This document shows positions 1 to 64,000 of a stretch of DNA of 64,000 nucleotides, piece after piece. Source of the stretch: Alicyclobacillaceae bacterium (GTDB lineage: Bacteria; Bacillota; Bacilli; Kyrpidiales; Kyrpidiaceae); the NCBI GenBank assembly GCA_029961045.1, contig JASBVN010000006.1, positions 1 through 64,000 on the forward strand. Reading direction: 5' to 3'. Below the pieces are notes generated by a model. It was not told where the DNA came from. It saw only the letters and a program-made list of their open reading frames with translations, and did not search any database. The translations under genes were made by a program, and so were the position numbers. Numbering within the stretch: position 1 is the stretch's first letter; each line of letters opens with the position of its first letter.

Positions 1-94
1 CGAACTCGCTGCCGACGGCATCCCACAGCGCCTTCATGACTTTCATCTTGTCTACTGCCTCGTAACTGCCATGATCGGTTCCTCTCCTCTCTTC
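1..94 (-). pseudogene. Fragment resembling the C-terminal part of an HpaB/PheA-type hydroxylase
   Basis: Reading leftwards from position 94, one frame gives the peptide GSYEAVDKMKVMKALWDAVG and continues off the window edge. From memory this matches the region near the C-terminus of flavin-dependent 4-hydroxyphenylacetate/phenol hydroxylases (consensus like LAWDxxGSEFGGRHELYE), not an N-terminus. The same frame has a TAG at 97-95. A ribosome-site-like GAGGAGAGG precedes an ATG at 72, but that frame stops after six codons. A perfect AAGGAGGTGATGA lies at 197-185 and leads only into a 19-codon ORF ending at 129. I read this as a broken or shifted gene. The rest of 100-323 shows no other gene. 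The identity fits the flavin reductase in the cluster but rests on a short match. Confidence 0.3.
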
Positions 95-323
95 CTAATT
101 GCGGTTCAGATGGGTCAGTTCCTTCTCCCTAGACCAAAGATCGATAATCATCTCGGTTAAACATATTTTTCTGAATTATAAATTTCATCACCTCCTTCTA
201 AAATCCATTTGCGCCTCTATATATCCTCTGCGGAATACCAAGCCGCCCCCTCCGAGCACAAAAGCTCCAATGGAAGACCGGTTGCTGCGGGCGGGAAGCC
301 GGCCGAGCTTTCTTTTCCCGCAT

Positions 324-533
324 CTAGGTACCGAGGGGCATCCGTCCGCGGATCAGACTGACGGGCATTCCGGCGATCCCCCAGTTATCCGGGTCGATTT
401 CCACAATAAACACGCGCACCGTCTGGGGGTCAACACCGAGGGTAGTGGTCACATGATCCGTCAGTTCCCGCAACAATTGATGCTTCTGCTCTATGCTGCG
501 ACCGCGCAGCAGGTGAACGCGCACAATAATCAT
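324..533 (-). CDS. 4-oxalocrotonate tautomerase-like protein lacking Pro1
   Basis: A 69-residue protein of the 4-OT (tautomerase) family: beta strand IIVRVHLLRGR, a helix, then VRVFIVEIDPDNWGIAG, as in canonical 4-OT. Family members normally start Met-Pro, and the processed Pro1 is the catalytic base. Here the sequence after Met is Ile-Ile-Val, and no in-frame Met-Pro lies upstream because the preceding gene's stop is only a few bases away. The Arg11-equivalent (RGR) and the second-strand Arg are kept. The start is five bases after the aldolase stop, so it is probably the last gene of the operon. Either it is a non-Pro1 tautomerase with altered chemistry, or a structural paralogue of the Pro1-containing copy at the operon's head. 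Confidence 0.8.
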   Translation of the reverse strand: MIIVRVHLLRGRSIEQKHQLLRELTDHVTTTLGVDPQTVRVFIVEIDPDNWGIAGMPVSLIRGRMPLGT

Positions 534-538
534 GACCC

Positions 539-1570
539 TTACCTGCCTTGCGCGACGGATGACCGGTGTGCCAATTCGTAGGCCACCTGAATAATTTGGT
601 CCTCCTGGCCCCCCACCGTCTTGCGCCGCCCCAGTTCGATGAGAATGTCCCGGGGCTCCACACCGAATTTTTCCGCAGCGCGCCGCGCATGGAGCAAGAA
701 GGTTGAATAGACGCCCGCATACCCGATCACCAGTGCATCCCGGTCGATCACGATGGGGCGGGGCAAAAGCGGTTTGACCACCTCTTCCGCAGCGTCCATG
801 ATCGCGTAAAGATCCACGCCGGTCTCCACACCCAGCCGGTCCAACACCGCCACCAACACTTCAAACTGGGTATTGCCGGCTCCGGCTCCCAGGCCGCACA
901 GGGAGCCGTCCAACCATGTGGCCCCTTCTTCCATGGCGGCAAGGGTATTGGCTACTCCCAATCCGAGATTGTTGTGGCCGTGGAATCCCACCTCGCAACT
1001 CAGCGCATCGCGGAGCGCCCGTACACGGTCCCGAGCTTCATGGGGCAACATGGCTCCGGCCGAATCGACCACGTACACCACATCGGCGCCCGCCTCTTCC
1101 ATGATCCGCGCCTGTTTCGCCAGTTCGGCCGGGGGCACCATATGGGCCATCATCAGAAAACCGCATACAGTCATCCCCAGTTCTTTGGCCATGGCGATGT
1201 GTTGGGGGCTGATGTCCGCCTCGGTGCAGTGGGTGGCCACCCTGACCACCGACGCGCCGATCTCGTGTGCCCGCTTCAACTCCTTGCGCGTTCCGACCCC
1301 CGGCAACAGGAGAACCGAAACGCGGGAGCCGCCCGCTTGCCGAACAGCCGTCTGAATCCAGTCCAACTCCGGTTCCTTCGACAAGCCGAACTGAAGGGAA
1401 GATCCCCCCAGCCCGTCTCCGTGGGTGACCTCGAAGACCGGAACCTTTGCGGAAGCCAGAGCGGCCGCCACCCGGCCAACTTGCTCCGAGGTGAACTGAT
1501 GACGGACCGCGTGGCTGCCGTCGCGTAGCGACACATCGACGAGCGTAATGTTCTGATGATTCGTTGCCAT
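539..1570 (-). CDS. dmpG: 4-hydroxy-2-oxovalerate aldolase
   Basis: A 343-residue DmpG/BphI-type aldolase that splits 4-hydroxy-2-oxopentanoate into pyruvate and acetaldehyde, the last cleavage of the meta pathway. Visible are the catalytic block [13 protein letters not shown] (Arg, Asp, His), [22 protein letters not shown], the metal ligands in [14 protein letters not shown], and the C-terminal [12 protein letters not shown] and [12 protein letters not shown] chose the ATG at 1570, preceded by GAGGG at good spacing, over an upstream TTG that adds eight residues. It follows dmpF by 35 bases; these two enzymes normally form a channelling complex. Confidence 0.95.
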
Positions 1571-1605
1571 TCTTTTTCCCTCTCTTTTTGACAATTCCGC
1601 CGCCT

Positions 1606-2490
1606 TTAAGACACCACCAACCGCTCTTCGACCAACTTTTCAGCCACCCGCACGGCCGCCGACGTGATGATATCCAGGTTGCCGGCATATTTGGGAAGGT
1701 AGTCGCCGGCCCCCTCGACCTCGATCATGATGGTCACCATTTTGCCTTCTCCGGTGGGGGAAGGCTCCACCAGCGGCGGCACCTTCAGTTTGTATCCCGG
1801 TACATAGCGCTGGACCTCCGCCACCATCTCCTGCACCGACTTGACCACGGCCGCCTCGTCCGCCTCCGGCATCAGCGCATAGATGGTGTTGGTCATCATG
1901 ATCGGCGGCTCGGCCGGGTTGAGGATGATCAACGCTTTTCCCCGTTTGGCTCCGCCCACCCGTTCGAGGGACGCCGCCGTCGCTTGGGTGAATTCGTCGA
2001 TATTCGCCCGCGTCCCGGGACCGGCGCTCTTCGAGGCCACCGTGGCCACGATTTCCGCGTAGTCCACCTCGGCCACCCGGCTGAGGGCGTAGACCATCGG
2101 CACAGTGGCTTGGGCTCCACACGTAATCAAACTGATGTTGTCCGGCGGAAGACCGGCATTGAGATTGACAACCGGCACCACCGGGTCCCCTACCGAAGCG
2201 GGAGTCAGATCGATGGCGATCTTGCCCGCCTCCTTCAGGAGCGGGGCATGGCGCAGATGCGCCTTGGCCGAGGTGGCATCAAAGACGATTTGAATCCCCC
2301 GATCGGCCAAAACGGCATCGATCGATTCGGTGCTGGTTGGAATCCCCATCGCGCGGGCCCTCGCCAAGCCTTCCGACTGGGGGTCAATCCCTGCCACTAA
2401 CGCCAATTCCAAGGACGGACTCCGAAGTATTTTGTACATTAAGTCCGTTCCGATATTTCCCGATCCGAGAATTCCAACTTTGACCGCCAT
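1606..2490 (-). CDS. dmpF: Acetaldehyde dehydrogenase (acylating)
   Basis: A 294-residue enzyme that oxidises acetaldehyde to acetyl-CoA with NAD and CoA. The N-terminal Rossmann motif [12 protein letters not shown], the catalytic cysteine in [16 protein letters not shown] (about residue 129), and the [13 protein letters not shown] and [15 protein letters not shown] blocks are all family hallmarks, and the length is typical (about 300). The start lies three bases after the hydratase stop. With DmpG it converts the toxic intermediate directly to acetyl-CoA. Confidence 0.95.
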
Positions 2491-2493
2491 GGT

Positions 2494-3303
2494 TCACTCT
2501 CCCTTTTTGTCCAGGGTGGGAAATTGCAACAGCACGGTGTCAAGGCCGGCTATCTGCAAACATACACTCTGGCCCGGGCGCACGGGTACAGCACCGGCCA
2601 ACGCCCCCGACAAGACGATGTCGCCCGCCTCCATTCCTTCTCCCATTTCGCCCAATTTATTGGCCAACCAAGCCACGCACACAGCCGGATGTCCGAGGGC
2701 GGCCGCACCCGCGCCGACGGCCTCAACGCGGCCGTCCACGTAAAGAACCATCCCGGCCAACGCCAGATCGAGTTCCTGCCACCGGGTACACCACGGGCCG
2801 ATGGCATAGGCTCCGGAAGAAGCGTTATCCGCCACCGTGTCGACTAACTTGATTTTCCAATCCCGGATGCGACTGTCTACAATCTCGACGGCGGCGGCCA
2901 CAGCCTCGGTGGCGCGGAACACATCTTGAATCGTCACTCCGGGACCGCGGAGCGGCTTTTTCAGCAGAAAAGCGATCTCTCCTTCCACGCGGGGTTGCAG
3001 GAGACGGCCCACATCGACCTCTCCGATTCCGCGGCGCACAGGTACGGACAAGCTGTCCAACAGCGCGCCGTAATCCGGCTCGTGGACCCCCATCATCTGT
3101 TGCATCGCCCGGCTGGTCAGGCCGATTTTTCTGCCCGTGATGCGGTCTCCGGCCTTCAGGCGCAACCGCACCCACGCCTGCTGAACCGCATACGCATCCG
3201 CCACATCGTTCAGCCCGTACGTTTCGCTCAACGGATCAATGGGAGTACGGCTTTGCCACGCCCGGTCCAAACGGGCGGCCATCTCATCGATCGGCAGCCT
3301 CAT
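2494..3303 (-). CDS. dmpE: 2-oxopent-4-enoate hydratase
   Basis: A 269-residue protein of the fumarylacetoacetase-like hydratase/decarboxylase family. The stretch SRIRDWKIKLVDTVADNASS is close to DmpE, and GRKIGLTSRAMQQMMGV and LQPRVEGEIAFLL carry the metal-binding Glu residues. The start is set by an ATGA overlap with the flavin-reductase stop (3303-3300), implying translational coupling; a longer frame upstream is out of register with that gene. It hydrates 2-oxopent-4-enoate to 4-hydroxy-2-oxovalerate, the DmpG substrate. The paralogue at 5271-6035 looks more like the decarboxylase. Confidence 0.88.
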   Translation of the reverse strand: MRLPIDEMAARLDRAWQSRTPIDPLSETYGLNDVADAYAVQQAWVRLRLKAGDRITGRKIGLTSRAMQQMMGVHEPDYGALLDSLSVPVRRGIGEVDVGRLLQPRVEGEIAFLLKKPLRGPGVTIQDVFRATEAVAAAVEIVDSRIRDWKIKLVDTVADNASSGAYAIGPWCTRWQELDLALAGMVLYVDGRVEAVGAGAAALGHPAVCVAWLANKLGEMGEGMEAGDIVLSGALAGAVPVRPGQSVCLQIAGLDTVLLQFPTLDKKGE

Positions 3304-3776
3304 GCAGACTCCTCCATCACCTGGGGCAGGCTCGTGAACTTGCCCGTGTAGAAAATCAGCGGTTGCCCCTCGCGATAATGGAAATCCTCGATCTCTCCCA
3401 GATAGAGGACATGGTCGCCGCCGTCGTACGCCCTCCACGGCCTGCACTCGATCCAGGCCAAAACCCCTCCCAACCGGGGCGCCACTTCACCCTCCTCCCA
3501 CTCCACGACCAACCCCTCCTGGGGGCGCCCCGCAAAGTGCAGGGCCAACTCCTGCTGGTCGGCTGCGAGGATGTTGACGGCGAAGGGCGTCCCCTCGAGT
3601 TTGCTGCAAGCCTTGGCCCGCCGGTCAATGGACACCAACAGCAAGGGCGGATCCAGCGAGACCGACGTAAACGAATTGACCGTGATGCCGTACCGTTCCC
3701 CCGCCGCGGCGTATGTCACCACCGTCACGCCGGTGGCAAAACGACCGAAACAATAACGCAACTCCCGGCTATCCAT
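3300..3776 (-). CDS. Flavin reductase, HpaC/PheA2-like
   Basis: A 158-residue flavin reductase-like (FMN-binding split-barrel) protein. Seen are FATGVTVVTYAAAGERYGIT, VNSFTSVSLDPPLLLVSID and GDHVLYLGEIEDF, all typical of the reductase component of two-component monooxygenases. It would supply reduced flavin to an HpaB/PheA1-type hydroxylase; the only trace of such a partner here is the fragment at the left edge. It sits inside the meta-cleavage operon, overlaps dmpE by four bases, and lies 30 bases after the semialdehyde dehydrogenase. Whether the oxygenase uses phenol, 4-hydroxyphenylacetate or another phenolic cannot be told from this gene. Confidence 0.88.
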   Translation of the reverse strand: MDSRELRYCFGRFATGVTVVTYAAAGERYGITVNSFTSVSLDPPLLLVSIDRRAKACSKLEGTPFAVNILAADQQELALHFAGRPQEGLVVEWEEGEVAPRLGGVLAWIECRPWRAYDGGDHVLYLGEIEDFHYREGQPLIFYTGKFTSLPQVMEESA

Positions 3777-3806
3777 TTCTTGACCCCCAGTCCGGCCGTT
3801 GTCCCC

Positions 3807-5246
3807 TTAGACAGCGACACAGATGTTCATGATCTCGGTGTAAAACTCCATGCTGTAGTGACCGCCCTCACGTCCAATTCCACTGTGCTTCATCCCGCCA
3901 AAGGGAACCCGCAGATCGCGCACGAAGAAATCATTCACCCACACCGTGCCGGCCTTCATGGCCGCCGCCACCCGGTGAGCCCGGCTGACATCCCGCGTCT
4001 GCACCACGGCGCTTAAGCCATAGCGGGTTCCATTGGCCCATTCGATCACTTCTTCTTCGGTCTTGAACGGTGTCACCGTGACCACGGGGCCGAAGACCTC
4101 GTCCTGGCAAATCCGGTCCTGCGGGCCGGCGGCGATCACCGTCGGCATCATGAAGTTACCCCCGCTCAACGGCCCCGCCAATCTCAGCCGTTCTCCGCCG
4201 ACCATCACTTCGTCGCCGTCCTCCCGGGCGGCGCGGACAAACCCCAACACCCGGTCGAGATGCTCCGGAGAAATGAGAGCCCCCATTTCGGTTGCGGGAT
4301 CCATCGGATCGCCGACTTTAATTCCCTTGGCCACCTCGACAAAGTCGGACACAAAGCGGTCGTAGATCGATTCGTGGACGAAAATGCGCGAGCCGGCGAG
4401 GCAAAACTCGCCCTGATTGAAAAAGGCCGCCCTTTTGGCGATCTGCAAGGCCCGTTCGAAGTCGGCATCCTCGAAGATGATGTTCGCTCCCTTTCCGCCG
4501 AGCTCGAAGGAGTAGCGCTTCAAGGTGGCCGCACCGGCCCGCATGATCGTCTGTCCCGTGGTGGTCTCACCGGTAAACGAGATGAGGGCCACATCGGGAT
4601 GCGTGGTCAAGAATTCGCCTGCGCTGTTGGGACCGTGGCCGTGCACCACATTAAAGATTCCGGGCGGCAGATCCGCCTCTTGGGCGAGTTGGGCCAGTTT
4701 CCAGGCCCCGAGGGGGGTCCATTCCGCCGGTTTCAACACCACCGTATTGCCGAAAGCCAGCGCCGGACCGATCTTCCACGTTTCCAACAGGAGGGGGACG
4801 TTCCAGGGAGTGATGAGGGCCGCGACTCCTACCGGTTGGCGAAGCACATAGTTGATGTAGTTATTTTCCATCGGATAGCTCTCCGAGCCGACCATCGTGA
4901 CGAAGTCAGCAAAAAAGCTGATGTTGGCCGCCACCCGTTCGAGATAGTGATGGCTGTTTTCCGAAATCGGCCGGCCCACGTCGAGGGTTTCGATCCGGGC
5001 CAGTTCGTCGGCGGATTTGCGAATGGCATCGGCAAACCGGTTCAAGATGCGACGCCGTTCCGAGGGCTTGGTTTTCGACCATTTCTCAAAAGCCCGCTTC
5101 GCCGCTTCCACCGCCGCGTTGACCTCTTCCCGCCCGCCGTCCGGCGCCGTCCCGATCACCTCGCCCGTCGCCGGATAATGCACCGGGAACCGCTCGCCGC
5201 CGTCCACAAACTTTCCATTGATATAGTGCTGAACCTCGAACTGCAT
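3807..5246 (-). CDS. dmpC: 2-hydroxymuconic semialdehyde dehydrogenase
   Basis: A 479-residue aldehyde dehydrogenase. PWNVPLLLETWKIGPALAFGN and ELGGKGANIIFEDADFE (catalytic Glu) and FNQGEFCLAGSR (catalytic Cys) are intact. Family and context (tautomerase, decarboxylase, hydratase, aldolase) point to oxidation of 2-hydroxymuconate semialdehyde to 4-oxalocrotonate, the NAD-dependent branch of catechol meta cleavage. The homoprotocatechuate enzyme HpaE is a close relative and cannot be ruled out from sequence alone. The ATG at 5246 has GGGGGAG upstream. Confidence 0.88.
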   Translation of the reverse strand: MQFEVQHYINGKFVDGGERFPVHYPATGEVIGTAPDGGREEVNAAVEAAKRAFEKWSKTKPSERRRILNRFADAIRKSADELARIETLDVGRPISENSHHYLERVAANISFFADFVTMVGSESYPMENNYINYVLRQPVGVAALITPWNVPLLLETWKIGPALAFGNTVVLKPAEWTPLGAWKLAQLAQEADLPPGIFNVVHGHGPNSAGEFLTTHPDVALISFTGETTTGQTIMRAGAATLKRYSFELGGKGANIIFEDADFERALQIAKRAAFFNQGEFCLAGSRIFVHESIYDRFVSDFVEVAKGIKVGDPMDPATEMGALISPEHLDRVLGFVRAAREDGDEVMVGGERLRLAGPLSGGNFMMPTVIAAGPQDRICQDEVFGPVVTVTPFKTEEEVIEWANGTRYGLSAVVQTRDVSRAHRVAAAMKAGTVWVNDFFVRDLRVPFGGMKHSGIGREGGHYSMEFYTEIMNICVAV

Positions 5247-5270
5247 GGTCTCGCTCCCCCATATCTGTGA

Positions 5271-6035
5271 TCAGATGATCGGTGCCACCAGTCTGGACTC
5301 CGCCGGTCCTTCCGCCGCCAGCATCCGCGCCTCCCCAATCGGCACGGCGGAACAGGGCGCGCCCAACAGGATGATGTCGCCCGCCCGAAGTCCTCGCCCC
5401 AGCCGACGGGCTTGCTCAGCCGCCCACGCCAACAACGCCAGCGGGTCGCCCAAATTCACAAGCGCACCTTCCTCCCATTCCCCTGCATCCAGAGACACCC
5501 GAAGCGCACCCTCCTGCCGCCAGAGCACCTCCGGAGACAGCGGGCGCCCGCTCAGGACAACGGCTCCGCCCGAAGCATTGTCGGCCACGACGTCGGCCCC
5601 CGTAAACCTGTAGCCTGCATAGATACTGTCCAGTATATCGACCGCCAATTGCACAAAGGCGATGCTCGCCAGCAGGTCACCGGCCCGAGCATCCTCCGGC
5701 GGGGTACGGTCGAACACGACCGCCAGTTCAGGTTCCACGCGCGGTTGGATGAAGCGCTCACGCACAACCGGCTCGCCCGGTTGGATGAGCATCGAGCGGT
5801 GCAAGTGACCGATAATCGGCTCGGAAACCTTCATCTGTTCCTGCTTGGCCCGGCTGATGAGCCCCAGCTTGTATCCAATCACCGGGTCTCCCTCCGCCTC
5901 CCGGTGGCGGGCCAACTCAACCTGTATCTGGTAGGCCTCCTGAAGCGTCAGAGGATGTTCCTCCAGAAACGAACCCCGAACCCTCAACTGGCTGCGGCAC
6001 TGCAGGATGGCAGTCGCAACAGCGCTTTTGTCCAT
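5271..6035 (-). CDS. dmpH: 4-oxalocrotonate decarboxylase (DmpH-like)
   Basis: A hydratase/decarboxylase-family protein, paralogous to the gene at 2494-3303. VIGYKLGLISRAKQEQMKVS and the following PIIGHL resemble DmpH/NahK more than DmpE. FIQPRVEPELAVVFD supplies metal-binding Glu residues and VVADNASGGAVVLSG is the family core. With a tautomerase in front and a hydratase behind, decarboxylation of 4-oxalocrotonate is the expected step. I chose ATG 6035 (MDKSAVATA), with GGAGG ten bases upstream, giving 254 residues. ATG 6071, just after the tautomerase stop, is a fair alternative. Confidence 0.8.
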   Translation of the reverse strand: MDKSAVATAILQCRSQLRVRGSFLEEHPLTLQEAYQIQVELARHREAEGDPVIGYKLGLISRAKQEQMKVSEPIIGHLHRSMLIQPGEPVVRERFIQPRVEPELAVVFDRTPPEDARAGDLLASIAFVQLAVDILDSIYAGYRFTGADVVADNASGGAVVLSGRPLSPEVLWRQEGALRVSLDAGEWEEGALVNLGDPLALLAWAAEQARRLGRGLRAGDIILLGAPCSAVPIGEARMLAAEGPAESRLVAPII

Positions 6036-6076
6036 TCCACCCGGTCCTCCGTTGCCCCAGTTTTCCATCATTCGCC

Positions 6077-6280
6077 TCACGGTCTGTCGTCCCAATCTCC
6101 CGATGCCGCCGCCGAACCGTCAAACAGGTTTTCTTCGGGGATCTCGTGCAGGACGATCCGGATCTGTTCCGATTGCGAGTGGAGAACCCGGTTCATAATT
6201 CCGACGATGCCCTCCACCAAGGCCTTTTTCGATTCCTTCGGAAACCTCCCGTCTTCCAAGATCACCTCGATAAACGGCAT
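6077..6280 (-). CDS. dmpI: 4-oxalocrotonate tautomerase
   Basis: A 67-residue tautomerase that ketonises 2-hydroxymuconate. Starting at ATG 6280 the protein begins Met-Pro-Phe-Ile-Glu, giving the catalytic Pro1. The Arg11-equivalent in LEDGR and the strand IRIVLHEIPEEN with its Arg are present. GGAGAGGATGAG precedes this ATG; an in-frame ATG six codons earlier would bury Pro1 and is unlikely. It is the first gene of the minus-strand catabolic operon, directly behind an AT-rich inverted repeat. Confidence 0.88.
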   Translation of the reverse strand: MPFIEVILEDGRFPKESKKALVEGIVGIMNRVLHSQSEQIRIVLHEIPEENLFDGSAAASGDWDDRP

Positions 6281-6293
6281 CTCATCCTCTCCA

Positions 6294-6312
6294 ATCATAT
6301 ATCTTATATGAT
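6294..6312. promoter_or_regulatory. Inverted repeat, candidate operator of the meta-cleavage operon
   Basis: ATCATATA-TCT-TATATGAT is a perfect 8-bp inverted repeat with a 3-base centre, 14 bases before the tautomerase start. It lies in a sharply AT-rich stretch within GC-rich surroundings and may overlap the -10 region. No regulator gene lies next to it, so the binding protein is unknown. Confidence 0.45.
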
Positions 6313-6690
6313 CTTGCTAATTTACAATCTCTATTTTATTCCGACACATGCAAATATCACTCCCGAAATCGGCGCATATTTTGCGTTGATCTCCGGTGAA
6401 GGACGATCTTGTAGTTTTATCTCCGCTTATCTAATGATTTTATTTAATTTAACCGTATTTTCACTTCCTATCCGTTCGAGACGCCGGCCAGCGTGTTAGT
6501 GGCCGCCGTCCTCGCACTTGCCCACCCGGGGCCCCGGTACAGGTCCTGCCGCCGGAGACGGCCAAGGAGCCCGGCCGCCGGTTGCGCCAGGCGGTCCCGG
6601 GAAAAAAGGGACCGCCCGGAGCGGCGATCCCCTTCGCGTTCATAATAGATGTTGTGCGCGTGTACCGAACACATCCCGCATGAACGTCGA
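6313..6690. other. Intergenic region between the ureide and meta-cleavage operons
   Basis: No convincing gene. The left part (6313-6480) is AT-rich and should hold the promoter of the meta-cleavage operon; I see no clean -35/-10 pair. The right part is GC-rich and lies after the allantoinase gene. It contains a perfect 9-bp inverted repeat (6590-6598 with 6608-6616) whose loop carries six A on the plus strand. It lacks a following T-run, so its role as a terminator is uncertain. Confidence 0.4.
6590..6616. repeat. Perfect 9-bp inverted repeat
   Basis: GGCGGTCCC and GGGACCGCC, separated by nine bases (GGG then six A). It is downstream of the allantoinase gene and may form a hairpin at the end of that transcript, but there is no T-tract on either side. 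Confidence 0.45.
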
Positions 6691-8103
6691 CTAACTGCGC
6701 TGCACTCCTCCCTCCCGCCCCGCCGTGCAACCGGGCTTGATCCACTGCCCGCCCGCCCCGCCGACGATCCCGTCCGGCCGCCGGTACACGACCCGCCCCC
6801 TGTTTAGGGTCGCCTCGATCCGACAAGACAGCCGCCGGCCGATATACGGGCTCTGACGGTGACGGTCATAGAGATCCTCGGCCCGGAGGGTGTAGGAGTG
6901 GGCAAAATTGACAACAACCAGGTCGGCGTCGTAACCAGGGGCAATCCGCCCCTTGCGGGGGAGAAAGCCGAGCCGTTTAGCCGGGTTGTAGGCCACCCAC
7001 CGCGCGATGTCCGGCAAAGGCAGCCCCCGCCGGATGTGCCCCTCGTCCAAGATCAGTTCATAGGAGCTTTGTCCGGCCGCAATGCCCCCCCACACATCAA
7101 ACATGTCGCCGCCGGGCGCGATTTTCATAGAAGGCGGGCACGGGGAATGATCGGAGGAGATCATGTCGATTCTCCCTTCTGCCAAAAGGGCCCAAAGGCG
7201 TTCCCGGTTTTCCCGCGATCGCAAGGGCGGAGCGCACTTGGCCACCGGTCCGATGCGCTCCGCATCATCCTCGGTCAGGATCAAATAGTGGGGACATGTT
7301 TCCAGAGTCACATCCAGACCCTCTTGTTTCGCCCGGTCGATCTCCGCCACCGTCTCGGCCCAACTTACATGGGCAAAATGAAGTCTGCACGACGTCAGCC
7401 GGGCGTAGTGCAGTGCTTTTCGCACCGCAATCCGCTCCGCTTCGGGAGGCCGGGACTGCAAATAGTCCCGGATCCCGACCCGGCCCCGGCGCCGCTTGTC
7501 GGCCGTCAGCGCGCTCACCATCTGTTCGTCTTCGGCGTGGAGCATCAGGATCTTTCCGGTGCGGGCGATCAGTCGCATTCCCCTCAACAGAGCGTCGTCG
7601 TCCACACGTTGAAAGTCGCCCTCTTCTTGGGTGCCGGGGGAAGACATAAATGCCTTGAACCCGACAACGCCCGCCTCGCTCAACCCTTCGATGTCCTCGA
7701 GATTTTGCGGAACCAGGCCGCCCCAAAAAGCGTAATCCACCACCGATTTTTGTCCGGCGAGGGCCGCTTTCTGTTCCAGCAGGGAAACCCGGACGGTCGG
7801 CGGCAGGCTGTTCAACGGCATATCCACATAGGTCGTGCACCCGCCGGCCGCCAAAGCCGCCGACCCGGTTTCAAAGCCTTCCCAGTCCTCCCGCCCCGGC
7901 TCGTTGAAATGAACATGGACATCGATCATGCCCGGCATCACCGTCATACCCTGGACGTCGAACACCGGCAAGGAATACCGTTCCGGCGAGCGGGTAAACT
8001 CGGCGATCACACCGCCGCGCACCACAATGTCCAGGTCGCACGTCTCCTCGTCGAGGACCACCCGGCCGCCCCGTATGATCCAATCGGCATTTTCCGGCAT
8101 CAT
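6691..8103 (-). CDS. allB: Allantoinase
   Basis: A 470-residue cyclic amidohydrolase. PGMIDVHVHFNEPGREDWEG, AAGGCTTYVDMPLNSLPPT, the carboxylated-Lys site VGFKAFMSS, MLHAEDEQM, HFAHVSW and ISSDHSPCPP give the full binuclear-metal site. The EPGREDWEGFETGS and DMPLNS blocks are typical of allantoinases (AllB/PucH) rather than dihydropyrimidinases or dihydroorotases. It hydrolyses allantoin to allantoate. It starts 26 bases after the binding-protein gene of the ABC importer, so uptake and hydrolysis look co-transcribed. The C-terminus runs about 20 residues past the usual end and is low in conservation. Confidence 0.9.
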   Translation of the reverse strand: MMPENADWIIRGGRVVLDEETCDLDIVVRGGVIAEFTRSPERYSLPVFDVQGMTVMPGMIDVHVHFNEPGREDWEGFETGSAALAAGGCTTYVDMPLNSLPPTVRVSLLEQKAALAGQKSVVDYAFWGGLVPQNLEDIEGLSEAGVVGFKAFMSSPGTQEEGDFQRVDDDALLRGMRLIARTGKILMLHAEDEQMVSALTADKRRRGRVGIRDYLQSRPPEAERIAVRKALHYARLTSCRLHFAHVSWAETVAEIDRAKQEGLDVTLETCPHYLILTEDDAERIGPVAKCAPPLRSRENRERLWALLAEGRIDMISSDHSPCPPSMKIAPGGDMFDVWGGIAAGQSSYELILDEGHIRRGLPLPDIARWVAYNPAKRLGFLPRKGRIAPGYDADLVVVNFAHSYTLRAEDLYDRHRQSPYIGRRLSCRIEATLNRGRVVYRRPDGIVGGAGGQWIKPGCTAGREGGVQRS

Positions 8104-8129
8104 GTCCCGTCTCCCATCGTCAGTCTAGA

Positions 8130-9212
8130 CTACTGCGGCAAATTCCCTTTGATCAGTTCCGGAGCTACCTCTTTCAACAGCGAGAAATCGTTGTAGCTTT
8201 TGAAGTCCGGTTTGGATTTGATGTTGCCCACCGACATCAAATAGTCTTTGACCCCGTCGCCGTTGCTTCCGTTGATATACGAGTCGTTCACTTCCATGGA
8301 ATACACATTTCGGTTCATAATCTCTCGAAGTTCCGCTTCCGACAGATGGAGTTCCGGCGCCAGGATGCGAATCGCTTCGTCCCGGTGGGTATTGATATAA
8401 TCGGTGGCTTTTTTCAGGGCCCGCAGCAGCGCCTTGATGGTATTGGGATTTTTCTGAAGAAAATCGTCGGTTACTTGCAAGGTGGTGTGCACGCTCATCC
8501 ATTTGACGTCACCCTTCTTGTCGGGCAGGGCGCTTTTCGTCCCGCTGAACAGAAAATGTCCACCCGATTCAATGGCCTTGGTGATAAAGGGCTCCCAGCA
8601 GGCCATCGCGTCGATCTCACCCTTTTGAAGGGCCGTCAGAGCGTCGCTCGGAGCTAAATTCACATATTTAATCTTGGAAGTATCCACACCGAGTTCTTTG
8701 CCCATATTTTGGATCGCCATCATCACATCGGCCCCGCTCGGGATGCCGACCGTCTTCCCCTCCAGGTCCTTAGCGGAGGTCAGCTTGAGGTTTGCCCCGC
8801 CGACCACGGCTTGGGTTCCGGCGATCTGGGCCAGGGGTGCGACCACTTTGACTTTGACCCCGGACGAAGACAAGATGATGTCCATGTAATTGGTCTGGAA
8901 GCTGACCGGAGCACTGCCGCCGGCGACCATAGGCCCGATGTCGGGACCGCTTTCAATGAGTTGGTTGGTCACGTCCAACCCTTCCTCCTTGAAATAACCC
9001 AGCTTGTCCGCCAGAATTTGCTGCGACGAAATTTGCGCGTCCCGGACGCCGACCAGGGTTAGCTTGGTCGTTTCCGGTTTGCCGGCCTCGGCACCGCCCT
9101 GGGATGTCGCCGGCGAAGAAGTGCCGGTCTGCGGCTGTGATCCGCAGCCGATCAAAGCCGTCAGGGCGAGGGATAGAACCGGAACCGCCATCCATGCCGT
9201 TCGTTTTCTCAT
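8130..9212 (-). CDS. ABC transporter substrate-binding lipoprotein, SsuA/NMT1 type
   Basis: A 360-residue secreted protein. The N-terminus has Arg/Lys, a hydrophobic stretch and a lipobox ending ALIGC, so it should be lipid-anchored outside the membrane. LADKLGYFKEEGLDV, GSAPVSFQTNYMDII, GKTVGIPSGADVMM and KGEIDAMACWEPF are typical of the nitrate/taurine/alkanesulfonate (NMT1/THI5-like) binding-protein family. Neighbours (allantoinase, PucR) suggest a ureide or related nitrogen compound as ligand. That is inference; the family also carries sulfonates and pyrimidine precursors. Confidence 0.88.
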   Translation of the reverse strand: MRKRTAWMAVPVLSLALTALIGCGSQPQTGTSSPATSQGGAEAGKPETTKLTLVGVRDAQISSQQILADKLGYFKEEGLDVTNQLIESGPDIGPMVAGGSAPVSFQTNYMDIILSSSGVKVKVVAPLAQIAGTQAVVGGANLKLTSAKDLEGKTVGIPSGADVMMAIQNMGKELGVDTSKIKYVNLAPSDALTALQKGEIDAMACWEPFITKAIESGGHFLFSGTKSALPDKKGDVKWMSVHTTLQVTDDFLQKNPNTIKALLRALKKATDYINTHRDEAIRILAPELHLSEAELREIMNRNVYSMEVNDSYINGSNGDGVKDYLMSVGNIKSKPDFKSYNDFSLLKEVAPELIKGNLPQ

Positions 9213-9246
9213 TTGGCCGTCTCTCCTTTTTCAATGTCGTGTGTCT

Positions 9247-10128
9247 TTACTCTTTCCCGGTGTCCACTGCGGTGCGCACGCCGTTCGTGCGCCAGACCAG
9301 CAATCTCTTTTCCAAGATTTTGAGTAGAAAGGCAAACAAACTGAATTCCAGTCCGATCAACACAATTGCCACAAACATGTTGGACATTTTGAAATAATTT
9401 CGGGCGTCGACGATGATATACCCCAATCCGCTCTTGGCGCCCATCATCTCGGAGACGATCAGAGAGGAAAACGACAGCCCTAAACTGACATTGGCCCCGA
9501 CAAAGATGTTCGGCAGCGCCGACGGCAACATGACCCGGGTGAAGATGTGTCTTCCCGAGGCACCGAGGCTGAGGGCGGACCGGATCAGAGTGGGCGGAAC
9601 CGATTTAAAACCGTCCAGGGTATACGCCAGCACCGGAATAAAGGTCGTCCAGGCGATCAACAAGATTTTGGGAAACTCCCCGATGCCGAACCAGATGATA
9701 AAGATCGGCAATAGAGCCAAGGCGGGGATCGGCCCCAACATGTTGAAAATCGGCCCTAGCCAGGTTTCGACCGTCCGCGACCGGCTCATCAGAATGCCGC
9801 AAAGGACGGCCGCCGAACAGCCGGTGAGGAAACCTACTGTAATGCGCAGCGTGCTGGCGACAACGCTTTGAATGATGAGGCCCTTTTGGGCCAGTGCCCA
9901 TCCGTCGAGAAGGATCGCCGTGGGAGCCGGCAGGAACAGCGGATTGAACCAATGAAACAACCCGTTGGCACGGCTGACCGCTTCCCATATCAGGAAGAAG
10001 GTAACGACCGGAATCAAGGACATGAGAAAGCCGGCGCTGCGGAGTCCCTTGGGAGGCCGCGTTCCGGTCCTCGTCCGGCTCCGGCCCTCAGAAAGGGACA
10101 ACGCGTCTGCCGGAGTCCCGGGTTTCAT
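9247..10128 (-). CDS. ABC transporter permease, SsuC/TauC type
   Basis: A 293-residue inner-membrane protein of the BPD_transp_1 family with about six membrane segments. The cytoplasmic loop with LIRSALSLGASGRHIFTRVMLP is the EAA motif that contacts the ATPase. I start it at ATG 10128 (MKPGTPADA), with AAGGAGGG nine bases upstream, although the frame is open further. It overlaps the end of the ATPase gene by about 40 bases, showing tight coupling within the operon. Confidence 0.88.
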   Translation of the reverse strand: MKPGTPADALSLSEGRSRTRTGTRPPKGLRSAGFLMSLIPVVTFFLIWEAVSRANGLFHWFNPLFLPAPTAILLDGWALAQKGLIIQSVVASTLRITVGFLTGCSAAVLCGILMSRSRTVETWLGPIFNMLGPIPALALLPIFIIWFGIGEFPKILLIAWTTFIPVLAYTLDGFKSVPPTLIRSALSLGASGRHIFTRVMLPSALPNIFVGANVSLGLSFSSLIVSEMMGAKSGLGYIIVDARNYFKMSNMFVAIVLIGLEFSLFAFLLKILEKRLLVWRTNGVRTAVDTGKE

Positions 10129-10882
10129 GGACCAAATTCCCTCCTTCCCCAGGATCCTCTTCTTCCAAAAGCAGGCGTTCAATGTCTGCCCGCAACTCCA
10201 GCAGGCGGGGATGGGCGGCGGAACGCGGCCTCGGTTCGTCCAGGAGATATTCCGCCGCCAGTCGGCCGTTTTTCAGGACCAGAATTTTGTCCGCCAGGTA
10301 GACAGCTTCGCCGATGCTGTGCGTGACGAACAGGACCATCGTTTTCAGTTCCAACCAGATGCGCAACAACTCTCGCTGCATCATTTCCCGGGTCAGAATA
10401 TCCAAAGCGCCAAAAGGTTCGTCCATCAGCAGGATATCCGGCTCATTAGCCAAGGCTCTGGCGATCCCGATACGCTGTTTCATCCCGCCGGAAAGTTGGT
10501 GTGGGTAATCATCCGCGTAGGCTTCCAGGCCGACCATCCTCAGGTAGCGGAAGGCTTGAGCCCGGACTTCCCCTTTGGGCAGTCCACGGACCGATGGGCC
10601 GAATTCAACATTCTGGAGCACGGTGTACCAGGGAAACAAGGCGTGGTCTTGAAAAACGACACCCCGGCTCTTGTCGGGCCCGCGGACGGGCACTCCGTCG
10701 ACCAGGATTTCGCCCTGGTCCGGCTGTATAAAACCCGCGATCAAATTCAACAAGGTCGATTTGCCACAGCCGCTGTGTCCCAGAATGCACACGAATTCGT
10801 GGGGACCAACTTGAAAGCTCACATCCTTCAACACTACCCGGCCACCGTAGCTTTTCCCGACTCCCGCGACAACCAAGGACAT
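10088..10882 (-). CDS. ABC transporter ATP-binding protein, SsuB/TauB type
   Basis: A 264-residue ATPase with Walker A GHSGCGKST, Q-loop VFQDHALFPW, signature LSGGMKQR, Walker B ILLMDEPFGALD and the H-switch VTHS. The ALFPW and FGALD forms are typical of nitrate/sulfonate/taurine importers. The start is ATG 10882, preceded by AAAGGAGGG. It is the first gene of the operon ATPase-permease-binding protein-allantoinase. Confidence 0.92.
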   Translation of the reverse strand: MSLVVAGVGKSYGGRVVLKDVSFQVGPHEFVCILGHSGCGKSTLLNLIAGFIQPDQGEILVDGVPVRGPDKSRGVVFQDHALFPWYTVLQNVEFGPSVRGLPKGEVRAQAFRYLRMVGLEAYADDYPHQLSGGMKQRIGIARALANEPDILLMDEPFGALDILTREMMQRELLRIWLELKTMVLFVTHSIGEAVYLADKILVLKNGRLAAEYLLDEPRPRSAAHPRLLELRADIERLLLEEEDPGEGGNLVHETRDSGRRVVPF

Positions 10883-10956
10883 GGCCTTCCCTCCTTTCGT
10901 GCCATCAAGTCCGTGACGCATTCACCGCCTCGTGTTACATTTCACACCCTCTCTAC

Positions 10957-10977
10957 TTGTAGTAGATTAAATTACAA
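10957..10977. promoter_or_regulatory. Imperfect inverted repeat upstream of the ureide importer operon
   Basis: TTGTAGT...ATTACAA (6 of 7 arm bases complementary, 7-base centre) about 75 bases before the ATPase start, in an AT-rich gap of about 185 bases between the operon and the end of pucR. A plausible control site for this operon; the protein that binds it is unknown. Confidence 0.3.
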
Positions 10978-11067
10978 TTGATGTATATGTATCTAACATA
11001 ATAATGATCTACTCCCGGTTTGTCATTATGCGACCTGCCCAAAATCGATATAATATTTCATTGACGA

Positions 11068-12756
11068 TCAACGATAACTGTCCGATGAAGACGCGTCTTT
11101 CTCATCATCTTCGGCGTCCCGAGTCCACAGCAGAGAACGGGCGAGAAGGGCGACGCGCAAACGCAACGTCACATCGGGCTCCTTGAGATCCTTGCCGAGC
11201 AGTTCTTTGCATTTTTCGAGCCGGTAGATCACCGTATTCCGGTGAATGTACAATTGTTTCGCCGTTTCGGCGATCTGGCAATGATTCTCCAGGTAAACCG
11301 CCAGAGTCTGAAGAAGATCCATTTTTTCTTTGTCGGCCGGGTAGGCCAACTCTTTCAGAGAGCTCTCATAGAATTCCCGGAGGTCCGCCTTGGGAATCCA
11401 CCGGAGGAGATCGGTCAATTCCTTGGCCCGGTACGGTTGGATAAAACAGGTTTTCCCCGATCGGTATCCCACCCGGAGGGCCTCATCGGCTTCCCGGTAC
11501 GCCTTGGGCAAATCGGAAAAACGCCGGACGGACGAGCTGATGCCGAAAGACACGGAAACACCGGCCTGCCGGAAGATTTCCTCCTGTATCGAACGCAACC
11601 GTTCGACCATTTCCTGTTCTTCCCGCTCTCCGTATTCGGCAACGGGATACAGGAAGACGAACAGTTCCCCACGGGTAAAGAGGATGGAGCCGTCGGTGTC
11701 GCGGGACAGTTCCGCCTCCAGCCCGTCGTACACGGCGTCGCGCATCCGGCGCACTTTCTCCCTCGACCAACTTTCCGCACCTTCTCCCCGCCTGTCGATC
11801 CGGCAGGTCACACACACGTACGGCTGATTTTCCCGCAAGCCGTACACTTTCCCGAGGTTGGCGATCTCCCGGCGGGAAGCGGTGTCCCCGCTCAAAAAGT
11901 CGGTGAAAAACTCATTTTTGATGCGCCGCATGTTTTCTTCGACCGCTTGGCGTTTCATCAACTCAAAGGCCATGACGTTGACGGCCTGTTCCACCGCCAA
12001 CAAGGAATACGCCCCGGATTCAAAGGGAAACCCGAAGATGACGAGGAACCCGCTTTGCTGCCGGTGGGTTCGAACGGGAAACACGGTGAAGGTCCTCGAT
12101 TCCTCCGGTTCCCCGGGGAACGAAAAGGCCGCCATGGTCCCCTCCCCTTTGGCCAGGGACCTCAGGCAAGGAATCAACCGCGCGCGGTACCGGTCCTCGC
12201 CGCCGGGCGGACGCGGAGAGGCCGCAATGATTTCAAAACGGGAGCCCAACAACAGAACCGGACATCCCAGAAGGGCATTCAGGTTTTCCACGAGCGCCCG
12301 GACCCCTTTGCCGCGAAAAACGAGATCCGTAAACGTCCGGTGAACGTCGAGGGCATAGCGCAGTTCTTCGGCCCGTTTCTCCAGGATGTGGTTCAAAGTC
12401 TGGTTGACGATTTCCCCGAGGGAATAGTCGTAGGGCAACTCGATAATGGGAAAGGCAAGGGCGTTGGCCGCGCGGATCACGTCCGGCGGAACTTCCGCAA
12501 AAAAGCGCCGGGTCTTAATGCCCAGTCCCGCACACCCTTTTTTCGCCATTTTCCGGACCAGTTCGACCAGCGCCCCCGAATCGTCCTTAATGGAATAACC
12601 GGTGGTCACCAGCAACTCGTCAGGCTTCAAAAAATCGATAATATCGGGAGCATCCATCATGTTCACGGAGTGAACGTCCCGCGTCATGCCGTTTTCCCCC
12701 GCGACGATCCTCGCCCCGGCGAACACGGGTATTTTCATTAAATCCCCGACTTTCAC
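11068..12756 (-). CDS. pucR: PucR-family transcriptional regulator
   Basis: About 562 residues. The N-terminal PucR domain (about 1-125) contains VNMMDAPDIIDFLKPDELLV and FPIIELPYDYSLGEIVNQ. A middle GGDEF-like region holds VSVSFGISSSVRRFSDLPKA. The C-terminal CdaR/PucR helix-turn-helix is QIAETAKQLYIHRNTVIYRL. The GTG at 12756 with AGGAGGG eight bases upstream is the best start. B. subtilis PucR controls purine and allantoin catabolism. Its position between the importer/allantoinase operon and the divergent amidohydrolase genes fits control of both. The C-terminal tail is Asp/Ser-rich. Confidence 0.9.
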   Translation of the reverse strand: MKVGDLMKIPVFAGARIVAGENGMTRDVHSVNMMDAPDIIDFLKPDELLVTTGYSIKDDSGALVELVRKMAKKGCAGLGIKTRRFFAEVPPDVIRAANALAFPIIELPYDYSLGEIVNQTLNHILEKRAEELRYALDVHRTFTDLVFRGKGVRALVENLNALLGCPVLLLGSRFEIIAASPRPPGGEDRYRARLIPCLRSLAKGEGTMAAFSFPGEPEESRTFTVFPVRTHRQQSGFLVIFGFPFESGAYSLLAVEQAVNVMAFELMKRQAVEENMRRIKNEFFTDFLSGDTASRREIANLGKVYGLRENQPYVCVTCRIDRRGEGAESWSREKVRRMRDAVYDGLEAELSRDTDGSILFTRGELFVFLYPVAEYGEREEQEMVERLRSIQEEIFRQAGVSVSFGISSSVRRFSDLPKAYREADEALRVGYRSGKTCFIQPYRAKELTDLLRWIPKADLREFYESSLKELAYPADKEKMDLLQTLAVYLENHCQIAETAKQLYIHRNTVIYRLEKCKELLGKDLKEPDVTLRLRVALLARSLLWTRDAEDDEKDASSSDSYR

Positions 12757-12778
12757 GGCCCAGGCCCTCCTTCTATTT

Positions 12779-12797
12779 ATGATAAATAATTTATCAT
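12779..12797. promoter_or_regulatory. Perfect palindrome between pucR and the divergent amidohydrolase operon
   Basis: ATGATAAAT-A-ATTTATCAT is a 9-bp perfect palindrome 22 bases before the pucR start. Partial copies of one arm follow at about 12803-12811 (GTCATAAAT) and 12825-12833 (ATCATAAAT), in an AT-rich gap of 170 bases. This arrangement suggests cooperative binding by a dimeric regulator, most simply PucR itself. Confidence 0.5.
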
Positions 12798-12926
12798 ATA
12801 ATGTCATAAATTGTTCTCTTAGATATCATAAATAAAATCATCTTTGTGAACCAGTCATGTTACATAATGACGAACCGGTGGCTCGGGACTTAGGATAGAT
12901 GCAGTACGCCACAGGAGTGTGTGTTC

Positions 12927-14213
12927 ATGTCCGGAGACAAAATCAATCTCGAACGGATGATGCATCGCCTGAATCAGCTGGCTTTGTGCAGCAGAGGAAG
13001 TCGCGGCATTACCCGGCTTTCCTTCAGCCGGGAAAGCGAATGCGCCAACCGATTGGTCCGGGACTGGATGCGAGAGGCGGGAATGGTTGTAAGGATGGAT
13101 CCCCTCGGCAATGTCATCGGCCGCTACGAAGGGCGGAGACCCGGTGCCCCGGCTTTTCTCATCGGTTCGCACCTCGATTCCGTCATCGAAGGGGGTAAGT
13201 ACGACGGGGCGCTCGGGGTCGTGGCGGGAATCGAAATCGTGCAGACCCTCCGGGAACGGGGACTCCGCCCGGATCTCCCCATCGAGGTGATCGCCTTTTG
13301 CGACGAGGAAGGAGCGAGATTCCACACGACCCTTCTCGGAAGCCGGGCCATGGCGGGGATGTTGCGCGAAGAAGATTTGTGCGCACGGGATTCCGACGGC
13401 ATCACCCTGGCCGAGGCGATGCGATCCTTTGGTCTCGACCCATCCCGGTACACGGACGCCGTCCGCGATCCGCAGAGCGTCGCCGGCTATTTGGAACTGC
13501 ATATCGAACAAGGTCCCGTGCTGGAACGGGAGGACCAAGCCTGCGGCGCGGTGAGCGGAATCGCCGGAGCCGCCCGCTGCCGGTTCCGAGTAGAAGGAAG
13601 GGCCAGCCACGCCGGAACGGTACCCATGAGCCTGCGACGGGACGCCCTGGCGGGTGCGGCAGAAATTGTTCTCGCCGTCGAACGCATCGCCGGCCGGATG
13701 CCGTCTGTGGTCGCCACCGTCGGACAACTCCGGGTTTTTCCCGGCACAAGCAACGTGATCCCCGGAGCCGTGGAAGGAACGTTGGACGTGCGCAGTATGG
13801 AAGACGAGCAAAGACAAGCCGCTCTGAAGGAAATCTGTGAAGAGGCGGAACGGATCAGCCGGAGAAGGGGACTGTCCTTTACCTGCCGGACCGTGATGGA
13901 AGCGGCGGCGACACCATGTTCCGCCCGCCTCGTTCAGGCCGTCGAAGAAGCTCTGGCGAAACGGGGATTGAAGCCTCTGCGAATCCCCAGCGGCGCGGGA
14001 CACGATGCCCTGGCCATGGCCTCCCTGACCGAGGTGGGCATGATTTTCGTGAGGTGCCGGAACGGGATCAGCCACCATCCGGACGAATACGTCGCCCCGG
14101 AGGATGTGGGAACGGGTACCGCTGTGTTACTCGACGCCGTCCTGGAGCTGACGGCGGCAGAGACGGCGGAAAAATTTCTCAATAAAGCCGTGAAGGGAGC
14201 TAATACGCCATGA
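12927..14213 (+). CDS. allC: Allantoate amidohydrolase / N-carbamoyl-L-amino acid hydrolase
   Basis: A 428-residue M20-family hydantoinase/carbamoylase. Metal-site motifs are IGSHLDSVIEGGKYDGALGV, FCDEEGARF and HIEQGPVLE; SGAGHDALAMA and GISHHPDEYV complete the active site. Context with allantoinase and PucR favours allantoate as substrate, but carbamoyl-amino-acid hydrolases share all these motifs. The start is ATG 12927 with AGGAG nine bases upstream. It opens the plus-strand operon and ends in an ATGA overlap with the next gene. Confidence 0.85.
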   Translation: MSGDKINLERMMHRLNQLALCSRGSRGITRLSFSRESECANRLVRDWMREAGMVVRMDPLGNVIGRYEGRRPGAPAFLIGSHLDSVIEGGKYDGALGVVAGIEIVQTLRERGLRPDLPIEVIAFCDEEGARFHTTLLGSRAMAGMLREEDLCARDSDGITLAEAMRSFGLDPSRYTDAVRDPQSVAGYLELHIEQGPVLEREDQACGAVSGIAGAARCRFRVEGRASHAGTVPMSLRRDALAGAAEIVLAVERIAGRMPSVVATVGQLRVFPGTSNVIPGAVEGTLDVRSMEDEQRQAALKEICEEAERISRRRGLSFTCRTVMEAAATPCSARLVQAVEEALAKRGLKPLRIPSGAGHDALAMASLTEVGMIFVRCRNGISHHPDEYVAPEDVGTGTAVLLDAVLELTAAETAEKFLNKAVKGANTP

Positions 14214-15556
14214 ATGAACGGAAACCGGCCACCCGGGAAGCGATCCCCGCACAAAGCCGCCCCGACAAAAGGCGGTTGTTCGACTGGATCGATGAAAACC
14301 GCGGAGCCATCGTGGAGTTCCTTCAAGAACTGGTCAAAATCCCCTCCGACAATCCGCCCGGGGATTGTTGGGCCATCGCCGAACACCTCTACCGGCGGCT
14401 CAACCGGTTGCCGCTGGACGATGTGCGCCTTCTGAATGTGCCGCCCGAGGCGGCGGCGTCAAGGGGAATGATCCGCGTGGCCAACGTCGTCGCCACCGCC
14501 GTTTTCGGCGACGGCTCCGGTCTGAACATCGCCTTGAACGCCCACGGGGACGCCGTGGCTCCCGGATTGGGATGGGCCCGGGATCCCTACGGAGGGGAGG
14601 TGGTGGACGGAAAATTATACGGCCGGGGGGCGGCGGTCTCGAAATCGGATATTGCAGCGTACACCTTTGCGGTCGCGGCCTTGCGCCGGGCAACGGCCCC
14701 CCTGTCCGGGACGGTGACCCTCGCCTTCACCTTTGATGAAGAAACGGGCGGAATCATCGGCCCTAAACGTCTGCTGGAAACGGGGGTGATCCGCCCCGAT
14801 ATGGCCATTACGGCCGGTTTTACCCATTCGATTGTCAATGCCCACAACGGCTGTCTCCATCTGGAGATCCGGATCAAAGGCCGGTCGGCCCACGCCGCGG
14901 AGCCGCACCGGGGCGTCGACGCCGTCGAGGCCATGGTCGACGTGGTGCAGGCGCTGTACCGCTATCGCGACACCCTGTCCAGACAACATTCCAGCACACC
15001 GGGCATCGCCTCTCCGACGATGGTCGTCGGCCTGATTTCCGGCGGAATCAACACCAATGTGGTGCCGGACCTCTGTACGATTCGCCTCGACCGCCGGTTA
15101 ATCCCGGAAGAAGACGGAGAGGTCGTAGAGGCGGACATCCGGCGGATCGTCGAAGAAGCGTCGAGACCGCGAGGAGTGGAGGTGGAAATCGAACGCCTTC
15201 TCTACGCCAGGCCCATGAAGCCCACTCCTCCCGACTCCCCTTTGATACGCGCACTGACGGCCAACTGGAAGGCGGTGATGGGAGGAAAAGACCCGGAAAT
15301 CCACGGCATTCCGCTGTACACCGATGCCCGTCATTTTGCCGAAGCCGGCATTCCGGTGGTGTTGTTCGGGGCCGGCCCGCGGACCCTCGCCGAAGCCAAC
15401 GGACACCGGGCAGACGAAAACGTGCGGATTGACGACCTGATCCTCGCGACCAAAATCGTCGCCGCCACCCTCTACGATCTTTTGTCGGAAAGTTGCGATC
15501 TTATGCCGAACCGTGTTGTGCCGGAAGGGGGAAAGACCGGTGAGGAGCGAGGTTGA
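14210..15556 (+). CDS. M20-family peptidase/deacylase, unusual metal-site variant
   Basis: A 448-residue M20/ArgE-DapE relative. NAHGDAV, FTFDEETGGIIG and the late NGHRADENV supply His, Glu and His. In most members the third segment reads GRGxxDMKG, with a bridging Asp; here it reads YGRGAAVSKSDIAAY, so Val occupies that Asp position. I recall a sub-group of M20 proteins with this VSKSD form, so this is probably a subfamily trait, not decay. The ATG overlaps the stop of the allantoate hydrolase gene (ATGA). In this setting it may act on ureidoglycolate or another ureide product, but the substrate cannot be read from the sequence. Confidence 0.75.
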   Translation: MNERKPATREAIPAQSRPDKRRLFDWIDENRGAIVEFLQELVKIPSDNPPGDCWAIAEHLYRRLNRLPLDDVRLLNVPPEAAASRGMIRVANVVATAVFGDGSGLNIALNAHGDAVAPGLGWARDPYGGEVVDGKLYGRGAAVSKSDIAAYTFAVAALRRATAPLSGTVTLAFTFDEETGGIIGPKRLLETGVIRPDMAITAGFTHSIVNAHNGCLHLEIRIKGRSAHAAEPHRGVDAVEAMVDVVQALYRYRDTLSRQHSSTPGIASPTMVVGLISGGINTNVVPDLCTIRLDRRLIPEEDGEVVEADIRRIVEEASRPRGVEVEIERLLYARPMKPTPPDSPLIRALTANWKAVMGGKDPEIHGIPLYTDARHFAEAGIPVVLFGAGPRTLAEANGHRADENVRIDDLILATKIVAATLYDLLSESCDLMPNRVVPEGGKTGEERG

Positions 15557-15756
15557 CTTGGTCGTCCGCGCCATGGCCGAAGTGGTTAGGCGCCCCTCTT
15601 CGTCGGACGTCTCTCGTTTTCTGACTTCTAAATAATTTCCCACACAAAATTTTTGAGAATGATTTGGACAAGCCTCAATGGTTCTTCAACCCTTCTTAAC
15701 GGCATGTGTTTATTGATAGACTCAAAGAACAATCCCGTTAGGAGGATAGGGGCAGT

Positions 15757-17628
15757 ATGGATTGGACGAGACGCGCATTTTTAAAAGCCCTTTTGGCGGG
15801 CTCGGCGTATGTTCTAATAGAAAGTCTGGGGGTCAACCGGTGGGCCCAGGCTGCCCAAAACATTCCGCAGTCGGACCCGGGCTTCCGGCCGCAATACACC
15901 CCTGGGTTCGGGTTCCCGCAATCGGTGGCGTCGGGGGACCCCACCTCTACCGGCGCGATTTTGTGGACCCGGGTCGATCCCGCCGTGGCGCAGGGCATCA
16001 GCGCGAAAAATTTCGATCCGAATCTGATTCAATGGATGAGCCAAACCCAGGGCCAAGGTTGGAGCGACACCGTAGCTTCGGCAATCCAGGCGGGGCAGTT
16101 CGTGCAGTTCGAAGTGAGCACCGATCCGGGGTTCCAGAGCCCGGTCTTGCGGGGGTACGCCCCCATCTACAAAGATTTCGATAATGTCGTCAAGGTGGAT
16201 CTCAACGGCCGGCTGCAACCGAAGATGACATACTATTATCGATTCATCACCAAAGACGGCCACGTGACCCGCCCGGGACGGTTTAAAACCCTGGCACCGG
16301 AGAACCAATCTCCCTCCTCGGTTCGGATTGCCTATGTCAGTTGCGCCGATTACACCAACGGATATTATCACGCTTATCGCTTTCTCGCCCAAGAAGAGGT
16401 GGATTTCGTCGTCCATCTCGGGGATTATATTTATGAATCGGTGGGAGATCCCAACTATCAGAACCCGTTGGCCGACCGCACGATCCGGTTACCGGGAGGA
16501 AAACTCAAAGCTACTACGGTGGAGGACTACCGAACCCTGTACCGTACCTACCGGTCGGATCCGGACTTGCAAGCCGTACATGAGCGGCACGCCATGGTGG
16601 CCGTTTGGGACGATCACGAGTTCGCCAACGACTGCTACGCCGCCGTGGCGCCCGACGATACCCTGTCTTCTAACGCGACCCGCCGGAGTGTAGCCAATCA
16701 GGTGTGGTTCGAATACATGCCCGCCCGTGTTCCCTTCGACCCGACCAAAGATTTTCAGAATTCCATTCGCCTGTACCGTTCTATCAAAATCGGCAATTTA
16801 GTAGAATTGATCCTGACCGATGAGCGGCTCTATCGCAGCCCCCATCCGTGTGGGGAAGGACTGGTGGGTTCGCGCTACCTCACTCGGGGATGTTCAAAAA
16901 TGCACGACCCCAACCAGTCCATGCTGGGGATGGAGCAGCGCAATTGGTTCATCGATCGTTTGACCCATTCCACGGCCGTGTGGAAGGTGTGGGCCAACGA
17001 GGTCCAATTTACGACACTAAAACTACTGGGGTTGTATTTGAACCTCGACGCTTGGGACGGCTATGACGGAGAGCGCACGTGGCTCTTGAACCAGATTCAA
17101 CAAACGGGTGTCCGAAATTTTGTCGTCATGACCGGAGATCTACATACCTTCCAGGCCGGTATCATCCCTTCCAACTGGAATGTTTTACTTTTCCGCGGGA
17201 AACCGCTCGGCGTGGAGTTGATGACCGGTTCCATCACGGGGTCGAACCTCAAGGAAATGGTCGAACACACGATGTTCGGCCGAGTGGCCACCGGCTGTCC
17301 CCTCCCCAGGGAGGTAACCGAGTGGTTGGTCAATCACATCCTGCAACCGGTGCAAAAATGGACAGAGCAGCACCTCGGCAAATTTTTCGACGAAATATCC
17401 AAGGTCATTCACTTGGAAAACCCGTGGATCCAGCTGTTCGACAGCACCCAGCACGGGTACTGCGTGCTGGATTTCACCCCGAGCCACCTGGTCTGGACCG
17501 CCTATAGCGTCGGCGACATCCGTTCCCGCTCGGGGGCAAACAAGCGTCTTCTCTATCAGTGCGAGGTGCCCGAAGGAAATCCATCCTTGCGCCCCCTGGC
17601 AAGCCACCCGATTCTGCTTCCCCACTGA
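15757..17628 (+). CDS. phoD: PhoD-family alkaline phosphatase/phosphodiesterase
   Basis: A 623-residue secreted enzyme. The N-terminus TRRAFLKALLAGSAYVL is a twin-arginine signal. Then come the PhoD N-terminal domain (FPQSVASGDPTSTGAILWTR) and the metallophosphatase domain: IAYVSCADY (Fe-ligand Cys), VHLGDYIYE, VWDDHEFANDC and VMTGDLHTF. It releases phosphate from esters, with Fe3+/Ca2+ cofactors in known PhoD. AGGAGG lies ahead of the ATG. It stands alone between the ureide genes and a strong terminator; I saw no clear Pho box in the preceding 200 bases. Confidence 0.92.
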   Translation: MDWTRRAFLKALLAGSAYVLIESLGVNRWAQAAQNIPQSDPGFRPQYTPGFGFPQSVASGDPTSTGAILWTRVDPAVAQGISAKNFDPNLIQWMSQTQGQGWSDTVASAIQAGQFVQFEVSTDPGFQSPVLRGYAPIYKDFDNVVKVDLNGRLQPKMTYYYRFITKDGHVTRPGRFKTLAPENQSPSSVRIAYVSCADYTNGYYHAYRFLAQEEVDFVVHLGDYIYESVGDPNYQNPLADRTIRLPGGKLKATTVEDYRTLYRTYRSDPDLQAVHERHAMVAVWDDHEFANDCYAAVAPDDTLSSNATRRSVANQVWFEYMPARVPFDPTKDFQNSIRLYRSIKIGNLVELILTDERLYRSPHPCGEGLVGSRYLTRGCSKMHDPNQSMLGMEQRNWFIDRLTHSTAVWKVWANEVQFTTLKLLGLYLNLDAWDGYDGERTWLLNQIQQTGVRNFVVMTGDLHTFQAGIIPSNWNVLLFRGKPLGVELMTGSITGSNLKEMVEHTMFGRVATGCPLPREVTEWLVNHILQPVQKWTEQHLGKFFDEISKVIHLENPWIQLFDSTQHGYCVLDFTPSHLVWTAYSVGDIRSRSGANKRLLYQCEVPEGNPSLRPLASHPILLPH

Positions 17629-17645
17629 GGTTCCGGCAACCCGTC

Positions 17646-17679
17646 AAAAGCCCGGACCCTTTTGGCGGTCCGGGCTTTT
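17646..17679. terminator. Bidirectional intrinsic terminator after phoD
   Basis: A 13-bp perfect stem, AAAAGCCCGGACC pairing with GGTCCGGGCTTTT, loop of eight bases, with A- and T-runs on either side. It can stop phoD transcription rightward and transcription across the amidase remnant leftward. Confidence 0.9.
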
Positions 17680-17713
17680 GATGCCAGGTCGGATGTCACC
17701 GCGAAGCGGGAAT

Positions 17714-18025
17714 TCAAACCTCATATCTTAAATTGGGTAGGGAAAGTTCTTGTTCAAAGGCATACGCAAACCGGTAAAGATTGGCCTCATCGAAGGGTCG
17801 GCCGATGAGCTGTAGCCCAATGGGCATCCCCGACGCCGAAAACCCGCACGGAATCGATAGACTGGGGAAGCCGTTAAAATTAGTTGGACTCGTTAAACGG
17901 ACAAGGACGTTGCGGACATGATCCGGACGGCCGTTGATCCGAACTTCTCTTTGTTCGATGTCCGGCGGAAGGATGGGAAGAGTCGGAGTCAAAACCAAAT
18001 GTTTGAATAATATCTTTTTGAGCAT
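17714..18025 (-). pseudogene. Truncated amidase (amidase-signature family), C-terminal remnant
   Basis: A 103-residue frame matching only the last part of amidase-signature enzymes: [34 protein letters not shown] and [20 protein letters not shown]. The Lys-Ser-Ser catalytic region, roughly the first 380 residues, is missing, and the upstream DNA (18026-18270) gives no matching frame. The similarity stops abruptly near residue 10. It ends against the shared terminator after phoD. Best read as a deletion remnant with no activity. Confidence 0.8.
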
Positions 18026-18278
18026 AGGAAATGGATGAAAACAATCATGCCCATAATAAAAATAACAGAAATCTTCTCATGATCCTCCCTCCAAACCTTT
18101 GTCGCTTTTTTGCAATCAAAAAATCCTTACGAATCCCGAACTCCGCCCCTCCCTTCCTCCGTGAATTTAGCAAAATCCGTCCCAAACAAAAAGGGACTCT
18201 ACCGAAGCCACTCCCATTCGCTCAGCCGCCTTGCAGATCGTTCCCGTACCCCTCCAGCGCCATTCCCCCTCTTCCCGG

Positions 18279-18308
18279 TTGGACGGGAATCGGGCGAGTC
18301 CGTATAAT
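18279..18308 (+). promoter_or_regulatory. SigA-type promoter of the UMF1 transporter gene
   Basis: TTGGAC, 18-base spacer, TATAAT, ending 85 bases before the ATG at 18394. The spacing is one base over the optimum and the -10 is perfect. Confidence 0.6.
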
Positions 18309-18393
18309 GGAATTGCGCACAAACGGGGCTCACTTGTCCATATTGTGTAAAATTTGGCATGACGCCGTGTCGGAAAAAGAAGGAGGCGGGGGG

Positions 18394-19653
18394 ATGGATC
18401 GGAAAGCGGTCCGGGGATGGGTGATGTACGACTGGGCAAACTCCGCTTATGCCACCACGATGATTGCGGCAGTACTTCCGATCTTTTATACGGATGTGGC
18501 GGCGAAAACCCTCGACAAAACGACGGCGACCTCCTATTGGGGCTATACCCAGTCCATCGCCATGTTGCTGGTGGCCGTCATGGCCCCGGTGTTGGGAGCG
18601 GCGGCCGATTTGAGTGGAACGAAAGTTCGCTTTTTGCGGTTCTTTTGTTATGTAGGAGTTCTTTCGTGCCTCTTGTTCGTCTTCGTGCGGCCCGGCGATT
18701 ACGGAATGGCTTCGCTGTTGTCGATCTTAGGAATGCTGGGATTTTCGGGAGGAAATACGTTTTACGACGCCCTGCTGCCCGACTTAGTTCCCCCGGAAAA
18801 GCGGGATTACGTCTCCGCCCGCGGATATGCGTACGGGTACATCGGAGGCGGAATTTTGCTGGCCCTGAACCTCGCCATGATCCAGAAGCCCGGATATTTT
18901 CTGCTCCCCGATTCCCTGACGGGCACATACGTTTCGTTCGTCAGCGTCGGGGTGTGGTGGTTCCTCTTCTCCCTCCCCCTGTTTCGCCACGTCAAGGATC
19001 GACCGGTTCCAACGAGATGGACGATCGTTCAGTATGCAAAAGCCGGGTTTTCGAGAACGTGGCAGACGTTAAAGGAAATCTCGGCTTATCCGGAACTGGC
19101 CAAATTTATTTTGGCCTTTTGGTTTTTCAACGACGGCATCAACACCATCATCACGATGGCCGCAATTTATGGACGGGAAATCGGAATCGGGACCGGCGAT
19201 CTGATCACCGCCCTTTTGATCACCCAGTTTGTAGGAATTCCCTTCACACTCCTGTTCGGAAAACTTGCAGAACGACTGGGCTCTAAGACTTCCCTGTACC
19301 TGTCCCTCGCCATCTATGTGGTCATCGTGATTCTCGGATCCTTTATGCAGACGGCCTTGCATTTCTATCTTTTAGGATTCTTGGTTGGGTTTGTACAGGG
19401 AGGCAGTCAAGCGATCGCCCGTTCGATTTACAGCAACTTGGTGCCTCCCGACCGTTCCGCCGAGTTTTTCGGATTCCTCAACGTGTCCAGCAAATTCGCG
19501 TCGATCTTCGGACCGTTCGCATTCGCCCTCATCGGACACCTGACCTCTTCCAGTCGATCCGGCATTTTGATCCTCGTGTTGTTTTTCATCCTCGGCATCT
19601 TTTTGCTGACCCGCGTGGACCTGGCGAAAGGCCGCGCCGAAGCCCTCCGCTGA
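18394..19653 (+). CDS. UMF1/Atg22-family MFS transporter
   Basis: A 419-residue polytopic membrane protein with about 12 segments. The N-terminal WVMYDWANSAYATTMIAAVL and the GGNTFYDALLPDLVP motif are hallmarks of the UMF1 (Atg22-like) branch of the major facilitator superfamily; GFVQGGSQAIARSIYSNLVP is its C-half counterpart. The start ATG 18394 follows AAGGAGGCGGGGG; the frame is open 120 codons upstream but that part has no protein-like features. Substrate unknown; family members are often called efflux or amino-acid exporters. It is monocistronic. Confidence 0.88.
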   Translation: MDRKAVRGWVMYDWANSAYATTMIAAVLPIFYTDVAAKTLDKTTATSYWGYTQSIAMLLVAVMAPVLGAAADLSGTKVRFLRFFCYVGVLSCLLFVFVRPGDYGMASLLSILGMLGFSGGNTFYDALLPDLVPPEKRDYVSARGYAYGYIGGGILLALNLAMIQKPGYFLLPDSLTGTYVSFVSVGVWWFLFSLPLFRHVKDRPVPTRWTIVQYAKAGFSRTWQTLKEISAYPELAKFILAFWFFNDGINTIITMAAIYGREIGIGTGDLITALLITQFVGIPFTLLFGKLAERLGSKTSLYLSLAIYVVIVILGSFMQTALHFYLLGFLVGFVQGGSQAIARSIYSNLVPPDRSAEFFGFLNVSSKFASIFGPFAFALIGHLTSSSRSGILILVLFFILGIFLLTRVDLAKGRAEALR

Positions 19654-19763
19654 AATCGCGCCGACCGCCGGATCCGAGAAAACCCGCCCCGCCGATCCGC
19701 CAAGCCCTTCTCCAAACACACACCTCGCGACCTCTCCTCTTCTCGAAAAAAAAGGGGATAGCC

Positions 19764-20060
19764 TCACGCCGGCTCCCCGTCTTCGTCTTCCTCTTCGTCC
19801 GCCTCTTCCTCCCACAAGAGGGTGTCGTAGGCTTCGGCCACCTGCTCCCATTCCTCGTCGTCTTCGATGTCGTATAAGACTTCTTCGCCGTTCTCGTCCT
19901 GTTCCACGCGGAAAATCACCGCTTCTTCCCGGTCGTCGTCGACCGGCTGCAACACGGCGTACATTTTTCCGTTTACTTCTAGAACATCCAAGACCCGAAA
20001 GGAGTGCTCCCCTCCGTCCTCATCCGTCAAAACCACCGTTTCCTCTCGTTCATCCGTCAC
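19764..20060 (-). CDS. yrzB: DUF1292 protein (YrzB)
   Basis: A 98-residue acidic cytoplasmic protein of unknown function. VVLTDEDGGEHSFRVLDVLE and EVNGKMYAVLQPVDD are the DUF1292 core. The tail after residue 70 is almost all Asp/Glu. The GTG start lies inside the last codons of ruvX (11-base overlap). Order alaS-ireB-ruvX-yrzB is conserved across Bacillales. Confidence 0.9.
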   Translation of the reverse strand: MTDEREETVVLTDEDGGEHSFRVLDVLEVNGKMYAVLQPVDDDREEAVIFRVEQDENGEEVLYDIEDDEEWEQVAEAYDTLLWEEEADEEEDEDGEPA

Positions 20061-20493
20061 CGTTCATCCCATCCTTTCCGGAATTCCGGAAATCGAGGTA
20101 ACTCTGAAGCAGCACCGCCGCGGCCACGCGGTCCACGACGTCCCGCCTCCGCCTGCGCCCGACCCCTGCTTCGATCAACACGCGTTCCGCCAGGACGGTC
20201 GTCAGGCGCTCGTCCCACATCTCGACCGGCACCGAAAGCCGGCTCTGGAGCCGATGCACAAACTCCTCCGTTCGTTTCCCCTGGGGGCCGAGGGTTCCGT
20301 CCATGTTTCGGGGCAGGCCGACGATCACCCGAGACACGCCATGAGCTTTCACCAATTGCACAATCCTCGCCAGAACCTGCTCCTCGTCGCGCCTCCGGAT
20401 CACCTCCAGCCCTTGGGCCGTCATGCCCCAAGGATCGCTGAGGGCCACGCCGATGCGCACATCACCCACGTCCAACCCCAAAATGCGGCTCAT
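20050..20493 (-). CDS. ruvX: RuvX/YqgF family Holliday-junction resolvase-like nuclease
   Basis: A 147-residue RNase H-fold protein. [16 protein letters not shown] carries the first catalytic Asp; [22 protein letters not shown] and the final [15 protein letters not shown] supply the others. In other bacteria YqgF is linked to 16S pre-rRNA processing and junction resolution. The ATG overlaps the ireB stop (ATGA), so translation is coupled. Confidence 0.93.
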
Positions 20494-20756
20494 TCCGGCC
20501 TGTGCACCGCCAGATACGTGCGAACCAACTCCTCCAGCAGTTCGTCCCGCTCCAGACGCCGAATGATGTTCCGGGCGTCCCGGTGACTCGTGATGTAGGC
20601 GGGATCTCCGGACAGCAGATACCCCACCAATTGGTGCAGCGGGTTGTAACCCTTTTCCTTCAATGCGTCGTACGCCGTCAAAATCGCATCCCGGACCGCG
20701 GCCGCACCGTCCTTCTGCACGTTAAAGTGCATGGTTTCGTCCATGGAGGAATGCAT
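20490..20756 (-). CDS. ireB: IreB family regulatory protein (DUF965, YrzL)
   Basis: An 88-residue protein with the DUF965/IreB core: [40 protein letters not shown] and [11 protein letters not shown]. In Enterococcus IreB is a Ser/Thr-kinase substrate that affects antibiotic tolerance. AAGGAGGG precedes the ATG. It sits between alaS and ruvX as in other Bacillales. Confidence 0.93.
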
Positions 20757-20874
20757 GGGCGACCCTCCTTAGCCCCTAGTCTGCCGTCTTTCCATATCAC
20801 TCTATTCGCTTTGTCGAGGCAGACTCCTCTTATTGCGAAAAATTTTTTCCAATCTTCTTTTCCCGGCGATCCGG

Positions 20875-23508
20875 TTATGCCCGGGACCCGGACGCCTTCT
20901 GCCGGAGGATCAACTCCGGAACCAGGGCCAAAGCTTCGTCCAGTTTTTCCGGATGTTTGGCCCCCGCCTGAGCGAACTCGGGGCGACCTCCTCCGCCCCC
21001 ACCGGCTACAGCCGCCAGTTCTTTGACCAGGCGACCGGCGTGCAGGCCTTGTTTCACCCACTCCGGCGTGACGGCGGTCACGATCAGCACTTTGTCCCCG
21101 CTTCGCGAACCGAGGACAAACACTCCAGACGGCACGGCTTCCCGGAGCACGTCCACCATCTGGCGCAGCTGCTCTTGCGTGGCTCCAGACACCGCCGCCG
21201 CCACATAGGGCACACCGTGGGCTTCCTGCACCGTTTCGGCAAGCGCCAACGCCTGATTTCGGGTCCACTTATCTCGCCAGGACTCCAACTCCCTCTCCAG
21301 TTCCTTGAGACGGTCCAACGTTTGTGCGAGCTTGGCCGGCACCTCCGCCGGAGCGACGTGCAGCCGGTCCGCCGCCTCCTCAAGGACTTTCACTCGCTCA
21401 TCCAGGAAGCGGTATGCGTGCCGCCCCGTGACCGCCTCGATCCGCCGCACCCCGGAACCGATCCCGGCTTCGGAAACGATTTTGAATAAACCGATCTCCC
21501 CCGTGCGCCGAACATGGCATCCGCCGCACAACTCGATGCTGAAGTCCCCCGCCTTGACGACCCGGACGACATCTCCGTATTTTTCGCCAAACAGGGCCAT
21601 CGCCCCCATCGCTTTGGCATCCGCCAGGGGCATTTCGCGAATCTCCACCGCTTCGTTGCGCCAAATCTGCTCGTTGACCATCCGCTCCACCGCGTCCCAT
21701 TCTTCGCGGCTCAACGGCCCGAAATGGGAAAAGTCAAAGCGGAGACGGGTATCCGCCACCAAAGACCCGGCCTGGGTCACGTGGTTCCCCAGCACCTCCC
21801 GCAGCGCCTTGTGAAGAAGATGGGTGGCCGTGTGATTTTTCGTGATGTCCTCCCGATAGGTGCGGTCGATGGTCGCCCGAACCGGCTCGCCAACGGTCAG
21901 CGTGCCCCGCACCACCCGGCAGGTGTGCACGTGTTGACCGCGAGGAGCTTTCTGAACGTCTTCGACTTCCAGTCGAGCCGCAGGCGTCTCGAGAACCCCT
22001 CTATCGGGAATCTGGCCTCCGCTTTCCGCGTAAAAGGGCGTCACATCCAGGACTACCCCGCAGACCTGTCCCTCCGAGACGCGCTCGACCAGCCGGTCGT
22101 CCGAAACCAGCGCCACCACCCGGGCTTGCACTTCGGATTCGGCGTAACCCACAAAACGGCTCGGCGTTTCCAAATCGGCCAGAGCCCCCCGCCGGGACTG
22201 CATGCTGTCCACGTCCTGACGGGCCGCCCGGGCACGCTCCCGCTGGGCCCTCAGCGCCGCTTCGAATCCTTCCACATCCACCTCAATCCCCTGTTCCGCG
22301 GCGATCTCCCTCGTCAAGTCGATGGGAAACCCAAAGGTGTCGTACAGCCGGAACGCGTCATCCCCGGACAGCACCGTCTTCTGCCGGGCGCGCAGGTCCG
22401 CGATGTACCGTTCGAGAAGTTGCTCTCCTTCCGCAAGGGTCTCCAGAAAGCGCTCCTCTTCCGACCGCAAAACCCGCGCGATAAAATCGGCCTTTTCCAC
22501 CACTTCGGCGTATGGATCCCCCATAATTTCGCCCACCACCGGAACGAGACGGTACAGAAACGGCCGGTCCAAGCCGAGGGTTTTCCCGTATCGCACCGCC
22601 CGGCGCAGCAGGCGCCGGATCACATAACCCCGCCCCTCGTTGCCGGGCAGCACGCCGTCGCCGACGGCAAACACCGCGGTGCGGATGTGATCGGCGATGA
22701 CTTTCAGCGCCACATCCCCCTCCCGCGTGCGCCCGTACTCCACTCCGGCAAGACCGCAGGTTGCCCGGATGATGGGCTGGAAGAGATCGGTGTCGAAGTT
22801 GGTGTCCACCCCCTGCATCACAGAGGCCATTCGCTCCAGCCCCATGCCGGTGTCGATGTTCTTCTTGGGCAGCGGCGTATAAGTGCCGTCGGGATTGTGG
22901 TTGAACTGGCTGAACACGAGGTTCCAGATCTCCAAAAACCGGTCGCAGTCGCACTGGACATCACATTCGGGACGGCCGCAGCCGCACCGCTCGCCCCGGT
23001 CATAAAAAATTTCCGAGCAGGGGCCGCACGGCCCTTCCCCGATGTCCCAAAAGTTGTCCTCCAACCGAAAAATGCGGTTCTCCGGGATCCCGATTTCCCT
23101 ATGCCAAATCGCAAACGCCTCTTCGTCCTCCGGATGGATGGTGACCGACATCCGGTCCGGCTCCAGACCCATATGGCCAACCAAAAATTCCCAAGCCCAG
23201 TGGATGGCTTCCCGCTTAAAATAATCCCCAATGGAGAAATTGCCCAGCATCTCGAAGAAAGTCTGGTGGCGCGCCGTCTTGCCCACATTTTCGATGTCGT
23301 TGGTGCGAATGCACTTTTGTGAACTGGCGATACGGGGATTCCGGGGCACCTCCCGCCCGTCAAAATAAGGTTTGAGCGGAGCCATGCCCGCGTTGATCCA
23401 AAGAAGAGAAGGATCGTCGACCGGCACCAAGCTGGCGCTCGGGTACACCTCGTGACCCTTGGATGCAAAGAACTCTAAAAATTTACGGCGAATCTCCGCT
23501 GCTCTCAC
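20875..23508 (-). CDS. alaS: Alanine--tRNA ligase
   Basis: An 877-residue class II synthetase. The catalytic domain (FLEFFASKGHEVYPSASLVP, FFEMLGNFSIGDYFKREA) contains a Cys-rich insertion RCGCGRPECDVQCDCDRFLE typical of Firmicutes. The editing domain has HTATHLLHKAL and CGGCHVRRTG, which bind zinc and clear mischarged Ser/Gly. The C-terminal AGGGGGGRPEFAQAG is the C-Ala tRNA-binding domain. The GTG at 23508 after GGGAGGTTGAG is the start; a longer in-frame ATG lies inside the T-box terminator and cannot be used. Regulated by the T-box upstream. Confidence 0.97.
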   Translation of the reverse strand: MRAAEIRRKFLEFFASKGHEVYPSASLVPVDDPSLLWINAGMAPLKPYFDGREVPRNPRIASSQKCIRTNDIENVGKTARHQTFFEMLGNFSIGDYFKREAIHWAWEFLVGHMGLEPDRMSVTIHPEDEEAFAIWHREIGIPENRIFRLEDNFWDIGEGPCGPCSEIFYDRGERCGCGRPECDVQCDCDRFLEIWNLVFSQFNHNPDGTYTPLPKKNIDTGMGLERMASVMQGVDTNFDTDLFQPIIRATCGLAGVEYGRTREGDVALKVIADHIRTAVFAVGDGVLPGNEGRGYVIRRLLRRAVRYGKTLGLDRPFLYRLVPVVGEIMGDPYAEVVEKADFIARVLRSEEERFLETLAEGEQLLERYIADLRARQKTVLSGDDAFRLYDTFGFPIDLTREIAAEQGIEVDVEGFEAALRAQRERARAARQDVDSMQSRRGALADLETPSRFVGYAESEVQARVVALVSDDRLVERVSEGQVCGVVLDVTPFYAESGGQIPDRGVLETPAARLEVEDVQKAPRGQHVHTCRVVRGTLTVGEPVRATIDRTYREDITKNHTATHLLHKALREVLGNHVTQAGSLVADTRLRFDFSHFGPLSREEWDAVERMVNEQIWRNEAVEIREMPLADAKAMGAMALFGEKYGDVVRVVKAGDFSIELCGGCHVRRTGEIGLFKIVSEAGIGSGVRRIEAVTGRHAYRFLDERVKVLEEAADRLHVAPAEVPAKLAQTLDRLKELERELESWRDKWTRNQALALAETVQEAHGVPYVAAAVSGATQEQLRQMVDVLREAVPSGVFVLGSRSGDKVLIVTAVTPEWVKQGLHAGRLVKELAAVAGGGGGGRPEFAQAGAKHPEKLDEALALVPELILRQKASGSRA

Positions 23509-23526
23509 AACCTCAACCTCCCGGAT

Positions 23527-23770
23527 AAAAAACCTCCCGCCCACGCAGGGACGAGAGGTTTTACTCACGCGGTACCACCCTGTTTACCCCCGACCGCACG
23601 GCCGGAGGTCGCTCTTCTGTGGGATAACGGCCACAAGCCGGCATCTGTCGCGCTCCGGAGCGGCTTCCGGCACCCCTCACACAGGGGCCCTTCCAGCCGC
23701 GGAGCCCCCTCTCTGGGCGTGGTCTGCGCCGTACTCTTCTCCATCCTCGCGTTCCCGGTCATTCGACACT
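23527..23770 (-). promoter_or_regulatory. T-box riboswitch leader of alaS
   Basis: About 240 bases between promoter and alaS. The T-box AGGGTGGTACCGCG (23581-23568) is perfect, and the terminator ends in a T-run at about 23533-23527. In stem I, GAAGCC (23667-23662) offers the Ala codon GCC in the usual specifier context. Uncharged tRNA-Ala would favour the antiterminator and raise alaS expression. The specifier choice is inference; the T-box itself is clear. Confidence 0.93.
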
Positions 23771-23776
23771 TCCGTT

Positions 23777-23806
23777 ATTATACTGAAGACTGTCGAGAAC
23801 TGTCAA
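23777..23806 (-). promoter_or_regulatory. SigA-type promoter of the alaS T-box transcript
   Basis: Perfect TTGACA (23806-23801), 18-base spacer, perfect TATAAT (23782-23777). The -35 overlaps the last codon of the preceding AI-2E-family gene. Confidence 0.85.
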
Positions 23807-24870
23807 ACCGGTCCTCGCCGAAACAGGGACCAATGGTGCCAGATCACTTTCACCACCGCCAATACGGGCACGGCGAACACCATGCCGGCCACGCCCGCCA
23901 ATTCCCCGCCCAACAGGAGCGCGAAAATAATGGCCAGCGGGTGGACATCGAGGGAACGGCCGACCACCGTCGGAGAAATCAGATTCCCTTCGATTTGCTG
24001 CACCACGAGGTTGACGAGGACCACCTTGAGGGCCATGGCGGGAGACACGGTCAAACCGATCAGGGCGGCCGGGGCCAGCCCAATGAACGGCCCCACGTAA
24101 GGGATGATGTTCGCCACCGCCACCACCGAGGCCAAAAGGAGGGGAAAGGGAAGGCCGATGAGGAGATACCCCGCATAGGTGCAAAGGCCGACCAACGCCA
24201 TGACCAACAGTTGCCCCCGGACGTAACGACCGAGGGCCTGATCGATGTCCGCCAGCAAACGCCTCCACGGTTCCCTACGGTCTTCCGGAACCCAGTAGAG
24301 GATCATGCGTTCGATCATCTTCAGGTCTTTCAGCATATAGAAGACGAGAAAGGGGATGACGAAGGCGGCGAGGACTTGCTCCAGGGTGTCGCCGACCAGG
24401 GTGACGAAGCGGCCGATCGCCGCTCCCACCGCCTGTTCCGCCGAAGCGAGGTGTTCTTCTACCACCCGGCGGATGCCGTCGGGCAAATAGCGGGTCCGGC
24501 TGGTCATGCCGTCCAGCCAGCGGTCCAACCGTCCGATCGTGTCGGGCAGCGTGTCGGCCAGGGACTTCATCTGTTCCACCAGGGCGGGAATGCCCCGCAC
24601 CGCAACCGCCGCCGTCACGAGCAAAAAAAGGGCGTAGATCAACAAAATGCTGATGCCCCGAGGCACTCCGCGCCGGACCAAGGCCTCGACCACCGGGTGC
24701 AGCAAATAGGAAATGACGACCGCAACGACAAACGGGCCGGCCACGGCTCCGACCAAAGAGGCCGCCCGATCCCATACCGGCCGGAGCTGGATCAACAGGT
24801 ACAGGCAGGCCAACAGGACGAGCACCAAGGTGGCGGACTGGAGCAGTTCCCGCTGAGTCCATTTGGCCAC
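23803..24870 (-). CDS. yrrI: AI-2E family transporter (PerM/YrrI)
   Basis: A 355-residue membrane protein with paired hydrophobic segments near the N-terminus, a central amphipathic region and four to five C-terminal segments. FVVAVVISYLLHPVVEALV, ANIIPYVGPFIGLAPAALIG and EGNLISPTVVGRSLDVHPLA are the PerM/AI-2E-exporter signatures. The start GTG 24870 follows GGGAGGT. In Bacillus the homologue yrrI also precedes alaS. Substrate unknown; relatives act in sodium/proton or autoinducer export. Confidence 0.88.
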   Translation of the reverse strand: MAKWTQRELLQSATLVLVLLACLYLLIQLRPVWDRAASLVGAVAGPFVVAVVISYLLHPVVEALVRRGVPRGISILLIYALFLLVTAAVAVRGIPALVEQMKSLADTLPDTIGRLDRWLDGMTSRTRYLPDGIRRVVEEHLASAEQAVGAAIGRFVTLVGDTLEQVLAAFVIPFLVFYMLKDLKMIERMILYWVPEDRREPWRRLLADIDQALGRYVRGQLLVMALVGLCTYAGYLLIGLPFPLLLASVVAVANIIPYVGPFIGLAPAALIGLTVSPAMALKVVLVNLVVQQIEGNLISPTVVGRSLDVHPLAIIFALLLGGELAGVAGMVFAVPVLAVVKVIWHHWSLFRRGPV

Positions 24871-24987
24871 GCCGACTACCTCCCATCCCAGCCCGGGCCC
24901 CGGCCCGGCGATGACTGGAGCCGAACGAGCTCCCACCACCCATGGTATGCTCCCCCGTATCCGGCCATGCCGGATGAGACCCGCTCT

Positions 24988-25860
24988 TCAGCGATAAAGA
25001 TGCCACAAGACGTCTCCGGTGGTGAAGGCGAAGGCCACCAGGGCGACGTAGCTGTTGACCGTGAAAAACGCCTGGTCGATGCGGCTCATGTCCTCGGGCG
25101 ACACGAGACGGTGCTCGTACACCAAAAGGAGTGCCACCATCAGAATGCCGACCGTATACAACCAGCCGAGGGGGATCCACCACAACAGGCTCAGAAACAG
25201 GACGACGGACAAAGCGTCCAACCCCCGGGAGATCCACAGGCCCCGGCGAATGCCGAACCGCGCGGGAATCGAGTGCAATCCGTTGGCCCGGTCGAACTCC
25301 ACATCCTGACAAGCATAGATGATGTCAAAAGCCGCAATCCACAATCCCACCGCTCCGGCCAACACCGCTGCGGGCCACTCCCACCGTCCCGATACGGCGA
25401 TCCATCCCCCCAAAGGCGCCAGGCTGTCGGCCAGACCCAAAACGAGGTGGCACAACCAGGTAAAGCGCTTGGTATAAGAATAGATCACGAGCACCGCCAC
25501 CGCCACGGGCAACAATTTGAAGCACAAAGGATTCAGTTGCCACGCCGCCACCCCGAGCAGCACCAGCGACACGGCGATGAACAACCACACCTCGGCCGCC
25601 GACAACAGGCCCCGGGGCAGTTCCCGCATCGCCGTCCGCGGATTGCGGGCGTCGATCGCCCGGTCGATGACCCGGTTGAGGCCCATCGCCGCACTGCGGG
25701 CCCCCACCATGGCCACGGTGACCCAGAACACCTGCCGCCACGTCGGAAGTCCGCCGGATCCGGAATAGGCCGCCAGGATCATCCCCAAATACGCATACGG
25801 CAGCGCGAACACCGTATGTTCGAATTTGATCAATCTCAGGAACAGAATCAGTTTTTTCAC
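24988..25860 (-). CDS. UbiA-family prenyltransferase
   Basis: A 290-residue polytopic enzyme with the two Asp-rich Mg-diphosphate motifs NRVIDRAIDARNPRT and YACQDVEFDRANGLHSIP. These match 4-hydroxybenzoate polyprenyltransferase-like proteins (UbiA/MqnP) rather than MenA or CtaB. In Firmicutes lacking ubiquinone this branch usually serves the futalosine menaquinone route (MqnP). No other mqn or men gene is in the window, so that role is inference. GTG start with GGGGAGGG upstream. Confidence 0.85.
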   Translation of the reverse strand: MKKLILFLRLIKFEHTVFALPYAYLGMILAAYSGSGGLPTWRQVFWVTVAMVGARSAAMGLNRVIDRAIDARNPRTAMRELPRGLLSAAEVWLFIAVSLVLLGVAAWQLNPLCFKLLPVAVAVLVIYSYTKRFTWLCHLVLGLADSLAPLGGWIAVSGRWEWPAAVLAGAVGLWIAAFDIIYACQDVEFDRANGLHSIPARFGIRRGLWISRGLDALSVVLFLSLLWWIPLGWLYTVGILMVALLLVYEHRLVSPEDMSRIDQAFFTVNSYVALVAFAFTTGDVLWHLYR

Positions 25861-25907
25861 AGGACACGCCCTCCCCTTCCCTATTTACGGGAAAGGGAGG
25901 CCAAAAG

Positions 25908-26090
25908 TCAACCGACGGCCGCCGTCCCGCTGACTTCCACCAAGGTGCCGTCTTCGCCGACTTCGTACAGGCGGATGTCCCGCTCTCCGACCACCATTTC
26001 GGCGCAACATCCCCAACAATAATATTGGTGACTTCCAATCCGTCCAATGTCCCGGCACTGGCAGCGGGGGCAGCGGGTGATCAGGCTCAC
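25908..26090 (-). CDS. Small zinc-ribbon protein
   Basis: A 60-residue protein. The first half holds two knuckles, CPRCQC and CWGCC, separated by 15 residues: a zinc ribbon. The second half (ERDIRLYEVGEDGTLVEVSG) is a short beta-like tail. The GTG start has AAAGGAGG eight bases upstream, so it is very likely translated. It lies upstream of ubiA with a 47-base gap and could be co-transcribed. I do not recognise a specific function. Confidence 0.75.
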   Translation of the reverse strand: MSLITRCPRCQCRDIGRIGSHQYYCWGCCAEMVVGERDIRLYEVGEDGTLVEVSGTAAVG

Positions 26091-26153
26091 CGTTCATCCT
26101 CCTTTGAAGCGTTCTACCCATGGTAGTGTCACCCTAGAGGAGGAAAAATATAC

Positions 26154-26181
26154 ATCCCCCTTCGGAGGCGAAGGGGGATGC
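26154..26181 (-). terminator. Intrinsic terminator downstream of moeA
   Basis: A perfect 12-bp stem, CATCCCCCTTCG with CGAAGGGGGATG, loop of four. On the minus strand it is followed by TATATTTTTCC. Confidence 0.88.
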
Positions 26182-26209
26182 GGGAGCGGTTTTTCTCCCG
26201 GATGCTTCC

Positions 26210-27481
26210 TCAGAGAAGCCCCGCGCTGCCTAACCACCACACCTTCACCGGGTCGCCCGGCTGAGGATTCTCCCCCGGAGGAATCTCCGCCAAAGCGTTG
26301 GCCCCGAGGAAACTGGAAAGGGCACTCGACGACTGTTCCCGGGCGGCGTCGACGGTCACCCGGCCGCCTTCAATCCGCACCCTCCCCCTCCAGAAGCGTG
26401 TAAGAGGCGCCGGCCGTTCGGGAGGACGGCCCGCCAAAAGCGCCTCGCACTGAAAAGGATCCCATTTCGCCGCCCCAGCCATTTTCCTCAAGGCGGGAAG
26501 GAGAAAGAGATGGGCCGTCACAAAGGCAGACGCCGGATTTCCCGGCAGAGCGAACCACATCCGCCGGCCCCAAACGCCCACCGCCACCGGTCGTCCGGGG
26601 CGGATCGCCACCCGGCGAAACAAGATTTCCATGCCCAGCCGCTCCATCGCCGCGGGGACGACATCGAAATCCCCCACCGAGACCGCACCGGTGGTCACCA
26701 CCGCATCGGCGCCGGCGAATGCCCGTTCCACCGCCTCCGCCACCGCCTCTACCGAGTCCGGACATCTTCCCCCATTCCGGACCTCCCATCCCTCGAGCCG
26801 GAGCATCGACCGGAGCATCGAACCGTTGCTGTTCCGAATCTGGCCGGGCTTGAGCTGTCCCGGCCCGTCCAGCAGTTCGTCCCCCGTGGACAGCACGGCG
26901 ACCACGGGCTTGGGGTAGACCTCCACTTCCCAAGCACCTGCCGCGGCCAGCAACGCCGCTTCGGAGGGACCGACGGCCGTACCGGTTCCGAGGGGCGCCG
27001 AACCCCTTGCCAGATCCTCGCCCTGCCTTTGGACCGCTTCCCACGGCTTCACGGAAACGGATATTTCGATCCGCTCGCCGGGGCGCCCCTGAGAGCCGGC
27101 CGGATACCGCACATCTTCCAAACGGACGACGGCGTCCGCACCCTGCGTCAACGGAGCGCCGGTCATGGTCCGGACCGCCGTCCCCGGCCGGAGCGTCTCC
27201 TCCAGCCACTGCCCCGCCGGCACCTCCCCGATCACCGTCAGAACGGCCGGCCTTTCCGGAGAGGCATTCGCTACATCCCCCGATCTCACCGCATAGCCGT
27301 CCATGACAGCCCGGTGAAAGGGAGGAACGTCTTCCGGAAGGACCACCGCCCGAGCCAGATACGATCCCGCCGCTTCATCCAGCGGCCGGAGAACCGGATT
27401 TCCCGGCTGCGCCCGTTCCATACAGCGTCTCCGCGCTTCGGACAACTCCAACACATCGCCCTCGACACGATCCACCGCCAT
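26210..27481 (-). CDS. moeA: Molybdopterin molybdenumtransferase MoeA
   Basis: A 423-residue enzyme that inserts molybdate into adenylated molybdopterin. PPFHRAVMDGYAVR, MTGAPLTQGADAVV, STGDELLDGPG, IRNSNGSML and ALPGNPASAFVTAHLF match the family. The usual GGVSVGD motif reads GAVSVGDFD, a mild Gly-to-Ala change. ATG 27481 follows GAGGGCGTGGTG. No other moa/mob gene is present. The enzyme would serve molybdenum or tungsten enzymes elsewhere, possibly a selenocysteine formate dehydrogenase given selA/selD nearby (inference). Confidence 0.92.
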   Translation of the reverse strand: MAVDRVEGDVLELSEARRRCMERAQPGNPVLRPLDEAAGSYLARAVVLPEDVPPFHRAVMDGYAVRSGDVANASPERPAVLTVIGEVPAGQWLEETLRPGTAVRTMTGAPLTQGADAVVRLEDVRYPAGSQGRPGERIEISVSVKPWEAVQRQGEDLARGSAPLGTGTAVGPSEAALLAAAGAWEVEVYPKPVVAVLSTGDELLDGPGQLKPGQIRNSNGSMLRSMLRLEGWEVRNGGRCPDSVEAVAEAVERAFAGADAVVTTGAVSVGDFDVVPAAMERLGMEILFRRVAIRPGRPVAVGVWGRRMWFALPGNPASAFVTAHLFLLPALRKMAGAAKWDPFQCEALLAGRPPERPAPLTRFWRGRVRIEGGRVTVDAAREQSSSALSSFLGANALAEIPPGENPQPGDPVKVWWLGSAGLL

Positions 27482-27646
27482 CACCACGCCCTCGTCCTTC
27501 CGCCATACGGGACTCCGAACGCACGCCGCCCGGTGTGTCCCGCCTCCATTGTGACACACCGTCGACCGAAAAAAAAGATCCCCGATTCCCACGGGGAACC
27601 GAGGACCATCCTGTCCGAGCCAGCCATAATGATGATAATGAAGCCC

Positions 27647-27829
27647 TTATGATCCTCTCTTGCTCATTTGAGAGCCGGCGTAAGCCGACAAAGCCGCCAC
27701 GACGATCCCGACGATGATGCTGTTCCACATGGCTCCGACGTTCTCACTGAAGTTGAAAACCCAGGGTGAAACGATGAACCAAAGGCCGAGCAAAGCACTG
27801 AGCCACGCCGTCCAAGCAACTTGACTCAT
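27647..27829 (-). CDS. SPW-repeat small membrane protein
   Basis: A 60-residue protein with two predicted membrane segments. ALLGLWFIVSPWVFNF is the SPW motif, and a second hydrophobic stretch IIVGIVVAALSAYAG follows. AAAGGAGGGAGTCCG precedes the ATG. SPW proteins are small, widespread and uncharacterised. A separate promoter at 27918-27890 suggests it is transcribed on its own. Confidence 0.83.
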   Translation of the reverse strand: MSQVAWTAWLSALLGLWFIVSPWVFNFSENVGAMWNSIIVGIVVAALSAYAGSQMSKRGS

Positions 27830-27889
27830 CGGACTCCCTCCTTTGGTTTCAACTCGCCCGCTTCCATCTCGGGATCTCGGGCTATTTTT

Positions 27890-27918
27890 ATTGTAATACG
27901 CCTCCGTAGGCGATGCAA
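27890..27918 (-). promoter_or_regulatory. SigA-type promoter of the SPW protein gene
   Basis: TTGCAT (27918-27913), 17-base spacer, TACAAT (27895-27890), about 60 bases before the ATG. It lies just after the end of mnmA. Confidence 0.6.
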
Positions 27919-27936
27919 GAAAATTGTGGGCCGCCC

Positions 27937-29019
27937 TCACAGCCGCTTATCGATGACGGCGCCTCCGACCACCAGGTCGCCGTCATAAAAGACCACCGCC
28001 TGCCCCGGGGTGATCGCCCGCTGGGGCTCGTCGAACACCACGTGAACTTTCCCTTCTGTCACCGGATAGACCGTCGCCGGAACCTCCGGAGCCGTATACC
28101 GGATTTTCGCCGCGACGCGCAGGGGCCGGTCCAGTTCGGGAACGGCGATCAGATTGACCCCGGATGCCAGCAACTCCCTCGAAAACACTTCTTCCCCGCT
28201 CCCCAAGACCACCCGGTTTGTTTCGGGCTGAATGTCTACGACGTAGACCGGGCGCCCCAAGGCGACGCCCAGCCCCTTCCTCTGCCCGATGGTGTAGAAA
28301 GGAATTCCCCGGTGCGTGCCCACCACGTTTCCCGCCGTATCGACCAATTCCCCCTCCGGCGGATCTTCGCCCATCCGGCGGCGGAGAAAGCCGGCATAAT
28401 CCCCGTCCGGAATAAAGCAGATATCCTGACTCTCGGGCTTGTTGGCCACCCGCAAGCCGAACCGGGCGGCCATTTCCCGGACCTGAACCTTCGTAAATTC
28501 GCCGAGGGGAAACAGTGTGCGGGCCAGTTGATCTTGGGTCAAATGGTACAGAACATAACTCTGGTCCTTCCGCCGGTCCACGGACTTTCTCAAGAGGTGG
28601 CGACCGCGGCGTTCATCGTATCCGGACCGCACGTAGTGGCCCGTGGCCAGGTAATCCGCCCCGAGATCCATCGCCTGCTGCAACAACAAATCGTACTTCA
28701 TGTAGATGTTGCACGCGATGCAAGGATTCGGAGTGCGCCCCCGCCTGTACTCCTCTTCGAAATACCGGATCACCCGTTGCTCAAACGCTTCCCGGTAGTT
28801 CACCGCGTAAAACGGAATCCCCAGGCTTTCGCAGACCCGCCGCGCATCGCTGACATCATCGACGGAACAGCACCCGCGGGCCCCCGGCGACGGTTCTTCC
28901 TCACCCCGGAGCCGCATGGTGATGCCGATTACGTCGTATCCCTGCTCCTTCAGCAGCGCCGCCGCCACCGAGCTGTCGACTCCGCCGCTCATGGCCACGA
29001 CGACCGTCGCCTTACCCAT
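27937..29019 (-). CDS. mnmA: tRNA 2-thiouridylase MnmA
   Basis: A 360-residue enzyme that thiolates U34 of tRNA-Lys, -Glu and -Gln. VVVAMSGGVDSSVAAALL is the PP-loop ATP site; the catalytic cysteines are in TPNPCIACNIYMK and KPESQDICFIPDG. The ATG at 29019 overlaps the cysteine desulfurase stop by eight bases (ATGGGTAA). The frame is open well upstream but that part lies over the desulfurase gene. Pairing with a dedicated desulfurase is typical of Bacillus (yrvO-mnmA). Confidence 0.96.
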   Translation of the reverse strand: MGKATVVVAMSGGVDSSVAAALLKEQGYDVIGITMRLRGEEEPSPGARGCCSVDDVSDARRVCESLGIPFYAVNYREAFEQRVIRYFEEEYRRGRTPNPCIACNIYMKYDLLLQQAMDLGADYLATGHYVRSGYDERRGRHLLRKSVDRRKDQSYVLYHLTQDQLARTLFPLGEFTKVQVREMAARFGLRVANKPESQDICFIPDGDYAGFLRRRMGEDPPEGELVDTAGNVVGTHRGIPFYTIGQRKGLGVALGRPVYVVDIQPETNRVVLGSGEEVFSRELLASGVNLIAVPELDRPLRVAAKIRYTAPEVPATVYPVTEGKVHVVFDEPQRAITPGQAVVFYDGDLVVGGAVIDKRL

Positions 29020-30163
29020 GTCTTTCCCGCCGGCACAGCCGCCGGGCGATCTCCGCCGTTTTGCGGCCGGCGGTCTCCACCTCCTCCATTGTAGTATGGG
29101 ACGAAAAACTAAAACGCACGGAACTGCGGACGAGATCCTCCGGCACTCCCATCGCCGACAACACGTGAGACGGCTGTAGAGAACCGGACGTACACGCCGA
29201 ACCGCTGGATGCGGCAATCCCGGCCAAATCCAAATTCATCAAAAGCGTTTCCGCAGACGCGCCCGGAAAACCCACGTTGACAATGGCCGGGACCGCGTGG
29301 GCCGGCGAATGGACGACCGCGTCCGGAAACCCTTCCCGCAGCACCGCGAGAAACCGCTCTTTCAACCGGCGGGCGCGCTCCCGGGCGGCAGACCGGTTCG
29401 CCTTCGCCCATGCCGCCGCCGCGCCGAGTCCGACAATCCCGGGGAGGTTTTCCGTCCCGGCCCTGCGGCCCCTCTCCTGGCCACCCCCCCGCAACAGGGG
29501 AAGCCACGGCGTCCCCCGGCGCACATACAGAGCCCCGACCCCTTGGGGCCCGTGCAACTTGTGTCCGGAGAGAGTCAGCAAGTCGCAGCCCACCTCGTCG
29601 ACATCCGTTTCCAACCAGGGCACCGCTTGAACGGCATCGGTGTGAAATACGATCCCCCGTTCCCGAACCCGGGCCGCCGTCTCCCGCACCGGCTGAACGG
29701 CGCCCGTTTCATTGTTGACCCACATCAAGCTGACGAGCACCGTATCGGGACGAAGGGCTTCGACCACCGCTTCGGGATCCGTCACCCCGTCGCGACCGGG
29801 CGGCACATAGGTCACTTCGAACCCCCATTCTTCCAACCACTCGCAGGTGTGCAACACGGCGTGGTGTTCCACCGCGCTGGTCACCACGTGGCGGCCTCGG
29901 TCGCGCAAGGCCAAAGCGGCTCCCACCAGGGCGGCGTTGTTCGCCTCCGTCCCCCCGCTGGTGAACACCACTTCCGGCGGAGAGGCGCCGATCAAAGAAG
30001 CCACCGCTTCCCGGGCGTCCTCCAGAGCGGCCTTGGCCCTGCGGCCGAATCGGTGCATACTGGACGGATTCCCAGGAACCTCCCCCAGAAAGGGTTCCAT
30101 AGCCGCCCTCACTTCGGGGAGCACGAAGGTCGTCGCCGCGTGATCCAGATAGATGGCGTCCAT
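29012..30163 (-). CDS. iscS: Cysteine desulfurase (YrvO/IscS type)
   Basis: A 383-residue PLP enzyme supplying sulfur to MnmA. YLDHAATT, VFTSGGTEANNAAL, HTDAVQAVPW, the PLP Lys in LSGHKLHGPQG, and the catalytic Cys loop SSGSACTSGSLQPSHVL are all intact; the extended loop marks group I enzymes. AAGGAGGGGAG precedes the ATG. It follows cymR by 33 bases. The Bacillus counterpart works only in tRNA thiolation; the same may hold here. Confidence 0.95.
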   Translation of the reverse strand: MDAIYLDHAATTFVLPEVRAAMEPFLGEVPGNPSSMHRFGRRAKAALEDAREAVASLIGASPPEVVFTSGGTEANNAALVGAALALRDRGRHVVTSAVEHHAVLHTCEWLEEWGFEVTYVPPGRDGVTDPEAVVEALRPDTVLVSLMWVNNETGAVQPVRETAARVRERGIVFHTDAVQAVPWLETDVDEVGCDLLTLSGHKLHGPQGVGALYVRRGTPWLPLLRGGGQERGRRAGTENLPGIVGLGAAAAWAKANRSAARERARRLKERFLAVLREGFPDAVVHSPAHAVPAIVNVGFPGASAETLLMNLDLAGIAASSGSACTSGSLQPSHVLSAMGVPEDLVRSSVRFSFSSHTTMEEVETAGRKTAEIARRLCRRERHG

Positions 30164-30196
30164 TCGTCTCCCCTCCTTTCCACCGAACCCCTCCGA

Positions 30197-30607
30197 TCAA
30201 ATGTAATACATCAATCCGTCGTCGGTGCCCTGGCGCATCATTTCCGCCAAATCGGTCAACGTCGTACGGTCCAACACGCCGTTGATGGCGTCTCGCACCT
30301 CGTCCCACAGGCGCCTCAACCCGGTGGGTTCCTCGTCCACCACGGTAATCGGGCCTTCCAACACCCGAATGATGTCCCCCGCGGTGATCTCCGAAGCCGG
30401 CTTGGCCAACACGTACCCCCCATACGCCCCCCGCACGCTCTTCACGAGCCCGGCGTTGCGCAGCGGCGCAATCAGCTGTTCCAGATAGTGTTCCGAAAGA
30501 TTCTGCCGTTCGGCGATCGATTTCAGGGATACGGGCTGTTCGCCGCTGTTGATCGCCAAATCCACCATGAGCGTAATTCCGTATCTCCCCCGAGTCGACA
30601 ACTTCAT
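30197..30607 (-). CDS. cymR: Rrf2-family regulator CymR
   Basis: A 136-residue winged-helix protein. MKLSTRGRYGITLMVDLA, LSEHYLEQLIAPLRNAGLVK and SVRGAYGGYVLAKP form the DNA-binding part. The three Cys residues that bind Fe-S in IscR are absent, so it matches CymR, the cysteine-metabolism repressor that works with CysK. Start ATG 30607 with AAAGGAGAG upstream. Position before the desulfurase is as in B. subtilis. Confidence 0.9.
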   Translation of the reverse strand: MKLSTRGRYGITLMVDLAINSGEQPVSLKSIAERQNLSEHYLEQLIAPLRNAGLVKSVRGAYGGYVLAKPASEITAGDIIRVLEGPITVVDEEPTGLRRLWDEVRDAINGVLDRTTLTDLAEMMRQGTDDGLMYYI

Positions 30608-30744
30608 CCCGCCACTCTCCTTTCGCTTCTTATACATTCCACCCGCCGTTTCCCTCTCGCCGCTCCGCCGAGCCGGAGACACTCCCGGCGAGCCGCGGGT
30701 TTGGCCCGCACCGCCCCACCTTTTCGCCACGGCCGAGGACGGTG

Positions 30745-32097
30745 TTACCGGTCTTCCTCCACTTCCGGCGTCCCGGCCGCATTTTTTCTCCTCGCCGCCG
30801 CCCTCCGCCGGATGATCCGCTCATATCCCTGATCGCTCGGCCGGTAGTATCCCGGCGGTTTCATCCCCGGGGGCAGGTAAGACTGCTCCACCCAATGGCC
30901 CGGGTAATCGTGAGGATACCGGTACCCCTTCCCGTGCCCCAATTCCCGGGCTCCGGGGTAATTCGCATCCCTCAAATGAGGAGGGACGGTGAGAGAAACC
31001 CCGCGGCGAACATCGGAAAGCGCTTTTTCCAACGCCATGTAACTGGCGTTGCTCTTCGGCGCGCACGCCAGATAGGTCACCGCCTGGGCCAGGGGAATCC
31101 GCCCTTCCGGCATCCCGAGCCACTGCACCGCTTGAAACGCAGCCGTCGCCACCACCAGGCCTTGGGGGTCTGCGTTTCCGACATCCTCACTGGCGAGGAT
31201 GACGAGCCGCCGGGCAATAAACACGGGATCCTCTCCCGCCTCCAGCATTTTGGCCAGCCACAGGAGGGCGGCGTCGGGATCCGAGCCCCGGATGGATTTG
31301 ATGAACGCGGAAATGGTGTCGTAGTGAGAATCCCCCGACCGGTCGTACACCACAGCCCTGCGCTGGATCGAGGCTTCGGCCACCTCGCGGGTCAGCACAA
31401 TTTTGCCGTTTTCGTCGGGCGGGGTGGTGAGAGCCGCCAACTCCAGCGCCCCGAGGAGCCTCCGGGCATCCCCCTCGGCAAACCGGATCCAGTGGTCCAG
31501 GGCTTCCTCCGTCACTTCCAAGGGCAAAGCCCCAAGACCCCGGTCGGGATCCGTCAGCGCCCGCTTTGCGATTTGCCGGAGATGGGCCGGCGAGAGCGGG
31601 CGGAGTGTGAAAACCTGGGATCGGGACAGCAGGGCCTTGTTGATCTCAAAATACGGATTCTCGGTGGTGGCGCCGATCAAAATGATGAGCCCTTCTTCGA
31701 CGTGCGGCAACAGGGCGTCCTGCTGCGCCTTGTTGAACCGGTGAATCTCGTCGATGAATAGCGTGGTGCGCTGCCCATACATGCCGAGGCGTTCCCGGGC
31801 CTCGTCCACGACGCGGCGCACGTCGGCAACCCCCGCTGTCACGGCATTCAGGGTCACAAAGGCCGATCGGGTGTACTTGGCGATCAGACGCGCCAGTGTC
31901 GTTTTCCCCGTGCCGGGAGGACCGTAAAAGATCGCGGACATGAGCCGGTCCGCTTCGATGGCGCGGCGGAGCAACGTTCCGGGGCCGACGACGTCCTCCT
32001 GCCCCACCAATTCATCAAGGGTTTCCGGCCGCATCCGGGCCGCCAAGGGGGCGTTGGCTCCTTTTTCCCGCTCGGCCTGATACGAGAACAAATCCAT
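30745..32097 (-). CDS. rarA: Replication-associated recombination ATPase RarA (MgsA)
   Basis: A 450-residue clamp-loader-like AAA+ protein. Walker A IFYGPPGTGKTTLARLIA, Walker B LFIDEIHRFNKAQQD, sensor LIGATTENPYFEI, and the C-terminal KSIRGSDPDAALLWLA and YLACAPKSNASYMALEKAL are diagnostic. It acts at stalled replication forks with SSB. The start ATG 32097 (MDLFSYQ) follows GAGGGG; the longer frame begins inside the 6S RNA terminator. A TATAAT at 32136-32131 lies ahead of it, without a clear -35. Confidence 0.95.
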   Translation of the reverse strand: MDLFSYQAEREKGANAPLAARMRPETLDELVGQEDVVGPGTLLRRAIEADRLMSAIFYGPPGTGKTTLARLIAKYTRSAFVTLNAVTAGVADVRRVVDEARERLGMYGQRTTLFIDEIHRFNKAQQDALLPHVEEGLIILIGATTENPYFEINKALLSRSQVFTLRPLSPAHLRQIAKRALTDPDRGLGALPLEVTEEALDHWIRFAEGDARRLLGALELAALTTPPDENGKIVLTREVAEASIQRRAVVYDRSGDSHYDTISAFIKSIRGSDPDAALLWLAKMLEAGEDPVFIARRLVILASEDVGNADPQGLVVATAAFQAVQWLGMPEGRIPLAQAVTYLACAPKSNASYMALEKALSDVRRGVSLTVPPHLRDANYPGARELGHGKGYRYPHDYPGHWVEQSYLPPGMKPPGYYRPSDQGYERIIRRRAAARRKNAAGTPEVEEDR

Positions 32098-32151
32098 GTT
32101 CTCCGCCCCTCTTTCGCCTGTAACTTCATCATTATACTCCACTTTTCCGGA

Positions 32152-32180
32152 CAAAAAAACAACGGGCTTTTCCGCCCGCC
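32152..32180 (-). terminator. Intrinsic terminator of the 6S RNA
   Basis: On the minus strand CGGGC-GGAAAA-GCCCG is followed by TTGTTTTTTT. It closes the RNA gene before rarA. Confidence 0.85.
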
Positions 32181-32207
32181 TTCTCATCTTTGGTATAAGT
32201 TCGTGAG

Positions 32208-32388
32208 CCCCGCCATGCCGTGTCCCTGAGTTTTGAACCTGCTCTCGGCAGGTGGGTGACCTGCGATGCGGTTTACATGTCCGCCTTCCGCGGCCTATGC
32301 GCCCCGCACCGACTCCGGTCTCCCTTTTAGTGGGTGTTGGCTCAAAACTTCACGGTCGATCACAAACACAGAAGGGCTCACGCCGTAT
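32208..32388 (-). ncRNA. ssrS: 6S RNA (SsrS)
   Basis: A non-coding RNA lies between aspS and rarA, the same neighbourhood as bsrA in B. subtilis. Its ends close with a perfect 9-bp stem (minus 32382-32374 with 32220-32212). Inside, GTTTTGA pairs with TCAAAAC (32348-32342 with 32036-like inner arm at 32036; the paired arm is at 32236-32230). The 3' half contains CACCCACCTG...CAGGTTCAAAACTC, which I associate with Firmicute 6S RNAs. The core of about 180 bases, with its own promoter and terminator, fits a trap for housekeeping RNA polymerase. A covariance search has not been run. Confidence 0.8.
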
Positions 32389-32428
32389 CCTCCGTGGAGG
32401 CTTACCGTTCCACCTTTCCTACGCTTTT

Positions 32429-32457
32429 ATGGTATCACGGGCACCCGGTTTTTGCAA
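32429..32457 (-). promoter_or_regulatory. Promoter of the 6S RNA
   Basis: TTGCAA (32457-32452), 17-base spacer, TACCAT (32434-32429), placing the start near 32422, about 35-40 bases ahead of the closing stem. Confidence 0.6.
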
Positions 32458-32478
32458 TGAAAATTTCCAGATTCACTT

Positions 32479-34278
32479 CTATTTTTTTGCAGATACCGTT
32501 CGGGGCTGAATGTGCAATTCTTGCCATTGCCGCGACGAAACATTCGACGGAGCGCCCGTCAATAGACAAGAGGCGCTGGCCGTCTTCGGAAAGGCGATAC
32601 ACTCCCGGATCGACGATTTGCCGGCCATCAGCATGATGATCCGGTCGAACCCAAAGGCCATGCCGCCGTGGGGAGGCGTCCCGTATTCGAAGGCTTCCAA
32701 CAAAAACCCGAACTTATCCTTCGCTTCATCCGGAGTCAACCCGAGGGTCCGGAACATGGCCTCCTGGATCTCCCGCCGATGAATCCGGATACTCCCTCCG
32801 CCGATCTCGTAGCCGTTGAGCACCAGGTCATAGGCCTGGGCCCGCACGCTCCCGGGATCGGTTTCCATGCGGTCGACGTCTTCCCAGCGGGGCATGGTGA
32901 AAGGATGGTGTTCCGCCACCCAGCGCTTCTCCTCTTCGTCGTAAGAGAACAGGGGAAAATCGACCACCCAGGCAAAAGCAAACCGGTCGTCGCGGATCAG
33001 CCCCAACCGCTGTCCGAGATGCAGGCGCAATTGGCCGAGCACGGCGGCGCACACATCCGGCCGGTCGGCGACAAACAGCAACAGGTCGCCCGGCTCTCCC
33101 CGGAGCGCGGCCAGCATCCGGCCGAGTTCCTCTTCTGAGAAAAATTTAGCAATCGGCGACTTGACGCCGTCGCCTTCCACCACCATCCAAGCCAACCCTT
33201 TAGCGCCCCACTGTCCGGCCAAAACCCCGAGATCGTCGATTTCTTTGCGGCTGAAGGTCCCGCACCCTTTGGCGTTCAGGGCGCGCACGACGCCGCCCCC
33301 TTCGAGGGCTCCCCGGAACACGCGAAATTGACAACCCCGCACCTCTTCGGTCAGGTCTACGATCTCCAGCCCGAAACGCAGATCCGGCTTGTCCGTGCCG
33401 TACCGCAGCATCGCCTCGTCATAAGGGATCCTCCGAAAGGGCGTCTGTACCTCCACTCCCAGCAGGTCCCCGAACAACTCCGCCATCATCTGTTCCATGA
33501 GCGCCTGGAACTCGTCAAGGGGCATGAAGGACATCTCGATATCGATCTGGGTGAATTCCGGCTGCCGGTCGGCCCGCAGATCTTCGTCCCGGAAACACCG
33601 CACCAATTGAAAATATCGCTCAAACCCCGCCACCATCAACAGCTGTTTGAACAGTTGGGGCGACTGGGGCAAAGCATAAAATTGGCCCGGATGCAGGCGG
33701 CTCGGAACCAGATAATCCCGAGCCCCCTCCGGCGTGCTGCGGGTCAGCATCGGGGTTTCGATTTCCAGAAAGCCGTGCCGGTCCAGGAAACTTCTCACCT
33801 TCTGCATGGCGCGATGCCGCAGGATCATCGTCCGTTGCATCTCCGGCCGGCGAAGATCGAGGTAGCGATACCGCAGGCGCACCGCTTCGTCCACGTCGAT
33901 TCCGTCTTCGATGGGAAACGGCGTCGGCTTGGCGCGGTTCAATAACTCCACTTGCCGCGCCCGGACCTCGATGGTCCCCGTCTCCAGATTCGGGTTGACC
34001 GTTTCCGGATCCCGCGCCACTACGTCGCCCCGGATCGCCACCACATATTCGTTTCGGAGCTGGTCGGCCGCTTCGAAGGCGTCGGCGCCAAATTCCCGGC
34101 TGCACACCACCTGGACGACCCCGCTGCGATCCCGCAGATCCAGGAAAATGACGCCTCCCAAATCCCGCCGGCGCTGAATCCATCCGCTCAACACCACTTC
34201 CCGGCCGATGTCCGCCTCTCCGAGGCGCCCGCACTCGGCCGTTCGCGCCAGCGGCTCATGACTGCGGTGATCCGTCAT
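32479..34278 (-). CDS. aspS: Aspartate--tRNA ligase
   Basis: A 599-residue class IIb synthetase. The OB-fold anticodon-binding domain (about 15-110) has [20 protein letters not shown]. Motif 2 is [20 protein letters not shown] and motif 3 [16 protein letters not shown], with the bacterial GAD insertion between (about 290-430). The ATG at 34278 follows GGAGGAGAGGG and overlaps the hisS stop by 23 bases, so hisS-aspS is one operon. Confidence 0.96.
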
Positions 34279-35539
34279 AGTCCCTCTCCTCCGTCCACCA
34301 ATTCTCGAGTTCCCCCAAAGGCACCTCTTTCTGGTTCCCCGTCCGCAAATCGCGCAAGATCGCGACGCCCCGCCGCAGTTCCTCTTCACCGAGGATCAGG
34401 GCCCACCGGGCGCCGGACCGGTCCGCCGCCTTCAACTGGGCTTTCAGGCTTTTCCCGTCAAAACCGCGAAGGGCCCGGCACCCGGCACGCCGCAACCGGC
34501 GCAAGTGCCGGGTCAAAGCGGCGTCCGCCTCTTCTCCGACGGCCACGCCGAACAAGTCCACGGCGGTCTTCGCCGGCTCCCCGGCCTGCTTCGCCTTGAG
34601 AGCGAGAATCAAGCGTTCCAAGCCGGCCGCAAACCCGATACCGGGGCGCTCAGGCCCTCCCAACTCCCGAACCAGCCCGTTGTACCGCCCTCCTCCGAGC
34701 ACCGTGCCTTGAGCGCCGATCGCCCCTTCCACCACTTCAAACGCGGTGCGGGTGTAATAATCCAACCCCCGCACCAAACGGGGATTCAGACGGTACGCGA
34801 TTCCCGCGGCCTCCAGGTGCCGCCTCACCCCTTCGTCGTGGCGCCGGCAAGCGTCGCACAGGGCTTCGGTGATCACCGGGGCGCCGTCGGCAATCCTTCG
34901 GCACGACGCGTTTTTGCAATCCAGCAGCCGGAGCGGATTCCGCTCCAGCCGCTCCCGGCAATCCTCGCACAGCTGTCCAGCGAAGGGACGAAAATATTCT
35001 TGGAGACGCCGCCGGTACTCCGGCCGGCAGTCGGGACAACCGACGCTGTTCAACTCCAACTCCAGGCCCTCCAAACCCGCGGCCGCCAGAAAATCGATCC
35101 CCAACTCGATCACCTCGGCGTCGCAAGCCGGGTCGTCGCTGCCGAACACCTCCACGCCGAACTGGTGAAACTGGCGTTGGCGCCCCGCCTGAGGCCGCTC
35201 GTACCGGAACATCGGGCCGATGTAAAACCATTTCACCGGTTGCGGCAGACTGTAGATCTTGTGTTCCACATACGCCCGAACCGCTCCGGCGGTGCCCTCC
35301 GGACGCAGCGTGACACTCCGCCCGCCCCGATCCTCGAAGGTGTACATTTCCTTTTCTACAATATCCGTGGCCTCGCCGACACCCCGCCGGAACAATTCCG
35401 TGTACTCCAACACCGGCGTGCGCACTTCTTCAAAGCCGTAACGAGCACACAGTTCCCTTGCCGTCCGCTCCAACCGCCACCACAGGGGCGCCTCATCCGG
35501 CAAAATGTCGTGCATACCCCGCGGTTTTTGGATGAACAT
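34256..35539 (-). CDS. hisS: Histidine--tRNA ligase
   Basis: A 427-residue class II synthetase. [13 protein letters not shown] at the N-terminus, motif 2 [18 protein letters not shown], the HisA box [15 protein letters not shown] and GGGRYNGL identify it. A Cys-rich segment ([21 protein letters not shown]) lies in the insertion domain. AAAGGAGGAG precedes the ATG. Upstream is a short leader with its own promoter and terminator hairpin. Confidence 0.96.
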
Positions 35540-35595
35540 CTTCGCTCCTCCTTTGTGCCTCCCCGCGCCCCTGTTCCGCGGTGCCGCGAAACAAA

Positions 35596-35627
35596 GAAAA
35601 AACCCGCCCCGGGGCCGCAGGGACGGG
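35596..35627 (-). terminator. Attenuator hairpin in the hisS leader
   Basis: On the minus strand CCCGTCCC...GGGGCGGG is followed by TTTTTTC, between the hisS promoter and gene, so full read-through would need control. The bases just before it, AGGTGGACACGG, recall a T-box (AGGGTGGTACCGCG) with bases missing, but there is no room for a stem I after the promoter. Confidence 0.6.
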
Positions 35628-35654
35628 AACCGTGTCCACCTGCTTCACAGTCTC

Positions 35655-35684
35655 ATGATAGCGAACCCGGAGACCGAACGTCAA
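35655..35684 (-). promoter_or_regulatory. SigA-type promoter of hisS-aspS
   Basis: TTGACG (35684-35679), 18-base spacer, TATCAT (35660-35655). It would start transcription about 108 bases before the hisS ATG and about 20 bases before the attenuator hairpin. Confidence 0.55.
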
Positions 35685-35757
35685 GAAACCGGCATATCCA
35701 CAGGCCAAGCCGCCCCCCTCACGCACCGGACGGCGGGCGGGTCGAATGGCAAAATCA

Positions 35758-35766
35758 TGGTATAAT
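35758..35766 (+). promoter_or_regulatory. Extended -10 promoter element
   Basis: TGG-TATAAT on the plus strand is an extended -10 (TGn) with no recognisable -35. It could drive wecB, 150 bases downstream, through the structured element at 35769-35848. Confidence 0.45.
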
Positions 35767-35768
35767 AG

Positions 35769-35848
35769 GGTCCGGCCCAACGGACGGGCTGTTCGGTGAG
35801 GCGGGCGTCTTGCACCCGCCGAATGGACCGTAGCCAACAGGCCGGACC
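35769..35848 (+). other. Structured intergenic element upstream of wecB
   Basis: An 80-base segment with a perfect 9-bp outer stem (GGTCCGGCC with GGCCGGACC) and an inner hairpin GGCGGG-CGTCTTGCA-CCCGCC. ACGG/CCGT and GGCT/AGCC can also pair across each other, pseudoknot-fashion. It has no ORF and no tRNA T-arm. It could be a leader regulator for wecB or a structured DNA site; I do not recognise the class. Confidence 0.4.
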
Positions 35849-35917
35849 TGTGTTAAACTGGACCCAGTTTTCATCTCCGATGATCGATCACACCAAGAAA
35901 GTGGGTTTCGAACGGAC

Positions 35918-37069
35918 ATGGGCAAACGCTTTGCCATCGTCGTGGGAACGCGGCCGGAAATCATCAAAATGGCGCCGGTCATTCGAGAATGTGAAGCCAG
36001 GGGTCTGGATTACCGCCTGGTCCACAGCGGCCAGCACTACGATTACGCCATGGACCGCGCGATTTTTGAGCGGTTTGGCCTGCCGGAACCGCACGTCAAT
36101 CTCGGAGTCGGATCTGGATCCCACGCGGCCGTCACGGCCCGGATCCTCGAACGGCTGGAAACGTACCTCCTCGAGGAAAACATCGAAGCGGTCCTCGTAC
36201 ACGGCGACACCAACACCACTTTGGGCGGAGCACTGGTGGCGGCCAAACTGAACCTTCCCCTCGGCCACGTCGAAGCGGGCCTTCGCAGTTTCGACCGCAC
36301 CATGCCGGAGGAGATCAATCGGGTGCTCACCGACCACGTCTCCACCCATCTGTTCGCGCCGACGGTTGAAGCCGTGGCCAACCTCCGCCGCGAAGGCATT
36401 GTCCAGGGTGTTCACCTGACGGGGCAGACGGCGGTGGACGCCATTGCCTACCTCCTGCCCTCCCTGGGGAACAGCCCGGTGTTGGAAGAGCAGCAACTGG
36501 AGCCCCGGTCGTACCTGTATCTCACCTTGCACCGACAGGAAAACACCGACGATCCGAAGCGGTTGGACCTCATTTTGCAAGGACTTGAGCGCACGGCCAA
36601 ACAGTTCGGCCTTCCCATCATCTGTTCCCTGCATCCGCGAACCCGACGTCGTTTGGAAGATTACGGGTGGTACGAGCGGTTCCGGGAGATCCCCGGGATG
36701 CGGGTCCTCTATCCCCCGGTGGACGTGTTCGATTCCCTCGCTCTCCAGTCCCGGGCCGCCCTCGTCCTGACCGACAGCGGGGGCCTGCAAGAAGAGGCGT
36801 GTATTTTGGGAGTGCCCTGCGTCACGCTGCGCGAAAACACCGAGCGGCCCGAAACCCTCGAAATTGGCGCCAACCGGCTGGCGGGGTACCGGCCCGAAGG
36901 AATCGTGCAAGCCGTCTCCGAGATGCTGGCCGTCCAAGGACCCTGGAACCACCCTTACGGGGACGGCCAAGCCAGCCGCCGGATCCTCGACCTGTTTCTC
37001 GGTTCCGCCGCGCCACAGGACCCCCGTTCGCGGCAGGACCGTCATCCGATGGAGCATTCCGGAATATGA
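35918..37069 (+). CDS. wecB: UDP-N-acetylglucosamine 2-epimerase (non-hydrolysing)
   Basis: A 383-residue GT-B fold enzyme interconverting UDP-GlcNAc and UDP-ManNAc. IVVGTRPEIIKMAPV, VHGDTNTTLGGAL, GHVEAGLRSFDRTMPEEINR, LTLHRQENTDD, LTDSGGLQEEACILG and RENTERPETLEIG are all family motifs. UDP-ManNAc feeds teichoic-acid linkage or other wall polymers. The ATG lacks a strong Shine-Dalgarno (only GTGGG further up), so the start is likely but not certain. It is followed 47 bases later by a DUF3048 lipoprotein. Confidence 0.93.
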   Translation: MGKRFAIVVGTRPEIIKMAPVIRECEARGLDYRLVHSGQHYDYAMDRAIFERFGLPEPHVNLGVGSGSHAAVTARILERLETYLLEENIEAVLVHGDTNTTLGGALVAAKLNLPLGHVEAGLRSFDRTMPEEINRVLTDHVSTHLFAPTVEAVANLRREGIVQGVHLTGQTAVDAIAYLLPSLGNSPVLEEQQLEPRSYLYLTLHRQENTDDPKRLDLILQGLERTAKQFGLPIICSLHPRTRRRLEDYGWYERFREIPGMRVLYPPVDVFDSLALQSRAALVLTDSGGLQEEACILGVPCVTLRENTERPETLEIGANRLAGYRPEGIVQAVSEMLAVQGPWNHPYGDGQASRRILDLFLGSAAPQDPRSRQDRHPMEHSGI

Positions 37070-37116
37070 ATGATAAAAAAGAACCGGACAAGCCGGAATG
37101 CAACGGAGGACACGCC

Positions 37117-38073
37117 ATGTGGAAACGGATTGCGGCCGCCGGAGCGGCCCTCGCGTTGTTGGCGGCGTGCGGCGTTCCACCCGTCGCGAAGCCGGAACCG
37201 TCCCCGGCGCCCGCCCCCGGTCCCAAGCCGGCGCCGGAACCGCCGGCCCCACCTCCTTTGGGGGGCACCATCGCCGTGATGATCGACAACCTACCCGAAG
37301 CCCGGCCTCAGGCCGGTCTGAACGAGGCGTCAATCGTGGTGGAGGCGTTGGCGGAAGGTCCCATCACCCGGTTTGAGGCGTTTTTCACCCATGCGGCGGA
37401 CAAGATCGGCCCCGTGCGCAGCATCCGTCCTTATTTCGTCGAGCTGGCCCGGGGGCTCCGGTCGCCCCTCGCCCACGCAGGCGGAAGTCCCGAAGCCTTA
37501 GCCATGATGAAGCGGGGCGCGGCGGCCGATCTGGATGAAATTTACAATTCGGGCCAGGCATTCTGGCGGGATGAGCACCGTCCCGCCCCCCACAACCTGT
37601 ATACCGATACGGCCCGCTTGGTCGGAGCCGCCCGGACCAAAGGCTACAGCCTCGGAAAGCTCCCGGACACCCCGGTGGGTCCGATGCCGGGATCCGGTAC
37701 CCCGGTCCAGCGCCTGCACCTCCGGTGGTACCATTACACCGTCACATGGGATTGGATCGGCGGACAATTCCGCCGTTCCGAAGACGGAACGCCCCACCTC
37801 TCCGAGAACGGCCGGCAGGTCTCGGCCCCGAACATTGCAGTCCTCGTGGCTCCCGCGCGCATCCTCGACGACCAGGGCCGCCGGGAAATCGACGTCACCG
37901 GTTCGGGAAAAGCATGGTTTTTCACGGGAGGACGCATGTATGCCGGCGCGTGGTCGCGCCGCGAGGGAGAATGGTTCCGCTTCTCCACTCCGGCCGGCGG
38001 GGCAGCCTGGGATGAGGGGCCCCTTTGGATCGAAATCATTTCCGATTCGTCGTGGATGAAAACCGAACCATGA
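37117..38073 (+). CDS. DUF3048 lipoprotein (YerB-like)
   Basis: A 318-residue secreted protein. The signal peptide ends in the lipobox LLAAC (Cys19), then a Pro/Ala-rich linker (about 20-48). The DUF3048 domain follows: IAVMIDNLPEARPQAGL, EGPITRFEAFFTHAADKIGP, VRSIRPYFVELA and AHAGGSPEAL, then a C-terminal half with LRWYHYTVTWDW. Function of the family is unknown; it is envelope-attached in spore formers. GGAGG precedes the ATG by seven bases. Confidence 0.88.
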   Translation: MWKRIAAAGAALALLAACGVPPVAKPEPSPAPAPGPKPAPEPPAPPPLGGTIAVMIDNLPEARPQAGLNEASIVVEALAEGPITRFEAFFTHAADKIGPVRSIRPYFVELARGLRSPLAHAGGSPEALAMMKRGAAADLDEIYNSGQAFWRDEHRPAPHNLYTDTARLVGAARTKGYSLGKLPDTPVGPMPGSGTPVQRLHLRWYHYTVTWDWIGGQFRRSEDGTPHLSENGRQVSAPNIAVLVAPARILDDQGRREIDVTGSGKAWFFTGGRMYAGAWSRREGEWFRFSTPAGGAAWDEGPLWIEIISDSSWMKTEP

Positions 38074-38116
38074 CGGTCTGCTCCCCGTGCAAAGGATCCG
38101 GGTTGCACCCCGGTCC

Positions 38117-39628
38117 TCAGCTTTTCGCCGGTAACCACCGTTCCATTTGCCGTTTCTTTTTTTCGGCCACTTCCCGAATGGTTTCCACATACGCCCGGGG
38201 TTCGCGCGGATTGAAATGGCGACCCGCGACCCGGCCGTCCCGGGTCACCCATTTGGACACCGCACCCCCACCGATCCCGACGACGGTCTGAAATTCTTCC
38301 ATGATACAGATGTTGTACAAACTTTCTTTTCCCGGTTTTGCATATCCTATATTTTCTAGATTTCCTAATATATCCTTTTGCCGGTAGAGGTAATAGGGAC
38401 GGTATCCGCACCGCGAAGCCCATGCCTGGGCTTCCTCCATCATCGCCCGGACCTCGGAAGCGCCGGGGATGGGGTACCGGCCCCGGTGGCGCTTGACCTC
38501 CGCCGTACGTTTAAAGGAAAGGGTGTGAACCGTCACAGAATCGGGCCCCAGGGATTCCAAGCAGGCCAGGGTATGACGGAGGTCCTCGACGGTCTCTCCG
38601 GGCAGTCCCAAAATGATGTCCATATTCACGTTCTCAAAGCCGGCTTCCCGAACCTGTCGATACCGTTTTTCCGTCAGCCCGGCGCTGTGGCCGCGCCCGA
38701 TGGCTCGCAGGGTCTCTCCCTTGAAGGTCTGGGGGTTAACGCTGACGCGCGTCACCCCCCAGCTCCGCATCACTTCCACGCGGTCGGCCGTGAGGGTGTC
38801 GGGACGCCCTGCTTCGACGGTCCATTCGCTCCACGGGCTGCGGCCGGGCAACCGGCGGTCGAGAATCCATAACAGGCGGTCCAGTTCGCCGGCACTGAGG
38901 CTGGTGGGCGTTCCCCCGCCCACATACACCGCCGACACCGACAATCCGGACCGTTCGAGCGCTTCCCCGAGCACCGCCGCCTCGTAATCCAACGCGTGGA
39001 GAAACGGTTCGGCAAAGGCCCGTTTCTCCTGCATCGAATAGGCGGGAAAGGTGCAGTAGGCGCAGTGGGTGGGGCAAAAAGGAATCCCCACGTACACGCT
39101 GACGGAACGGGCATAGAGGGTATACAGGTCGGGCACCACTTCCCGTTGCACGTCCGCAATGCGCGACAACAAATCGATCCGGGCCGGTTCGATCCCGTAA
39201 TCCGCCGCTAGGCGCCGAGCCGTTTCTTCTTTCGTCAATCCCTGCCGCAAAAAACCGTGAAGGAGTTTCATCGGCCGGACGCCCGTCAAAATCCCCCAGG
39301 GCTGTCCGGTGCCGTAACGGCGCGCCAGCAGATCGTGCAACACCTTCAAGACCACCTGTTTTCCCTTGCGGCGGACCGTCGCCTCATCGGGAGCCGCCGG
39401 CAGAGCGACGCGATGTTCTTCATGCCATCCGGCCATGTCTCCCGCCGCCAGGAGCGCGCCGTTCTCCCGGCGCAGCGTAAGCCGGATCGCCAGATCCGCC
39501 TCCCCGGACTCGGCGGCTCGTTCTTGTCCGCTTGTCACGCACACTTCGGCCGTACCGTCAAACAGGAGGATCATCCGCTCAATTTCCACCGGGTACGGGC
39601 ACCCTTCCGCACGAACCTCCACCCGCAT
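38117..39628 (-). CDS. hemZ: Coproporphyrinogen III oxidase-like radical SAM enzyme HemZ
   Basis: A 503-residue radical-SAM protein. The 4Fe-4S motif is FCPTHCAYCTF (CxxxCxxC), preceded by YVGIPF; AVYVGGGTPTSL, VSVNPQTFKGETL and DIILGLPGETVEDL follow, as in HemN/HemZ. The extra N-terminal domain of about 150 residues and the TGVRPMKLLH stretch place it with HemZ of Bacillus. It is thought to act in oxygen-independent haem synthesis. ATG 39628 has CGGAGGG upstream. Confidence 0.9.
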   Translation of the reverse strand: MRVEVRAEGCPYPVEIERMILLFDGTAEVCVTSGQERAAESGEADLAIRLTLRRENGALLAAGDMAGWHEEHRVALPAAPDEATVRRKGKQVVLKVLHDLLARRYGTGQPWGILTGVRPMKLLHGFLRQGLTKEETARRLAADYGIEPARIDLLSRIADVQREVVPDLYTLYARSVSVYVGIPFCPTHCAYCTFPAYSMQEKRAFAEPFLHALDYEAAVLGEALERSGLSVSAVYVGGGTPTSLSAGELDRLLWILDRRLPGRSPWSEWTVEAGRPDTLTADRVEVMRSWGVTRVSVNPQTFKGETLRAIGRGHSAGLTEKRYRQVREAGFENVNMDIILGLPGETVEDLRHTLACLESLGPDSVTVHTLSFKRTAEVKRHRGRYPIPGASEVRAMMEEAQAWASRCGYRPYYLYRQKDILGNLENIGYAKPGKESLYNICIMEEFQTVVGIGGGAVSKWVTRDGRVAGRHFNPREPRAYVETIREVAEKKKRQMERWLPAKS

Positions 39629-39769
39629 GAGCATCCCTCCGCGACAGAACCACCGCAATATCAAACGGATTTCGAAACTTTCAATTCAACTTAACATCTT
39701 TTCAATGAAACGAATTTGTAACAAAATAGACTTCGGATGGACCCGCACGGGCAACGAGGGGGAAACGGG

Positions 39770-40477
39770 ATGACACCAAGAGTCCTGGTCGTGGAACCAG
39801 AACCTCGTGTGGCCCACCAAGTTGCCGACAACTTGCGCAGAAACGGTTTCATTCCCACCGTGGTCTCCCTGGGCCGGCAGGCGTTGGCGGTGATTCAGGA
39901 ACGCCAGGCGGACGTCGTCATTCTCGATGCTTCTGTACCGGACATGTCATGGGAATTGTGCAAGGCCCTGAGGCGGATCCCCCACCGGTTTCTCCTTCTG
40001 CTGTTGAGCCGGCAATGGTTGCAAGCGGCGTCAACCGACCGGTTGGACTCATTTTCTTATGCCGATGAATGGATTTCGAAGCCCTTCCGGCCGGACGAAT
40101 TGGCGGAACGGGTTCGGTCGGTGCTGTTCAGGGGACGCCGGGAACCGATTTTTGCCGACCGCATGAGCTTTAACGACGGCGATCTCGTCATCGATGTCGC
40201 CGCGCGCGCAGCCTACCGCCGCGGACGGCGGGTCCCCTTGACGCCGACAGAGTACCGGTTGCTCCTGGTGTTCGCCCGGTCTGCCGGAGAAGTCCTCCTG
40301 CGGCAGGAGTTGGCCGAATGGATTCTGGGACCCGATTTCGTCGGGGAAGCCAGAACCATCGATGCACACGTGAAAAATCTTCGCGCCAAAATGGAGGACC
40401 AACCCAAACACCCCAAATACATTAAAACGGTGTACGGTACGGGTTACCGGTTTCAAGGCCGTTTGGACGAATCGTAG
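39770..40477 (+). CDS. Orphan OmpR-family response regulator
   Basis: A 235-residue protein with a receiver domain (about 1-115) and a winged-helix C-terminus (about 130-232: LTPTEYRLLLVFARSAGEVL, RTIDAHVKNLRAKME, IKTVYGTGYRF). The phospho-acceptor Asp is in VVILDASVPDM and the Lys in WISKPF is kept. The acidic pocket, usually VDDE, reads VVEPEPR, so one Mg-binding Asp is replaced by Pro. No histidine kinase is adjacent. GAGGGGGAAACGGG precedes the ATG. Its target is unknown. Confidence 0.88.
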   Translation: MTPRVLVVEPEPRVAHQVADNLRRNGFIPTVVSLGRQALAVIQERQADVVILDASVPDMSWELCKALRRIPHRFLLLLLSRQWLQAASTDRLDSFSYADEWISKPFRPDELAERVRSVLFRGRREPIFADRMSFNDGDLVIDVAARAAYRRGRRVPLTPTEYRLLLVFARSAGEVLLRQELAEWILGPDFVGEARTIDAHVKNLRAKMEDQPKHPKYIKTVYGTGYRFQGRLDES

Positions 40478-40540
40478 CTCGGACGACAACCGGCAGTATA
40501 CCCCCGAACGGCGGCGCTGTCAAGGCAAGCCGCACAAAAG

Positions 40541-40568
40541 CATAGGCGGAGCGTCCGCCCCGCCTATG
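40541..40568 (-). terminator. Terminator at the end of selA-selD
   Basis: CATAGGCGG pairs with a CGCCTATG arm; on the minus strand it is followed by CTTTTGTG. It lies between the convergent ends of selD and the response-regulator gene. Confidence 0.65.
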
Positions 40569-40579
40569 TAGAGGGGAGA

Positions 40580-41614
40580 TCACAACACCTCAATCCGCCC
40601 TGCGGGTCCTTCGATGATCTCCCCGATTGCAGCGCTGTCCGCCACCCCCGCCTTCCGGAGGGCTTCCACCAGTTCCTCCGCCCGGTCCTTGGCCACGCAC
40701 AGGAGCAACCCGCCCGAGGTCACGGCATCGCACAAAATCGTCCGCAACACGGGAGGCACGGAGGGGTGGTAATCGACCCAATCCGCCAACCACGCCTCGT
40801 TGTTCCTCGTGCCTCCGGGCACCACTCCTTGCTCCGCCAATTCCCAGGTCCCCGGCAGAACCGGCACCCGGTCCGCCAGAATCCGGATTCCGACACCGCT
40901 GGCCCTGGCGATCTCCGCCGCATGTCCAAGCAGGCCGAAACCCGTCACGTCGGTGCAGGCGTGCACGGAAAACCCCGCGGCCACTTCGGCCGCCGTCTTG
41001 TTCAGCGCCACCATGACTTCCTGCACCCGGCGGATCATGTCGTCCGTCGCCTTTTGCCTCTTGATCGCCGTCGTCACAATTCCCACGCCCACGGGCTTGG
41101 TGAGAATCAACACGTCGTCCGGCCGGGCGCCCGCATTGGTCCACATCGCCTTGGGAGACACGATCCCCGTCACGGCCATGCCGAATTTCGGCTCCGCGTC
41201 GTCGATGGAGTGGCCGCCCACGATCGTCGCGCCGGCCTCCCGAACTTTGTCCGCCCCGCCCCGCAGAATTTCCACGAGGATCCCTTTGTCGAGGCGGCTG
41301 ACGGGAAATCCGACGAGATTGAGCACCGTCAAGGGCCTGCCCCCCATTGCGTATACATCACTGAGGGCGTTGGCCGCGGCAATTTGCCCAAACACGTAAG
41401 GATCGTCTACCACCGGCGTGAAAAAGTCGACAGTCTGTACCAAAGCCAGGTCATCCGACAAACGGTAAACGCCGGCGTCATCCGACGTGTCTAGACCCAC
41501 CAGCAGGTCGGCGTCCGGCGGCATCGGAGGCAGAAGGGCCAATACTTCCTTGAGGTCCCCCGGACCGATCTTACACCCTCACCCGGCCTTGCTGGACAGG
41601 GCCGTCAGCCTCAC
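40580..41614 (-). CDS. selD: Selenide, water dikinase SelD, containing selenocysteine (in-frame TGA)
   Basis: SelD makes selenophosphate from selenide and ATP for Sec-tRNA synthesis. Read through one TGA (41581-41579) the protein is 344 residues and begins MRLTALSSKAG-U-GCKIGPG. SelD proteins carry Cys or Sec followed by GCK at exactly this catalytic site, then the Lys. Downstream are LLVGLDTSDDAGVYRLSDD, ANALSDVYAMGGRPL and VGGHSIDDAEPKFG, the ATP/Mg site. Without read-through only a TTG start at 41542 would remain, losing the active site and the glycine-rich loop. The GTG start overlaps the selA stop by 44 bases. A hairpin follows the TGA at bacterial SECIS spacing. Confidence 0.92.
41554..41581 (-). 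promoter_or_regulatory. Sec TGA codon and SECIS-like hairpin in selD
   Basis: After TGA (41581-41579) come 12 bases, then GGTCC-GGG-GGACC (41566-41554), a perfect 5-bp stem with a GGG loop. In E. coli fdhF the corresponding upper stem-loop begins 11 bases after the UGA and the loop contains G residues needed by SelB. A second possible pairing joins TGAGG, from the codon itself, with CCTCA at 41555-41551, which would compete with the first. Confidence 0.7.
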
Positions 41615-43040
41615 CCGGCTGCCGGGACCGGCTCCGGAGTTGTTCGAAGGCCCTGCGGATTCCTTCGGCACAAAGTTCCAGTTCATGGGGAAAAATCGTC
41701 CGGACATCGAGCCTCACCTCCTCTCGGTGAATCCGCCCCATAATCGGAGGTTCTCCGGTTCTGAGCGCCGTTTCGAGGGCGGCGGCCCCCCATCTCCGGC
41801 CCTCCAGCACCACAGTATAGGTGGGCAGTTCCACCGCCGGCAAGCTTCCCCCTCCTACTTGGGACACATCCGGGGTGACGCGGACCGCCACTTCGCCACC
41901 GGAGGCAGGGCGAATTGCCGCCGCCAACCGCTCCGCCGCCGTTTTCAACTCCTCCGGCCGCCGCCGGAGCATCCACAAAACCGGAATCTCCCTCGCGGCC
42001 CTCTCTTCGTCCAAGTATAGCCGCAACGTCGCTTCCAGCGCCGCCAGGGTGAGTTTATCCACCCGCAACGCCCGCGCCAACTGATGCTTTTTAAGCTTTT
42101 CGACGACATTCTTCTTACCGACGACGATGCCCGCCTGGGCCCCTCCCAGCAACTTGTCCCCGCTGAAGGAAACCACATCGACCCCCGCCGCCACGCACTC
42201 GCGAACCGTGGGCTCGTCCCCGATGCCCCACTTCCTGATGTCGAAGAGCACTCCGCTGCCCAAATCCTCGTATAAAAGGAGACTGTGCTTCCGGCACAGC
42301 GCCGCCAACTCTTCCCGCGAGGGCCGGGAAGTAAAACCCACGATGCGAAAGTTGCTGGTATGGGTGCGCATGATCATCGCCGTTTCGCCGTCGATCGCCC
42401 GTTCATAGTCGTAATCGTGGGTTTTGTTGGTCGTCCCCACCTCCACCAACCGCGCGCCGCTTTCCGCCATGACCTCCGATACCCGGAACGATCCGCCGAT
42501 CTCCACCAACTCTCCCCGGGACACAATGACATTCCGGCCGGAAGCCAAAGTCCGGAGAACCAACAACACCGCCGCGGCGTTGTTGTTGACCACCATAGCC
42601 GCCTCGGCTCCCGTCAGGCGACACAACAAATCCTCCACATGTTCGTGGCGGGACCCGCGCTTTCCCGTCTCCAGCCGCAACTCCAGGTTGCTGTATCCCC
42701 GGGCCACCCGCACGACCTGTTCGACGGCCGACTCGGCCAAGGGGGCCCTTCCGAGGTTGGTGTGCAACACCACCCCGGTGGCGTTGATCACCGGCCGAAG
42801 ATGCGGGCGGAGCTTCGATTCCACCCACTCGGCCGTCTCCCGAGCCAGTTCCTCCAGCTCCGGTACCGAGGCCACGCCCGCCAAAATGCGTTCCCGGTGG
42901 CGGGCCACAGCCCGGGATGCCCCCTCCGCCACCAATTCGCGGGGGGCCCGGCGCTGAAGATCGGCACACACCGGGTGGGACAAAATCCGATGGACGGCGG
43001 GAAGTTGCCGGAGCCGTTCTCTCCGCGTTTCGTCGATCAT
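41571..43040 (-). CDS. selA: L-seryl-tRNA(Sec) selenium transferase
   Basis: A 489-residue PLP enzyme converting Ser-tRNA(Sec) to Sec-tRNA(Sec) with selenophosphate. INATGVVLHTNLGRAPLAE, ELRLETGKRGSRHEHVEDLL, VVNNNAAAVLLVL, EVGTTNKTHDYDYERAI and the PLP Lys in FSGDKLLGGAQAG match SelA. ATG 43040 follows GGAGGGAGGG. It precedes selD and overlaps it, a Sec-synthesis operon. selB and the tRNA-Sec gene are not in this window. Confidence 0.96.
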   Translation of the reverse strand: MIDETRRERLRQLPAVHRILSHPVCADLQRRAPRELVAEGASRAVARHRERILAGVASVPELEELARETAEWVESKLRPHLRPVINATGVVLHTNLGRAPLAESAVEQVVRVARGYSNLELRLETGKRGSRHEHVEDLLCRLTGAEAAMVVNNNAAAVLLVLRTLASGRNVIVSRGELVEIGGSFRVSEVMAESGARLVEVGTTNKTHDYDYERAIDGETAMIMRTHTSNFRIVGFTSRPSREELAALCRKHSLLLYEDLGSGVLFDIRKWGIGDEPTVRECVAAGVDVVSFSGDKLLGGAQAGIVVGKKNVVEKLKKHQLARALRVDKLTLAALEATLRLYLDEERAAREIPVLWMLRRRPEELKTAAERLAAAIRPASGGEVAVRVTPDVSQVGGGSLPAVELPTYTVVLEGRRWGAAALETALRTGEPPIMGRIHREEVRLDVRTIFPHELELCAEGIRRAFEQLRSRSRQPGEADGPVQQGRVRV

Positions 43041-43187
43041 AACCGCCCTCCCTCCGGCGCGACGCGCACCGAATCCGCTCATGGTGCAGGTAACCCCATC
43101 ATATCATACGGGTCCGGCCCGACCAAGGTAGCGCAACCGCGAGGAAGTTGATAGGATGAAAAGGAGGTGGATCGGAAAGGGGTTTCC

Positions 43188-44492
43188 ATGATGCTGCGAA
43201 CCCGATCGGAACAGAGCTACCAACGCGCCCAACAGATCATCCTGGGCGGGGTCAACAGCCCTTCCCGCTCCTTTAAAGCCGTCGGAGGCGGAGCCCCCGT
43301 CTTCATCGCCCGGGGCCGCGGAGCCTACCTGTGGGATGTAGACGGAAACCGCTACATCGATTACCTGTGCGGTTACGGTCCCGTCATCCTGGGACACGCT
43401 CACCCGGAAATCACGGAAACCCTGGCCGCAGCGGGCGAAGACGGCATCCTCTTCGGCGCCCCCACCGAGTGGGAGACGGAGTTGGGCGAGGCCTTGCGGG
43501 CCGCCGTACCTTCCCTAGAGCGCTTGCGATTCGTCAACAGTGGGACCGAAGCGGTCATGACCTCCATCCGCGTCGCCCGAGCGGCCACCGGACGCGATAA
43601 AATCGTCAAATTCGCAGGATGCTACCACGGCCATTCCGATTTGGTCCTCGTCGCCGCCGGATCCGGCCCCTCCACTTTGGGCACCCCGGACAGTGCAGGT
43701 GTACCGGAGGGAATCGCCCGGGATGTCGTGACGGTGCCCTACAACGATCTCGACGCCTTGGAAACGGCCTTCCGGCGGTTCGGACGGGACATCGCCGCCG
43801 TACTGGTGGAACCGGTGGTCGGCAATTTCGGCATCGTTCCCCCGAAGCCGGGCTTCTTGGAAGGAATCAACGAGATCGCGCACTCCCACGGCGCCCTCGT
43901 CATCTACGACGAGGTCATCACCGCATTCCGGTTTCATTACGGCGCGGTACAGACCCTCTACGGGGTCGAACCGGACTTGACCGCCCTCGGAAAGATCATC
44001 GGAGGAGGACTGCCGATCGGAGCGTATGGAGGACGCCGGGACATCATGGAGCAAGTCGCACCCCTCGGGCCGACCTACCAGGCGGGCACGATGGCCGGCA
44101 ACCCCCTCGCCATGCGAACCGGCCTGAAATGTCTCGAAATCCTGTCCCGTCCGGGAACCTACGAACACCTGGATCGCCTGGGCCGGATGCTTGAGGAGGG
44201 ATTGCTCGAGGCCGCCCGCCGCCGGCAGATTCCCGTCACGGTCAACCGGTTGAAGGGAGCCCTGACCCTCTTTTTCGGTCCCCACCCGGTCACTCATTAC
44301 GAAGAGGCCCGGCGCACCCGGGGAGACCAATTCGCCCGCTTTTTCCACGAGATGCTGAACCGGGGCGTACACCTGGCTCCCTCGAAGTTCGAAGCCTGGT
44401 TCGTGACCATCGCCCATACGGAAGCCGACGTCGTCCAGACCCTTGAGGCCGCCGACGAAGCATTCGCCGCCGTCGCGCGGGAAGTCCCTTAA
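43188..44492 (+). CDS. hemL: Glutamate-1-semialdehyde 2,1-aminomutase
   Basis: A 434-residue PLP enzyme making 5-aminolevulinate from glutamate semialdehyde, the C5 haem route. [89 protein letters not shown] and the PLP Lys in [17 protein letters not shown] identify it. ATG 43188 with GGAAAGGGG five bases before is preferred; a GTG at 43167 sits inside another AAGGAGG. It is transcribed divergently from selA. Confidence 0.95.
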
Positions 44493-44521
44493 TTCTGGCC
44501 ATCCCGGACCTCGAAAGAATC

Positions 44522-44550
44522 GACGGGGGCCGGTGTTTCCAGCCCCCGTC
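44522..44550. terminator. Hairpin between hemL and the NifU-like gene
   Basis: A perfect 9-bp stem, GACGGGGGC with GCCCCCGTC, loop 11, between convergent genes. T-rich only on the minus side (GATTCTTTC), so it may serve mainly the NifU-like gene. Confidence 0.6.
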
Positions 44551-44577
44551 GGAATGGACCGTACCGCTTTCGCCGTT

Positions 44578-44799
44578 TTAGACGGCAATGACTTCTTTGA
44601 TTTCCGGCACCGCGGACTTGATCGCCCGCTCAATGCCCATCTTCAACGTCATCGTGGACATGGGGCACCCGCCGCATGCTCCCACAAGCCGCAGGGTGAC
44701 GACCCCGTCTTCCACGTCGATCAATTCCACATCTCCGCCGTCAAAACGGAGACCGGGACGAATGCGGTCCAGTGCTTCCTCAACTTTTTCCCTCAGCAT
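44578..44799 (-). CDS. NifU C-terminal-domain Fe-S scaffold protein (YutI type)
   Basis: A 73-residue Nfu-type domain. LREKVEEALDRIRPGLRFDG, GDVELIDVEDGVVTLRL, and the cluster-binding ACGGCPMSTMTLK (CxxC) are diagnostic. It probably carries and delivers Fe-S clusters. ATG 44799 follows GGGAGGG; in-frame ATGs further upstream lack a ribosome site. The length matches Bacillus YutI. Confidence 0.92.
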   Translation of the reverse strand: MLREKVEEALDRIRPGLRFDGGDVELIDVEDGVVTLRLVGACGGCPMSTMTLKMGIERAIKSAVPEIKEVIAV

Positions 44800-44906
44800 G
44801 TGCATCCCTCCCATCGACATCTCCAGTATAAGAAAAGAACAGAGTAAAAACAAGAATTTTTCTCATTCGATCCGCCCCGCTCCACCTCCCCGCAGTTCTT
44901 CGGGGC

Positions 44907-45122
44907 TCACCGGCGATCTCGCCGTCCGCCCCGTCTCCGGCTCAACCCTCGCGCCCAGCGGTCGATTCCCCAGAAGATCACAAAAGTCCACCCGTAGGCG
45001 GCCATCACCTGTACAACCAACGGGACGGGCCGCCCCGCCCACCGGCAAGCGATCCACAAGATCAGCGCCGCCGCGCCGATCGCGCTGGAAACGGCCGCCA
45101 CCACCCATTGCCTTTTCCGCAC
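44907..45122 (-). CDS. Small two-segment membrane protein
   Basis: A 71-residue protein: basic start, then two hydrophobic stretches (WVVAAVSSAIGAAALILWIA and VQVMAAYGWTFVIFWGI), and an Arg-rich tail. GTG start with AAAAGGAG about ten bases before. It lies 45 bases after the M16 peptidase gene and may be co-transcribed. I do not recognise the family. A longer overlapping frame (45171-44863) has no protein-like features. Confidence 0.6.
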   Translation of the reverse strand: MRKRQWVVAAVSSAIGAAALILWIACRWAGRPVPLVVQVMAAYGWTFVIFWGIDRWARGLSRRRGGRRDRR

Positions 45123-45167
45123 GCTTTTCGAGCTCCTTTTGCCCCGGACGCCGCCTTACAACCGCCG

Positions 45168-46454
45168 TCATGCGGGCGCCGGCCTGACGATCGATACGGC
45201 TTCTCGATCCGGTCGCACCAAGAGCCGAAACCGCTCTTCCACCTCCGCCCGGGTCACGTCCCGTAACACGGAAACGGTGGCGAATAAATCCATTTTCTTA
45301 AAATGGTACGACGGAACGTACCGGGCGAGAAATCGCAACGAATCCAATCCTTTCACAAATTGTCCCAACAGCCGCCTGCGGCTGCGTTCCACCTCGTCCT
45401 CCCGCAGACCGGCGCTTCTGACCTTTTCCCATCCTTTGGAAAGCACTTCCAAAAACCGGTCGGGATCGGGGGTGTTGCCCCCGATGATGGCATGGGCATA
45501 TCCCCGACCGTAATCATACTCCCAACCAAAAGTTTGATCAATCAAATCCCTTTCGAACAGTTCCCGATACACCGAACCGCCCTTGCTCAGGAGCACATCG
45601 AACAAAAGGGTCGTCACGATGTCCTTGCGCAATCCGCTTTCGTCCGCCAGCTCGGGATCCGGATCTTTATATCCGACATACACCTTCGGCATATTGACCG
45701 GCATTTCCTTCTCCAGCCTAGGAACGGCAACCGGGTCGGGCTCCCCCTCTGCCAGGCGCTCCGCGGGTCTCCCGGACCGGTGCGCCTTCTTGCTCTGGTT
45801 CCGCTCCACCACCGCCGCGATCTCCTCCGGATCGATACCCCCCACCACGAAAAGGTGCATGTTTTGGGGATGATAAAAGGCGTTGTAACAGGTATACAGG
45901 TCCTCCTTGGTAATCGCCTGGATGCTGTCGACGGTTCCGGCGATCTGAATGCGCACCGGATGCCGCTGATACAGGCCCTCCAACAATTGATAATACACCC
46001 GGGCATCGGGGTTGTCGTCGTACATCCGGATCTCCTGCGCAATGATCCCCTTTTCCTTTTCGACCGCCTCGTCGGTAAAGTACGGATCATCGACAAAATC
46101 GAGAAGGGTTTCAAGGTTCTCCGCGATATGACTCGTCGCAGAAAACAGATACGTCGTCATGTCGAAGGTCGTATAGGCATTCGCCGAGGCCGCCCTTGAG
46201 GCGAACAGCCTGAACACGTCCCCGTCCGCTTTCTCAAACATTTTGTGTTCCAGAAAATGGGCCACTCCGTCGGGCACGCGGACCTCGCGACCGTCGGCCG
46301 TCCGAAACCGGTGGTCGATCGAACCGAAATTCGTCGAATAGGCGGCAAACACCTGGTTATACCCCGGTTTCGGCATCAACGTGAGCCGGAGGCCGTTTTC
46401 GCAGCGGTGTTCCACCAATCGAACGCCCAACGGTTCATACACCCGCTCCTCCAC
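45168..46454 (-). CDS. M16-family zinc peptidase, active subunit (YmfH-like)
   Basis: A 428-residue metallopeptidase. The inverted zinc motif HFLEHKMF (HxxEH) and downstream EKEKGIIAQEIRMYDD with the third ligand are intact. The second M16 half contains YVGYKDPDPELADE and LFERDLIDQTFGWEYDYGRG. The GTG at 46454, with AAGGAGGG eight bases earlier, overlaps the upstream partner by 20 bases. The pair matches ymfF-ymfH of Bacillus. Substrate unknown. Confidence 0.88.
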   Translation of the reverse strand: MEERVYEPLGVRLVEHRCENGLRLTLMPKPGYNQVFAAYSTNFGSIDHRFRTADGREVRVPDGVAHFLEHKMFEKADGDVFRLFASRAASANAYTTFDMTTYLFSATSHIAENLETLLDFVDDPYFTDEAVEKEKGIIAQEIRMYDDNPDARVYYQLLEGLYQRHPVRIQIAGTVDSIQAITKEDLYTCYNAFYHPQNMHLFVVGGIDPEEIAAVVERNQSKKAHRSGRPAERLAEGEPDPVAVPRLEKEMPVNMPKVYVGYKDPDPELADESGLRKDIVTTLLFDVLLSKGGSVYRELFERDLIDQTFGWEYDYGRGYAHAIIGGNTPDPDRFLEVLSKGWEKVRSAGLREDEVERSRRRLLGQFVKGLDSLRFLARYVPSYHFKKMDLFATVSVLRDVTRAEVEERFRLLVRPDREAVSIVRPAPA

Positions 46455-47727
46455 CGCCTGGACCCTCCTTCCCCTGCAGGAAATAGACGGTGTCCTTTTG
46501 TACCCCGGCGGCGACCGCCGCAACGGCCTCCGGCGTCACCGATTCGAGGTCCCGCACCAAATCCTCCGGCATTCGATTCCGGCCGTACAACCATCCGGTA
46601 AAAGCCAAGTCGACGACGGCGTAGGGAGAATCCCGCAACTCCCGGTACTGGTTTTGAAGGCCGATTTTGGTCCACGTCCACTCTTCCTCGCTGATGTCCC
46701 CCCGGGCCATCGCCTCGACCTGTCGATCGACGATCTCCATCGCGGCCTCCATTCGATCGCTCGGAATGCCCGTCTGCACATACAGGACGCCTTTGTGGAC
46801 GTCGAGCCGGCTCGACGCGTAATAGGCGAGATTGGCCTTTTCCCGGACATGCACAAACAATTTGGAATGGGGAAACCCGCCGAGAATTCCGTTGTACATC
46901 AACAGAGCCGGAAACGGATCATCCCCCCATCCGATTCCCGTCCGGTATCCGACGTTCAATTTCCCTTGCATCACATCCATCGGCTCGACCACTTTCCGGA
47001 CCGGGCGGCCGGCCGTATACAGCGGTCCGACGCTCGGCCGCTTCACCGCCCCGGCGGCCGGAAGATTCCGCTCCGCCCACGCCACGAGGAGCTCGGGGTC
47101 GAAAGGACCGACCGCAAAGAGATGCAGGGGGCTGCCGTTGCGAATGCGCTCGTACAGTTCGTAAAGCGCCCCTCCGTCCAGTCTCGCCAGATCTTCCGCA
47201 AAACCGTAACGCGGCGCCCCGTAAACCTGACCCGAAAACATTTCTTCGGCGCACCGCTGAGCGGCGTAGGCCACTTTGTCGTCGAAAAGACTCGCGATGC
47301 GCTTACGATGTTGTTCCTTTTCCATCGACACCCTCCGCGCTTCGAAGGCGCCGGGCGACTCCAAAAAAGGTTCCCACATCACTTCCCGGAGCAGTTCCAA
47401 AGCCGGTCCGAGGAGATCGAGCCCCGGTTCGATAAACCGTCCCCCGGGGACTTGGACGGCAAACTCGATGGTCTGCAATTCTCCCTTTCGCTTCACATCC
47501 CCGTGAATGGACGACCCGTACAGATCTCCGAAAGCCTTTTGAATGTCGTCGAATTCCGGGAGCCGTCGGGTTCCCCTCAGGAGAAGGTGAGGCAGAAGCG
47601 AGACGGCGGTCACCGACTCGCGGGTCAACGGCCAAATCCAACAAGCGACGACCGTAATCGTGCGAAACTGTTCGGTTCGCCAGAGATGAAGCAAGCCACC
47701 CGGCACGGCCACCGTTTCAAATGCCAA
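46435..47727 (-). CDS. M16-family peptidase-like, non-catalytic partner (YmfF-like)
   Basis: A 430-residue M16 homologue without the HxxEH zinc motif; the equivalent region reads LLPHLLLRGTRRLPEFDD. The C-half keeps the typical GGFPHSKLFVHVREKANLAYY. In two-gene M16 systems one subunit is catalytic and the other holds the substrate-binding Arg-Tyr type site. The likely start is TTG 47727 after GAGGAGGAGGGAAG; an ATG 30 codons earlier has no ribosome site and overlaps a terminator. Confidence 0.85.
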   Translation of the reverse strand: MAFETVAVPGGLLHLWRTEQFRTITVVACWIWPLTRESVTAVSLLPHLLLRGTRRLPEFDDIQKAFGDLYGSSIHGDVKRKGELQTIEFAVQVPGGRFIEPGLDLLGPALELLREVMWEPFLESPGAFEARRVSMEKEQHRKRIASLFDDKVAYAAQRCAEEMFSGQVYGAPRYGFAEDLARLDGGALYELYERIRNGSPLHLFAVGPFDPELLVAWAERNLPAAGAVKRPSVGPLYTAGRPVRKVVEPMDVMQGKLNVGYRTGIGWGDDPFPALLMYNGILGGFPHSKLFVHVREKANLAYYASSRLDVHKGVLYVQTGIPSDRMEAAMEIVDRQVEAMARGDISEEEWTWTKIGLQNQYRELRDSPYAVVDLAFTGWLYGRNRMPEDLVRDLESVTPEAVAAVAAGVQKDTVYFLQGKEGPGGGGAGV

Positions 47728-47779
47728 AGACTTCCCTCCTCCTCGGGTGTCCTTTTCCTCACTGTATGACAACGGGCGC

Positions 47780-47812
47780 CAAAAATAAAGCCCTCCTGAT
47801 GGAGGACTCTTT
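47780..47812 (-). terminator. Intrinsic terminator downstream of ndh
   Basis: On the minus strand CCTCC-ATCA-GGAGG with flanking AAAG/CTTT, followed by ATTTTTGG. It separates ndh from the M16 gene pair. Confidence 0.85.
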
Positions 47813-47857
47813 ATCACTCAGAATAACCCGCCCGGCCGCCTTTCATGATTCGACACA

Positions 47858-49024
47858 TTATTTCATGAGTCCGCCGATTTTGGCCAGGTACCGGATTTGA
47901 CTCAAGTCTTTGATGAAATAGGCGATGCGGCCGGATGTTTTGTACCTTTCTCCGACCTTGCCGACGGCATCCCGCCCGCCCAGGGAAGCCACCGTGCCCA
48001 GGATCTTCGGGGCGAAGGGCACTTTCTTGCCGCCTTTCAGGTCGGCGCACAGATTCTTCGCGACGCAACTGCCCATTTGGATGGCCAATTGCGCCGTAGG
48101 AGGATACGGACGGCCCTGTTCGTTCAGCACGAAACAGCAGTCTCCCGCCATGTACACGTCCTCGTACCCCACCGCCTGCAAGTACTCGTTCACCTTCGCC
48201 CTGCCGCGCGGCTCCGTCTCGAAGCCCGCATCGACGACGATCTGGTTTCCCCGCACTCCGCCGGTCCAGATGATCGTCTTTGTCCGGATCACTTCCCCGT
48301 TTTTGAGGTGCACCGCCTCCGGTTCCACCCGGACAATCGGCGAGCCGACCTTGAACACCACTCCCTTGGCCTTGAGAATCGCTTCGGCCTTGGCGGCGAG
48401 ATCCTCGTCAAAGCCGGGAAGGATCGAGGGCATCGCCTCGACATTGTAGAGCTGGACCCGGTCCCGGGGTATGTTACTTTCTTCACATAACCGGGGGAGC
48501 CAATCCGCGATTTCCCCCACCAACTCGATCCCCGTCAGACCCGCACCGCCGACGACAAAGGTCATGTATTCCGGTCTCGGGTCATAGGGATACTCGGCAA
48601 AACACCGTTCAATGTGGGTCCGGATCAGCCGAGCTTCGTCCACCGATTTCAGGGTGAGGGAATATTCCTTCAGTCCCGGGATTCCAAAATATTCCGTTTC
48701 GCTGCCCAAGGCCACCACGAGGTAGTCGTACGTCAATTCCCCGCCCTGGAGAAAAACCCGTTTCTCCTTCGGATCGATTCGGGTCACGACGTCCCGGACC
48801 AGCCGAATCGGTTTTCCCGAGAGCAATTTCACAAGGGGAATGCGCACCTCGGTGTCGCGTTTCGCGGCCGCGGCCGGCTCGTACAACTGGGTGACCAATT
48901 GGTGGTAATCGTACTTGTTGACCAAGATGATCTCCGCGTCCTGTTCCGTCACCTCCTTGGCCAGTTCGAGGGCCGCAACCAATCCGCCGTACCCCGCTCC
49001 CAGAATCACCACTCGCTTTTGCAC
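47858..49024 (-). CDS. ndh: NADH dehydrogenase, type II (NDH-2)
   Basis: A 388-residue flavoprotein oxidising NADH and reducing menaquinone without pumping protons. VVILGAGYGGLVAALELA is the FAD site; TFVVGGAGLTGIELVGEIADW is the NADH site; EDVYMAGDCCFVL and PPTAQLAIQMG are the C-terminal hallmarks. The GTG 49024 is preceded by GTGGGGG; another GTG lies five codons earlier. A consensus promoter and Rex-type operator stand just upstream, as known for B. subtilis ndh. Confidence 0.92.
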   Translation of the reverse strand: MQKRVVILGAGYGGLVAALELAKEVTEQDAEIILVNKYDYHQLVTQLYEPAAAAKRDTEVRIPLVKLLSGKPIRLVRDVVTRIDPKEKRVFLQGGELTYDYLVVALGSETEYFGIPGLKEYSLTLKSVDEARLIRTHIERCFAEYPYDPRPEYMTFVVGGAGLTGIELVGEIADWLPRLCEESNIPRDRVQLYNVEAMPSILPGFDEDLAAKAEAILKAKGVVFKVGSPIVRVEPEAVHLKNGEVIRTKTIIWTGGVRGNQIVVDAGFETEPRGRAKVNEYLQAVGYEDVYMAGDCCFVLNEQGRPYPPTAQLAIQMGSCVAKNLCADLKGGKKVPFAPKILGTVASLGGRDAVGKVGERYKTSGRIAYFIKDLSQIRYLAKIGGLMK

Positions 49025-49040
49025 CTGAATCCCCCACACT

Positions 49041-49058
49041 TTGTGTATTATTTCACAA
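49041..49058. promoter_or_regulatory. Rex-type operator upstream of ndh
   Basis: TTGTGTATTATTTCACAA on the plus strand (TTGTGAAATAATACACAA on minus): TTGTG/CACAA arms with an A/T centre, matching the Rex consensus. It lies 17 bases before the start codon, just downstream of the promoter, where a bound NAD-responsive repressor would block transcription when NADH is low. Confidence 0.8.
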
Positions 49059-49071
49059 GCCGGTCACAAAT

Positions 49072-49100
49072 ATCATAGACATCTGCTAAGAAACTGTCAA
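49072..49100 (-). promoter_or_regulatory. SigA-type promoter of ndh
   Basis: TTGACA (49100-49095), 17-base spacer, TATGAT (49077-49072). The predicted start is about ten bases before the Rex-type operator. Confidence 0.85.
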
Positions 49101-49142
49101 TAGGACGGCGAAAGGAAAGGATTTCCTGAACCCTCCTCCCTT

Positions 49143-49931
49143 TCATTCGGACCGTTCGGACGACTTTCGAGTCAAAACGAGCAAGATGAACAGCAAAACG
49201 GTAAACAGCCAGCCGGCTTCTGCACCGCTCCGGCCTCCGGTAACGGCGGCCGGGCCCTCCAAGACCACCCGCCCCGGAGTCCGGACCGAAGGAAAGCCGA
49301 ACAAAGCGTCCTGAAAGCTGCGCCACATCCACTCGAACCCCACCTCCCATCCCAGAGAGCCGGTCCTTTCCCGCAGGCCGGCCAAAAGCAGTCCCCGCAA
49401 AAAGGCATTGCATCCGGCGACCGGGTGGACCGGCCCCGCCAACAACCCGAACAGGCCGAAAGCCGCTGCGCTGCCGACCACGGCGGTCCTGACCCCGTAA
49501 CGCCGGTCCAGCGCCGCATACAGGTATCCACGAAAAAAAACTTCTTGCCAGAGGACCGGCAGCAAAAGACCGGCCATTCCTAGAAACACCTCCTCCGGAG
49601 AAACGGGAGCGGTCCAACGGAGCCACCCGCACATCTTGAGGATAACCGCCGCAGCCGTCGCGGCCGCGCCCCCCCACAGTCCTCCCAAGACCGCCCAGCG
49701 GGCAAACCCGGTAAACCGCAGCCCCGTTTCGGACACTGGCCGCCCTTCCGCCGCCCGATGCAACACCAGAGCCAACAGGATTCCCGCCCCGAACACCGCC
49801 TGCCGGCCGGCCCGGTCCTCCGCCGAGATCAGCAAGAGGGCGAACAGGATCGCCGCATACACCAGTATTTGGACCGGAAGAGACACATTCCGCTCGAGTT
49901 TTCCTTCCCAACGCCGCCCTCTCACAGGCAT
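49143..49931 (-). CDS. CPBP-like membrane protein with altered catalytic motif
   Basis: A 262-residue protein with about six to seven hydrophobic segments. LLLPVLWQEVFFRGYLYAAL resembles motif 1 of CPBP/CAAX proteases (EExxFRG), but the first Glu is Gln. I find no clear FxxxH motif 2 or HxxxN/D motif in the usual places. It may be an inactive or divergent member. ATG 49931 (MPVRGRR) with AAAGGGG is the likely start. It is upstream of ndh but separated by the ndh promoter. Confidence 0.65.
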   Translation of the reverse strand: MPVRGRRWEGKLERNVSLPVQILVYAAILFALLLISAEDRAGRQAVFGAGILLALVLHRAAEGRPVSETGLRFTGFARWAVLGGLWGGAAATAAAVILKMCGWLRWTAPVSPEEVFLGMAGLLLPVLWQEVFFRGYLYAALDRRYGVRTAVVGSAAAFGLFGLLAGPVHPVAGCNAFLRGLLLAGLRERTGSLGWEVGFEWMWRSFQDALFGFPSVRTPGRVVLEGPAAVTGGRSGAEAGWLFTVLLFILLVLTRKSSERSE

Positions 49932-50085
49932 CACCCCTTTGGCCCCTCGTCCCTGTCTTCCATTCCTATATGCCGGGATCCCCGAATCCAGACCGGACAG
50001 CAGAGCCAAAGGACATTCGCACCGGAGCGGATAAAACGCCGGAGAATGGAAATCGCTAAGTACAAAAAATGGGAGGGATCAGCCC

Positions 50086-50940
50086 ATGGGTCGCCGAATC
50101 CTGATCTCCATCGCCCTATCCGCCTTGATGCTGCTGATTCCGGGCTGCGGATCCGCGCAGGGCCGACCGGCTCCTCCGCCTCCGGACACGGGCGGAACGG
50201 CCGTACGCTCCCCCGCCCCCTCACAGTTCCGGGACGGCCCCGAGTCCACCGGCCGCCGTTCCTCCGTCCGTCATTCCATCGACTATTCGTCCCGTTATCC
50301 GGGAATTTTTCTGTTGCGAGGTCCGGGCAACGCCCGAGTCGTCGCTTTGAGTTTCGACGATGGACCGGATGCCGTGTACACTCCCCGCATCCTCGACGTT
50401 TTGCGGAGGGAAAAAGTCCGCGCCACCTTCTTTCTCGTCGGCACCCGAACCCAACAGTACCCCCAAATCGTCCGCCGGATGGCGGCCGAGGGGCACGCCC
50501 TGGGCAACCACACCTGGGACCACGCCAATTTGACCAAATTGCCGCAAGACCAATTGCGGAATGAAATGATCCGGGCGGATGAGGCCGTCTTCCGGGCCTC
50601 GGGAGTGCATCCCGCCGTCGCCCGCCCGCCTTACGGAGCAGTGGACGACCGGGTGATTCAAACGCTCCACCGGATGGGTTACCGCATCGTGGATTGGTCG
50701 GTCGACTCATTGGATTGGAAGGGGCTAAACGCCGACCAGGTGGCGACCAACGTCTTGAGCCACATCACGCCGGGAGCCATCGTGTTACAACACAGCGCGG
50801 GAGGAAAGGGGGAAGACCTCAGCGGCACAGTCAACGCTCTGCCCCGCATCATCCGGACCCTGCGGGCAGAAGGGTACCGGTTCGCCACCATCCCCGAACT
50901 CTTGCGCATTCCGGCCTCCCTGTCCCGGCCGCCTCGCTGA
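50086..50940 (+). CDS. Polysaccharide deacetylase lipoprotein (NodB domain)
   Basis: A 284-residue secreted enzyme. The signal peptide ends LIPGC (Cys21), then a Pro-rich linker. NodB motifs: VVALSFDDGPDAVYTPRILD (metal Asp), GNHTWDHANLTKL (His-x3-His), ARPPYGAVDD, VDWSVDSLDWK and IVLQHSAGG. It should deacetylate chitin oligomers or peptidoglycan GlcNAc/MurNAc outside the cell. GGGAGGG precedes the ATG. An amidase gene follows after 97 bases. Confidence 0.92.
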   Translation: MGRRILISIALSALMLLIPGCGSAQGRPAPPPPDTGGTAVRSPAPSQFRDGPESTGRRSSVRHSIDYSSRYPGIFLLRGPGNARVVALSFDDGPDAVYTPRILDVLRREKVRATFFLVGTRTQQYPQIVRRMAAEGHALGNHTWDHANLTKLPQDQLRNEMIRADEAVFRASGVHPAVARPPYGAVDDRVIQTLHRMGYRIVDWSVDSLDWKGLNADQVATNVLSHITPGAIVLQHSAGGKGEDLSGTVNALPRIIRTLRAEGYRFATIPELLRIPASLSRPPR

Positions 50941-51037
50941 CGGAGCGAATCGGGACGGCACCCTCGTCTGACGGATCCGCCCCCTCCTGCATATAGATGA
51001 ACAAAAAACTCCCGCAGGACCGAGGAGGGCGGACGGC

Positions 51038-51763
51038 ATGATCATTTGTATCGACCCGGGCCACGGGGGCGCCGACCCCGGCGCCACCTACGGCTCCCTG
51101 TACGAAAAAAACCTCACTCTCACCCTCGCGCGACACATCGGCCGGCGACTCTCGGAGGGATATCGATGTGAAGTCCTGTACACCCGCGCCGATGACCGGT
51201 TCGTCGGACTTTCGGAGCGCGCCCGGACGGCCAACCAAGCGGGAGCGTCTTTTTTCCTGTCCGTCCACGTCAACGCCGGGGGAGGGGAAGGGTACGAGGA
51301 CTATGTGTACCCCGGTCTCGAAAATACCCAAACGTCCCGCATTCGCGACGTCCTTCACGACCACGTCGCCCATTATCTCCAAAAACTCGGGGTGGCGGAT
51401 CGAGGCAAGAAAGAAGCGGATTTGGCCGTACTCCGGGAAACCGTGATGGACGCCGTCCTCCTGGAAGTATTGTTCATCGACAACGCCAAGGACCGGTCCC
51501 TGCTCGTGTCCCCCGAATTTCAGGATCAATTCGCGGCGGCGGCCGTCGCCGGCCTGGCCGATGCCCTGCACCTTGTACCAAAAGAAAATCAACCCGCTCC
51601 GCCGCCCGGACCGGCCCCATCGCCGGCGATGTGGTACCGGGTTCAAGTGGGAGCATTCCGCGACAAAAGCCGGGCCGACGCCCTGGCCGCCGAACTGCGT
51701 CAAAAAGGATACCCGGCTATTGTTGTAGCGGAACCAGATGCAGGCGGTTCGGGTCGATCGTGA
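51038..51763 (+). CDS. N-acetylmuramoyl-L-alanine amidase with a shortened SPOR domain
   Basis: A 241-residue Amidase_3 enzyme without a signal peptide, as in mother-cell CwlC-type amidases. IDPGHGGADPGA and SVHVNAGGG give zinc His residues and VLLEVLFIDN the catalytic Glu. After a Pro-rich linker (about 185-200) a SPOR domain starts (MWYRVQVGAFRDKSRADALA) but stops after about 43 residues instead of 70, ending DAGGSGRS. The last 47 bases overlap the end of the convergent ABC gene. The SPOR domain therefore looks cut off. Confidence 0.85.
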   Translation: MIICIDPGHGGADPGATYGSLYEKNLTLTLARHIGRRLSEGYRCEVLYTRADDRFVGLSERARTANQAGASFFLSVHVNAGGGEGYEDYVYPGLENTQTSRIRDVLHDHVAHYLQKLGVADRGKKEADLAVLRETVMDAVLLEVLFIDNAKDRSLLVSPEFQDQFAAAAVAGLADALHLVPKENQPAPPPGPAPSPAMWYRVQVGAFRDKSRADALAAELRQKGYPAIVVAEPDAGGSGRS

Positions 51764-52790
51764 GCCAGACCGGATCCCCACACCCGAGGCGCAAATTTTC
51801 CCAATCGCGTTGCTGAATGAATACCGACAGGCACAAGGGGGCGTCCAATTCGACCCGCACCCCGTAGCGCTCGGCGTGTACGGCTGCGATCACCGCAGAA
51901 ATTCGATTCGGAACACCTTCCGGTTCTCCATCCCGCCTGGGCCACAGCCGCAAAGCCGCATCCGGCAGGAACACCCAAACGTCTTCCCATTCCCGATAAA
52001 GCCACCGATTCCAGGCCAGCAAGTCCAAAAAGCCCGAATCCGAAAAGATCCGCACCGCCGTCCAGGAATCCCGGCAACGGGCGACCCGGCCGGGGAAAAC
52101 GGTCCCGGCTCCCATCGCATCCGCCACTTCGCGGCTTTGCGGCCGGCTCAGCAACTCCTCGGCCGTCCCTTCTTGCAAGAGCCGCCCCCGGTACAGCACC
52201 CCGATCCGGGAAGACCACCGGAGCGCCTCCTCCCGGTCCCGGGTGGCCACCAGGGCGGTGACCCCTTCCTCCCGCAACAACCGGACCGCCCTTCGACGCC
52301 ATTCCTCCTTCTGCGTCTCCTCCAGTTCTCCCGTCGGCTCATCGAGCAATACGACCCGGGCTCCACCGGCCAAAATCCTCGCCAGGGAAACTTGTTGACG
52401 TTGGTAGGGAGTCAACTGACGGGGGTACAAGTGACCATAGTCCTGAATCCCCGCCCGTTCCATCAGATCGGACAGGGCTCTCTTTTCCCCCCTCCACCCG
52501 TAGGCCACGTTCCGGTAGACCGTCATGTGCGGAAACAAAGCATCTCTCTGAAACAAAATCCCGATGCGGCGGCGTTCCGCAGGAAGCCGGGAAACGTCCT
52601 CTCCCCCGACCCGAATGGAACCCGCCGCCGGGCGGTGGAATCCGGCGAGGGATTCGAAGAACAGGGATTTTCCGGCCCCGGCCGCCCCGAGCAATACCGC
52701 GATCTCACCCGTCTCAAGGGATAAACGGGGCACCCGGAGACAAAAGCCCGATTCGGTTTCGACGACCCAATTCTCAACGTGCAGACTCAA
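51717..52790 (-). CDS. ModC/CysA-like ABC transporter ATP-binding protein with unusual signature motif
   Basis: A 357-residue ATPase with a C-terminal regulatory domain (about 250-357). Walker A is LLGAAGAGKS, Q-loop ILFQRDALFPHMTVYRNVAY, Walker B VVLLDEPTGELEE. The signature reads LTPYQRQQVSLARIL in place of LSGGQxQR. The H-loop position reads VATRDREEAL, without the usual His. These changes suggest altered ATPase cycling. The TTG start (52790) overlaps the permease stop and follows GGGGAGG. The domain layout suggests molybdate, tungstate or sulfate. Confidence 0.8.
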   Translation of the reverse strand: MSLHVENWVVETESGFCLRVPRLSLETGEIAVLLGAAGAGKSLFFESLAGFHRPAAGSIRVGGEDVSRLPAERRRIGILFQRDALFPHMTVYRNVAYGWRGEKRALSDLMERAGIQDYGHLYPRQLTPYQRQQVSLARILAGGARVVLLDEPTGELEETQKEEWRRRAVRLLREEGVTALVATRDREEALRWSSRIGVLYRGRLLQEGTAEELLSRPQSREVADAMGAGTVFPGRVARCRDSWTAVRIFSDSGFLDLLAWNRWLYREWEDVWVFLPDAALRLWPRRDGEPEGVPNRISAVIAAVHAERYGVRVELDAPLCLSVFIQQRDWENLRLGCGDPVWLTIDPNRLHLVPLQQ

Positions 52791-53533
52791 CGGCCGGACC
52801 TCCCCAGCCGATGCCCGACCAGGAACCGGACCCCGAAAAATAGGCCGTAACTGATCAAACTCACCAGGATCGTCCATACCGCCAAAGTTGCCGACGGATC
52901 GAACTGGCCTTCGCGAAACAACCGGTACACCTCCACGCTGGCCGTCGCCGGGTCGGGGGCGAACAAAAGGGGAACGGCGAATTCACCGAACGCGCGCCCG
53001 AAGGTCAGCGCCGCAGCGCCCACGAGGTCGCCGGCGGCCAACGGCAGCGTCACGGTCCAAAAAACCTTTCCAGAACCCGCTCCGAGACACCGGGCGGCCT
53101 GTTTGAACCGCGGCTCCACCCGGTCGAAGGCGGCCTTGGCCTCGCCGACGGCCACCGGCAAGCTGACAAAGACCAAGGCCAAGACCACAGCGGTTCCCGG
53201 CTGCGGAAAAGATCCCGGGCCCCCGTAGGCGGCCACGAGCGCCATTCCCACTGCGGCATGGGGCAACAACGCCGGCAACCGGATCAAACGTTCCAGGATC
53301 TCTTTCCCGGGGAAGCGGTGCTGGCTGAGATGGTACCCCACCGCCGTTCCCAGGACCATTCCCACTCCGGCAGCCTCCGCCGCCGCCGTCAAACTGGTCG
53401 CCAAAGCTCCGGCGATCCCCGAGGGAGGCCGCGAACCGTAGAGGAACCAGGGCGCTACAAAAATCAAGACCAAAAAGGGAAACGCCAAAAAAACAGCCAG
53501 GAGCGCCGCGGAGAGGGTCAACGCCGTTCTCAT
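52787..53533 (-). CDS. ModB/CysT-like ABC transporter permease
   Basis: A 248-residue inner-membrane protein with about six segments. PALLPHAAVGMALVAAYG and the EAA loop VEPRFKQAARCLGAGSGKVF are typical of molybdate/tungstate/sulfate permeases; FGRAFGEFAVPLLFA fits the ModB C-part. It heads a two-gene operon with the ATPase. No binding-protein gene is next to it, so the system is either split or incomplete here. Confidence 0.83.
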   Translation of the reverse strand: MRTALTLSAALLAVFLAFPFLVLIFVAPWFLYGSRPPSGIAGALATSLTAAAEAAGVGMVLGTAVGYHLSQHRFPGKEILERLIRLPALLPHAAVGMALVAAYGGPGSFPQPGTAVVLALVFVSLPVAVGEAKAAFDRVEPRFKQAARCLGAGSGKVFWTVTLPLAAGDLVGAAALTFGRAFGEFAVPLLFAPDPATASVEVYRLFREGQFDPSATLAVWTILVSLISYGLFFGVRFLVGHRLGRSGR

Positions 53534-53588
53534 GCTCCCACCCTCTCACCCTTTCTCGCTCCTAGCGTATCGGGATGCGTTCCAGACG

Positions 53589-54098
53589 TCAACGAGGAGC
53601 CGGACAGAGAGACGCCGGCAAGCGCAAGGGCGAGGAATGTTCCACCGGCACCGTCCGGAGGTAGGCAAACTCGTCGCAACTGGGAAATTTGCTGCAGTTC
53701 AAGCAGTCCTTCCACACCTTGTGGGGAAGGGAATGCTTCTCCACGGGATGAAACCCGCACCGCTCAAAAAAAGCGCGCTGGTACGTCAAAGCCAACACTT
53801 GGGGAATCCCCAGGCTCCGGGCCTCCTCCACCAGAGTTTCCACTAATTTTCTCCCGATCCCCCTCCCCGTAGCTTCGGGGGCGACAGCCAGGGACCGGAT
53901 CTCAGCCAGATCGGCCCACAAAATATGAAGCCCCGCCACTCCCAGGAGGCGGTCCTCCTCCACGGCGACGGTGAAACATTGGAGCGACTCATATAAGGAC
54001 AAACGGGAACGGGGAAGCAACAGGCCCTGGGCGGCGTAATATCCGACCAGACCGTGAATGGCCTCCACATCCTGCATGACGGCCTTGCGCAACTGCAT
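53589..54098 (-). CDS. GNAT N-acetyltransferase, ArgA-like
   Basis: A 169-residue acetyl-CoA-dependent transferase. The acetyl-CoA loop is SLAVAPEATGRGIGRKLVET; AFFERCGFHPVEKHSLPHKV and the terminal CLNCSKFPSCDEFA (a four-Cys patch) match the short ArgA-like N-acetylglutamate synthases found in many bacteria. ATG 54098 (MQLRKAV) after GGGGGAA is preferred to the very long upstream frame. No arg genes adjoin it, so the substrate is tentative. Confidence 0.8.
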   Translation of the reverse strand: MQLRKAVMQDVEAIHGLVGYYAAQGLLLPRSRLSLYESLQCFTVAVEEDRLLGVAGLHILWADLAEIRSLAVAPEATGRGIGRKLVETLVEEARSLGIPQVLALTYQRAFFERCGFHPVEKHSLPHKVWKDCLNCSKFPSCDEFAYLRTVPVEHSSPLRLPASLCPAPR

Positions 54099-54201
54099 GT
54101 TCCATTCCCCCATCCCGCGAGCATGCACCAGAATAAATATTCGATGATAGTCATAAATATACATCCTCGCGCCCGCGCTGTCTACTCTTATTTGCCCGCA
54201 C

Positions 54202-54672
54202 TCACCACATCCAGGTCTTCCCATATCCCGGTCCCGGAGGAGGAGCGCCCCATCCCGCGCCATATCCGCCTCCGTACCCGCCCCCATAACCGCCTGCGTA
54301 GCCGTGGCCACCTCCGTACCCGCCCGAATAGGGCCCAGGTCCGTAAGGAACGCCCGGCCCCGGAGCCGGATCGGAAAAGAGCAGCGGCGACAGAGCCAGC
54401 AAAGCGGCAAAGGGAATAAACAGCAAAAAGGGATTGATCCTCCGGGTCGCGTTCAGCGGTCCGGGCCGAACAGGCGAAGAGAGTCCGGCCACTTCGTCCA
54501 CCTGCAACCAAATTCCCCGCTCCTGGACGTCCAGAAGAGTCCCCCTCAAGACCGCGCGCGCCGTGCGAACCTCCACCCTCCGTCCCTTCCAGCGCAGGCA
54601 CCATTTCCAGTGAACAGGAAACGGGATTCGGGGTCTCCGAGGCGCAGCGCCGGTTTCGGACCCGCGTTCCAT
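54202..54672 (-). CDS. Membrane protein with Gly/Tyr-rich tail
   Basis: A 156-residue protein: basic N-terminal region (about 1-75, SH3-like beta content: VEVRTARAVLRGTLLDVQER), one membrane segment (INPFLLFIPFAALLALSPLL) and a tail after residue 105 almost only Gly, Tyr and Pro, with repeats such as GGYGGGYGGGYGAGWG. AAAGGAGGGGATG precedes the ATG. The N-part could bind RNA or metal in the manner of small SH3-fold proteins; the tail resembles spore-coat or adhesive proteins. I do not recognise the gene. Confidence 0.65.
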   Translation of the reverse strand: MERGSETGAAPRRPRIPFPVHWKWCLRWKGRRVEVRTARAVLRGTLLDVQERGIWLQVDEVAGLSSPVRPGPLNATRRINPFLLFIPFAALLALSPLLFSDPAPGPGVPYGPGPYSGGYGGGHGYAGGYGGGYGGGYGAGWGAPPPGPGYGKTWMW

Positions 54673-54781
54673 TCACATCCCCTCCTTTCCTATATGGAAC
54701 AGGATATGGCCCGTTGCTCGCCTACGCCTTAGGCGTTCGCGGACCTGTTGTGCTACCATGGAATCCGGAGGAGGGGTCCGC

Positions 54782-55699
54782 ATGCGCTACCGGAATCTCG
54801 ATCCTTCCGCACAAACCAAGGGTTTTGCCGACGTGTTGCGCTGGATGATCCGATCCGGAAGGCCCGTCGAAAGGTGGGCCCGGTGGCGGGATCCGGTCCC
54901 GCGGGAGGAAGTGGATGTCCGGATCTTTGAAAACTCGAAGGAATGCTTTGTGCTCTGGATCGGCCACAGTACCTTTGTGTTGCACCTAGACGGATGCAAT
55001 GTGTTGTGCGATCCGGTTTTCAGCCCGCGGCTCGGACCAATCCGGCGATATGTCCCGCCCGCACTCGCCCCGGAGGAACTGCCTTCCATCCACCTCATCT
55101 GCATCTCACACAACCATTACGATCACTTGGACCTGCCGGCTCTCCGGAAAATCGTCCGGCGTGACCGCCCCCTCGTCGTCGTGCCCGAAGGTCTGGGCAA
55201 ATGGCTGGCCAAGCGGATCGATTCCCCGGTGGAAGAGCTGTCTTGGTGGAAGACTCTCCCGTTTTCACCTGTGACCGTCACCGCCGTACCGGCCCAACAC
55301 TGGTCCAAACGAACCCCGTGGGACACGAACAGGAGCCACTGGTGCGGCTTCGTCATCTCCGCTTCTCGGCGCCTGTATTTTGCCGGCGACACCGGCTACC
55401 ACCCCGTTTTTCGCGAAATCGGGGAACGGTTTTCGCTCGACGCCGCCCTGTTGCCCATCGGAGCGTACGCTCCGCGGTGGTTCATGCGGATGCAACACAT
55501 GGATCCGGAGGAAGCAGGACAGGCCTTTCTCGACTTGAAGGCCCGCTTTTTCGTACCGATGCACTGGGGGACGTATCAACTGTCGGCCGAAGATGTACTG
55601 GAGCCGCCCCAACGCCTGCGGGAGTGGTGGCGGAAAACCGGACTGCCGGAGGATCGCCTCCGCCTGTTGGCCGTCGGCGGAGTGTTTCGGCTTCCGTAA
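54782..55699 (+). CDS. Metallo-beta-lactamase-fold hydrolase (NAPE-PLD/UlaG-like)
   Basis: A 305-residue MBL-fold enzyme. WIGHSTFVLHLDG, ICISHNHYDHLDL (HxHxDH), AVPAQHWSKRTPWD and YFAGDTGYHPVF match the NAPE-PLD branch, known for phospholipase D-type cleavage of N-acyl phosphatidylethanolamine in animals; bacterial roles are open. Metal ligands are all present, including MHWGTYQLS near the end. ATG 54782 follows GGAGGAGGGG; the frame begins eight codons earlier. Confidence 0.85.
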   Translation: MRYRNLDPSAQTKGFADVLRWMIRSGRPVERWARWRDPVPREEVDVRIFENSKECFVLWIGHSTFVLHLDGCNVLCDPVFSPRLGPIRRYVPPALAPEELPSIHLICISHNHYDHLDLPALRKIVRRDRPLVVVPEGLGKWLAKRIDSPVEELSWWKTLPFSPVTVTAVPAQHWSKRTPWDTNRSHWCGFVISASRRLYFAGDTGYHPVFREIGERFSLDAALLPIGAYAPRWFMRMQHMDPEEAGQAFLDLKARFFVPMHWGTYQLSAEDVLEPPQRLREWWRKTGLPEDRLRLLAVGGVFRLP

Positions 55700-55722
55700 A
55701 CTCAAGAGCGCACAACACACAA

Positions 55723-55752
55723 AGGGCCGCACCCGCGGCGCGGCCCTCTTCT
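55723..55752. terminator. Terminator between the MBL gene and fadE
   Basis: AGGGCCGC pairs with GCGGCCCT, then CTTCTTG on the plus strand. It lies between convergent genes. Confidence 0.7.
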
Positions 55753-55771
55753 TGCCGGCTCATCCGGCCGG

Positions 55772-57565
55772 TCACTGAACCACGTATCTTTCGGCATCCA
55801 GGATCCGTGCGGCGATCTCCCGCTTGACTGCCGCCAAGTTGATGGGAGTGTGTTTGGTCAACCTGCGCAACCCGGCCAGCATCATGTTCAAAGTGGGGCC
55901 CTCTTCGGTGGCCGCCAGAACCTCCTTCGCCGTCGCTTCGATCCGGGCAAAGCCTTCGTAGACCTGGCAACGGGCCATGTTCGCCATCAGCCGGGCTTTC
56001 TCTTCACCCTGGGCCTTCGCGAACTTCACCGCGCGCAATACGGCGCTCTCCATGGCGAAAATTTCGATGACGAGATCAGCTAAGCCGCTGAGGATTTCCT
56101 GCTGTTCTTCCAGCTTGGCCTGGAACTTCTGGACCGCCGCCCCCGCCGCGAGCAAGAAGACCTTTTTCGCCTGCTCGACCAACTGCCGTTCCGTTCCGAG
56201 GAACCCGTCCGCCGGAGCCGCCTCGCCTCCCCCGGACATGAGTTCCGCCTGCAGTTGTTGCGCCTTTTGCAACAGCGGGAGCTCCCCTTTCATCACCTTG
56301 CGCATCAACATGCCCGGGATGAGAAGGCGGTTGATCTCGTTCGTGCCTTCAAAGATCCGGTTGATCCGGGAATCCCGGTAGATGCGCTCCGCCTTGTATT
56401 CGGCGATGAAACCGTATCCCCCGTGCACTTGGACGTTCTCGTCCGCCACGTAATCCAGGACCTCCGAGCAGAACACCTTGTTGATCGAACATTCGAGCGC
56501 GTATTCCCCAATGGCGTTTGCCGCTTGCATCCCGACTTGATCCTGAGTCAGGTCGAAGTCTTTCAGTTGTTCGTCGAACAGCCCCACGGTGCGGTAGACC
56601 ACCGACTCCGCCGCAAACGTGCGCAGCGCCATCGTCGCGATTTTGTTCTGGATCAGCGGGAACGCCGCCAACGGCTTTCCGAACTGGGTGCGTTCTTTGG
56701 CGTACTTGGCCGCCATGGCCACCGCCATCTTGGAAGTGCCCATGCATCCGGCCCCGAGCTTATACCGCCCGATGTTGAGGATGTTAAACGCAATGAGATG
56801 GCCCTTCCCGATTTCTCCCAAAACGTTCTCCACCGGAACCGGCACGTCTTCGAGAATCAACTGCCGGGTGGACGAACCCTTGATCCCCATCTTCTTTTCC
56901 TCGGGACCGGTGGATACGCCCGGGAATCCACGCTCCACGATAAACGCGGTAAATTTCTCTCCGTCCACCTTGGCGTACACCACGAACACATCGGCAAATC
57001 CCGCGTTGGTAATGAACTGCTTGGTGCCGTTCAGAATATAATGGGTCCCTTCGGGATTCAGCACGGCCGTCGTCTTGGCGCCGAGGGCATCCGACCCGGA
57101 AGTCGGCTCCGTCAGGGCGTAGGCCGCAATCCATTCGCCCGTGGCGAGTTTCGGCAGGTATTTCTCTTTTTGCGCCTTGTTGCCGAAGTAAACAATCGGC
57201 AGCGTGCCGATGCCCACATGGGCCCCGTGCGACAAGGCGAAAGCCCCCCCGTACGTCACGTTTTCCGTGATGAGGGTGGAGCTGATTTTATCCAGTTCCA
57301 GGCCTCCGTAGGCTTCGGGGATGTCGGCGCCCAAAAGCCCCAATTCGCCCGCCTTGCGCAGCAACTGCACCGTCAACTCGAAATTCTGCGCTTCGATTTC
57401 TTCGTCCCGGGGCGCCACTTCATTTACGCAGAAATCATAAGTGGTTTTGGCGATCATCCGGTGCTCTTCCGTGAAGTCTTCCGGTGTAAACACCGCCTCC
57501 GGATCCACGGGTCCGACCAGAAAACTGCCGCCTCTCACTTTTTCCTGCAACGCCATTTCAATCAT
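55772..57565 (-). CDS. fadE: Acyl-CoA dehydrogenase FadE
   Basis: A 597-residue flavoprotein for the first beta-oxidation step. YALTEPTSGSDALGAKTTAV, FITNAGFADVFVVYAKVDG, ERTQFGKPLAAFPLIQNKIA and the catalytic Glu in RIFEGTNEINRLLIPGM are present. The long C-terminal extension (about 430-597) is typical of the Bacillus YusJ type. Last gene of fadN-fadA-fadE. An alternative ATG three codons later also has a workable ribosome site. Confidence 0.93.
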   Translation of the reverse strand: MIEMALQEKVRGGSFLVGPVDPEAVFTPEDFTEEHRMIAKTTYDFCVNEVAPRDEEIEAQNFELTVQLLRKAGELGLLGADIPEAYGGLELDKISSTLITENVTYGGAFALSHGAHVGIGTLPIVYFGNKAQKEKYLPKLATGEWIAAYALTEPTSGSDALGAKTTAVLNPEGTHYILNGTKQFITNAGFADVFVVYAKVDGEKFTAFIVERGFPGVSTGPEEKKMGIKGSSTRQLILEDVPVPVENVLGEIGKGHLIAFNILNIGRYKLGAGCMGTSKMAVAMAAKYAKERTQFGKPLAAFPLIQNKIATMALRTFAAESVVYRTVGLFDEQLKDFDLTQDQVGMQAANAIGEYALECSINKVFCSEVLDYVADENVQVHGGYGFIAEYKAERIYRDSRINRIFEGTNEINRLLIPGMLMRKVMKGELPLLQKAQQLQAELMSGGGEAAPADGFLGTERQLVEQAKKVFLLAAGAAVQKFQAKLEEQQEILSGLADLVIEIFAMESAVLRAVKFAKAQGEEKARLMANMARCQVYEGFARIEATAKEVLAATEEGPTLNMMLAGLRRLTKHTPINLAAVKREIAARILDAERYVVQ

Positions 57566-57598
57566 TCTCCTCTCCGAAAAAATCGCGGGTGTCCGGGG

Positions 57599-58777
57599 TC
57601 ATGGACGCTCGAACACGCCTGCGGCGCCCATTCCCCCGCCGATGCACATGGTCACGACTCCGTACCGGCTGCCCCGGCGGTGCATTTCGTTCATCAGGGA
57701 CACCGTCAGCTTCGCCCCGGTGCAACCCAGCGGATGACCCAGGGCAATCGCTCCGCCGTTGACATTGGTCTTTTCCGGGTCCATGCCCAATTGGCGCATG
57801 ACGGCCAAGGACTGGGAGGCAAACGCCTCGTTCAGTTCAAACAGGTCGATGTCGTCCAGCTTCAACCCGGCCAGTTTCAAGGCTTTCGGAACGGCTTCCA
57901 CCGGGCCGATCCCCATGATGTCGGGATCGACGCCGCCGACGGCGAAGCTGCGGAAGATCAACTTGGGTTCGAGCCCCAGCTGCGCCGCCCGTTCCGCCGA
58001 CATCACCACCACGGCGGCGGCGCCGTCGCTGGTCTGGGAAGAATTTCCCGCCGTCACCGTCCCGTCCTTCGCAAAAACGGGTTTGAGGTTGGCGAGAGCC
58101 TCCATCGACGTATTCGGGCGGACGCCCTCGTCCACGGAGAATTCGATTTCCTCTTCGACCACCCGGCCGTCTTCCGTCAAGTGAGTGCGCTTGACCCTGA
58201 CCGGAACGATTTCGTCTTTAAACTTGCCTTCGGCGATCGCCCGCGCCGCCCGTTGATGGCTCCGCAGGGCAAAAGCATCCTGATCTTCGCGGCTGACGTT
58301 GTAGCGCTTGGCCACTTGTTCGGCCGTCAGGCCCATGGACAAGTAGACTTCCGGATAATGCTCCGCCAGATAGGGATTCGGCCGCAGGGTGTGACCGGTC
58401 ATCGGCACCATGCTCATGCTCTCCACGCCGCCCGCCACAATGACATCGGCGAAACCCGCCATGATCCGCTCGGCGGCCATGGCGATCGTCTGCAGGCCGG
58501 AAGAGCAAAACCGGTTCACCGTCAGGCCGGGGACCGACGTGGGCAGGCCCGCCCGCAGGGCGACGATCCTCCCCAGATTCATCCCCTGTTCCGCTTCGGG
58601 GATGGCACAGCCGATGATGACATCCTCGACTTCTTCCTTCGCCACCTGAGGCACCCGGCGCAGGGCTTCTTCCACCACCAGGGCGCCGAGGTCCTCCGGC
58701 CGCGTGTGGCGAAGTGTACCCTTCGGCGCTTTGCCGACCGCCGTGCGCACTCCCGACACGATCACTGCTTCCCGCAT
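57599..58777 (-). CDS. fadA: Acetyl-CoA acyltransferase (thiolase)
   Basis: A 392-residue thiolase for the last beta-oxidation step. The nucleophile is in [19 protein letters not shown], the His in [16 protein letters not shown] and the second Cys in [28 protein letters not shown] is the Asn-Glu-Ala-Phe motif. It lies between fadN and fadE with short gaps, as in B. subtilis (yusK). Confidence 0.94.
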
Positions 58778-58879
58778 CGCATTCCCTCTCTTTCTACCCG
58801 TGTTGTTCCGGACATGTCCAACCCCCGCCCAACCCGCCTCCGCGCAGGCAAAAACCCTTCCCGCCGGCGACAGACCGGG

Positions 58880-61282
58880 TCAGTTCCGCAGCGGTTTGTT
58901 GTGCTGCAACATGTACATCATCCGCTCCTGGGTCTTCGGTTCGCCGACCAAAGACAGGAACGCTTCGCGTTCGAGATCGAGCAGATACTGTTCTGTCACG
59001 ACGGTCCCCGCCGGAACGCGGCCGCCGGACAACACATAAGCCAATTTCTTGGCGATTTTCTCGTCGTGTTCGCTGATGTACCCGGCCATGCGCATGGTGT
59101 ACGCTCCGATGATGAGCGTGGAATATCCCGTCTCGCCCACGACCGGGATTTTCTTCGGCGCCGGGGGACGGTACCCCGCCTCCGCCAACCGCAATACCGT
59201 CTGTTTGGCGTCGTACAGCAGCAGGTCGGAGTTGACGGTGATCCGGTCCGCCGGCCGCAGGTATCCCAATTCCTGAGCCTCTACGGCACTGGTACTGACC
59301 TTTGCCATCGCCACGGTTTCAAACGCCCGGTTCACAAAGGGCTGGAGATCGGCCTGGACGCCTTCGGGTACGCTTTCGAGATTGCGCAACAACATTTCTT
59401 TGGTGCCGCCGCCTCCGGGGATGAGTCCGACACCGACTTCGACCAACCCCATGTAGGTCTCCGCCGAAGCCTGCACCACGGACGCTCCGAAGCAAACCTC
59501 CGCGCCGCCTCCCAAGGTCATGCCGAAGGGCGCGGCCACCACCGGTTTGTCCAGGTACTTGAGCCGCATGTTGGCGTCCTGGAATTGGCGCACCGATTGG
59601 TCGATCTGATCCCAAGCCTTCTGCTGGGCGGCCATGAGCATGAGCAAGAGGTTCGCGCCCACACAGAAGTTCTGGCCCTGGTTTCCGATAACCAATCCTT
59701 TCCAGTTCCTCGAGACTTCGTCCGCGGCTTTGAAGATCATCTCCACGACGTCCGGACCGATGGCGTTGTGCGGAGAATGAAACGCGAGGCACGCAACTCC
59801 GTCTCCCAAATCGTACAGCGCCGCCCCGGAATTCTCCATCACGACTTTTTTCTGTTCCCGCAAAGCCCGGAGGGAAATCTTCTCCTTCGGCTCGTCGATA
59901 TAGCGATACTGCCCGGTCACGGCAAAGTGGCCGATCCGGCCCGGCTGCCTGTCGTACCACGTGCGCTTTCCTTCGGACAAGAGCCTTTCGACCAGAGGCG
60001 GAATCGTCTCGCCTTCCGCCCGCATCCGTTCGACGGTTTCCGGAACGCCCAGCATATCCCACAGTTCAAACGGCCCGATCTCCCAGTTGAAACCCCACTT
60101 CATGGCCCGATCGACGGCAACGATGTCGTCGGCGATCTCCGGCACTTTGCTCGCCGCGTACAGAAGCATCTTCTTCGTGACTTTCCACGCCAAAGCGGAC
60201 GCCCGGTCGTCCTCCGACAGCAGGGCCCGGATCTTGTCCGCAGGGGTTTGAGCGCGTTTCGCCTTGGTCAAAGACGGATACTCCACCGCTTGTTTCGGCC
60301 GGTACTCCATTGATCGGGGATCCAGCACCCACGTTTCCTTGCCCTTCTCCCCTTTCACCCGTTTGTAGAAACCTTGCCCGGCCTTGTCTCCGATCCAGCC
60401 CCGGCGGACCATGTCGTTGATGAATTCCGGCACCTCAAACGCGGCCCGCTCCTCCGGCGAATCCACGTGGTCGCGCACGTTCCCGGCCACATGCACAAAG
60501 GTGTCCAGGCCGACGATGTCAAGGGTGCGGAATGTCGCGCTCTTGGGCCGGCCCATCGCGGGACCGAAGACGGCGTCTACCTCCTCGATGCTGTAGCCGT
60601 CTTCCAGCATCATCCGAGCCGTGACCAAGAGACCGTAGGTCCCCAGGCGGTTGGCGATGAAATTCGGGGTGTCTTTGGCCAGAACCACGCCTTTGCCGAG
60701 AACCCGGGTGAAAAAATCAGACATGAATTGTACGATCTCCGGGTTGGTTTTCTCCGTCGGAATGATCTCCATCAACTTCATGTAACGGGGCGGATTGAAA
60801 AAGTGCGTCCCGAGAAAATGGGCTTGGAACGCTTCCGACCGGCCTTCCGCCATTTTTGCGATGGAGACGCCGGAGGTGTTCGAGCTGACGATGATGCCGG
60901 GCCGCCAGTGGGCCTCGACCCGCTCCAACAGCGCCCGTTTGGCTTCGAGATTTTCAACGATGACTTCAATGACCCAATCGCACTGCGCAATCCGGTCCAG
61001 GTCGTCGTCCAAGTTGCCCACGGTGATCCGTTCGGCGCCCCGCCGGCTGAAAAACGCCGCCGGTTTGGCCTTTAACGCCCGCTCCAACCCCTGTTGGGCG
61101 ATGCGGTTGCGGACCGCCCGATCCCGCAGAGTCAATCCCTTCGCCTGTTCTTCGTCGGTGAGCGACTGAGGCACAATGTCGAGCAAATCCACTTGTAGGC
61201 CGACATTGGCCAAATGGGCGGCGATCGCCGCGCCCATGACGCCGGCCCCCAAAACCGCCACCCGATTGATCGATCTGGTCAT
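58880..61282 (-). CDS. fadN: 3-hydroxyacyl-CoA dehydrogenase / enoyl-CoA hydratase, fused
   Basis: An 800-residue two-domain protein. The N-terminal NAD domain has VAVLGAGVMGAAIAAHLANV and HFLGTHFFNPPRYMKLMEII; the C-terminal dehydrogenase region contains GDKAGQGFYKRVKG. The hydratase domain comes last (NQGQNFCVGANLLLMLMAAQ, GMTLGGGAEVCFGASVVQAS, VGVGLIPGGGGTKEMLLR). This order, dehydrogenase before hydratase, is that of Bacillus FadN (YusL) and the reverse of E. coli FadB. AAGGGGG precedes the ATG. First gene of the operon. Confidence 0.94.
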   Translation of the reverse strand: MTRSINRVAVLGAGVMGAAIAAHLANVGLQVDLLDIVPQSLTDEEQAKGLTLRDRAVRNRIAQQGLERALKAKPAAFFSRRGAERITVGNLDDDLDRIAQCDWVIEVIVENLEAKRALLERVEAHWRPGIIVSSNTSGVSIAKMAEGRSEAFQAHFLGTHFFNPPRYMKLMEIIPTEKTNPEIVQFMSDFFTRVLGKGVVLAKDTPNFIANRLGTYGLLVTARMMLEDGYSIEEVDAVFGPAMGRPKSATFRTLDIVGLDTFVHVAGNVRDHVDSPEERAAFEVPEFINDMVRRGWIGDKAGQGFYKRVKGEKGKETWVLDPRSMEYRPKQAVEYPSLTKAKRAQTPADKIRALLSEDDRASALAWKVTKKMLLYAASKVPEIADDIVAVDRAMKWGFNWEIGPFELWDMLGVPETVERMRAEGETIPPLVERLLSEGKRTWYDRQPGRIGHFAVTGQYRYIDEPKEKISLRALREQKKVVMENSGAALYDLGDGVACLAFHSPHNAIGPDVVEMIFKAADEVSRNWKGLVIGNQGQNFCVGANLLLMLMAAQQKAWDQIDQSVRQFQDANMRLKYLDKPVVAAPFGMTLGGGAEVCFGASVVQASAETYMGLVEVGVGLIPGGGGTKEMLLRNLESVPEGVQADLQPFVNRAFETVAMAKVSTSAVEAQELGYLRPADRITVNSDLLLYDAKQTVLRLAEAGYRPPAPKKIPVVGETGYSTLIIGAYTMRMAGYISEHDEKIAKKLAYVLSGGRVPAGTVVTEQYLLDLEREAFLSLVGEPKTQERMMYMLQHNKPLRN

Positions 61283-61479
61283 CTTCGAACCCCCTTACCG
61301 GCTTTCCTTCAACCAAACAGTCGGAAGTCTGATCCGACACCCATGTTTCTTCTCCAGTATAGCATAATTCGATGGGGGTGCGGATTTTCCTTCCGTAGGT
61401 CACAAAAATCGACAAACGGAAGGAGGCAAAAGCGGCTACGACCGGCCACAACAAAGGGAAAACAAAGGGAAAGAAGAAG

Positions 61480-61516
61480 AGCCCCCGGGCGCTTCGCATG
61501 CGCCCGAGGAGCCCCG
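61480..61516 (-). terminator. Intrinsic terminator downstream of icmF
   Basis: On the minus strand GGGGCTCCTCGGGCGC pairs with GCGCCCGGGGGCTC, then TTCTTCTTT. It separates icmF from the fad operon. Confidence 0.88.
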
Positions 61517-61539
61517 TCTAGGACTCGCAACCGGAAAAC

Positions 61540-64000
61540 TCACATATTTCGCCGATACTGGCCCCCTACCTCGTAAAGGGCCCGGGTGATCTGGCCGAGG
61601 CTGCAGTATTTGACCGTCTCCATCAATTCGGCGAAAATGTTGCCGCCCTCCGTGGCCACCTTCTGGAGGCGCCGGAGCATCTCGGGGGCTTTTTCACGGT
61701 TTCGCTCTTGAAAAGCCCGGAGGTTGCGAATCTGTTCTTCCTTTTCCTCCCGGGTCGCGCGGGCCAGCTCGATCTTCGGCGGTTCGTAACCGGGCTCCAG
61801 GGTCTTGGGATTGATGAAGGTGTTGACCCCGATGATCGGCAACTGTCCGCTGTGTTTGAGCTGCTCGTAATAGAGGGACTCGTCCTGGATTTTCCCCCGC
61901 TGATATCCGGTTTCCATCGCCCCCAGCACCCCGCCCCGGTCGTTGAGGCGCAAGAATTCCTCCAGAACCGCCTCCTCCACCAGGTCGGTCAATTCTTCGA
62001 TGATGAAGGAACCTTGGAGGGGATTCTCGTTTTTCGCCAGACCGAACTCCCGGTTGATAATCATCTGGATCGCCATCGCCCGGCGGACGGACTCCTCCGT
62101 CGGGGTGGTGATCGCCTCGTCATAGGCGTTTGTGTGCAGGGAGTTGCAGTTGTCGTAGATGGCGATCAAGGCCTGCAGCGTCGTCCGGATGTCGTTGAAA
62201 TCGATTTCCATCGCGTGCAGGGACCGGCCGGAAGTTTGGATATGGTATTTCAGCTTCTGGCTGCGCTCGTTGCCGCCGTATTTATACTTGATCGCCGTCG
62301 CCCAAATCCGCCGCGCCACCCGGCCGATGACGCTGTATTCGGGATCCATTCCGTTGCTGAAGAAAAAGGACAAATTGGGCGCAAAATCGTCGATTTTCAT
62401 TCCCCGGGCCAGGTAGTATTCCACATACGTGAAGGCATTGGCCAAGGTGAAGGCGAGTTGGGTGATCGGATTGGCCCCGGCCTCGGCGATGTGATACCCG
62501 CTGATGCTCACGGAATAGTAATTCCGCACTTGATTTTGAATAAAATACTCTTGAATGTCCCCCATCATCCGCAAAGCGAAATCGATGGAAAAGATGCACG
62601 TATTCTGGCCTTGATCTTCCTTTAAAATATCGGCCTGCACCGTCCCGCGCACGGTGCGCAGAGTGCGGGCTTTGATCGCTTCGTACTCCTCCGGCGTCGG
62701 CTCGCGCCCGGTTTGTTCTTTGAATTTGTCCACCTGCTGGTCGATGGCGGTATTCAAAAACATCGCCAGCAGAATCGGCGCAGGGCCGTTGATGGTCATC
62801 GACACACTGGTGTTCGGCGCACACAGGTCGAATCCTTTATACAGCTTCTTCATGTCGTCGAGGGTGCAAACGCTGACGCCGCTTTCTCCGACTTTGCCGT
62901 AAATATCGGGCCGTTCGTCCGGATCCTCTCCGTACAGCGTCACGCTGTCGAAGGCCGTGCTCAAGCGCTTGGCCTCGTCGTTCTGGCACAGATAGTGGAA
63001 CCGGCGGTTGGTGCGCTCGGGCGTTCCCTCCCCGGCGAACTGCCGGCGCGGTTCCTCTTCGGTGCGTTTGAGGGGGAACACCCCGGCGGTGTAAGGGAAC
63101 GATCCCGGCACGTTCTCCAGCAGCATCCACCGCAGGAGATCGCCGTAGTCCTCATACCGCGGCAGAGCGATTTTCGGGATGCGAGTTCCGGATAGGCTGG
63201 TCGTGTACAGGGGAGTGCGGATTTCCCGATCCCGCACTTTCACGACCAGCTCGTCCTGCCGGTACCGTTCCTTTAACTCGGGCCACTCCTCCAGCGCCCG
63301 ACGGCAGTCGGGATGGAGCTCCTTCCAAAAATGTTCCAGCTGCCGGTCGATCTGCTCCAGTACCGCCTGCTCGCCCTCCGGGGCCCGCTGGGCGAACACT
63401 TCCCGAGCCCCTTGGAGGCGGTAAATCTTCCTCGCGATCGCCGCTTGTTCTTCGACCCATTGTTTGTAGCGCCGGACCGTGTGGACGATTTCCGCCAAGT
63501 AATGGCTCCGCTCCGGCGGAATAATCGCCGGCTTCCGGATCTGCGGATCGCCGGGCGGTTCGCCGATCGCCCACTCCTCCCCGTACTTCTGCCGGAGCCG
63601 GTCCGCAAGGGCCCGGAAAAAGCGGTTCGTGCCCGGATCATTAAACTGGCTGGCGATGGTCCCGAAAACGGGAAGCTGTTCGTCGGAGACGTCAAATCGG
63701 TTGTGATTCCGGCGATATTGCTTGCGCACATCCCGCAGGGCGTCCTCCGACCCTTTCCGGTCAAATTTATTGATGACTACAAAATCGGCGTAATCGAGCA
63801 TTTCGATTTTTTCGAGCTGACTCGGGGCGCCAAATTCGCTCGTCATCACATAGATGCTGATATCGGAGATTTCGACGACCGCGGCGTCCCCCTGTCCGAT
63901 TCCGCTGGTCTCGACGATCACAAGATCAAATCCGGCCGCCTTGACCACCGCCAGGGCATCGTAAATCGCTCCGCTGAGTTCCGAACCCGACCGGCGGGTG
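61540..64000 (-). CDS. icmF: Fused isobutyryl-CoA mutase IcmF (5'-truncated by window end)
   Basis: At least 819 residues of a protein of about 1090; the frame stays open to the window edge. Present are the end of the G-protein chaperone domain ([18 protein letters not shown]; NKxD as INKFDRKG) and the whole coenzyme-B12 mutase large domain ([62 protein letters not shown]). The substrate-site pair, Tyr/Arg in methylmalonyl-CoA mutase, aligns here with Phe in RRQFAGEG and Gln in [10 protein letters not shown], the isobutyryl-CoA pattern. The B12-binding domain should lie upstream, outside the window. It interconverts isobutyryl- and butyryl-CoA. Confidence 0.93.

What the first reader, a model, noticed from the sequence alone, without database searches (positions are those of the whole stretch)
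324..533. Tautomerase-family protein without the catalytic Pro1 in a meta-cleavage operon
The operon has two 4-OT-like genes. The first (6077-6280) keeps Pro1; this one starts Met-Ile-Ile-Val and no alternative Met-Pro start exists, yet the Arg11-equivalent and the fold residues stay. Such non-Pro1 members are rarely characterised. It might act on a different intermediate or form a mixed oligomer with the first.
Basis: partly seen in the sequence, partly recalled or inferred. Interest (0 to 1): 0.5.

Follow-up and report, generated by a model that had tools for sequence, protein, structure and literature searches.

The report
Two-subunit tautomerase, one lacking catalytic proline
A small enzyme subunit has lost the proline that normally does the chemistry, but in each of the five genomes where it was found there is a partner that still has it, so the two most likely build one shared enzyme, a design already known from a heat-loving bacterium.

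Summary
ORF 324-533 (-), here TautB, is a 4-OT-type tautomerase that starts Met-Ile-Ile-Val, has no Met-Pro start, and keeps Arg11, Arg39 and Trp50. It is not a sequencing error: five orthologs (window included) from five genera lack Pro1 (Ile, Ile, Ile, Val, Val), while 50 of the 51 other tautomerase-like sequences read in my loci have it. All five genomes also carry an ortholog of the Pro1 gene at 6077-6280 (TautA). In two scans of 398 class genomes TautB occurs in 3 and TautA in 4, sharing three. In one relative the genes between them are gone from the locus, leaving scars, yet both tautomerases remain under purifying selection. The closest precedent is the heterohexamer 4-OT of Chloroflexus aurantiacus (PDB 3MB2): its alpha chain begins Met-Leu-Leu-Leu, also without Pro1, and works with a Pro1 beta partner (abstract recalled, paper not held). 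Best reading: TautA supplies Pro1 and TautB supplies Arg and aromatic residues in one mixed hexamer acting on 2-hydroxymuconate. Common origin with the Chloroflexus chain is neither shown nor rejected (AU p 0.244).

The parts
324..533 (-). TautB: tautomerase subunit without Pro1 (hh4-OT alpha-like); 69 aa, Met-Ile-Ile-Val start
   Evidence: orthologs; beta-alpha-beta model
6077..6280 (-). TautA: partner subunit with Pro1, without the W-G-I-x-G C-terminal motif (proposed hh4-OT beta-like); 67 aa
539..1594 (-). 4-hydroxy-2-oxovalerate aldolase (DmpG)
   Evidence: TIGR03217, 523.6 bits
1606..2490 (-). acetaldehyde dehydrogenase, acylating (DmpF)
   Evidence: TIGR03215, 432.4 bits
2494..3447 (-). 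2-hydroxypentadienoate hydratase-like (DmpE-like; below equivalog cut-off); the true start is probably near 3300
   Evidence: TIGR03220, 285.7 bits, cut-off 408.8
3300..3776 (-). flavin reductase of a two-component monooxygenase
   Evidence: PF01613, E 1.4e-37
3807..5246 (-). 2-hydroxymuconic semialdehyde dehydrogenase-like
   Evidence: TIGR02299 598 bits and TIGR03216 564.8 bits, both below cut-off
5271..6095 (-). 4-oxalocrotonate decarboxylase/hydratase-like (DmpH-like); the G016 ortholog starts at MDKSAVAT
   Evidence: TIGR03218, 114.4 bits, below cut-off 350.55
6294..6312 (-). inverted repeat ATCATATAAGATATATGAT just upstream of TautA, also recognisable upstream of TautA in the relatives (possible operator)
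1..120 (-). remnant of an HpaB-like flavin monooxygenase gene, cut by the contig end and out of frame

Best explanation
TautB (324-533) and TautA (6077-6280) are the two subunits of a heterohexameric 4-oxalocrotonate tautomerase (three alpha-beta dimers), of the kind solved from Chloroflexus aurantiacus. TautA carries the general base Pro1. TautB has a branched aliphatic residue at that place (and probably a retained Met) and contributes conserved Arg11, Arg39 and the aromatic residue 50 to active sites shared between subunits. The complex converts 2-hydroxymuconate to 2-oxo-3-hexenedioate between the HMSD-like dehydrogenase and the DmpH-like decarboxylase. Shown here: absence and conservation of non-Pro1, conservation of the other residues, co-occurrence and joint retention, and resemblance to the 3MB2 alpha chain. 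Inferred: physical assembly, which subunit gives which residue, and the substrate.
For: Five TautB orthologs (window, G001, G016, G606, G836) all lack Pro1 and keep R11, R39, W50. TautA is found in all five of those genomes. In the class scans TautB is in 3 of 398 genomes (154-165 bits, next match 59.5) and TautA in 4 of 398 (99-144 bits; the other six genomes with a match at E<=1e-5 have 31 bits or less). The three TautB genomes are among the four; the chance for independent draws is 3.8e-7, without correcting for kinship. The fourth, G044, has a contig that ends inside the last codons of DmpG, just before TautB's place, and no TautB in its assembly. In G001 the intervening genes are absent from the locus, with scars of DmpG and of the DmpE/F junction, yet TautA and TautB remain, with window-G001 pN/pS of 0.31 and 0.27. 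In G606 and G836 TautB is the only match to the TautB profile at E<=0.01, so no canonical 4-OT was seen there. 3mb2_A, the alpha chain of the Chloroflexus heterohexamer 4-OT, begins MLLLRITMLEGRS, without Pro1, and matches the TautB profile over 1-65 at E 4e-14. In 4-OT, Pro1 sits between Arg11' and Arg39'' of other subunits (PMC5818174, passage), so division of labour is structurally possible.
Against: No assembly or activity data. The profiles were built from the window, G001 and G016 members, so those three match by construction; the single-protein search gave 112 and 93 bits for G001 and G016 against 48.4 for the next. TautA in G001, G016 and G606 was first found by looking near TautB, and TautA was not searched in the phylum sample or in the class of G606. 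The 3mb2_B beta chain matches the TautA profile only weakly (13.3 bits, E 0.92). TautB is less like 3mb2_A (20 of 60 identical) than like the best of 21 canonical 4-OTs (27 of 60); in the single-sequence search of solved structures several canonical or other chains rank above 3mb2_A; grouping with 3mb2_A has no support once the N-terminal columns are left out (34% of bootstrap trees, AU p 0.244). TautA keeps a basic residue at 11 and Arg at 39, so it might work alone. G000, G001 and G016 also have canonical 4-OTs elsewhere, so there the pair is not the only source of the activity. The single-sequence model of TautA was poor and could not confirm its fold. The Chloroflexus paper was not held; its content is recalled.
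Confidence: 0.82

Rival explanations
1. TautB is a homohexamer that catalyses without Pro1, using its N-terminal amino group or another residue, on a different pathway intermediate.
For: Arg11, Arg39 and Trp50 are kept and it is under purifying selection. PMC5818174 lists use of an N-terminal amino group or another mechanism as a possibility (passage).
Against: It does not explain why the Pro1 gene TautA is present in 5 of 5 genomes with TautB, nor the retention of both in G001. Residue 1 is I or V, with no conserved new acid-base residue in its place.
Confidence: 0.08
2. TautB is a non-catalytic structural or regulatory partner that stabilises TautA, without giving residues to its active sites.
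For: Co-occurrence and co-retention fit this too.
Against: The active-site Arg11, Arg39 and Trp50 of TautB are invariant in 5 of 5 orthologs, which a purely structural role would not need.
Confidence: 0.08
3. The missing Pro1 is an artefact: sequencing error, wrong start, or a decaying copy.
For: The window comes from a fragmented draft genome (55 contigs, 79.55% complete).
Against: Two base changes would be needed. Four other assemblies show MII, MII, MVI, MVM. pN/pS against G001 and G016 is 0.27 and 0.29. No earlier start exists.
Confidence: 0.01

Closest known systems
Heterohexamer 4-OT (hh4-OT) of Chloroflexus aurantiacus J-10-fl, PDB 3MB2 (Burks et al. 2010, Biochemistry 49:5016; not held, recalled)
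   Same: Alpha chain without Pro1 (starts MLLL), with GRS at 10-12, Arg39 and Trp50; a separate partner chain, named beta subunit in the entry
   Different: TautB shares 20 of 60 residues with 3mb2_A. The TautA profile matches 3mb2_B only at E 0.92. A common origin of the two pairs is not shown.
Canonical homohexameric 4-OT (XylH/DmpI, e.g. PDB 1BJP, 4X19)
   Same: Beta-alpha-beta core, Arg11, Arg39, aromatic at 50, and same pathway place
   Different: Pro1 absent in TautB, and two genes in place of one
trans-3-chloroacrylic acid dehalogenase (CaaD), alpha3beta3 heterohexamer
   Same: Two 4-OT-like chains in one enzyme (PMC5818174, passage), with the catalytic residues divided between them (recalled)
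   Different: Its gene context is not the meta-cleavage pathway, and both of its chains keep Pro1 (both recalled)
CF and YR heterohexamers of the 4-OT family (PDB 8T9O, 8T9P)
   Same: Alpha and beta 4-OT chains; the TautB profile matches 8t9o_A over 3-66
   Different: Whether one of their chains lacks Pro1 was not read here

Membership tests
4-OT subgroup of the tautomerase superfamily | 4-OT sequence family match | tested here: met
   PF01361 E 6.5e-15 and TIGR00013 59.5 bits over cut-off 56.9 for TautB; TautA PF01361 35.3 bits over cut-off 22, but TIGR00013 33.1 below cut-off
4-OT subgroup of the tautomerase superfamily | beta-alpha-beta fold | tested here: met
   TautB model E2-9, H14-32, E39-46 (mean pLDDT 71.6, residues 52-66 under 50); Z 7.4 to 4x1c, 7.2 to 1bjp, 6.9 to 3mb2_I over 52-53 residues (Z under 8 alone may be a common arrangement). 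TautA's model failed.
Canonical homohexameric 4-OT | catalytic Pro1 | tested here: not met
   TautB has Ile at that place, Ile or Val in 5 of 5 orthologs
hh4-OT (Chloroflexus type) | alpha chain without Pro1 but with Arg11, Arg39 | tested here: met
hh4-OT (Chloroflexus type) | a nearby second gene for a Pro1-bearing partner | tested here: met
   TautA near TautB in the window, G016, G001 and on one contig in G606; on another contig in G836
hh4-OT (Chloroflexus type) | partner homologous to the 3MB2 beta chain | tested here: inconclusive
   13.3 bits, E 0.92
hh4-OT (Chloroflexus type) | common ancestry of the non-Pro1 chains | tested here: inconclusive
   AU p 0.244; 34% of bootstrap trees
hh4-OT (Chloroflexus type) | alpha3beta3 assembly and 2-hydroxymuconate tautomerase activity | not testable with these tools
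   needs purified proteins; the structure predictor on hand takes single proteins

The most novel reading that the evidence does not exclude
The Bacillota TautA/TautB pair is a second, independent invention of the split 4-OT: the loss of Pro1 in one copy, and of the hairpin motif and strict Arg11 in the other, happened apart from the Chloroflexus pair. In G001 the pair was kept beside the ring-cleavage genes while the pathway genes between them were lost from the locus, which would fit a dedicated substrate such as a substituted 2-hydroxymuconate.
Probability: 0.3. Interest if true: 0.45.

Novelty: new member of a known kind. Interest (0 to 1): 0.25.

Why it matters
It gives a likely function to a protein that annotation would call either a normal 2-hydroxymuconate tautomerase or a dead one. 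It also shows that a split enzyme with a non-Pro1 chain occurs as a conserved pair in at least two classes of one phylum (Bacillota by the record title). If independent of the Chloroflexus pair, it would be a small, tractable case of duplicated subunits losing complementary catalytic parts.

Tried and rejected
Sequencing error, wrong start and pseudogene were rejected. Strict complementary loss of Arg11 in TautA looked right on the first three sequences (R, K, K) but is only partly true: R in 3 of 6 and K in 3 of 6 (sequences). Two scans of the named genome collection gave nothing and one locus, L081, which is the same contig as G606:C2 by length and place. The plasmid collection gave 24 records, all below 60% identity; their N-termini were not read. 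Single-sequence folding of TautA gave a helical, low-confidence model, which was not searched further. G044 has no TautB in its assembly even at E 0.01. A possible further non-Pro1 member (L027) proved to be a domain inside a longer reading frame. In the Pro1 count, 15 of 101 loci gave no tblastn hit to TautB and are left out (TautA and other loci, but also L017, L018, L019 and L028, where the genome search had reported a match; I did not find out why); one best hit per locus was read, and 'start plus Pro' means M, V or L followed by P within about five residues of the aligned start. Paper searches on Kyrpidia with catechol, and on alpha and beta subunits, gave nothing of use in their listings. 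One search stopped with a script error after its first part and its second part was repeated.

Full report
What is there. The ORF at 324-533 on the - strand reads MIIVRVHLLRGRS.... The ATG at 533 is the first start codon of its frame, placed 5 bases after the DmpG stop. It belongs to the 4-OT family (PF01361 E 6.5e-15; TIGR00013 59.5 bits, cut-off 56.9). I call it TautB. The gene at 6077-6280, TautA, starts MPFIEVILEDGR. Between them lie DmpH-like, HMSD-like, flavin reductase, DmpE-like, DmpF and DmpG genes, all on the same strand. The window begins at a contig start (G000:C52:1). A search of the whole draft genome with PF01361 gives three matches: these two and a canonical Met-Pro 4-OT on contig C18, in a second meta operon.

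Not an error. A search of 61 genomes (the window's own and 60 relatives) gave two close orthologs, in G001 (81% identity) and G016 (67%), both starting MII; they scored 112 and 93 bits, the next 48.4. A profile of the three against 398 genomes of the class gave 93 with some match at E<=1e-9; only G000, G001 and G016, the members of the profile, score 154-165 bits, and the next is 59.5. Of the 30 loci kept from that scan, 27 are not orthologs, and all 27 carry Pro after the start. A phylum sample of 398 added G606 (MVI). The class of G606 (72 genomes) added G836 (MVM) and a canonical Met-Pro sequence in G813. Over all fetched loci, 56 distinct tautomerase-like sequences were read: 50 have a start followed by Pro, 5 are TautB, and 1 (L027) is inside a longer frame; 15 of 101 loci gave no hit and are not counted. 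TautB is under purifying selection: pN/pS 0.27 to G001 and 0.29 to G016; values to G606 and G836 are 0.56 and 0.60, with silent sites near saturation.

A constant pair. TautA orthologs occur in 4 of 398 class genomes at 99-144 bits: G000, G001, G016 and G044 (the first three are in the profile, and six further genomes match at 31 bits or less). With a wider profile, ten chosen genomes were searched: TautA is also in G606 (108 bits, itself in that profile) and in G836 (59 bits, not in it); G002, G003, G053 and G813 have none above 24.8 bits. So 5 of 5 genomes with TautB have TautA. The sixth TautA genome, G044, has a contig that stops in the last codons of DmpG, where TautB would follow, and no TautB elsewhere in the assembly. 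TautA was not searched in the phylum sample or in the class of G606, so how often it occurs there without TautB is unknown. In G016 the eight-gene order is the same as in the window and continues with an HpaB-like monooxygenase, catechol 2,3-dioxygenase and monooxygenase components. In G606, TautA precedes DmpH and HMSD, and TautB lies beyond DmpG, HpaB, a dioxygenase and a transporter. In the 19 kb fetched from G001 only TautA, flavin reductase and TautB remain of the eight; about 50 bases of the DmpG 3' end and a 42-base match to the DmpE/DmpF junction (E 6e-4) survive as scars. Both tautomerases there stay under selection (pN/pS 0.31 for TautA and 0.27 for TautB against the window). That the pair was spared is the best evidence that they work together.

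Is the pair needed? G000, G001 and G016 also have canonical 4-OTs elsewhere, near other meta-pathway genes, so in them the pair is an addition. In G606 and G836 the TautB profile finds only TautB at E<=0.01, so in these two the pair is the only 4-OT candidate seen with that profile.

Residues. In 5 of 5 TautB orthologs Arg11, Arg39 and Trp50 are kept; residue 1 is I, I, I, V, V. In TautA, Pro1 and the Arg39-equivalent are kept in 6 of 6; position 11 is R in 3 and K in 3, and the W-G-I-x-G motif is missing in all six (one search aligns five of them; sequences of all six, read by eye). In 4-OT, Pro1 lies between Arg11' and Arg39'' from other subunits (PMC5818174, passages read), so each active site of a mixed hexamer could join Pro1 from one chain with Arg from the other. 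Met before Ile is normally not removed, so the TautB N-terminus is probably blocked (general knowledge).

Precedent. PDB 3MB2 is titled as the heterohexamer 4-OT of Chloroflexus aurantiacus. Its alpha chain as displayed begins MLLLRITMLEGRS and has no Pro1 (found with a bait recalled from memory, 109 bits). The TautB profile matches it over 1-65 at E 4e-14, behind several canonical and fused chains. From memory, the abstract of Burks et al. 2010 says that thermophile genomes had an annotated tautomerase-like protein lacking Pro1 with a Pro1 protein nearby, and that the two form an active heterohexamer; the paper is cited as reference 26 in PMC5818174 but was not held. PMC5818174 reports 346 superfamily sequences without Pro1, 13 in the 4-OT subgroup, with Ser, Ile and Ala commonest after Met (passages). 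So the finding is a member of a known kind.

Limits. With the three N-terminal columns left out, the five TautB form a group (87/82), but grouping with 3mb2_A needs two changes in the best tree, appears in 34% of bootstrap trees, and is not rejected (AU p 0.244; 27 rows). With those columns in, and 30 rows, the six group with 73/77 support. 3mb2_A is a long branch in both. The TautA profile meets 3mb2_B only at 13.3 bits. The structure model of TautB shows the 4-OT core; that of TautA failed. Assembly, division of residues and activity are inferred.

Noticed in passing
window 1-120 (-): An HpaB-like gene starts (MAVTR) and, within 85 bases of the contig end, continues out of frame with residues matching 421-446 of the G016 ortholog: an internal deletion or a contig-end assembly fault. 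A genome search with the G016 protein found no other copy at E<=1e-5.
   Followed up: partly
window 6294-6312 (-): Inverted repeat ATCATATAAGATATATGAT next to the TautA ribosome-binding site; closely similar in G001, G016 and G044, weaker in G836 and G606 (by eye). Possible operator of an unidentified regulator.
   Followed up: partly
L034 (G000:C18:1-9000): A second meta-cleavage operon in the same genome with a canonical Met-Pro 4-OT, HMSD, DmpF and DmpG (56-59% identity to the window's), and a catechol 2,3-dioxygenase further along the contig.
   Followed up: partly
L032 8631-9380 (G001): Deletion scars: 3' end of DmpG and a DmpE/DmpF junction remnant between flavin reductase and TautB.
   Followed up: yes
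L079 (G606) 9809-19901: The G606 cluster has TRAP-type transporter genes and a short AhpD/CMD-like ORF between the dioxygenase and TautB; these names rest on my reading of the translations, not on a family search.
   Followed up: no
window 2494-3447 (-): The DmpE-like ORF as listed overlaps the flavin reductase by about 150 bases; the G016 ortholog suggests a later start (MRLPIDEMAARL) near 3300.
   Followed up: no

Follow-up and report, generated by a model that had tools for sequence, protein, structure and literature searches.

A selD gene whose active-site TGA is almost certainly a selenocysteine codon in an Alicyclobacillaceae bacterium

Is the TGA at the start of the selD gene of an Alicyclobacillaceae bacterium a stop, or does it encode selenocysteine (Sec) at the catalytic residue of the enzyme? 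A sequence-only reading of a stretch of 64,000 nucleotides (contig JASBVN010000006.1, positions 1 to 64,000; the window in what follows) had claimed that SelD is itself a selenoprotein, with the TGA followed by a SECIS-like hairpin. Judging from the sequence, we consider it very probable that the locus is an ordinary bacterial selA-selD pair with SelD in its selenocysteine form. The features discussed are collected in Table 1.

Table 1. Features of the selA-selD locus and of a second gene with an in-frame TGA
Feature	Position	Strand	Basis or remark
selD, selenide water dikinase, one in-frame TGA read through	40580..41614	(-)	TIGR00476, phmmer, Pfam; start possibly further upstream
In-frame TGA, putative Sec codon, equivalent to E. 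coli SelD Cys17	41579..41581	(-)	Translation, alignment
Hairpin GGTCC-GGG-GGACC, candidate bSECIS	41554..41566	(-)	Fold, register comparison, published constraints
Region of the second hairpin of most Sec-type relatives	41534..41553	(-)	No more than 2 of its 8 pairs can form in the window
selA, L-seryl-tRNA(Sec) selenium transferase	41571..43082	(-)	TIGR00474; ORF list (ATG 43082, stop 41571); directly upstream, overlapping selD
Alternative selD start, ATG	41705..41707	(-)	Same open frame; GAGGAGG at 41723-41717
HesB/IscA-like gene (PF01521), in-frame TGA	L146:1465-1743 = G000 C54:73114-73392	(-)	Same genome as selD

Translation placed the TGA in the same frame as the GTG at 41614 and the body of selD. 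Read through from that GTG, the product begins VRLTALSSKAG-U-GCKIGPGDL... and meets no further stop until the TGA at 40582-40580. It contains the Pfam domains AIRS and AIRS_C, and it scores 408 bits against the SelD equivalog model TIGR00476 (curated cut-off, 125 bits), which it matches from model position 1. The form begun at the TTG at 41542 scores 374 bits and matches from model position 34, so that reading through the TGA gains 34 bits and fills in the missing N-terminus. A phmmer alignment to E. coli SelD (3u0o; 2.4e-79) pairs the TGA with the catalytic Cys17, the first Cys of C-G-C-K, and the Lys that belongs three residues on (UxxK) is present as U-G-C-K. Translation, alignment and gain in score together bear out the claim that the TGA occupies the catalytic position. 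The warning that annotation might truncate the protein was also justified: the TTG is the first start codon past the TGA, and its use would cost 24 residues including the active site.

We compared the catalytic codon among 80 selD relatives taken from one-per-species genomes. Of these, 58 have TGA and the other 22 a Cys codon (TGC or TGT), with nothing else, and the TGA of the window falls in this same column. When 60 related genomes were searched with the SelD model, the genes over the cut-off mostly proved to contain exactly one TGA. A tree of 105 SelDs places the window selD inside a well supported 29-row clade of its own class (20 Sec-type and 9 Cys-type rows), and the rows nearest to it are Sec-type, the best being 69% identical. 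For that reason we set aside a recent Cys-to-Sec conversion in the window lineage, which had been suggested by the best matches in the named genome collection being Cys-type Paenibacillus proteins. The SelD of Paenibacillus apiarius is 64% identical to that of the window. The second Cys of the motif, two residues after its start (U-G-C-K), is kept in 24/80 Sec-type rows, the window copy included, and is typical of the window's clade; the remaining Sec-type rows mostly have Ala or Ser there.

Sec-containing SelD, or SPS2 (selenophosphate synthetase), occurs in Haemophilus influenzae, Clostridioides difficile and many other organisms. The window gene resembles these in its UGA for the catalytic residue ahead of xxK, in the AIRS fold and in the accompanying Sec trait genes; it differs in keeping the second Cys, which is the rule in its own clade and less common overall. 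The Cys-type SelDs of Paenibacillus and related Bacilli belong to the same clade and share the motif KxGCGCKIGPxDL, but have TGC or TGT in place of the TGA and are generally without a 5-bp hairpin at the window register. By breadth of distribution, SelD ranked second among the selenoprotein families of a 2006 survey (PMC1794560), and 19% of prokaryotic SelD genes carry Sec in another (PMC4561486). The novelty implied by the sequence-only reading does not hold, as the arrangement has long been known (PMC4561486, PMC1794560, PMC13188914): Sec-type SelD is common to most of the relatives examined, and the finding is correct and not new.

Both selA and selB, by which the Sec trait is recognized, are present in the genome. 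selA matches TIGR00474 at 610 bits (cut-off, 268 bits), and the selB expected elsewhere in the genome was found over its cut-off (TIGR00475, 387 bits), with the C-terminal RNA-binding winged helix SelB-wing_3. No tRNA-Sec (selC) came over the Rfam cut-off in the assembly, which is 79.55% complete, with 150 of 441 candidates scored; nor was it found there by two patterns, an exact one (TTCAAA...GTTCGANTCC) and a looser one. The sole tempting pattern match (L138) was rejected, being no tRNA by ARAGORN and having no Rfam tRNA-Sec match. As the same Rfam search detected tRNA-Sec in four relatives with Sec-type SelD (G004, G034, G036 and G053), the search itself works. Given the completeness of the assembly, the absence of tRNA-Sec is no evidence of loss, and the missing fifth could explain it. 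Few users of selenophosphate are visible, since neither a formate dehydrogenase (TIGR01591) nor a selenouridine synthase over the cut-off was found in the genome. Four peroxiredoxin-type AhpC-TSA matches were found, none with a TGA. A literature search on selenocysteine in Kyrpidia yielded nothing relevant.

The same genome holds a second UGA selenoprotein gene, independent of the first. It encodes a HesB-like product with the UGA within LPG-U-GG, a TTG start and a ribosome-binding stretch, GAGGTGAG. The codon at this site is TGA in three genomes (G016, G053 and G037) that also carry SelB and the Sec-type SelDs closest to that of the window, and a Cys codon (TGC or TGT) in the same-family genomes G001-G003. 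In none of the latter three did a SelD or a SelB score over the cut-off, and the Sec trait thus differs between members of the family; the window organism would use selenocysteine, and these same-family genomes appear not to. Two unrelated UGA genes tracking the Sec machinery constitute, in our view, the strongest evidence that UGA means Sec here.

This evidence bears on two other readings of the TGA, both very improbable. According to the first, selD is Cys-type or decayed and its TGA either a genuine stop or a mistake of the assembly; translation would yield a shortened protein begun at TTG 41542, or nothing. An AAGGAAG stretch upstream of this TTG would suit such a protein, as would the failure to find tRNA-Sec in the 79.55% complete assembly. 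Yet this would put the stop precisely at the only residue for which Sec is known, a site of TGA in most relatives, in a genome with selA and selB intact; the remainder of selD is intact too, with an equivalog-level score, and TGA also stands at the known Sec site of a second gene, from a known selenoprotein family. A shade less probable still is read-through of the UGA as another amino acid such as Trp or Cys, by general reassignment or near-cognate suppression, which the unseen tRNA-Sec of the 79.55% complete assembly would also fit, but UGA is still a stop (it terminates the selD frame at 40580-40582), SelA and SelB are present, and only Cys codons alternate with TGA in relatives.

We regard the active-site UGA of selD as almost certainly read as selenocysteine and not as a stop. 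SelB with Sec-tRNA(Sec) would read the UGA at 41581-41579 as Sec, giving ...KAG-Sec-GCK..., and this Sec, with the following Lys, would serve as the catalytic residue of SelD in forming selenophosphate from selenide and ATP. SelA would use the selenophosphate for Sec-tRNA(Sec), and both SelD and at least one other selenoprotein, the HesB-like product, would in turn require this tRNA. Synthesis of SelD would then depend on selenium supply. This circular dependence, of a selenoprotein needing its own product, is a known and already established consequence of Sec-type SelD.

Which RNA element would direct the insertion is a separate matter. The hairpin GGTCC-GGG-GGACC begins exactly 12 bases after the TGA, as had been claimed, with arms at 41566-41562 and 41558-41554 and a GGG loop. 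Published constraints on bSECIS elements are a loop of 3-9 nt with G in the first two loop positions, a stem of 4-16 bp, a spacing of 16-37 nt and an MFE at or below -7.5 (PMC13188914). The window hairpin agrees with every one of them (a stem of 5 bp, an apical loop of 3 nt with G first and 17 nt from the UGA, -7.5 kcal/mol), although for this gene alone it does not stand out from shuffled sequence: the downstream stretch folds as well in 139 of 200 shuffles, and the codon-shuffle z is about -0.3. Among sequences simulated for the given protein with selA and selD codon usage, 3.3% showed perfect pairing at the hairpin register. Perfect pairing at this register is found in 26/79 Sec-type versus 1/25 Cys-type relatives (p = 0.003), and the downstream RNA compared with codon-shuffled controls has a mean z of -1.40 in Sec-type and +0.33 in Cys-type selD (p = 1e-9); both p values overstate independence, as the rows are related by descent.

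Among 26 Sec-type genes, mostly from the window's clade and its neighbours, two helices were compared. The first, at the window register, is 86% paired and varies by G-U wobble only. The second joins columns 29-36 with 40-47, its apical loop lying 34-36 nt past the UGA; 93% of its cells are paired, and four pairs have changed on both sides. Many Sec-type selD genes (L096-L116) have both hairpins in succession after the UGA; these may therefore stand in for each other as SECIS elements or cooperate. The window has the first only, the covarying hairpin of its relatives, further 3', being evidently lost from its selD. GGTCC-GGG-GGACC is plausibly the best SECIS candidate of the window selD. Its position and its agreement with the published constraints stood, its strength over shuffles did not, and the assignment is less certain than claimed because the covarying hairpin of the relatives is a different one. 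That the SECIS shifted in this lineage, the second hairpin being lost and GGTCC-GGG-GGACC alone directing Sec insertion, is a tentative scenario that we lean somewhat against.

The start of selD also called for revision. The claimed GTG at 41614 is in frame, and with it selD overlaps the end of selA by 44 nt; selA lies directly upstream and overlapping, as had been read. As the true start, however, this GTG is doubtful: it is without a Shine-Dalgarno sequence, whereas the ATG at 41707 has the strong GAGGAGG ahead of it, with an in-frame stop upstream at 41716. This ATG is a probable alternative start. The frame upstream of RLT is likewise open in three relatives (L099, L101 and L102). Initiation at the ATG would move the Sec from residue 12 to residue 43, and the selD product may be 31 residues longer, with a deeper selA overlap. 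The GAGGAGG falls within the selA coding sequence and so is no proof of this start. Recovering the N-terminus is useful for annotation, since it rescues the gene from a truncation that would remove its active site. Elsewhere in the window, at 32203-32380 on the minus strand, a complete match to 6S RNA (RF00013) was seen at 100 bits.
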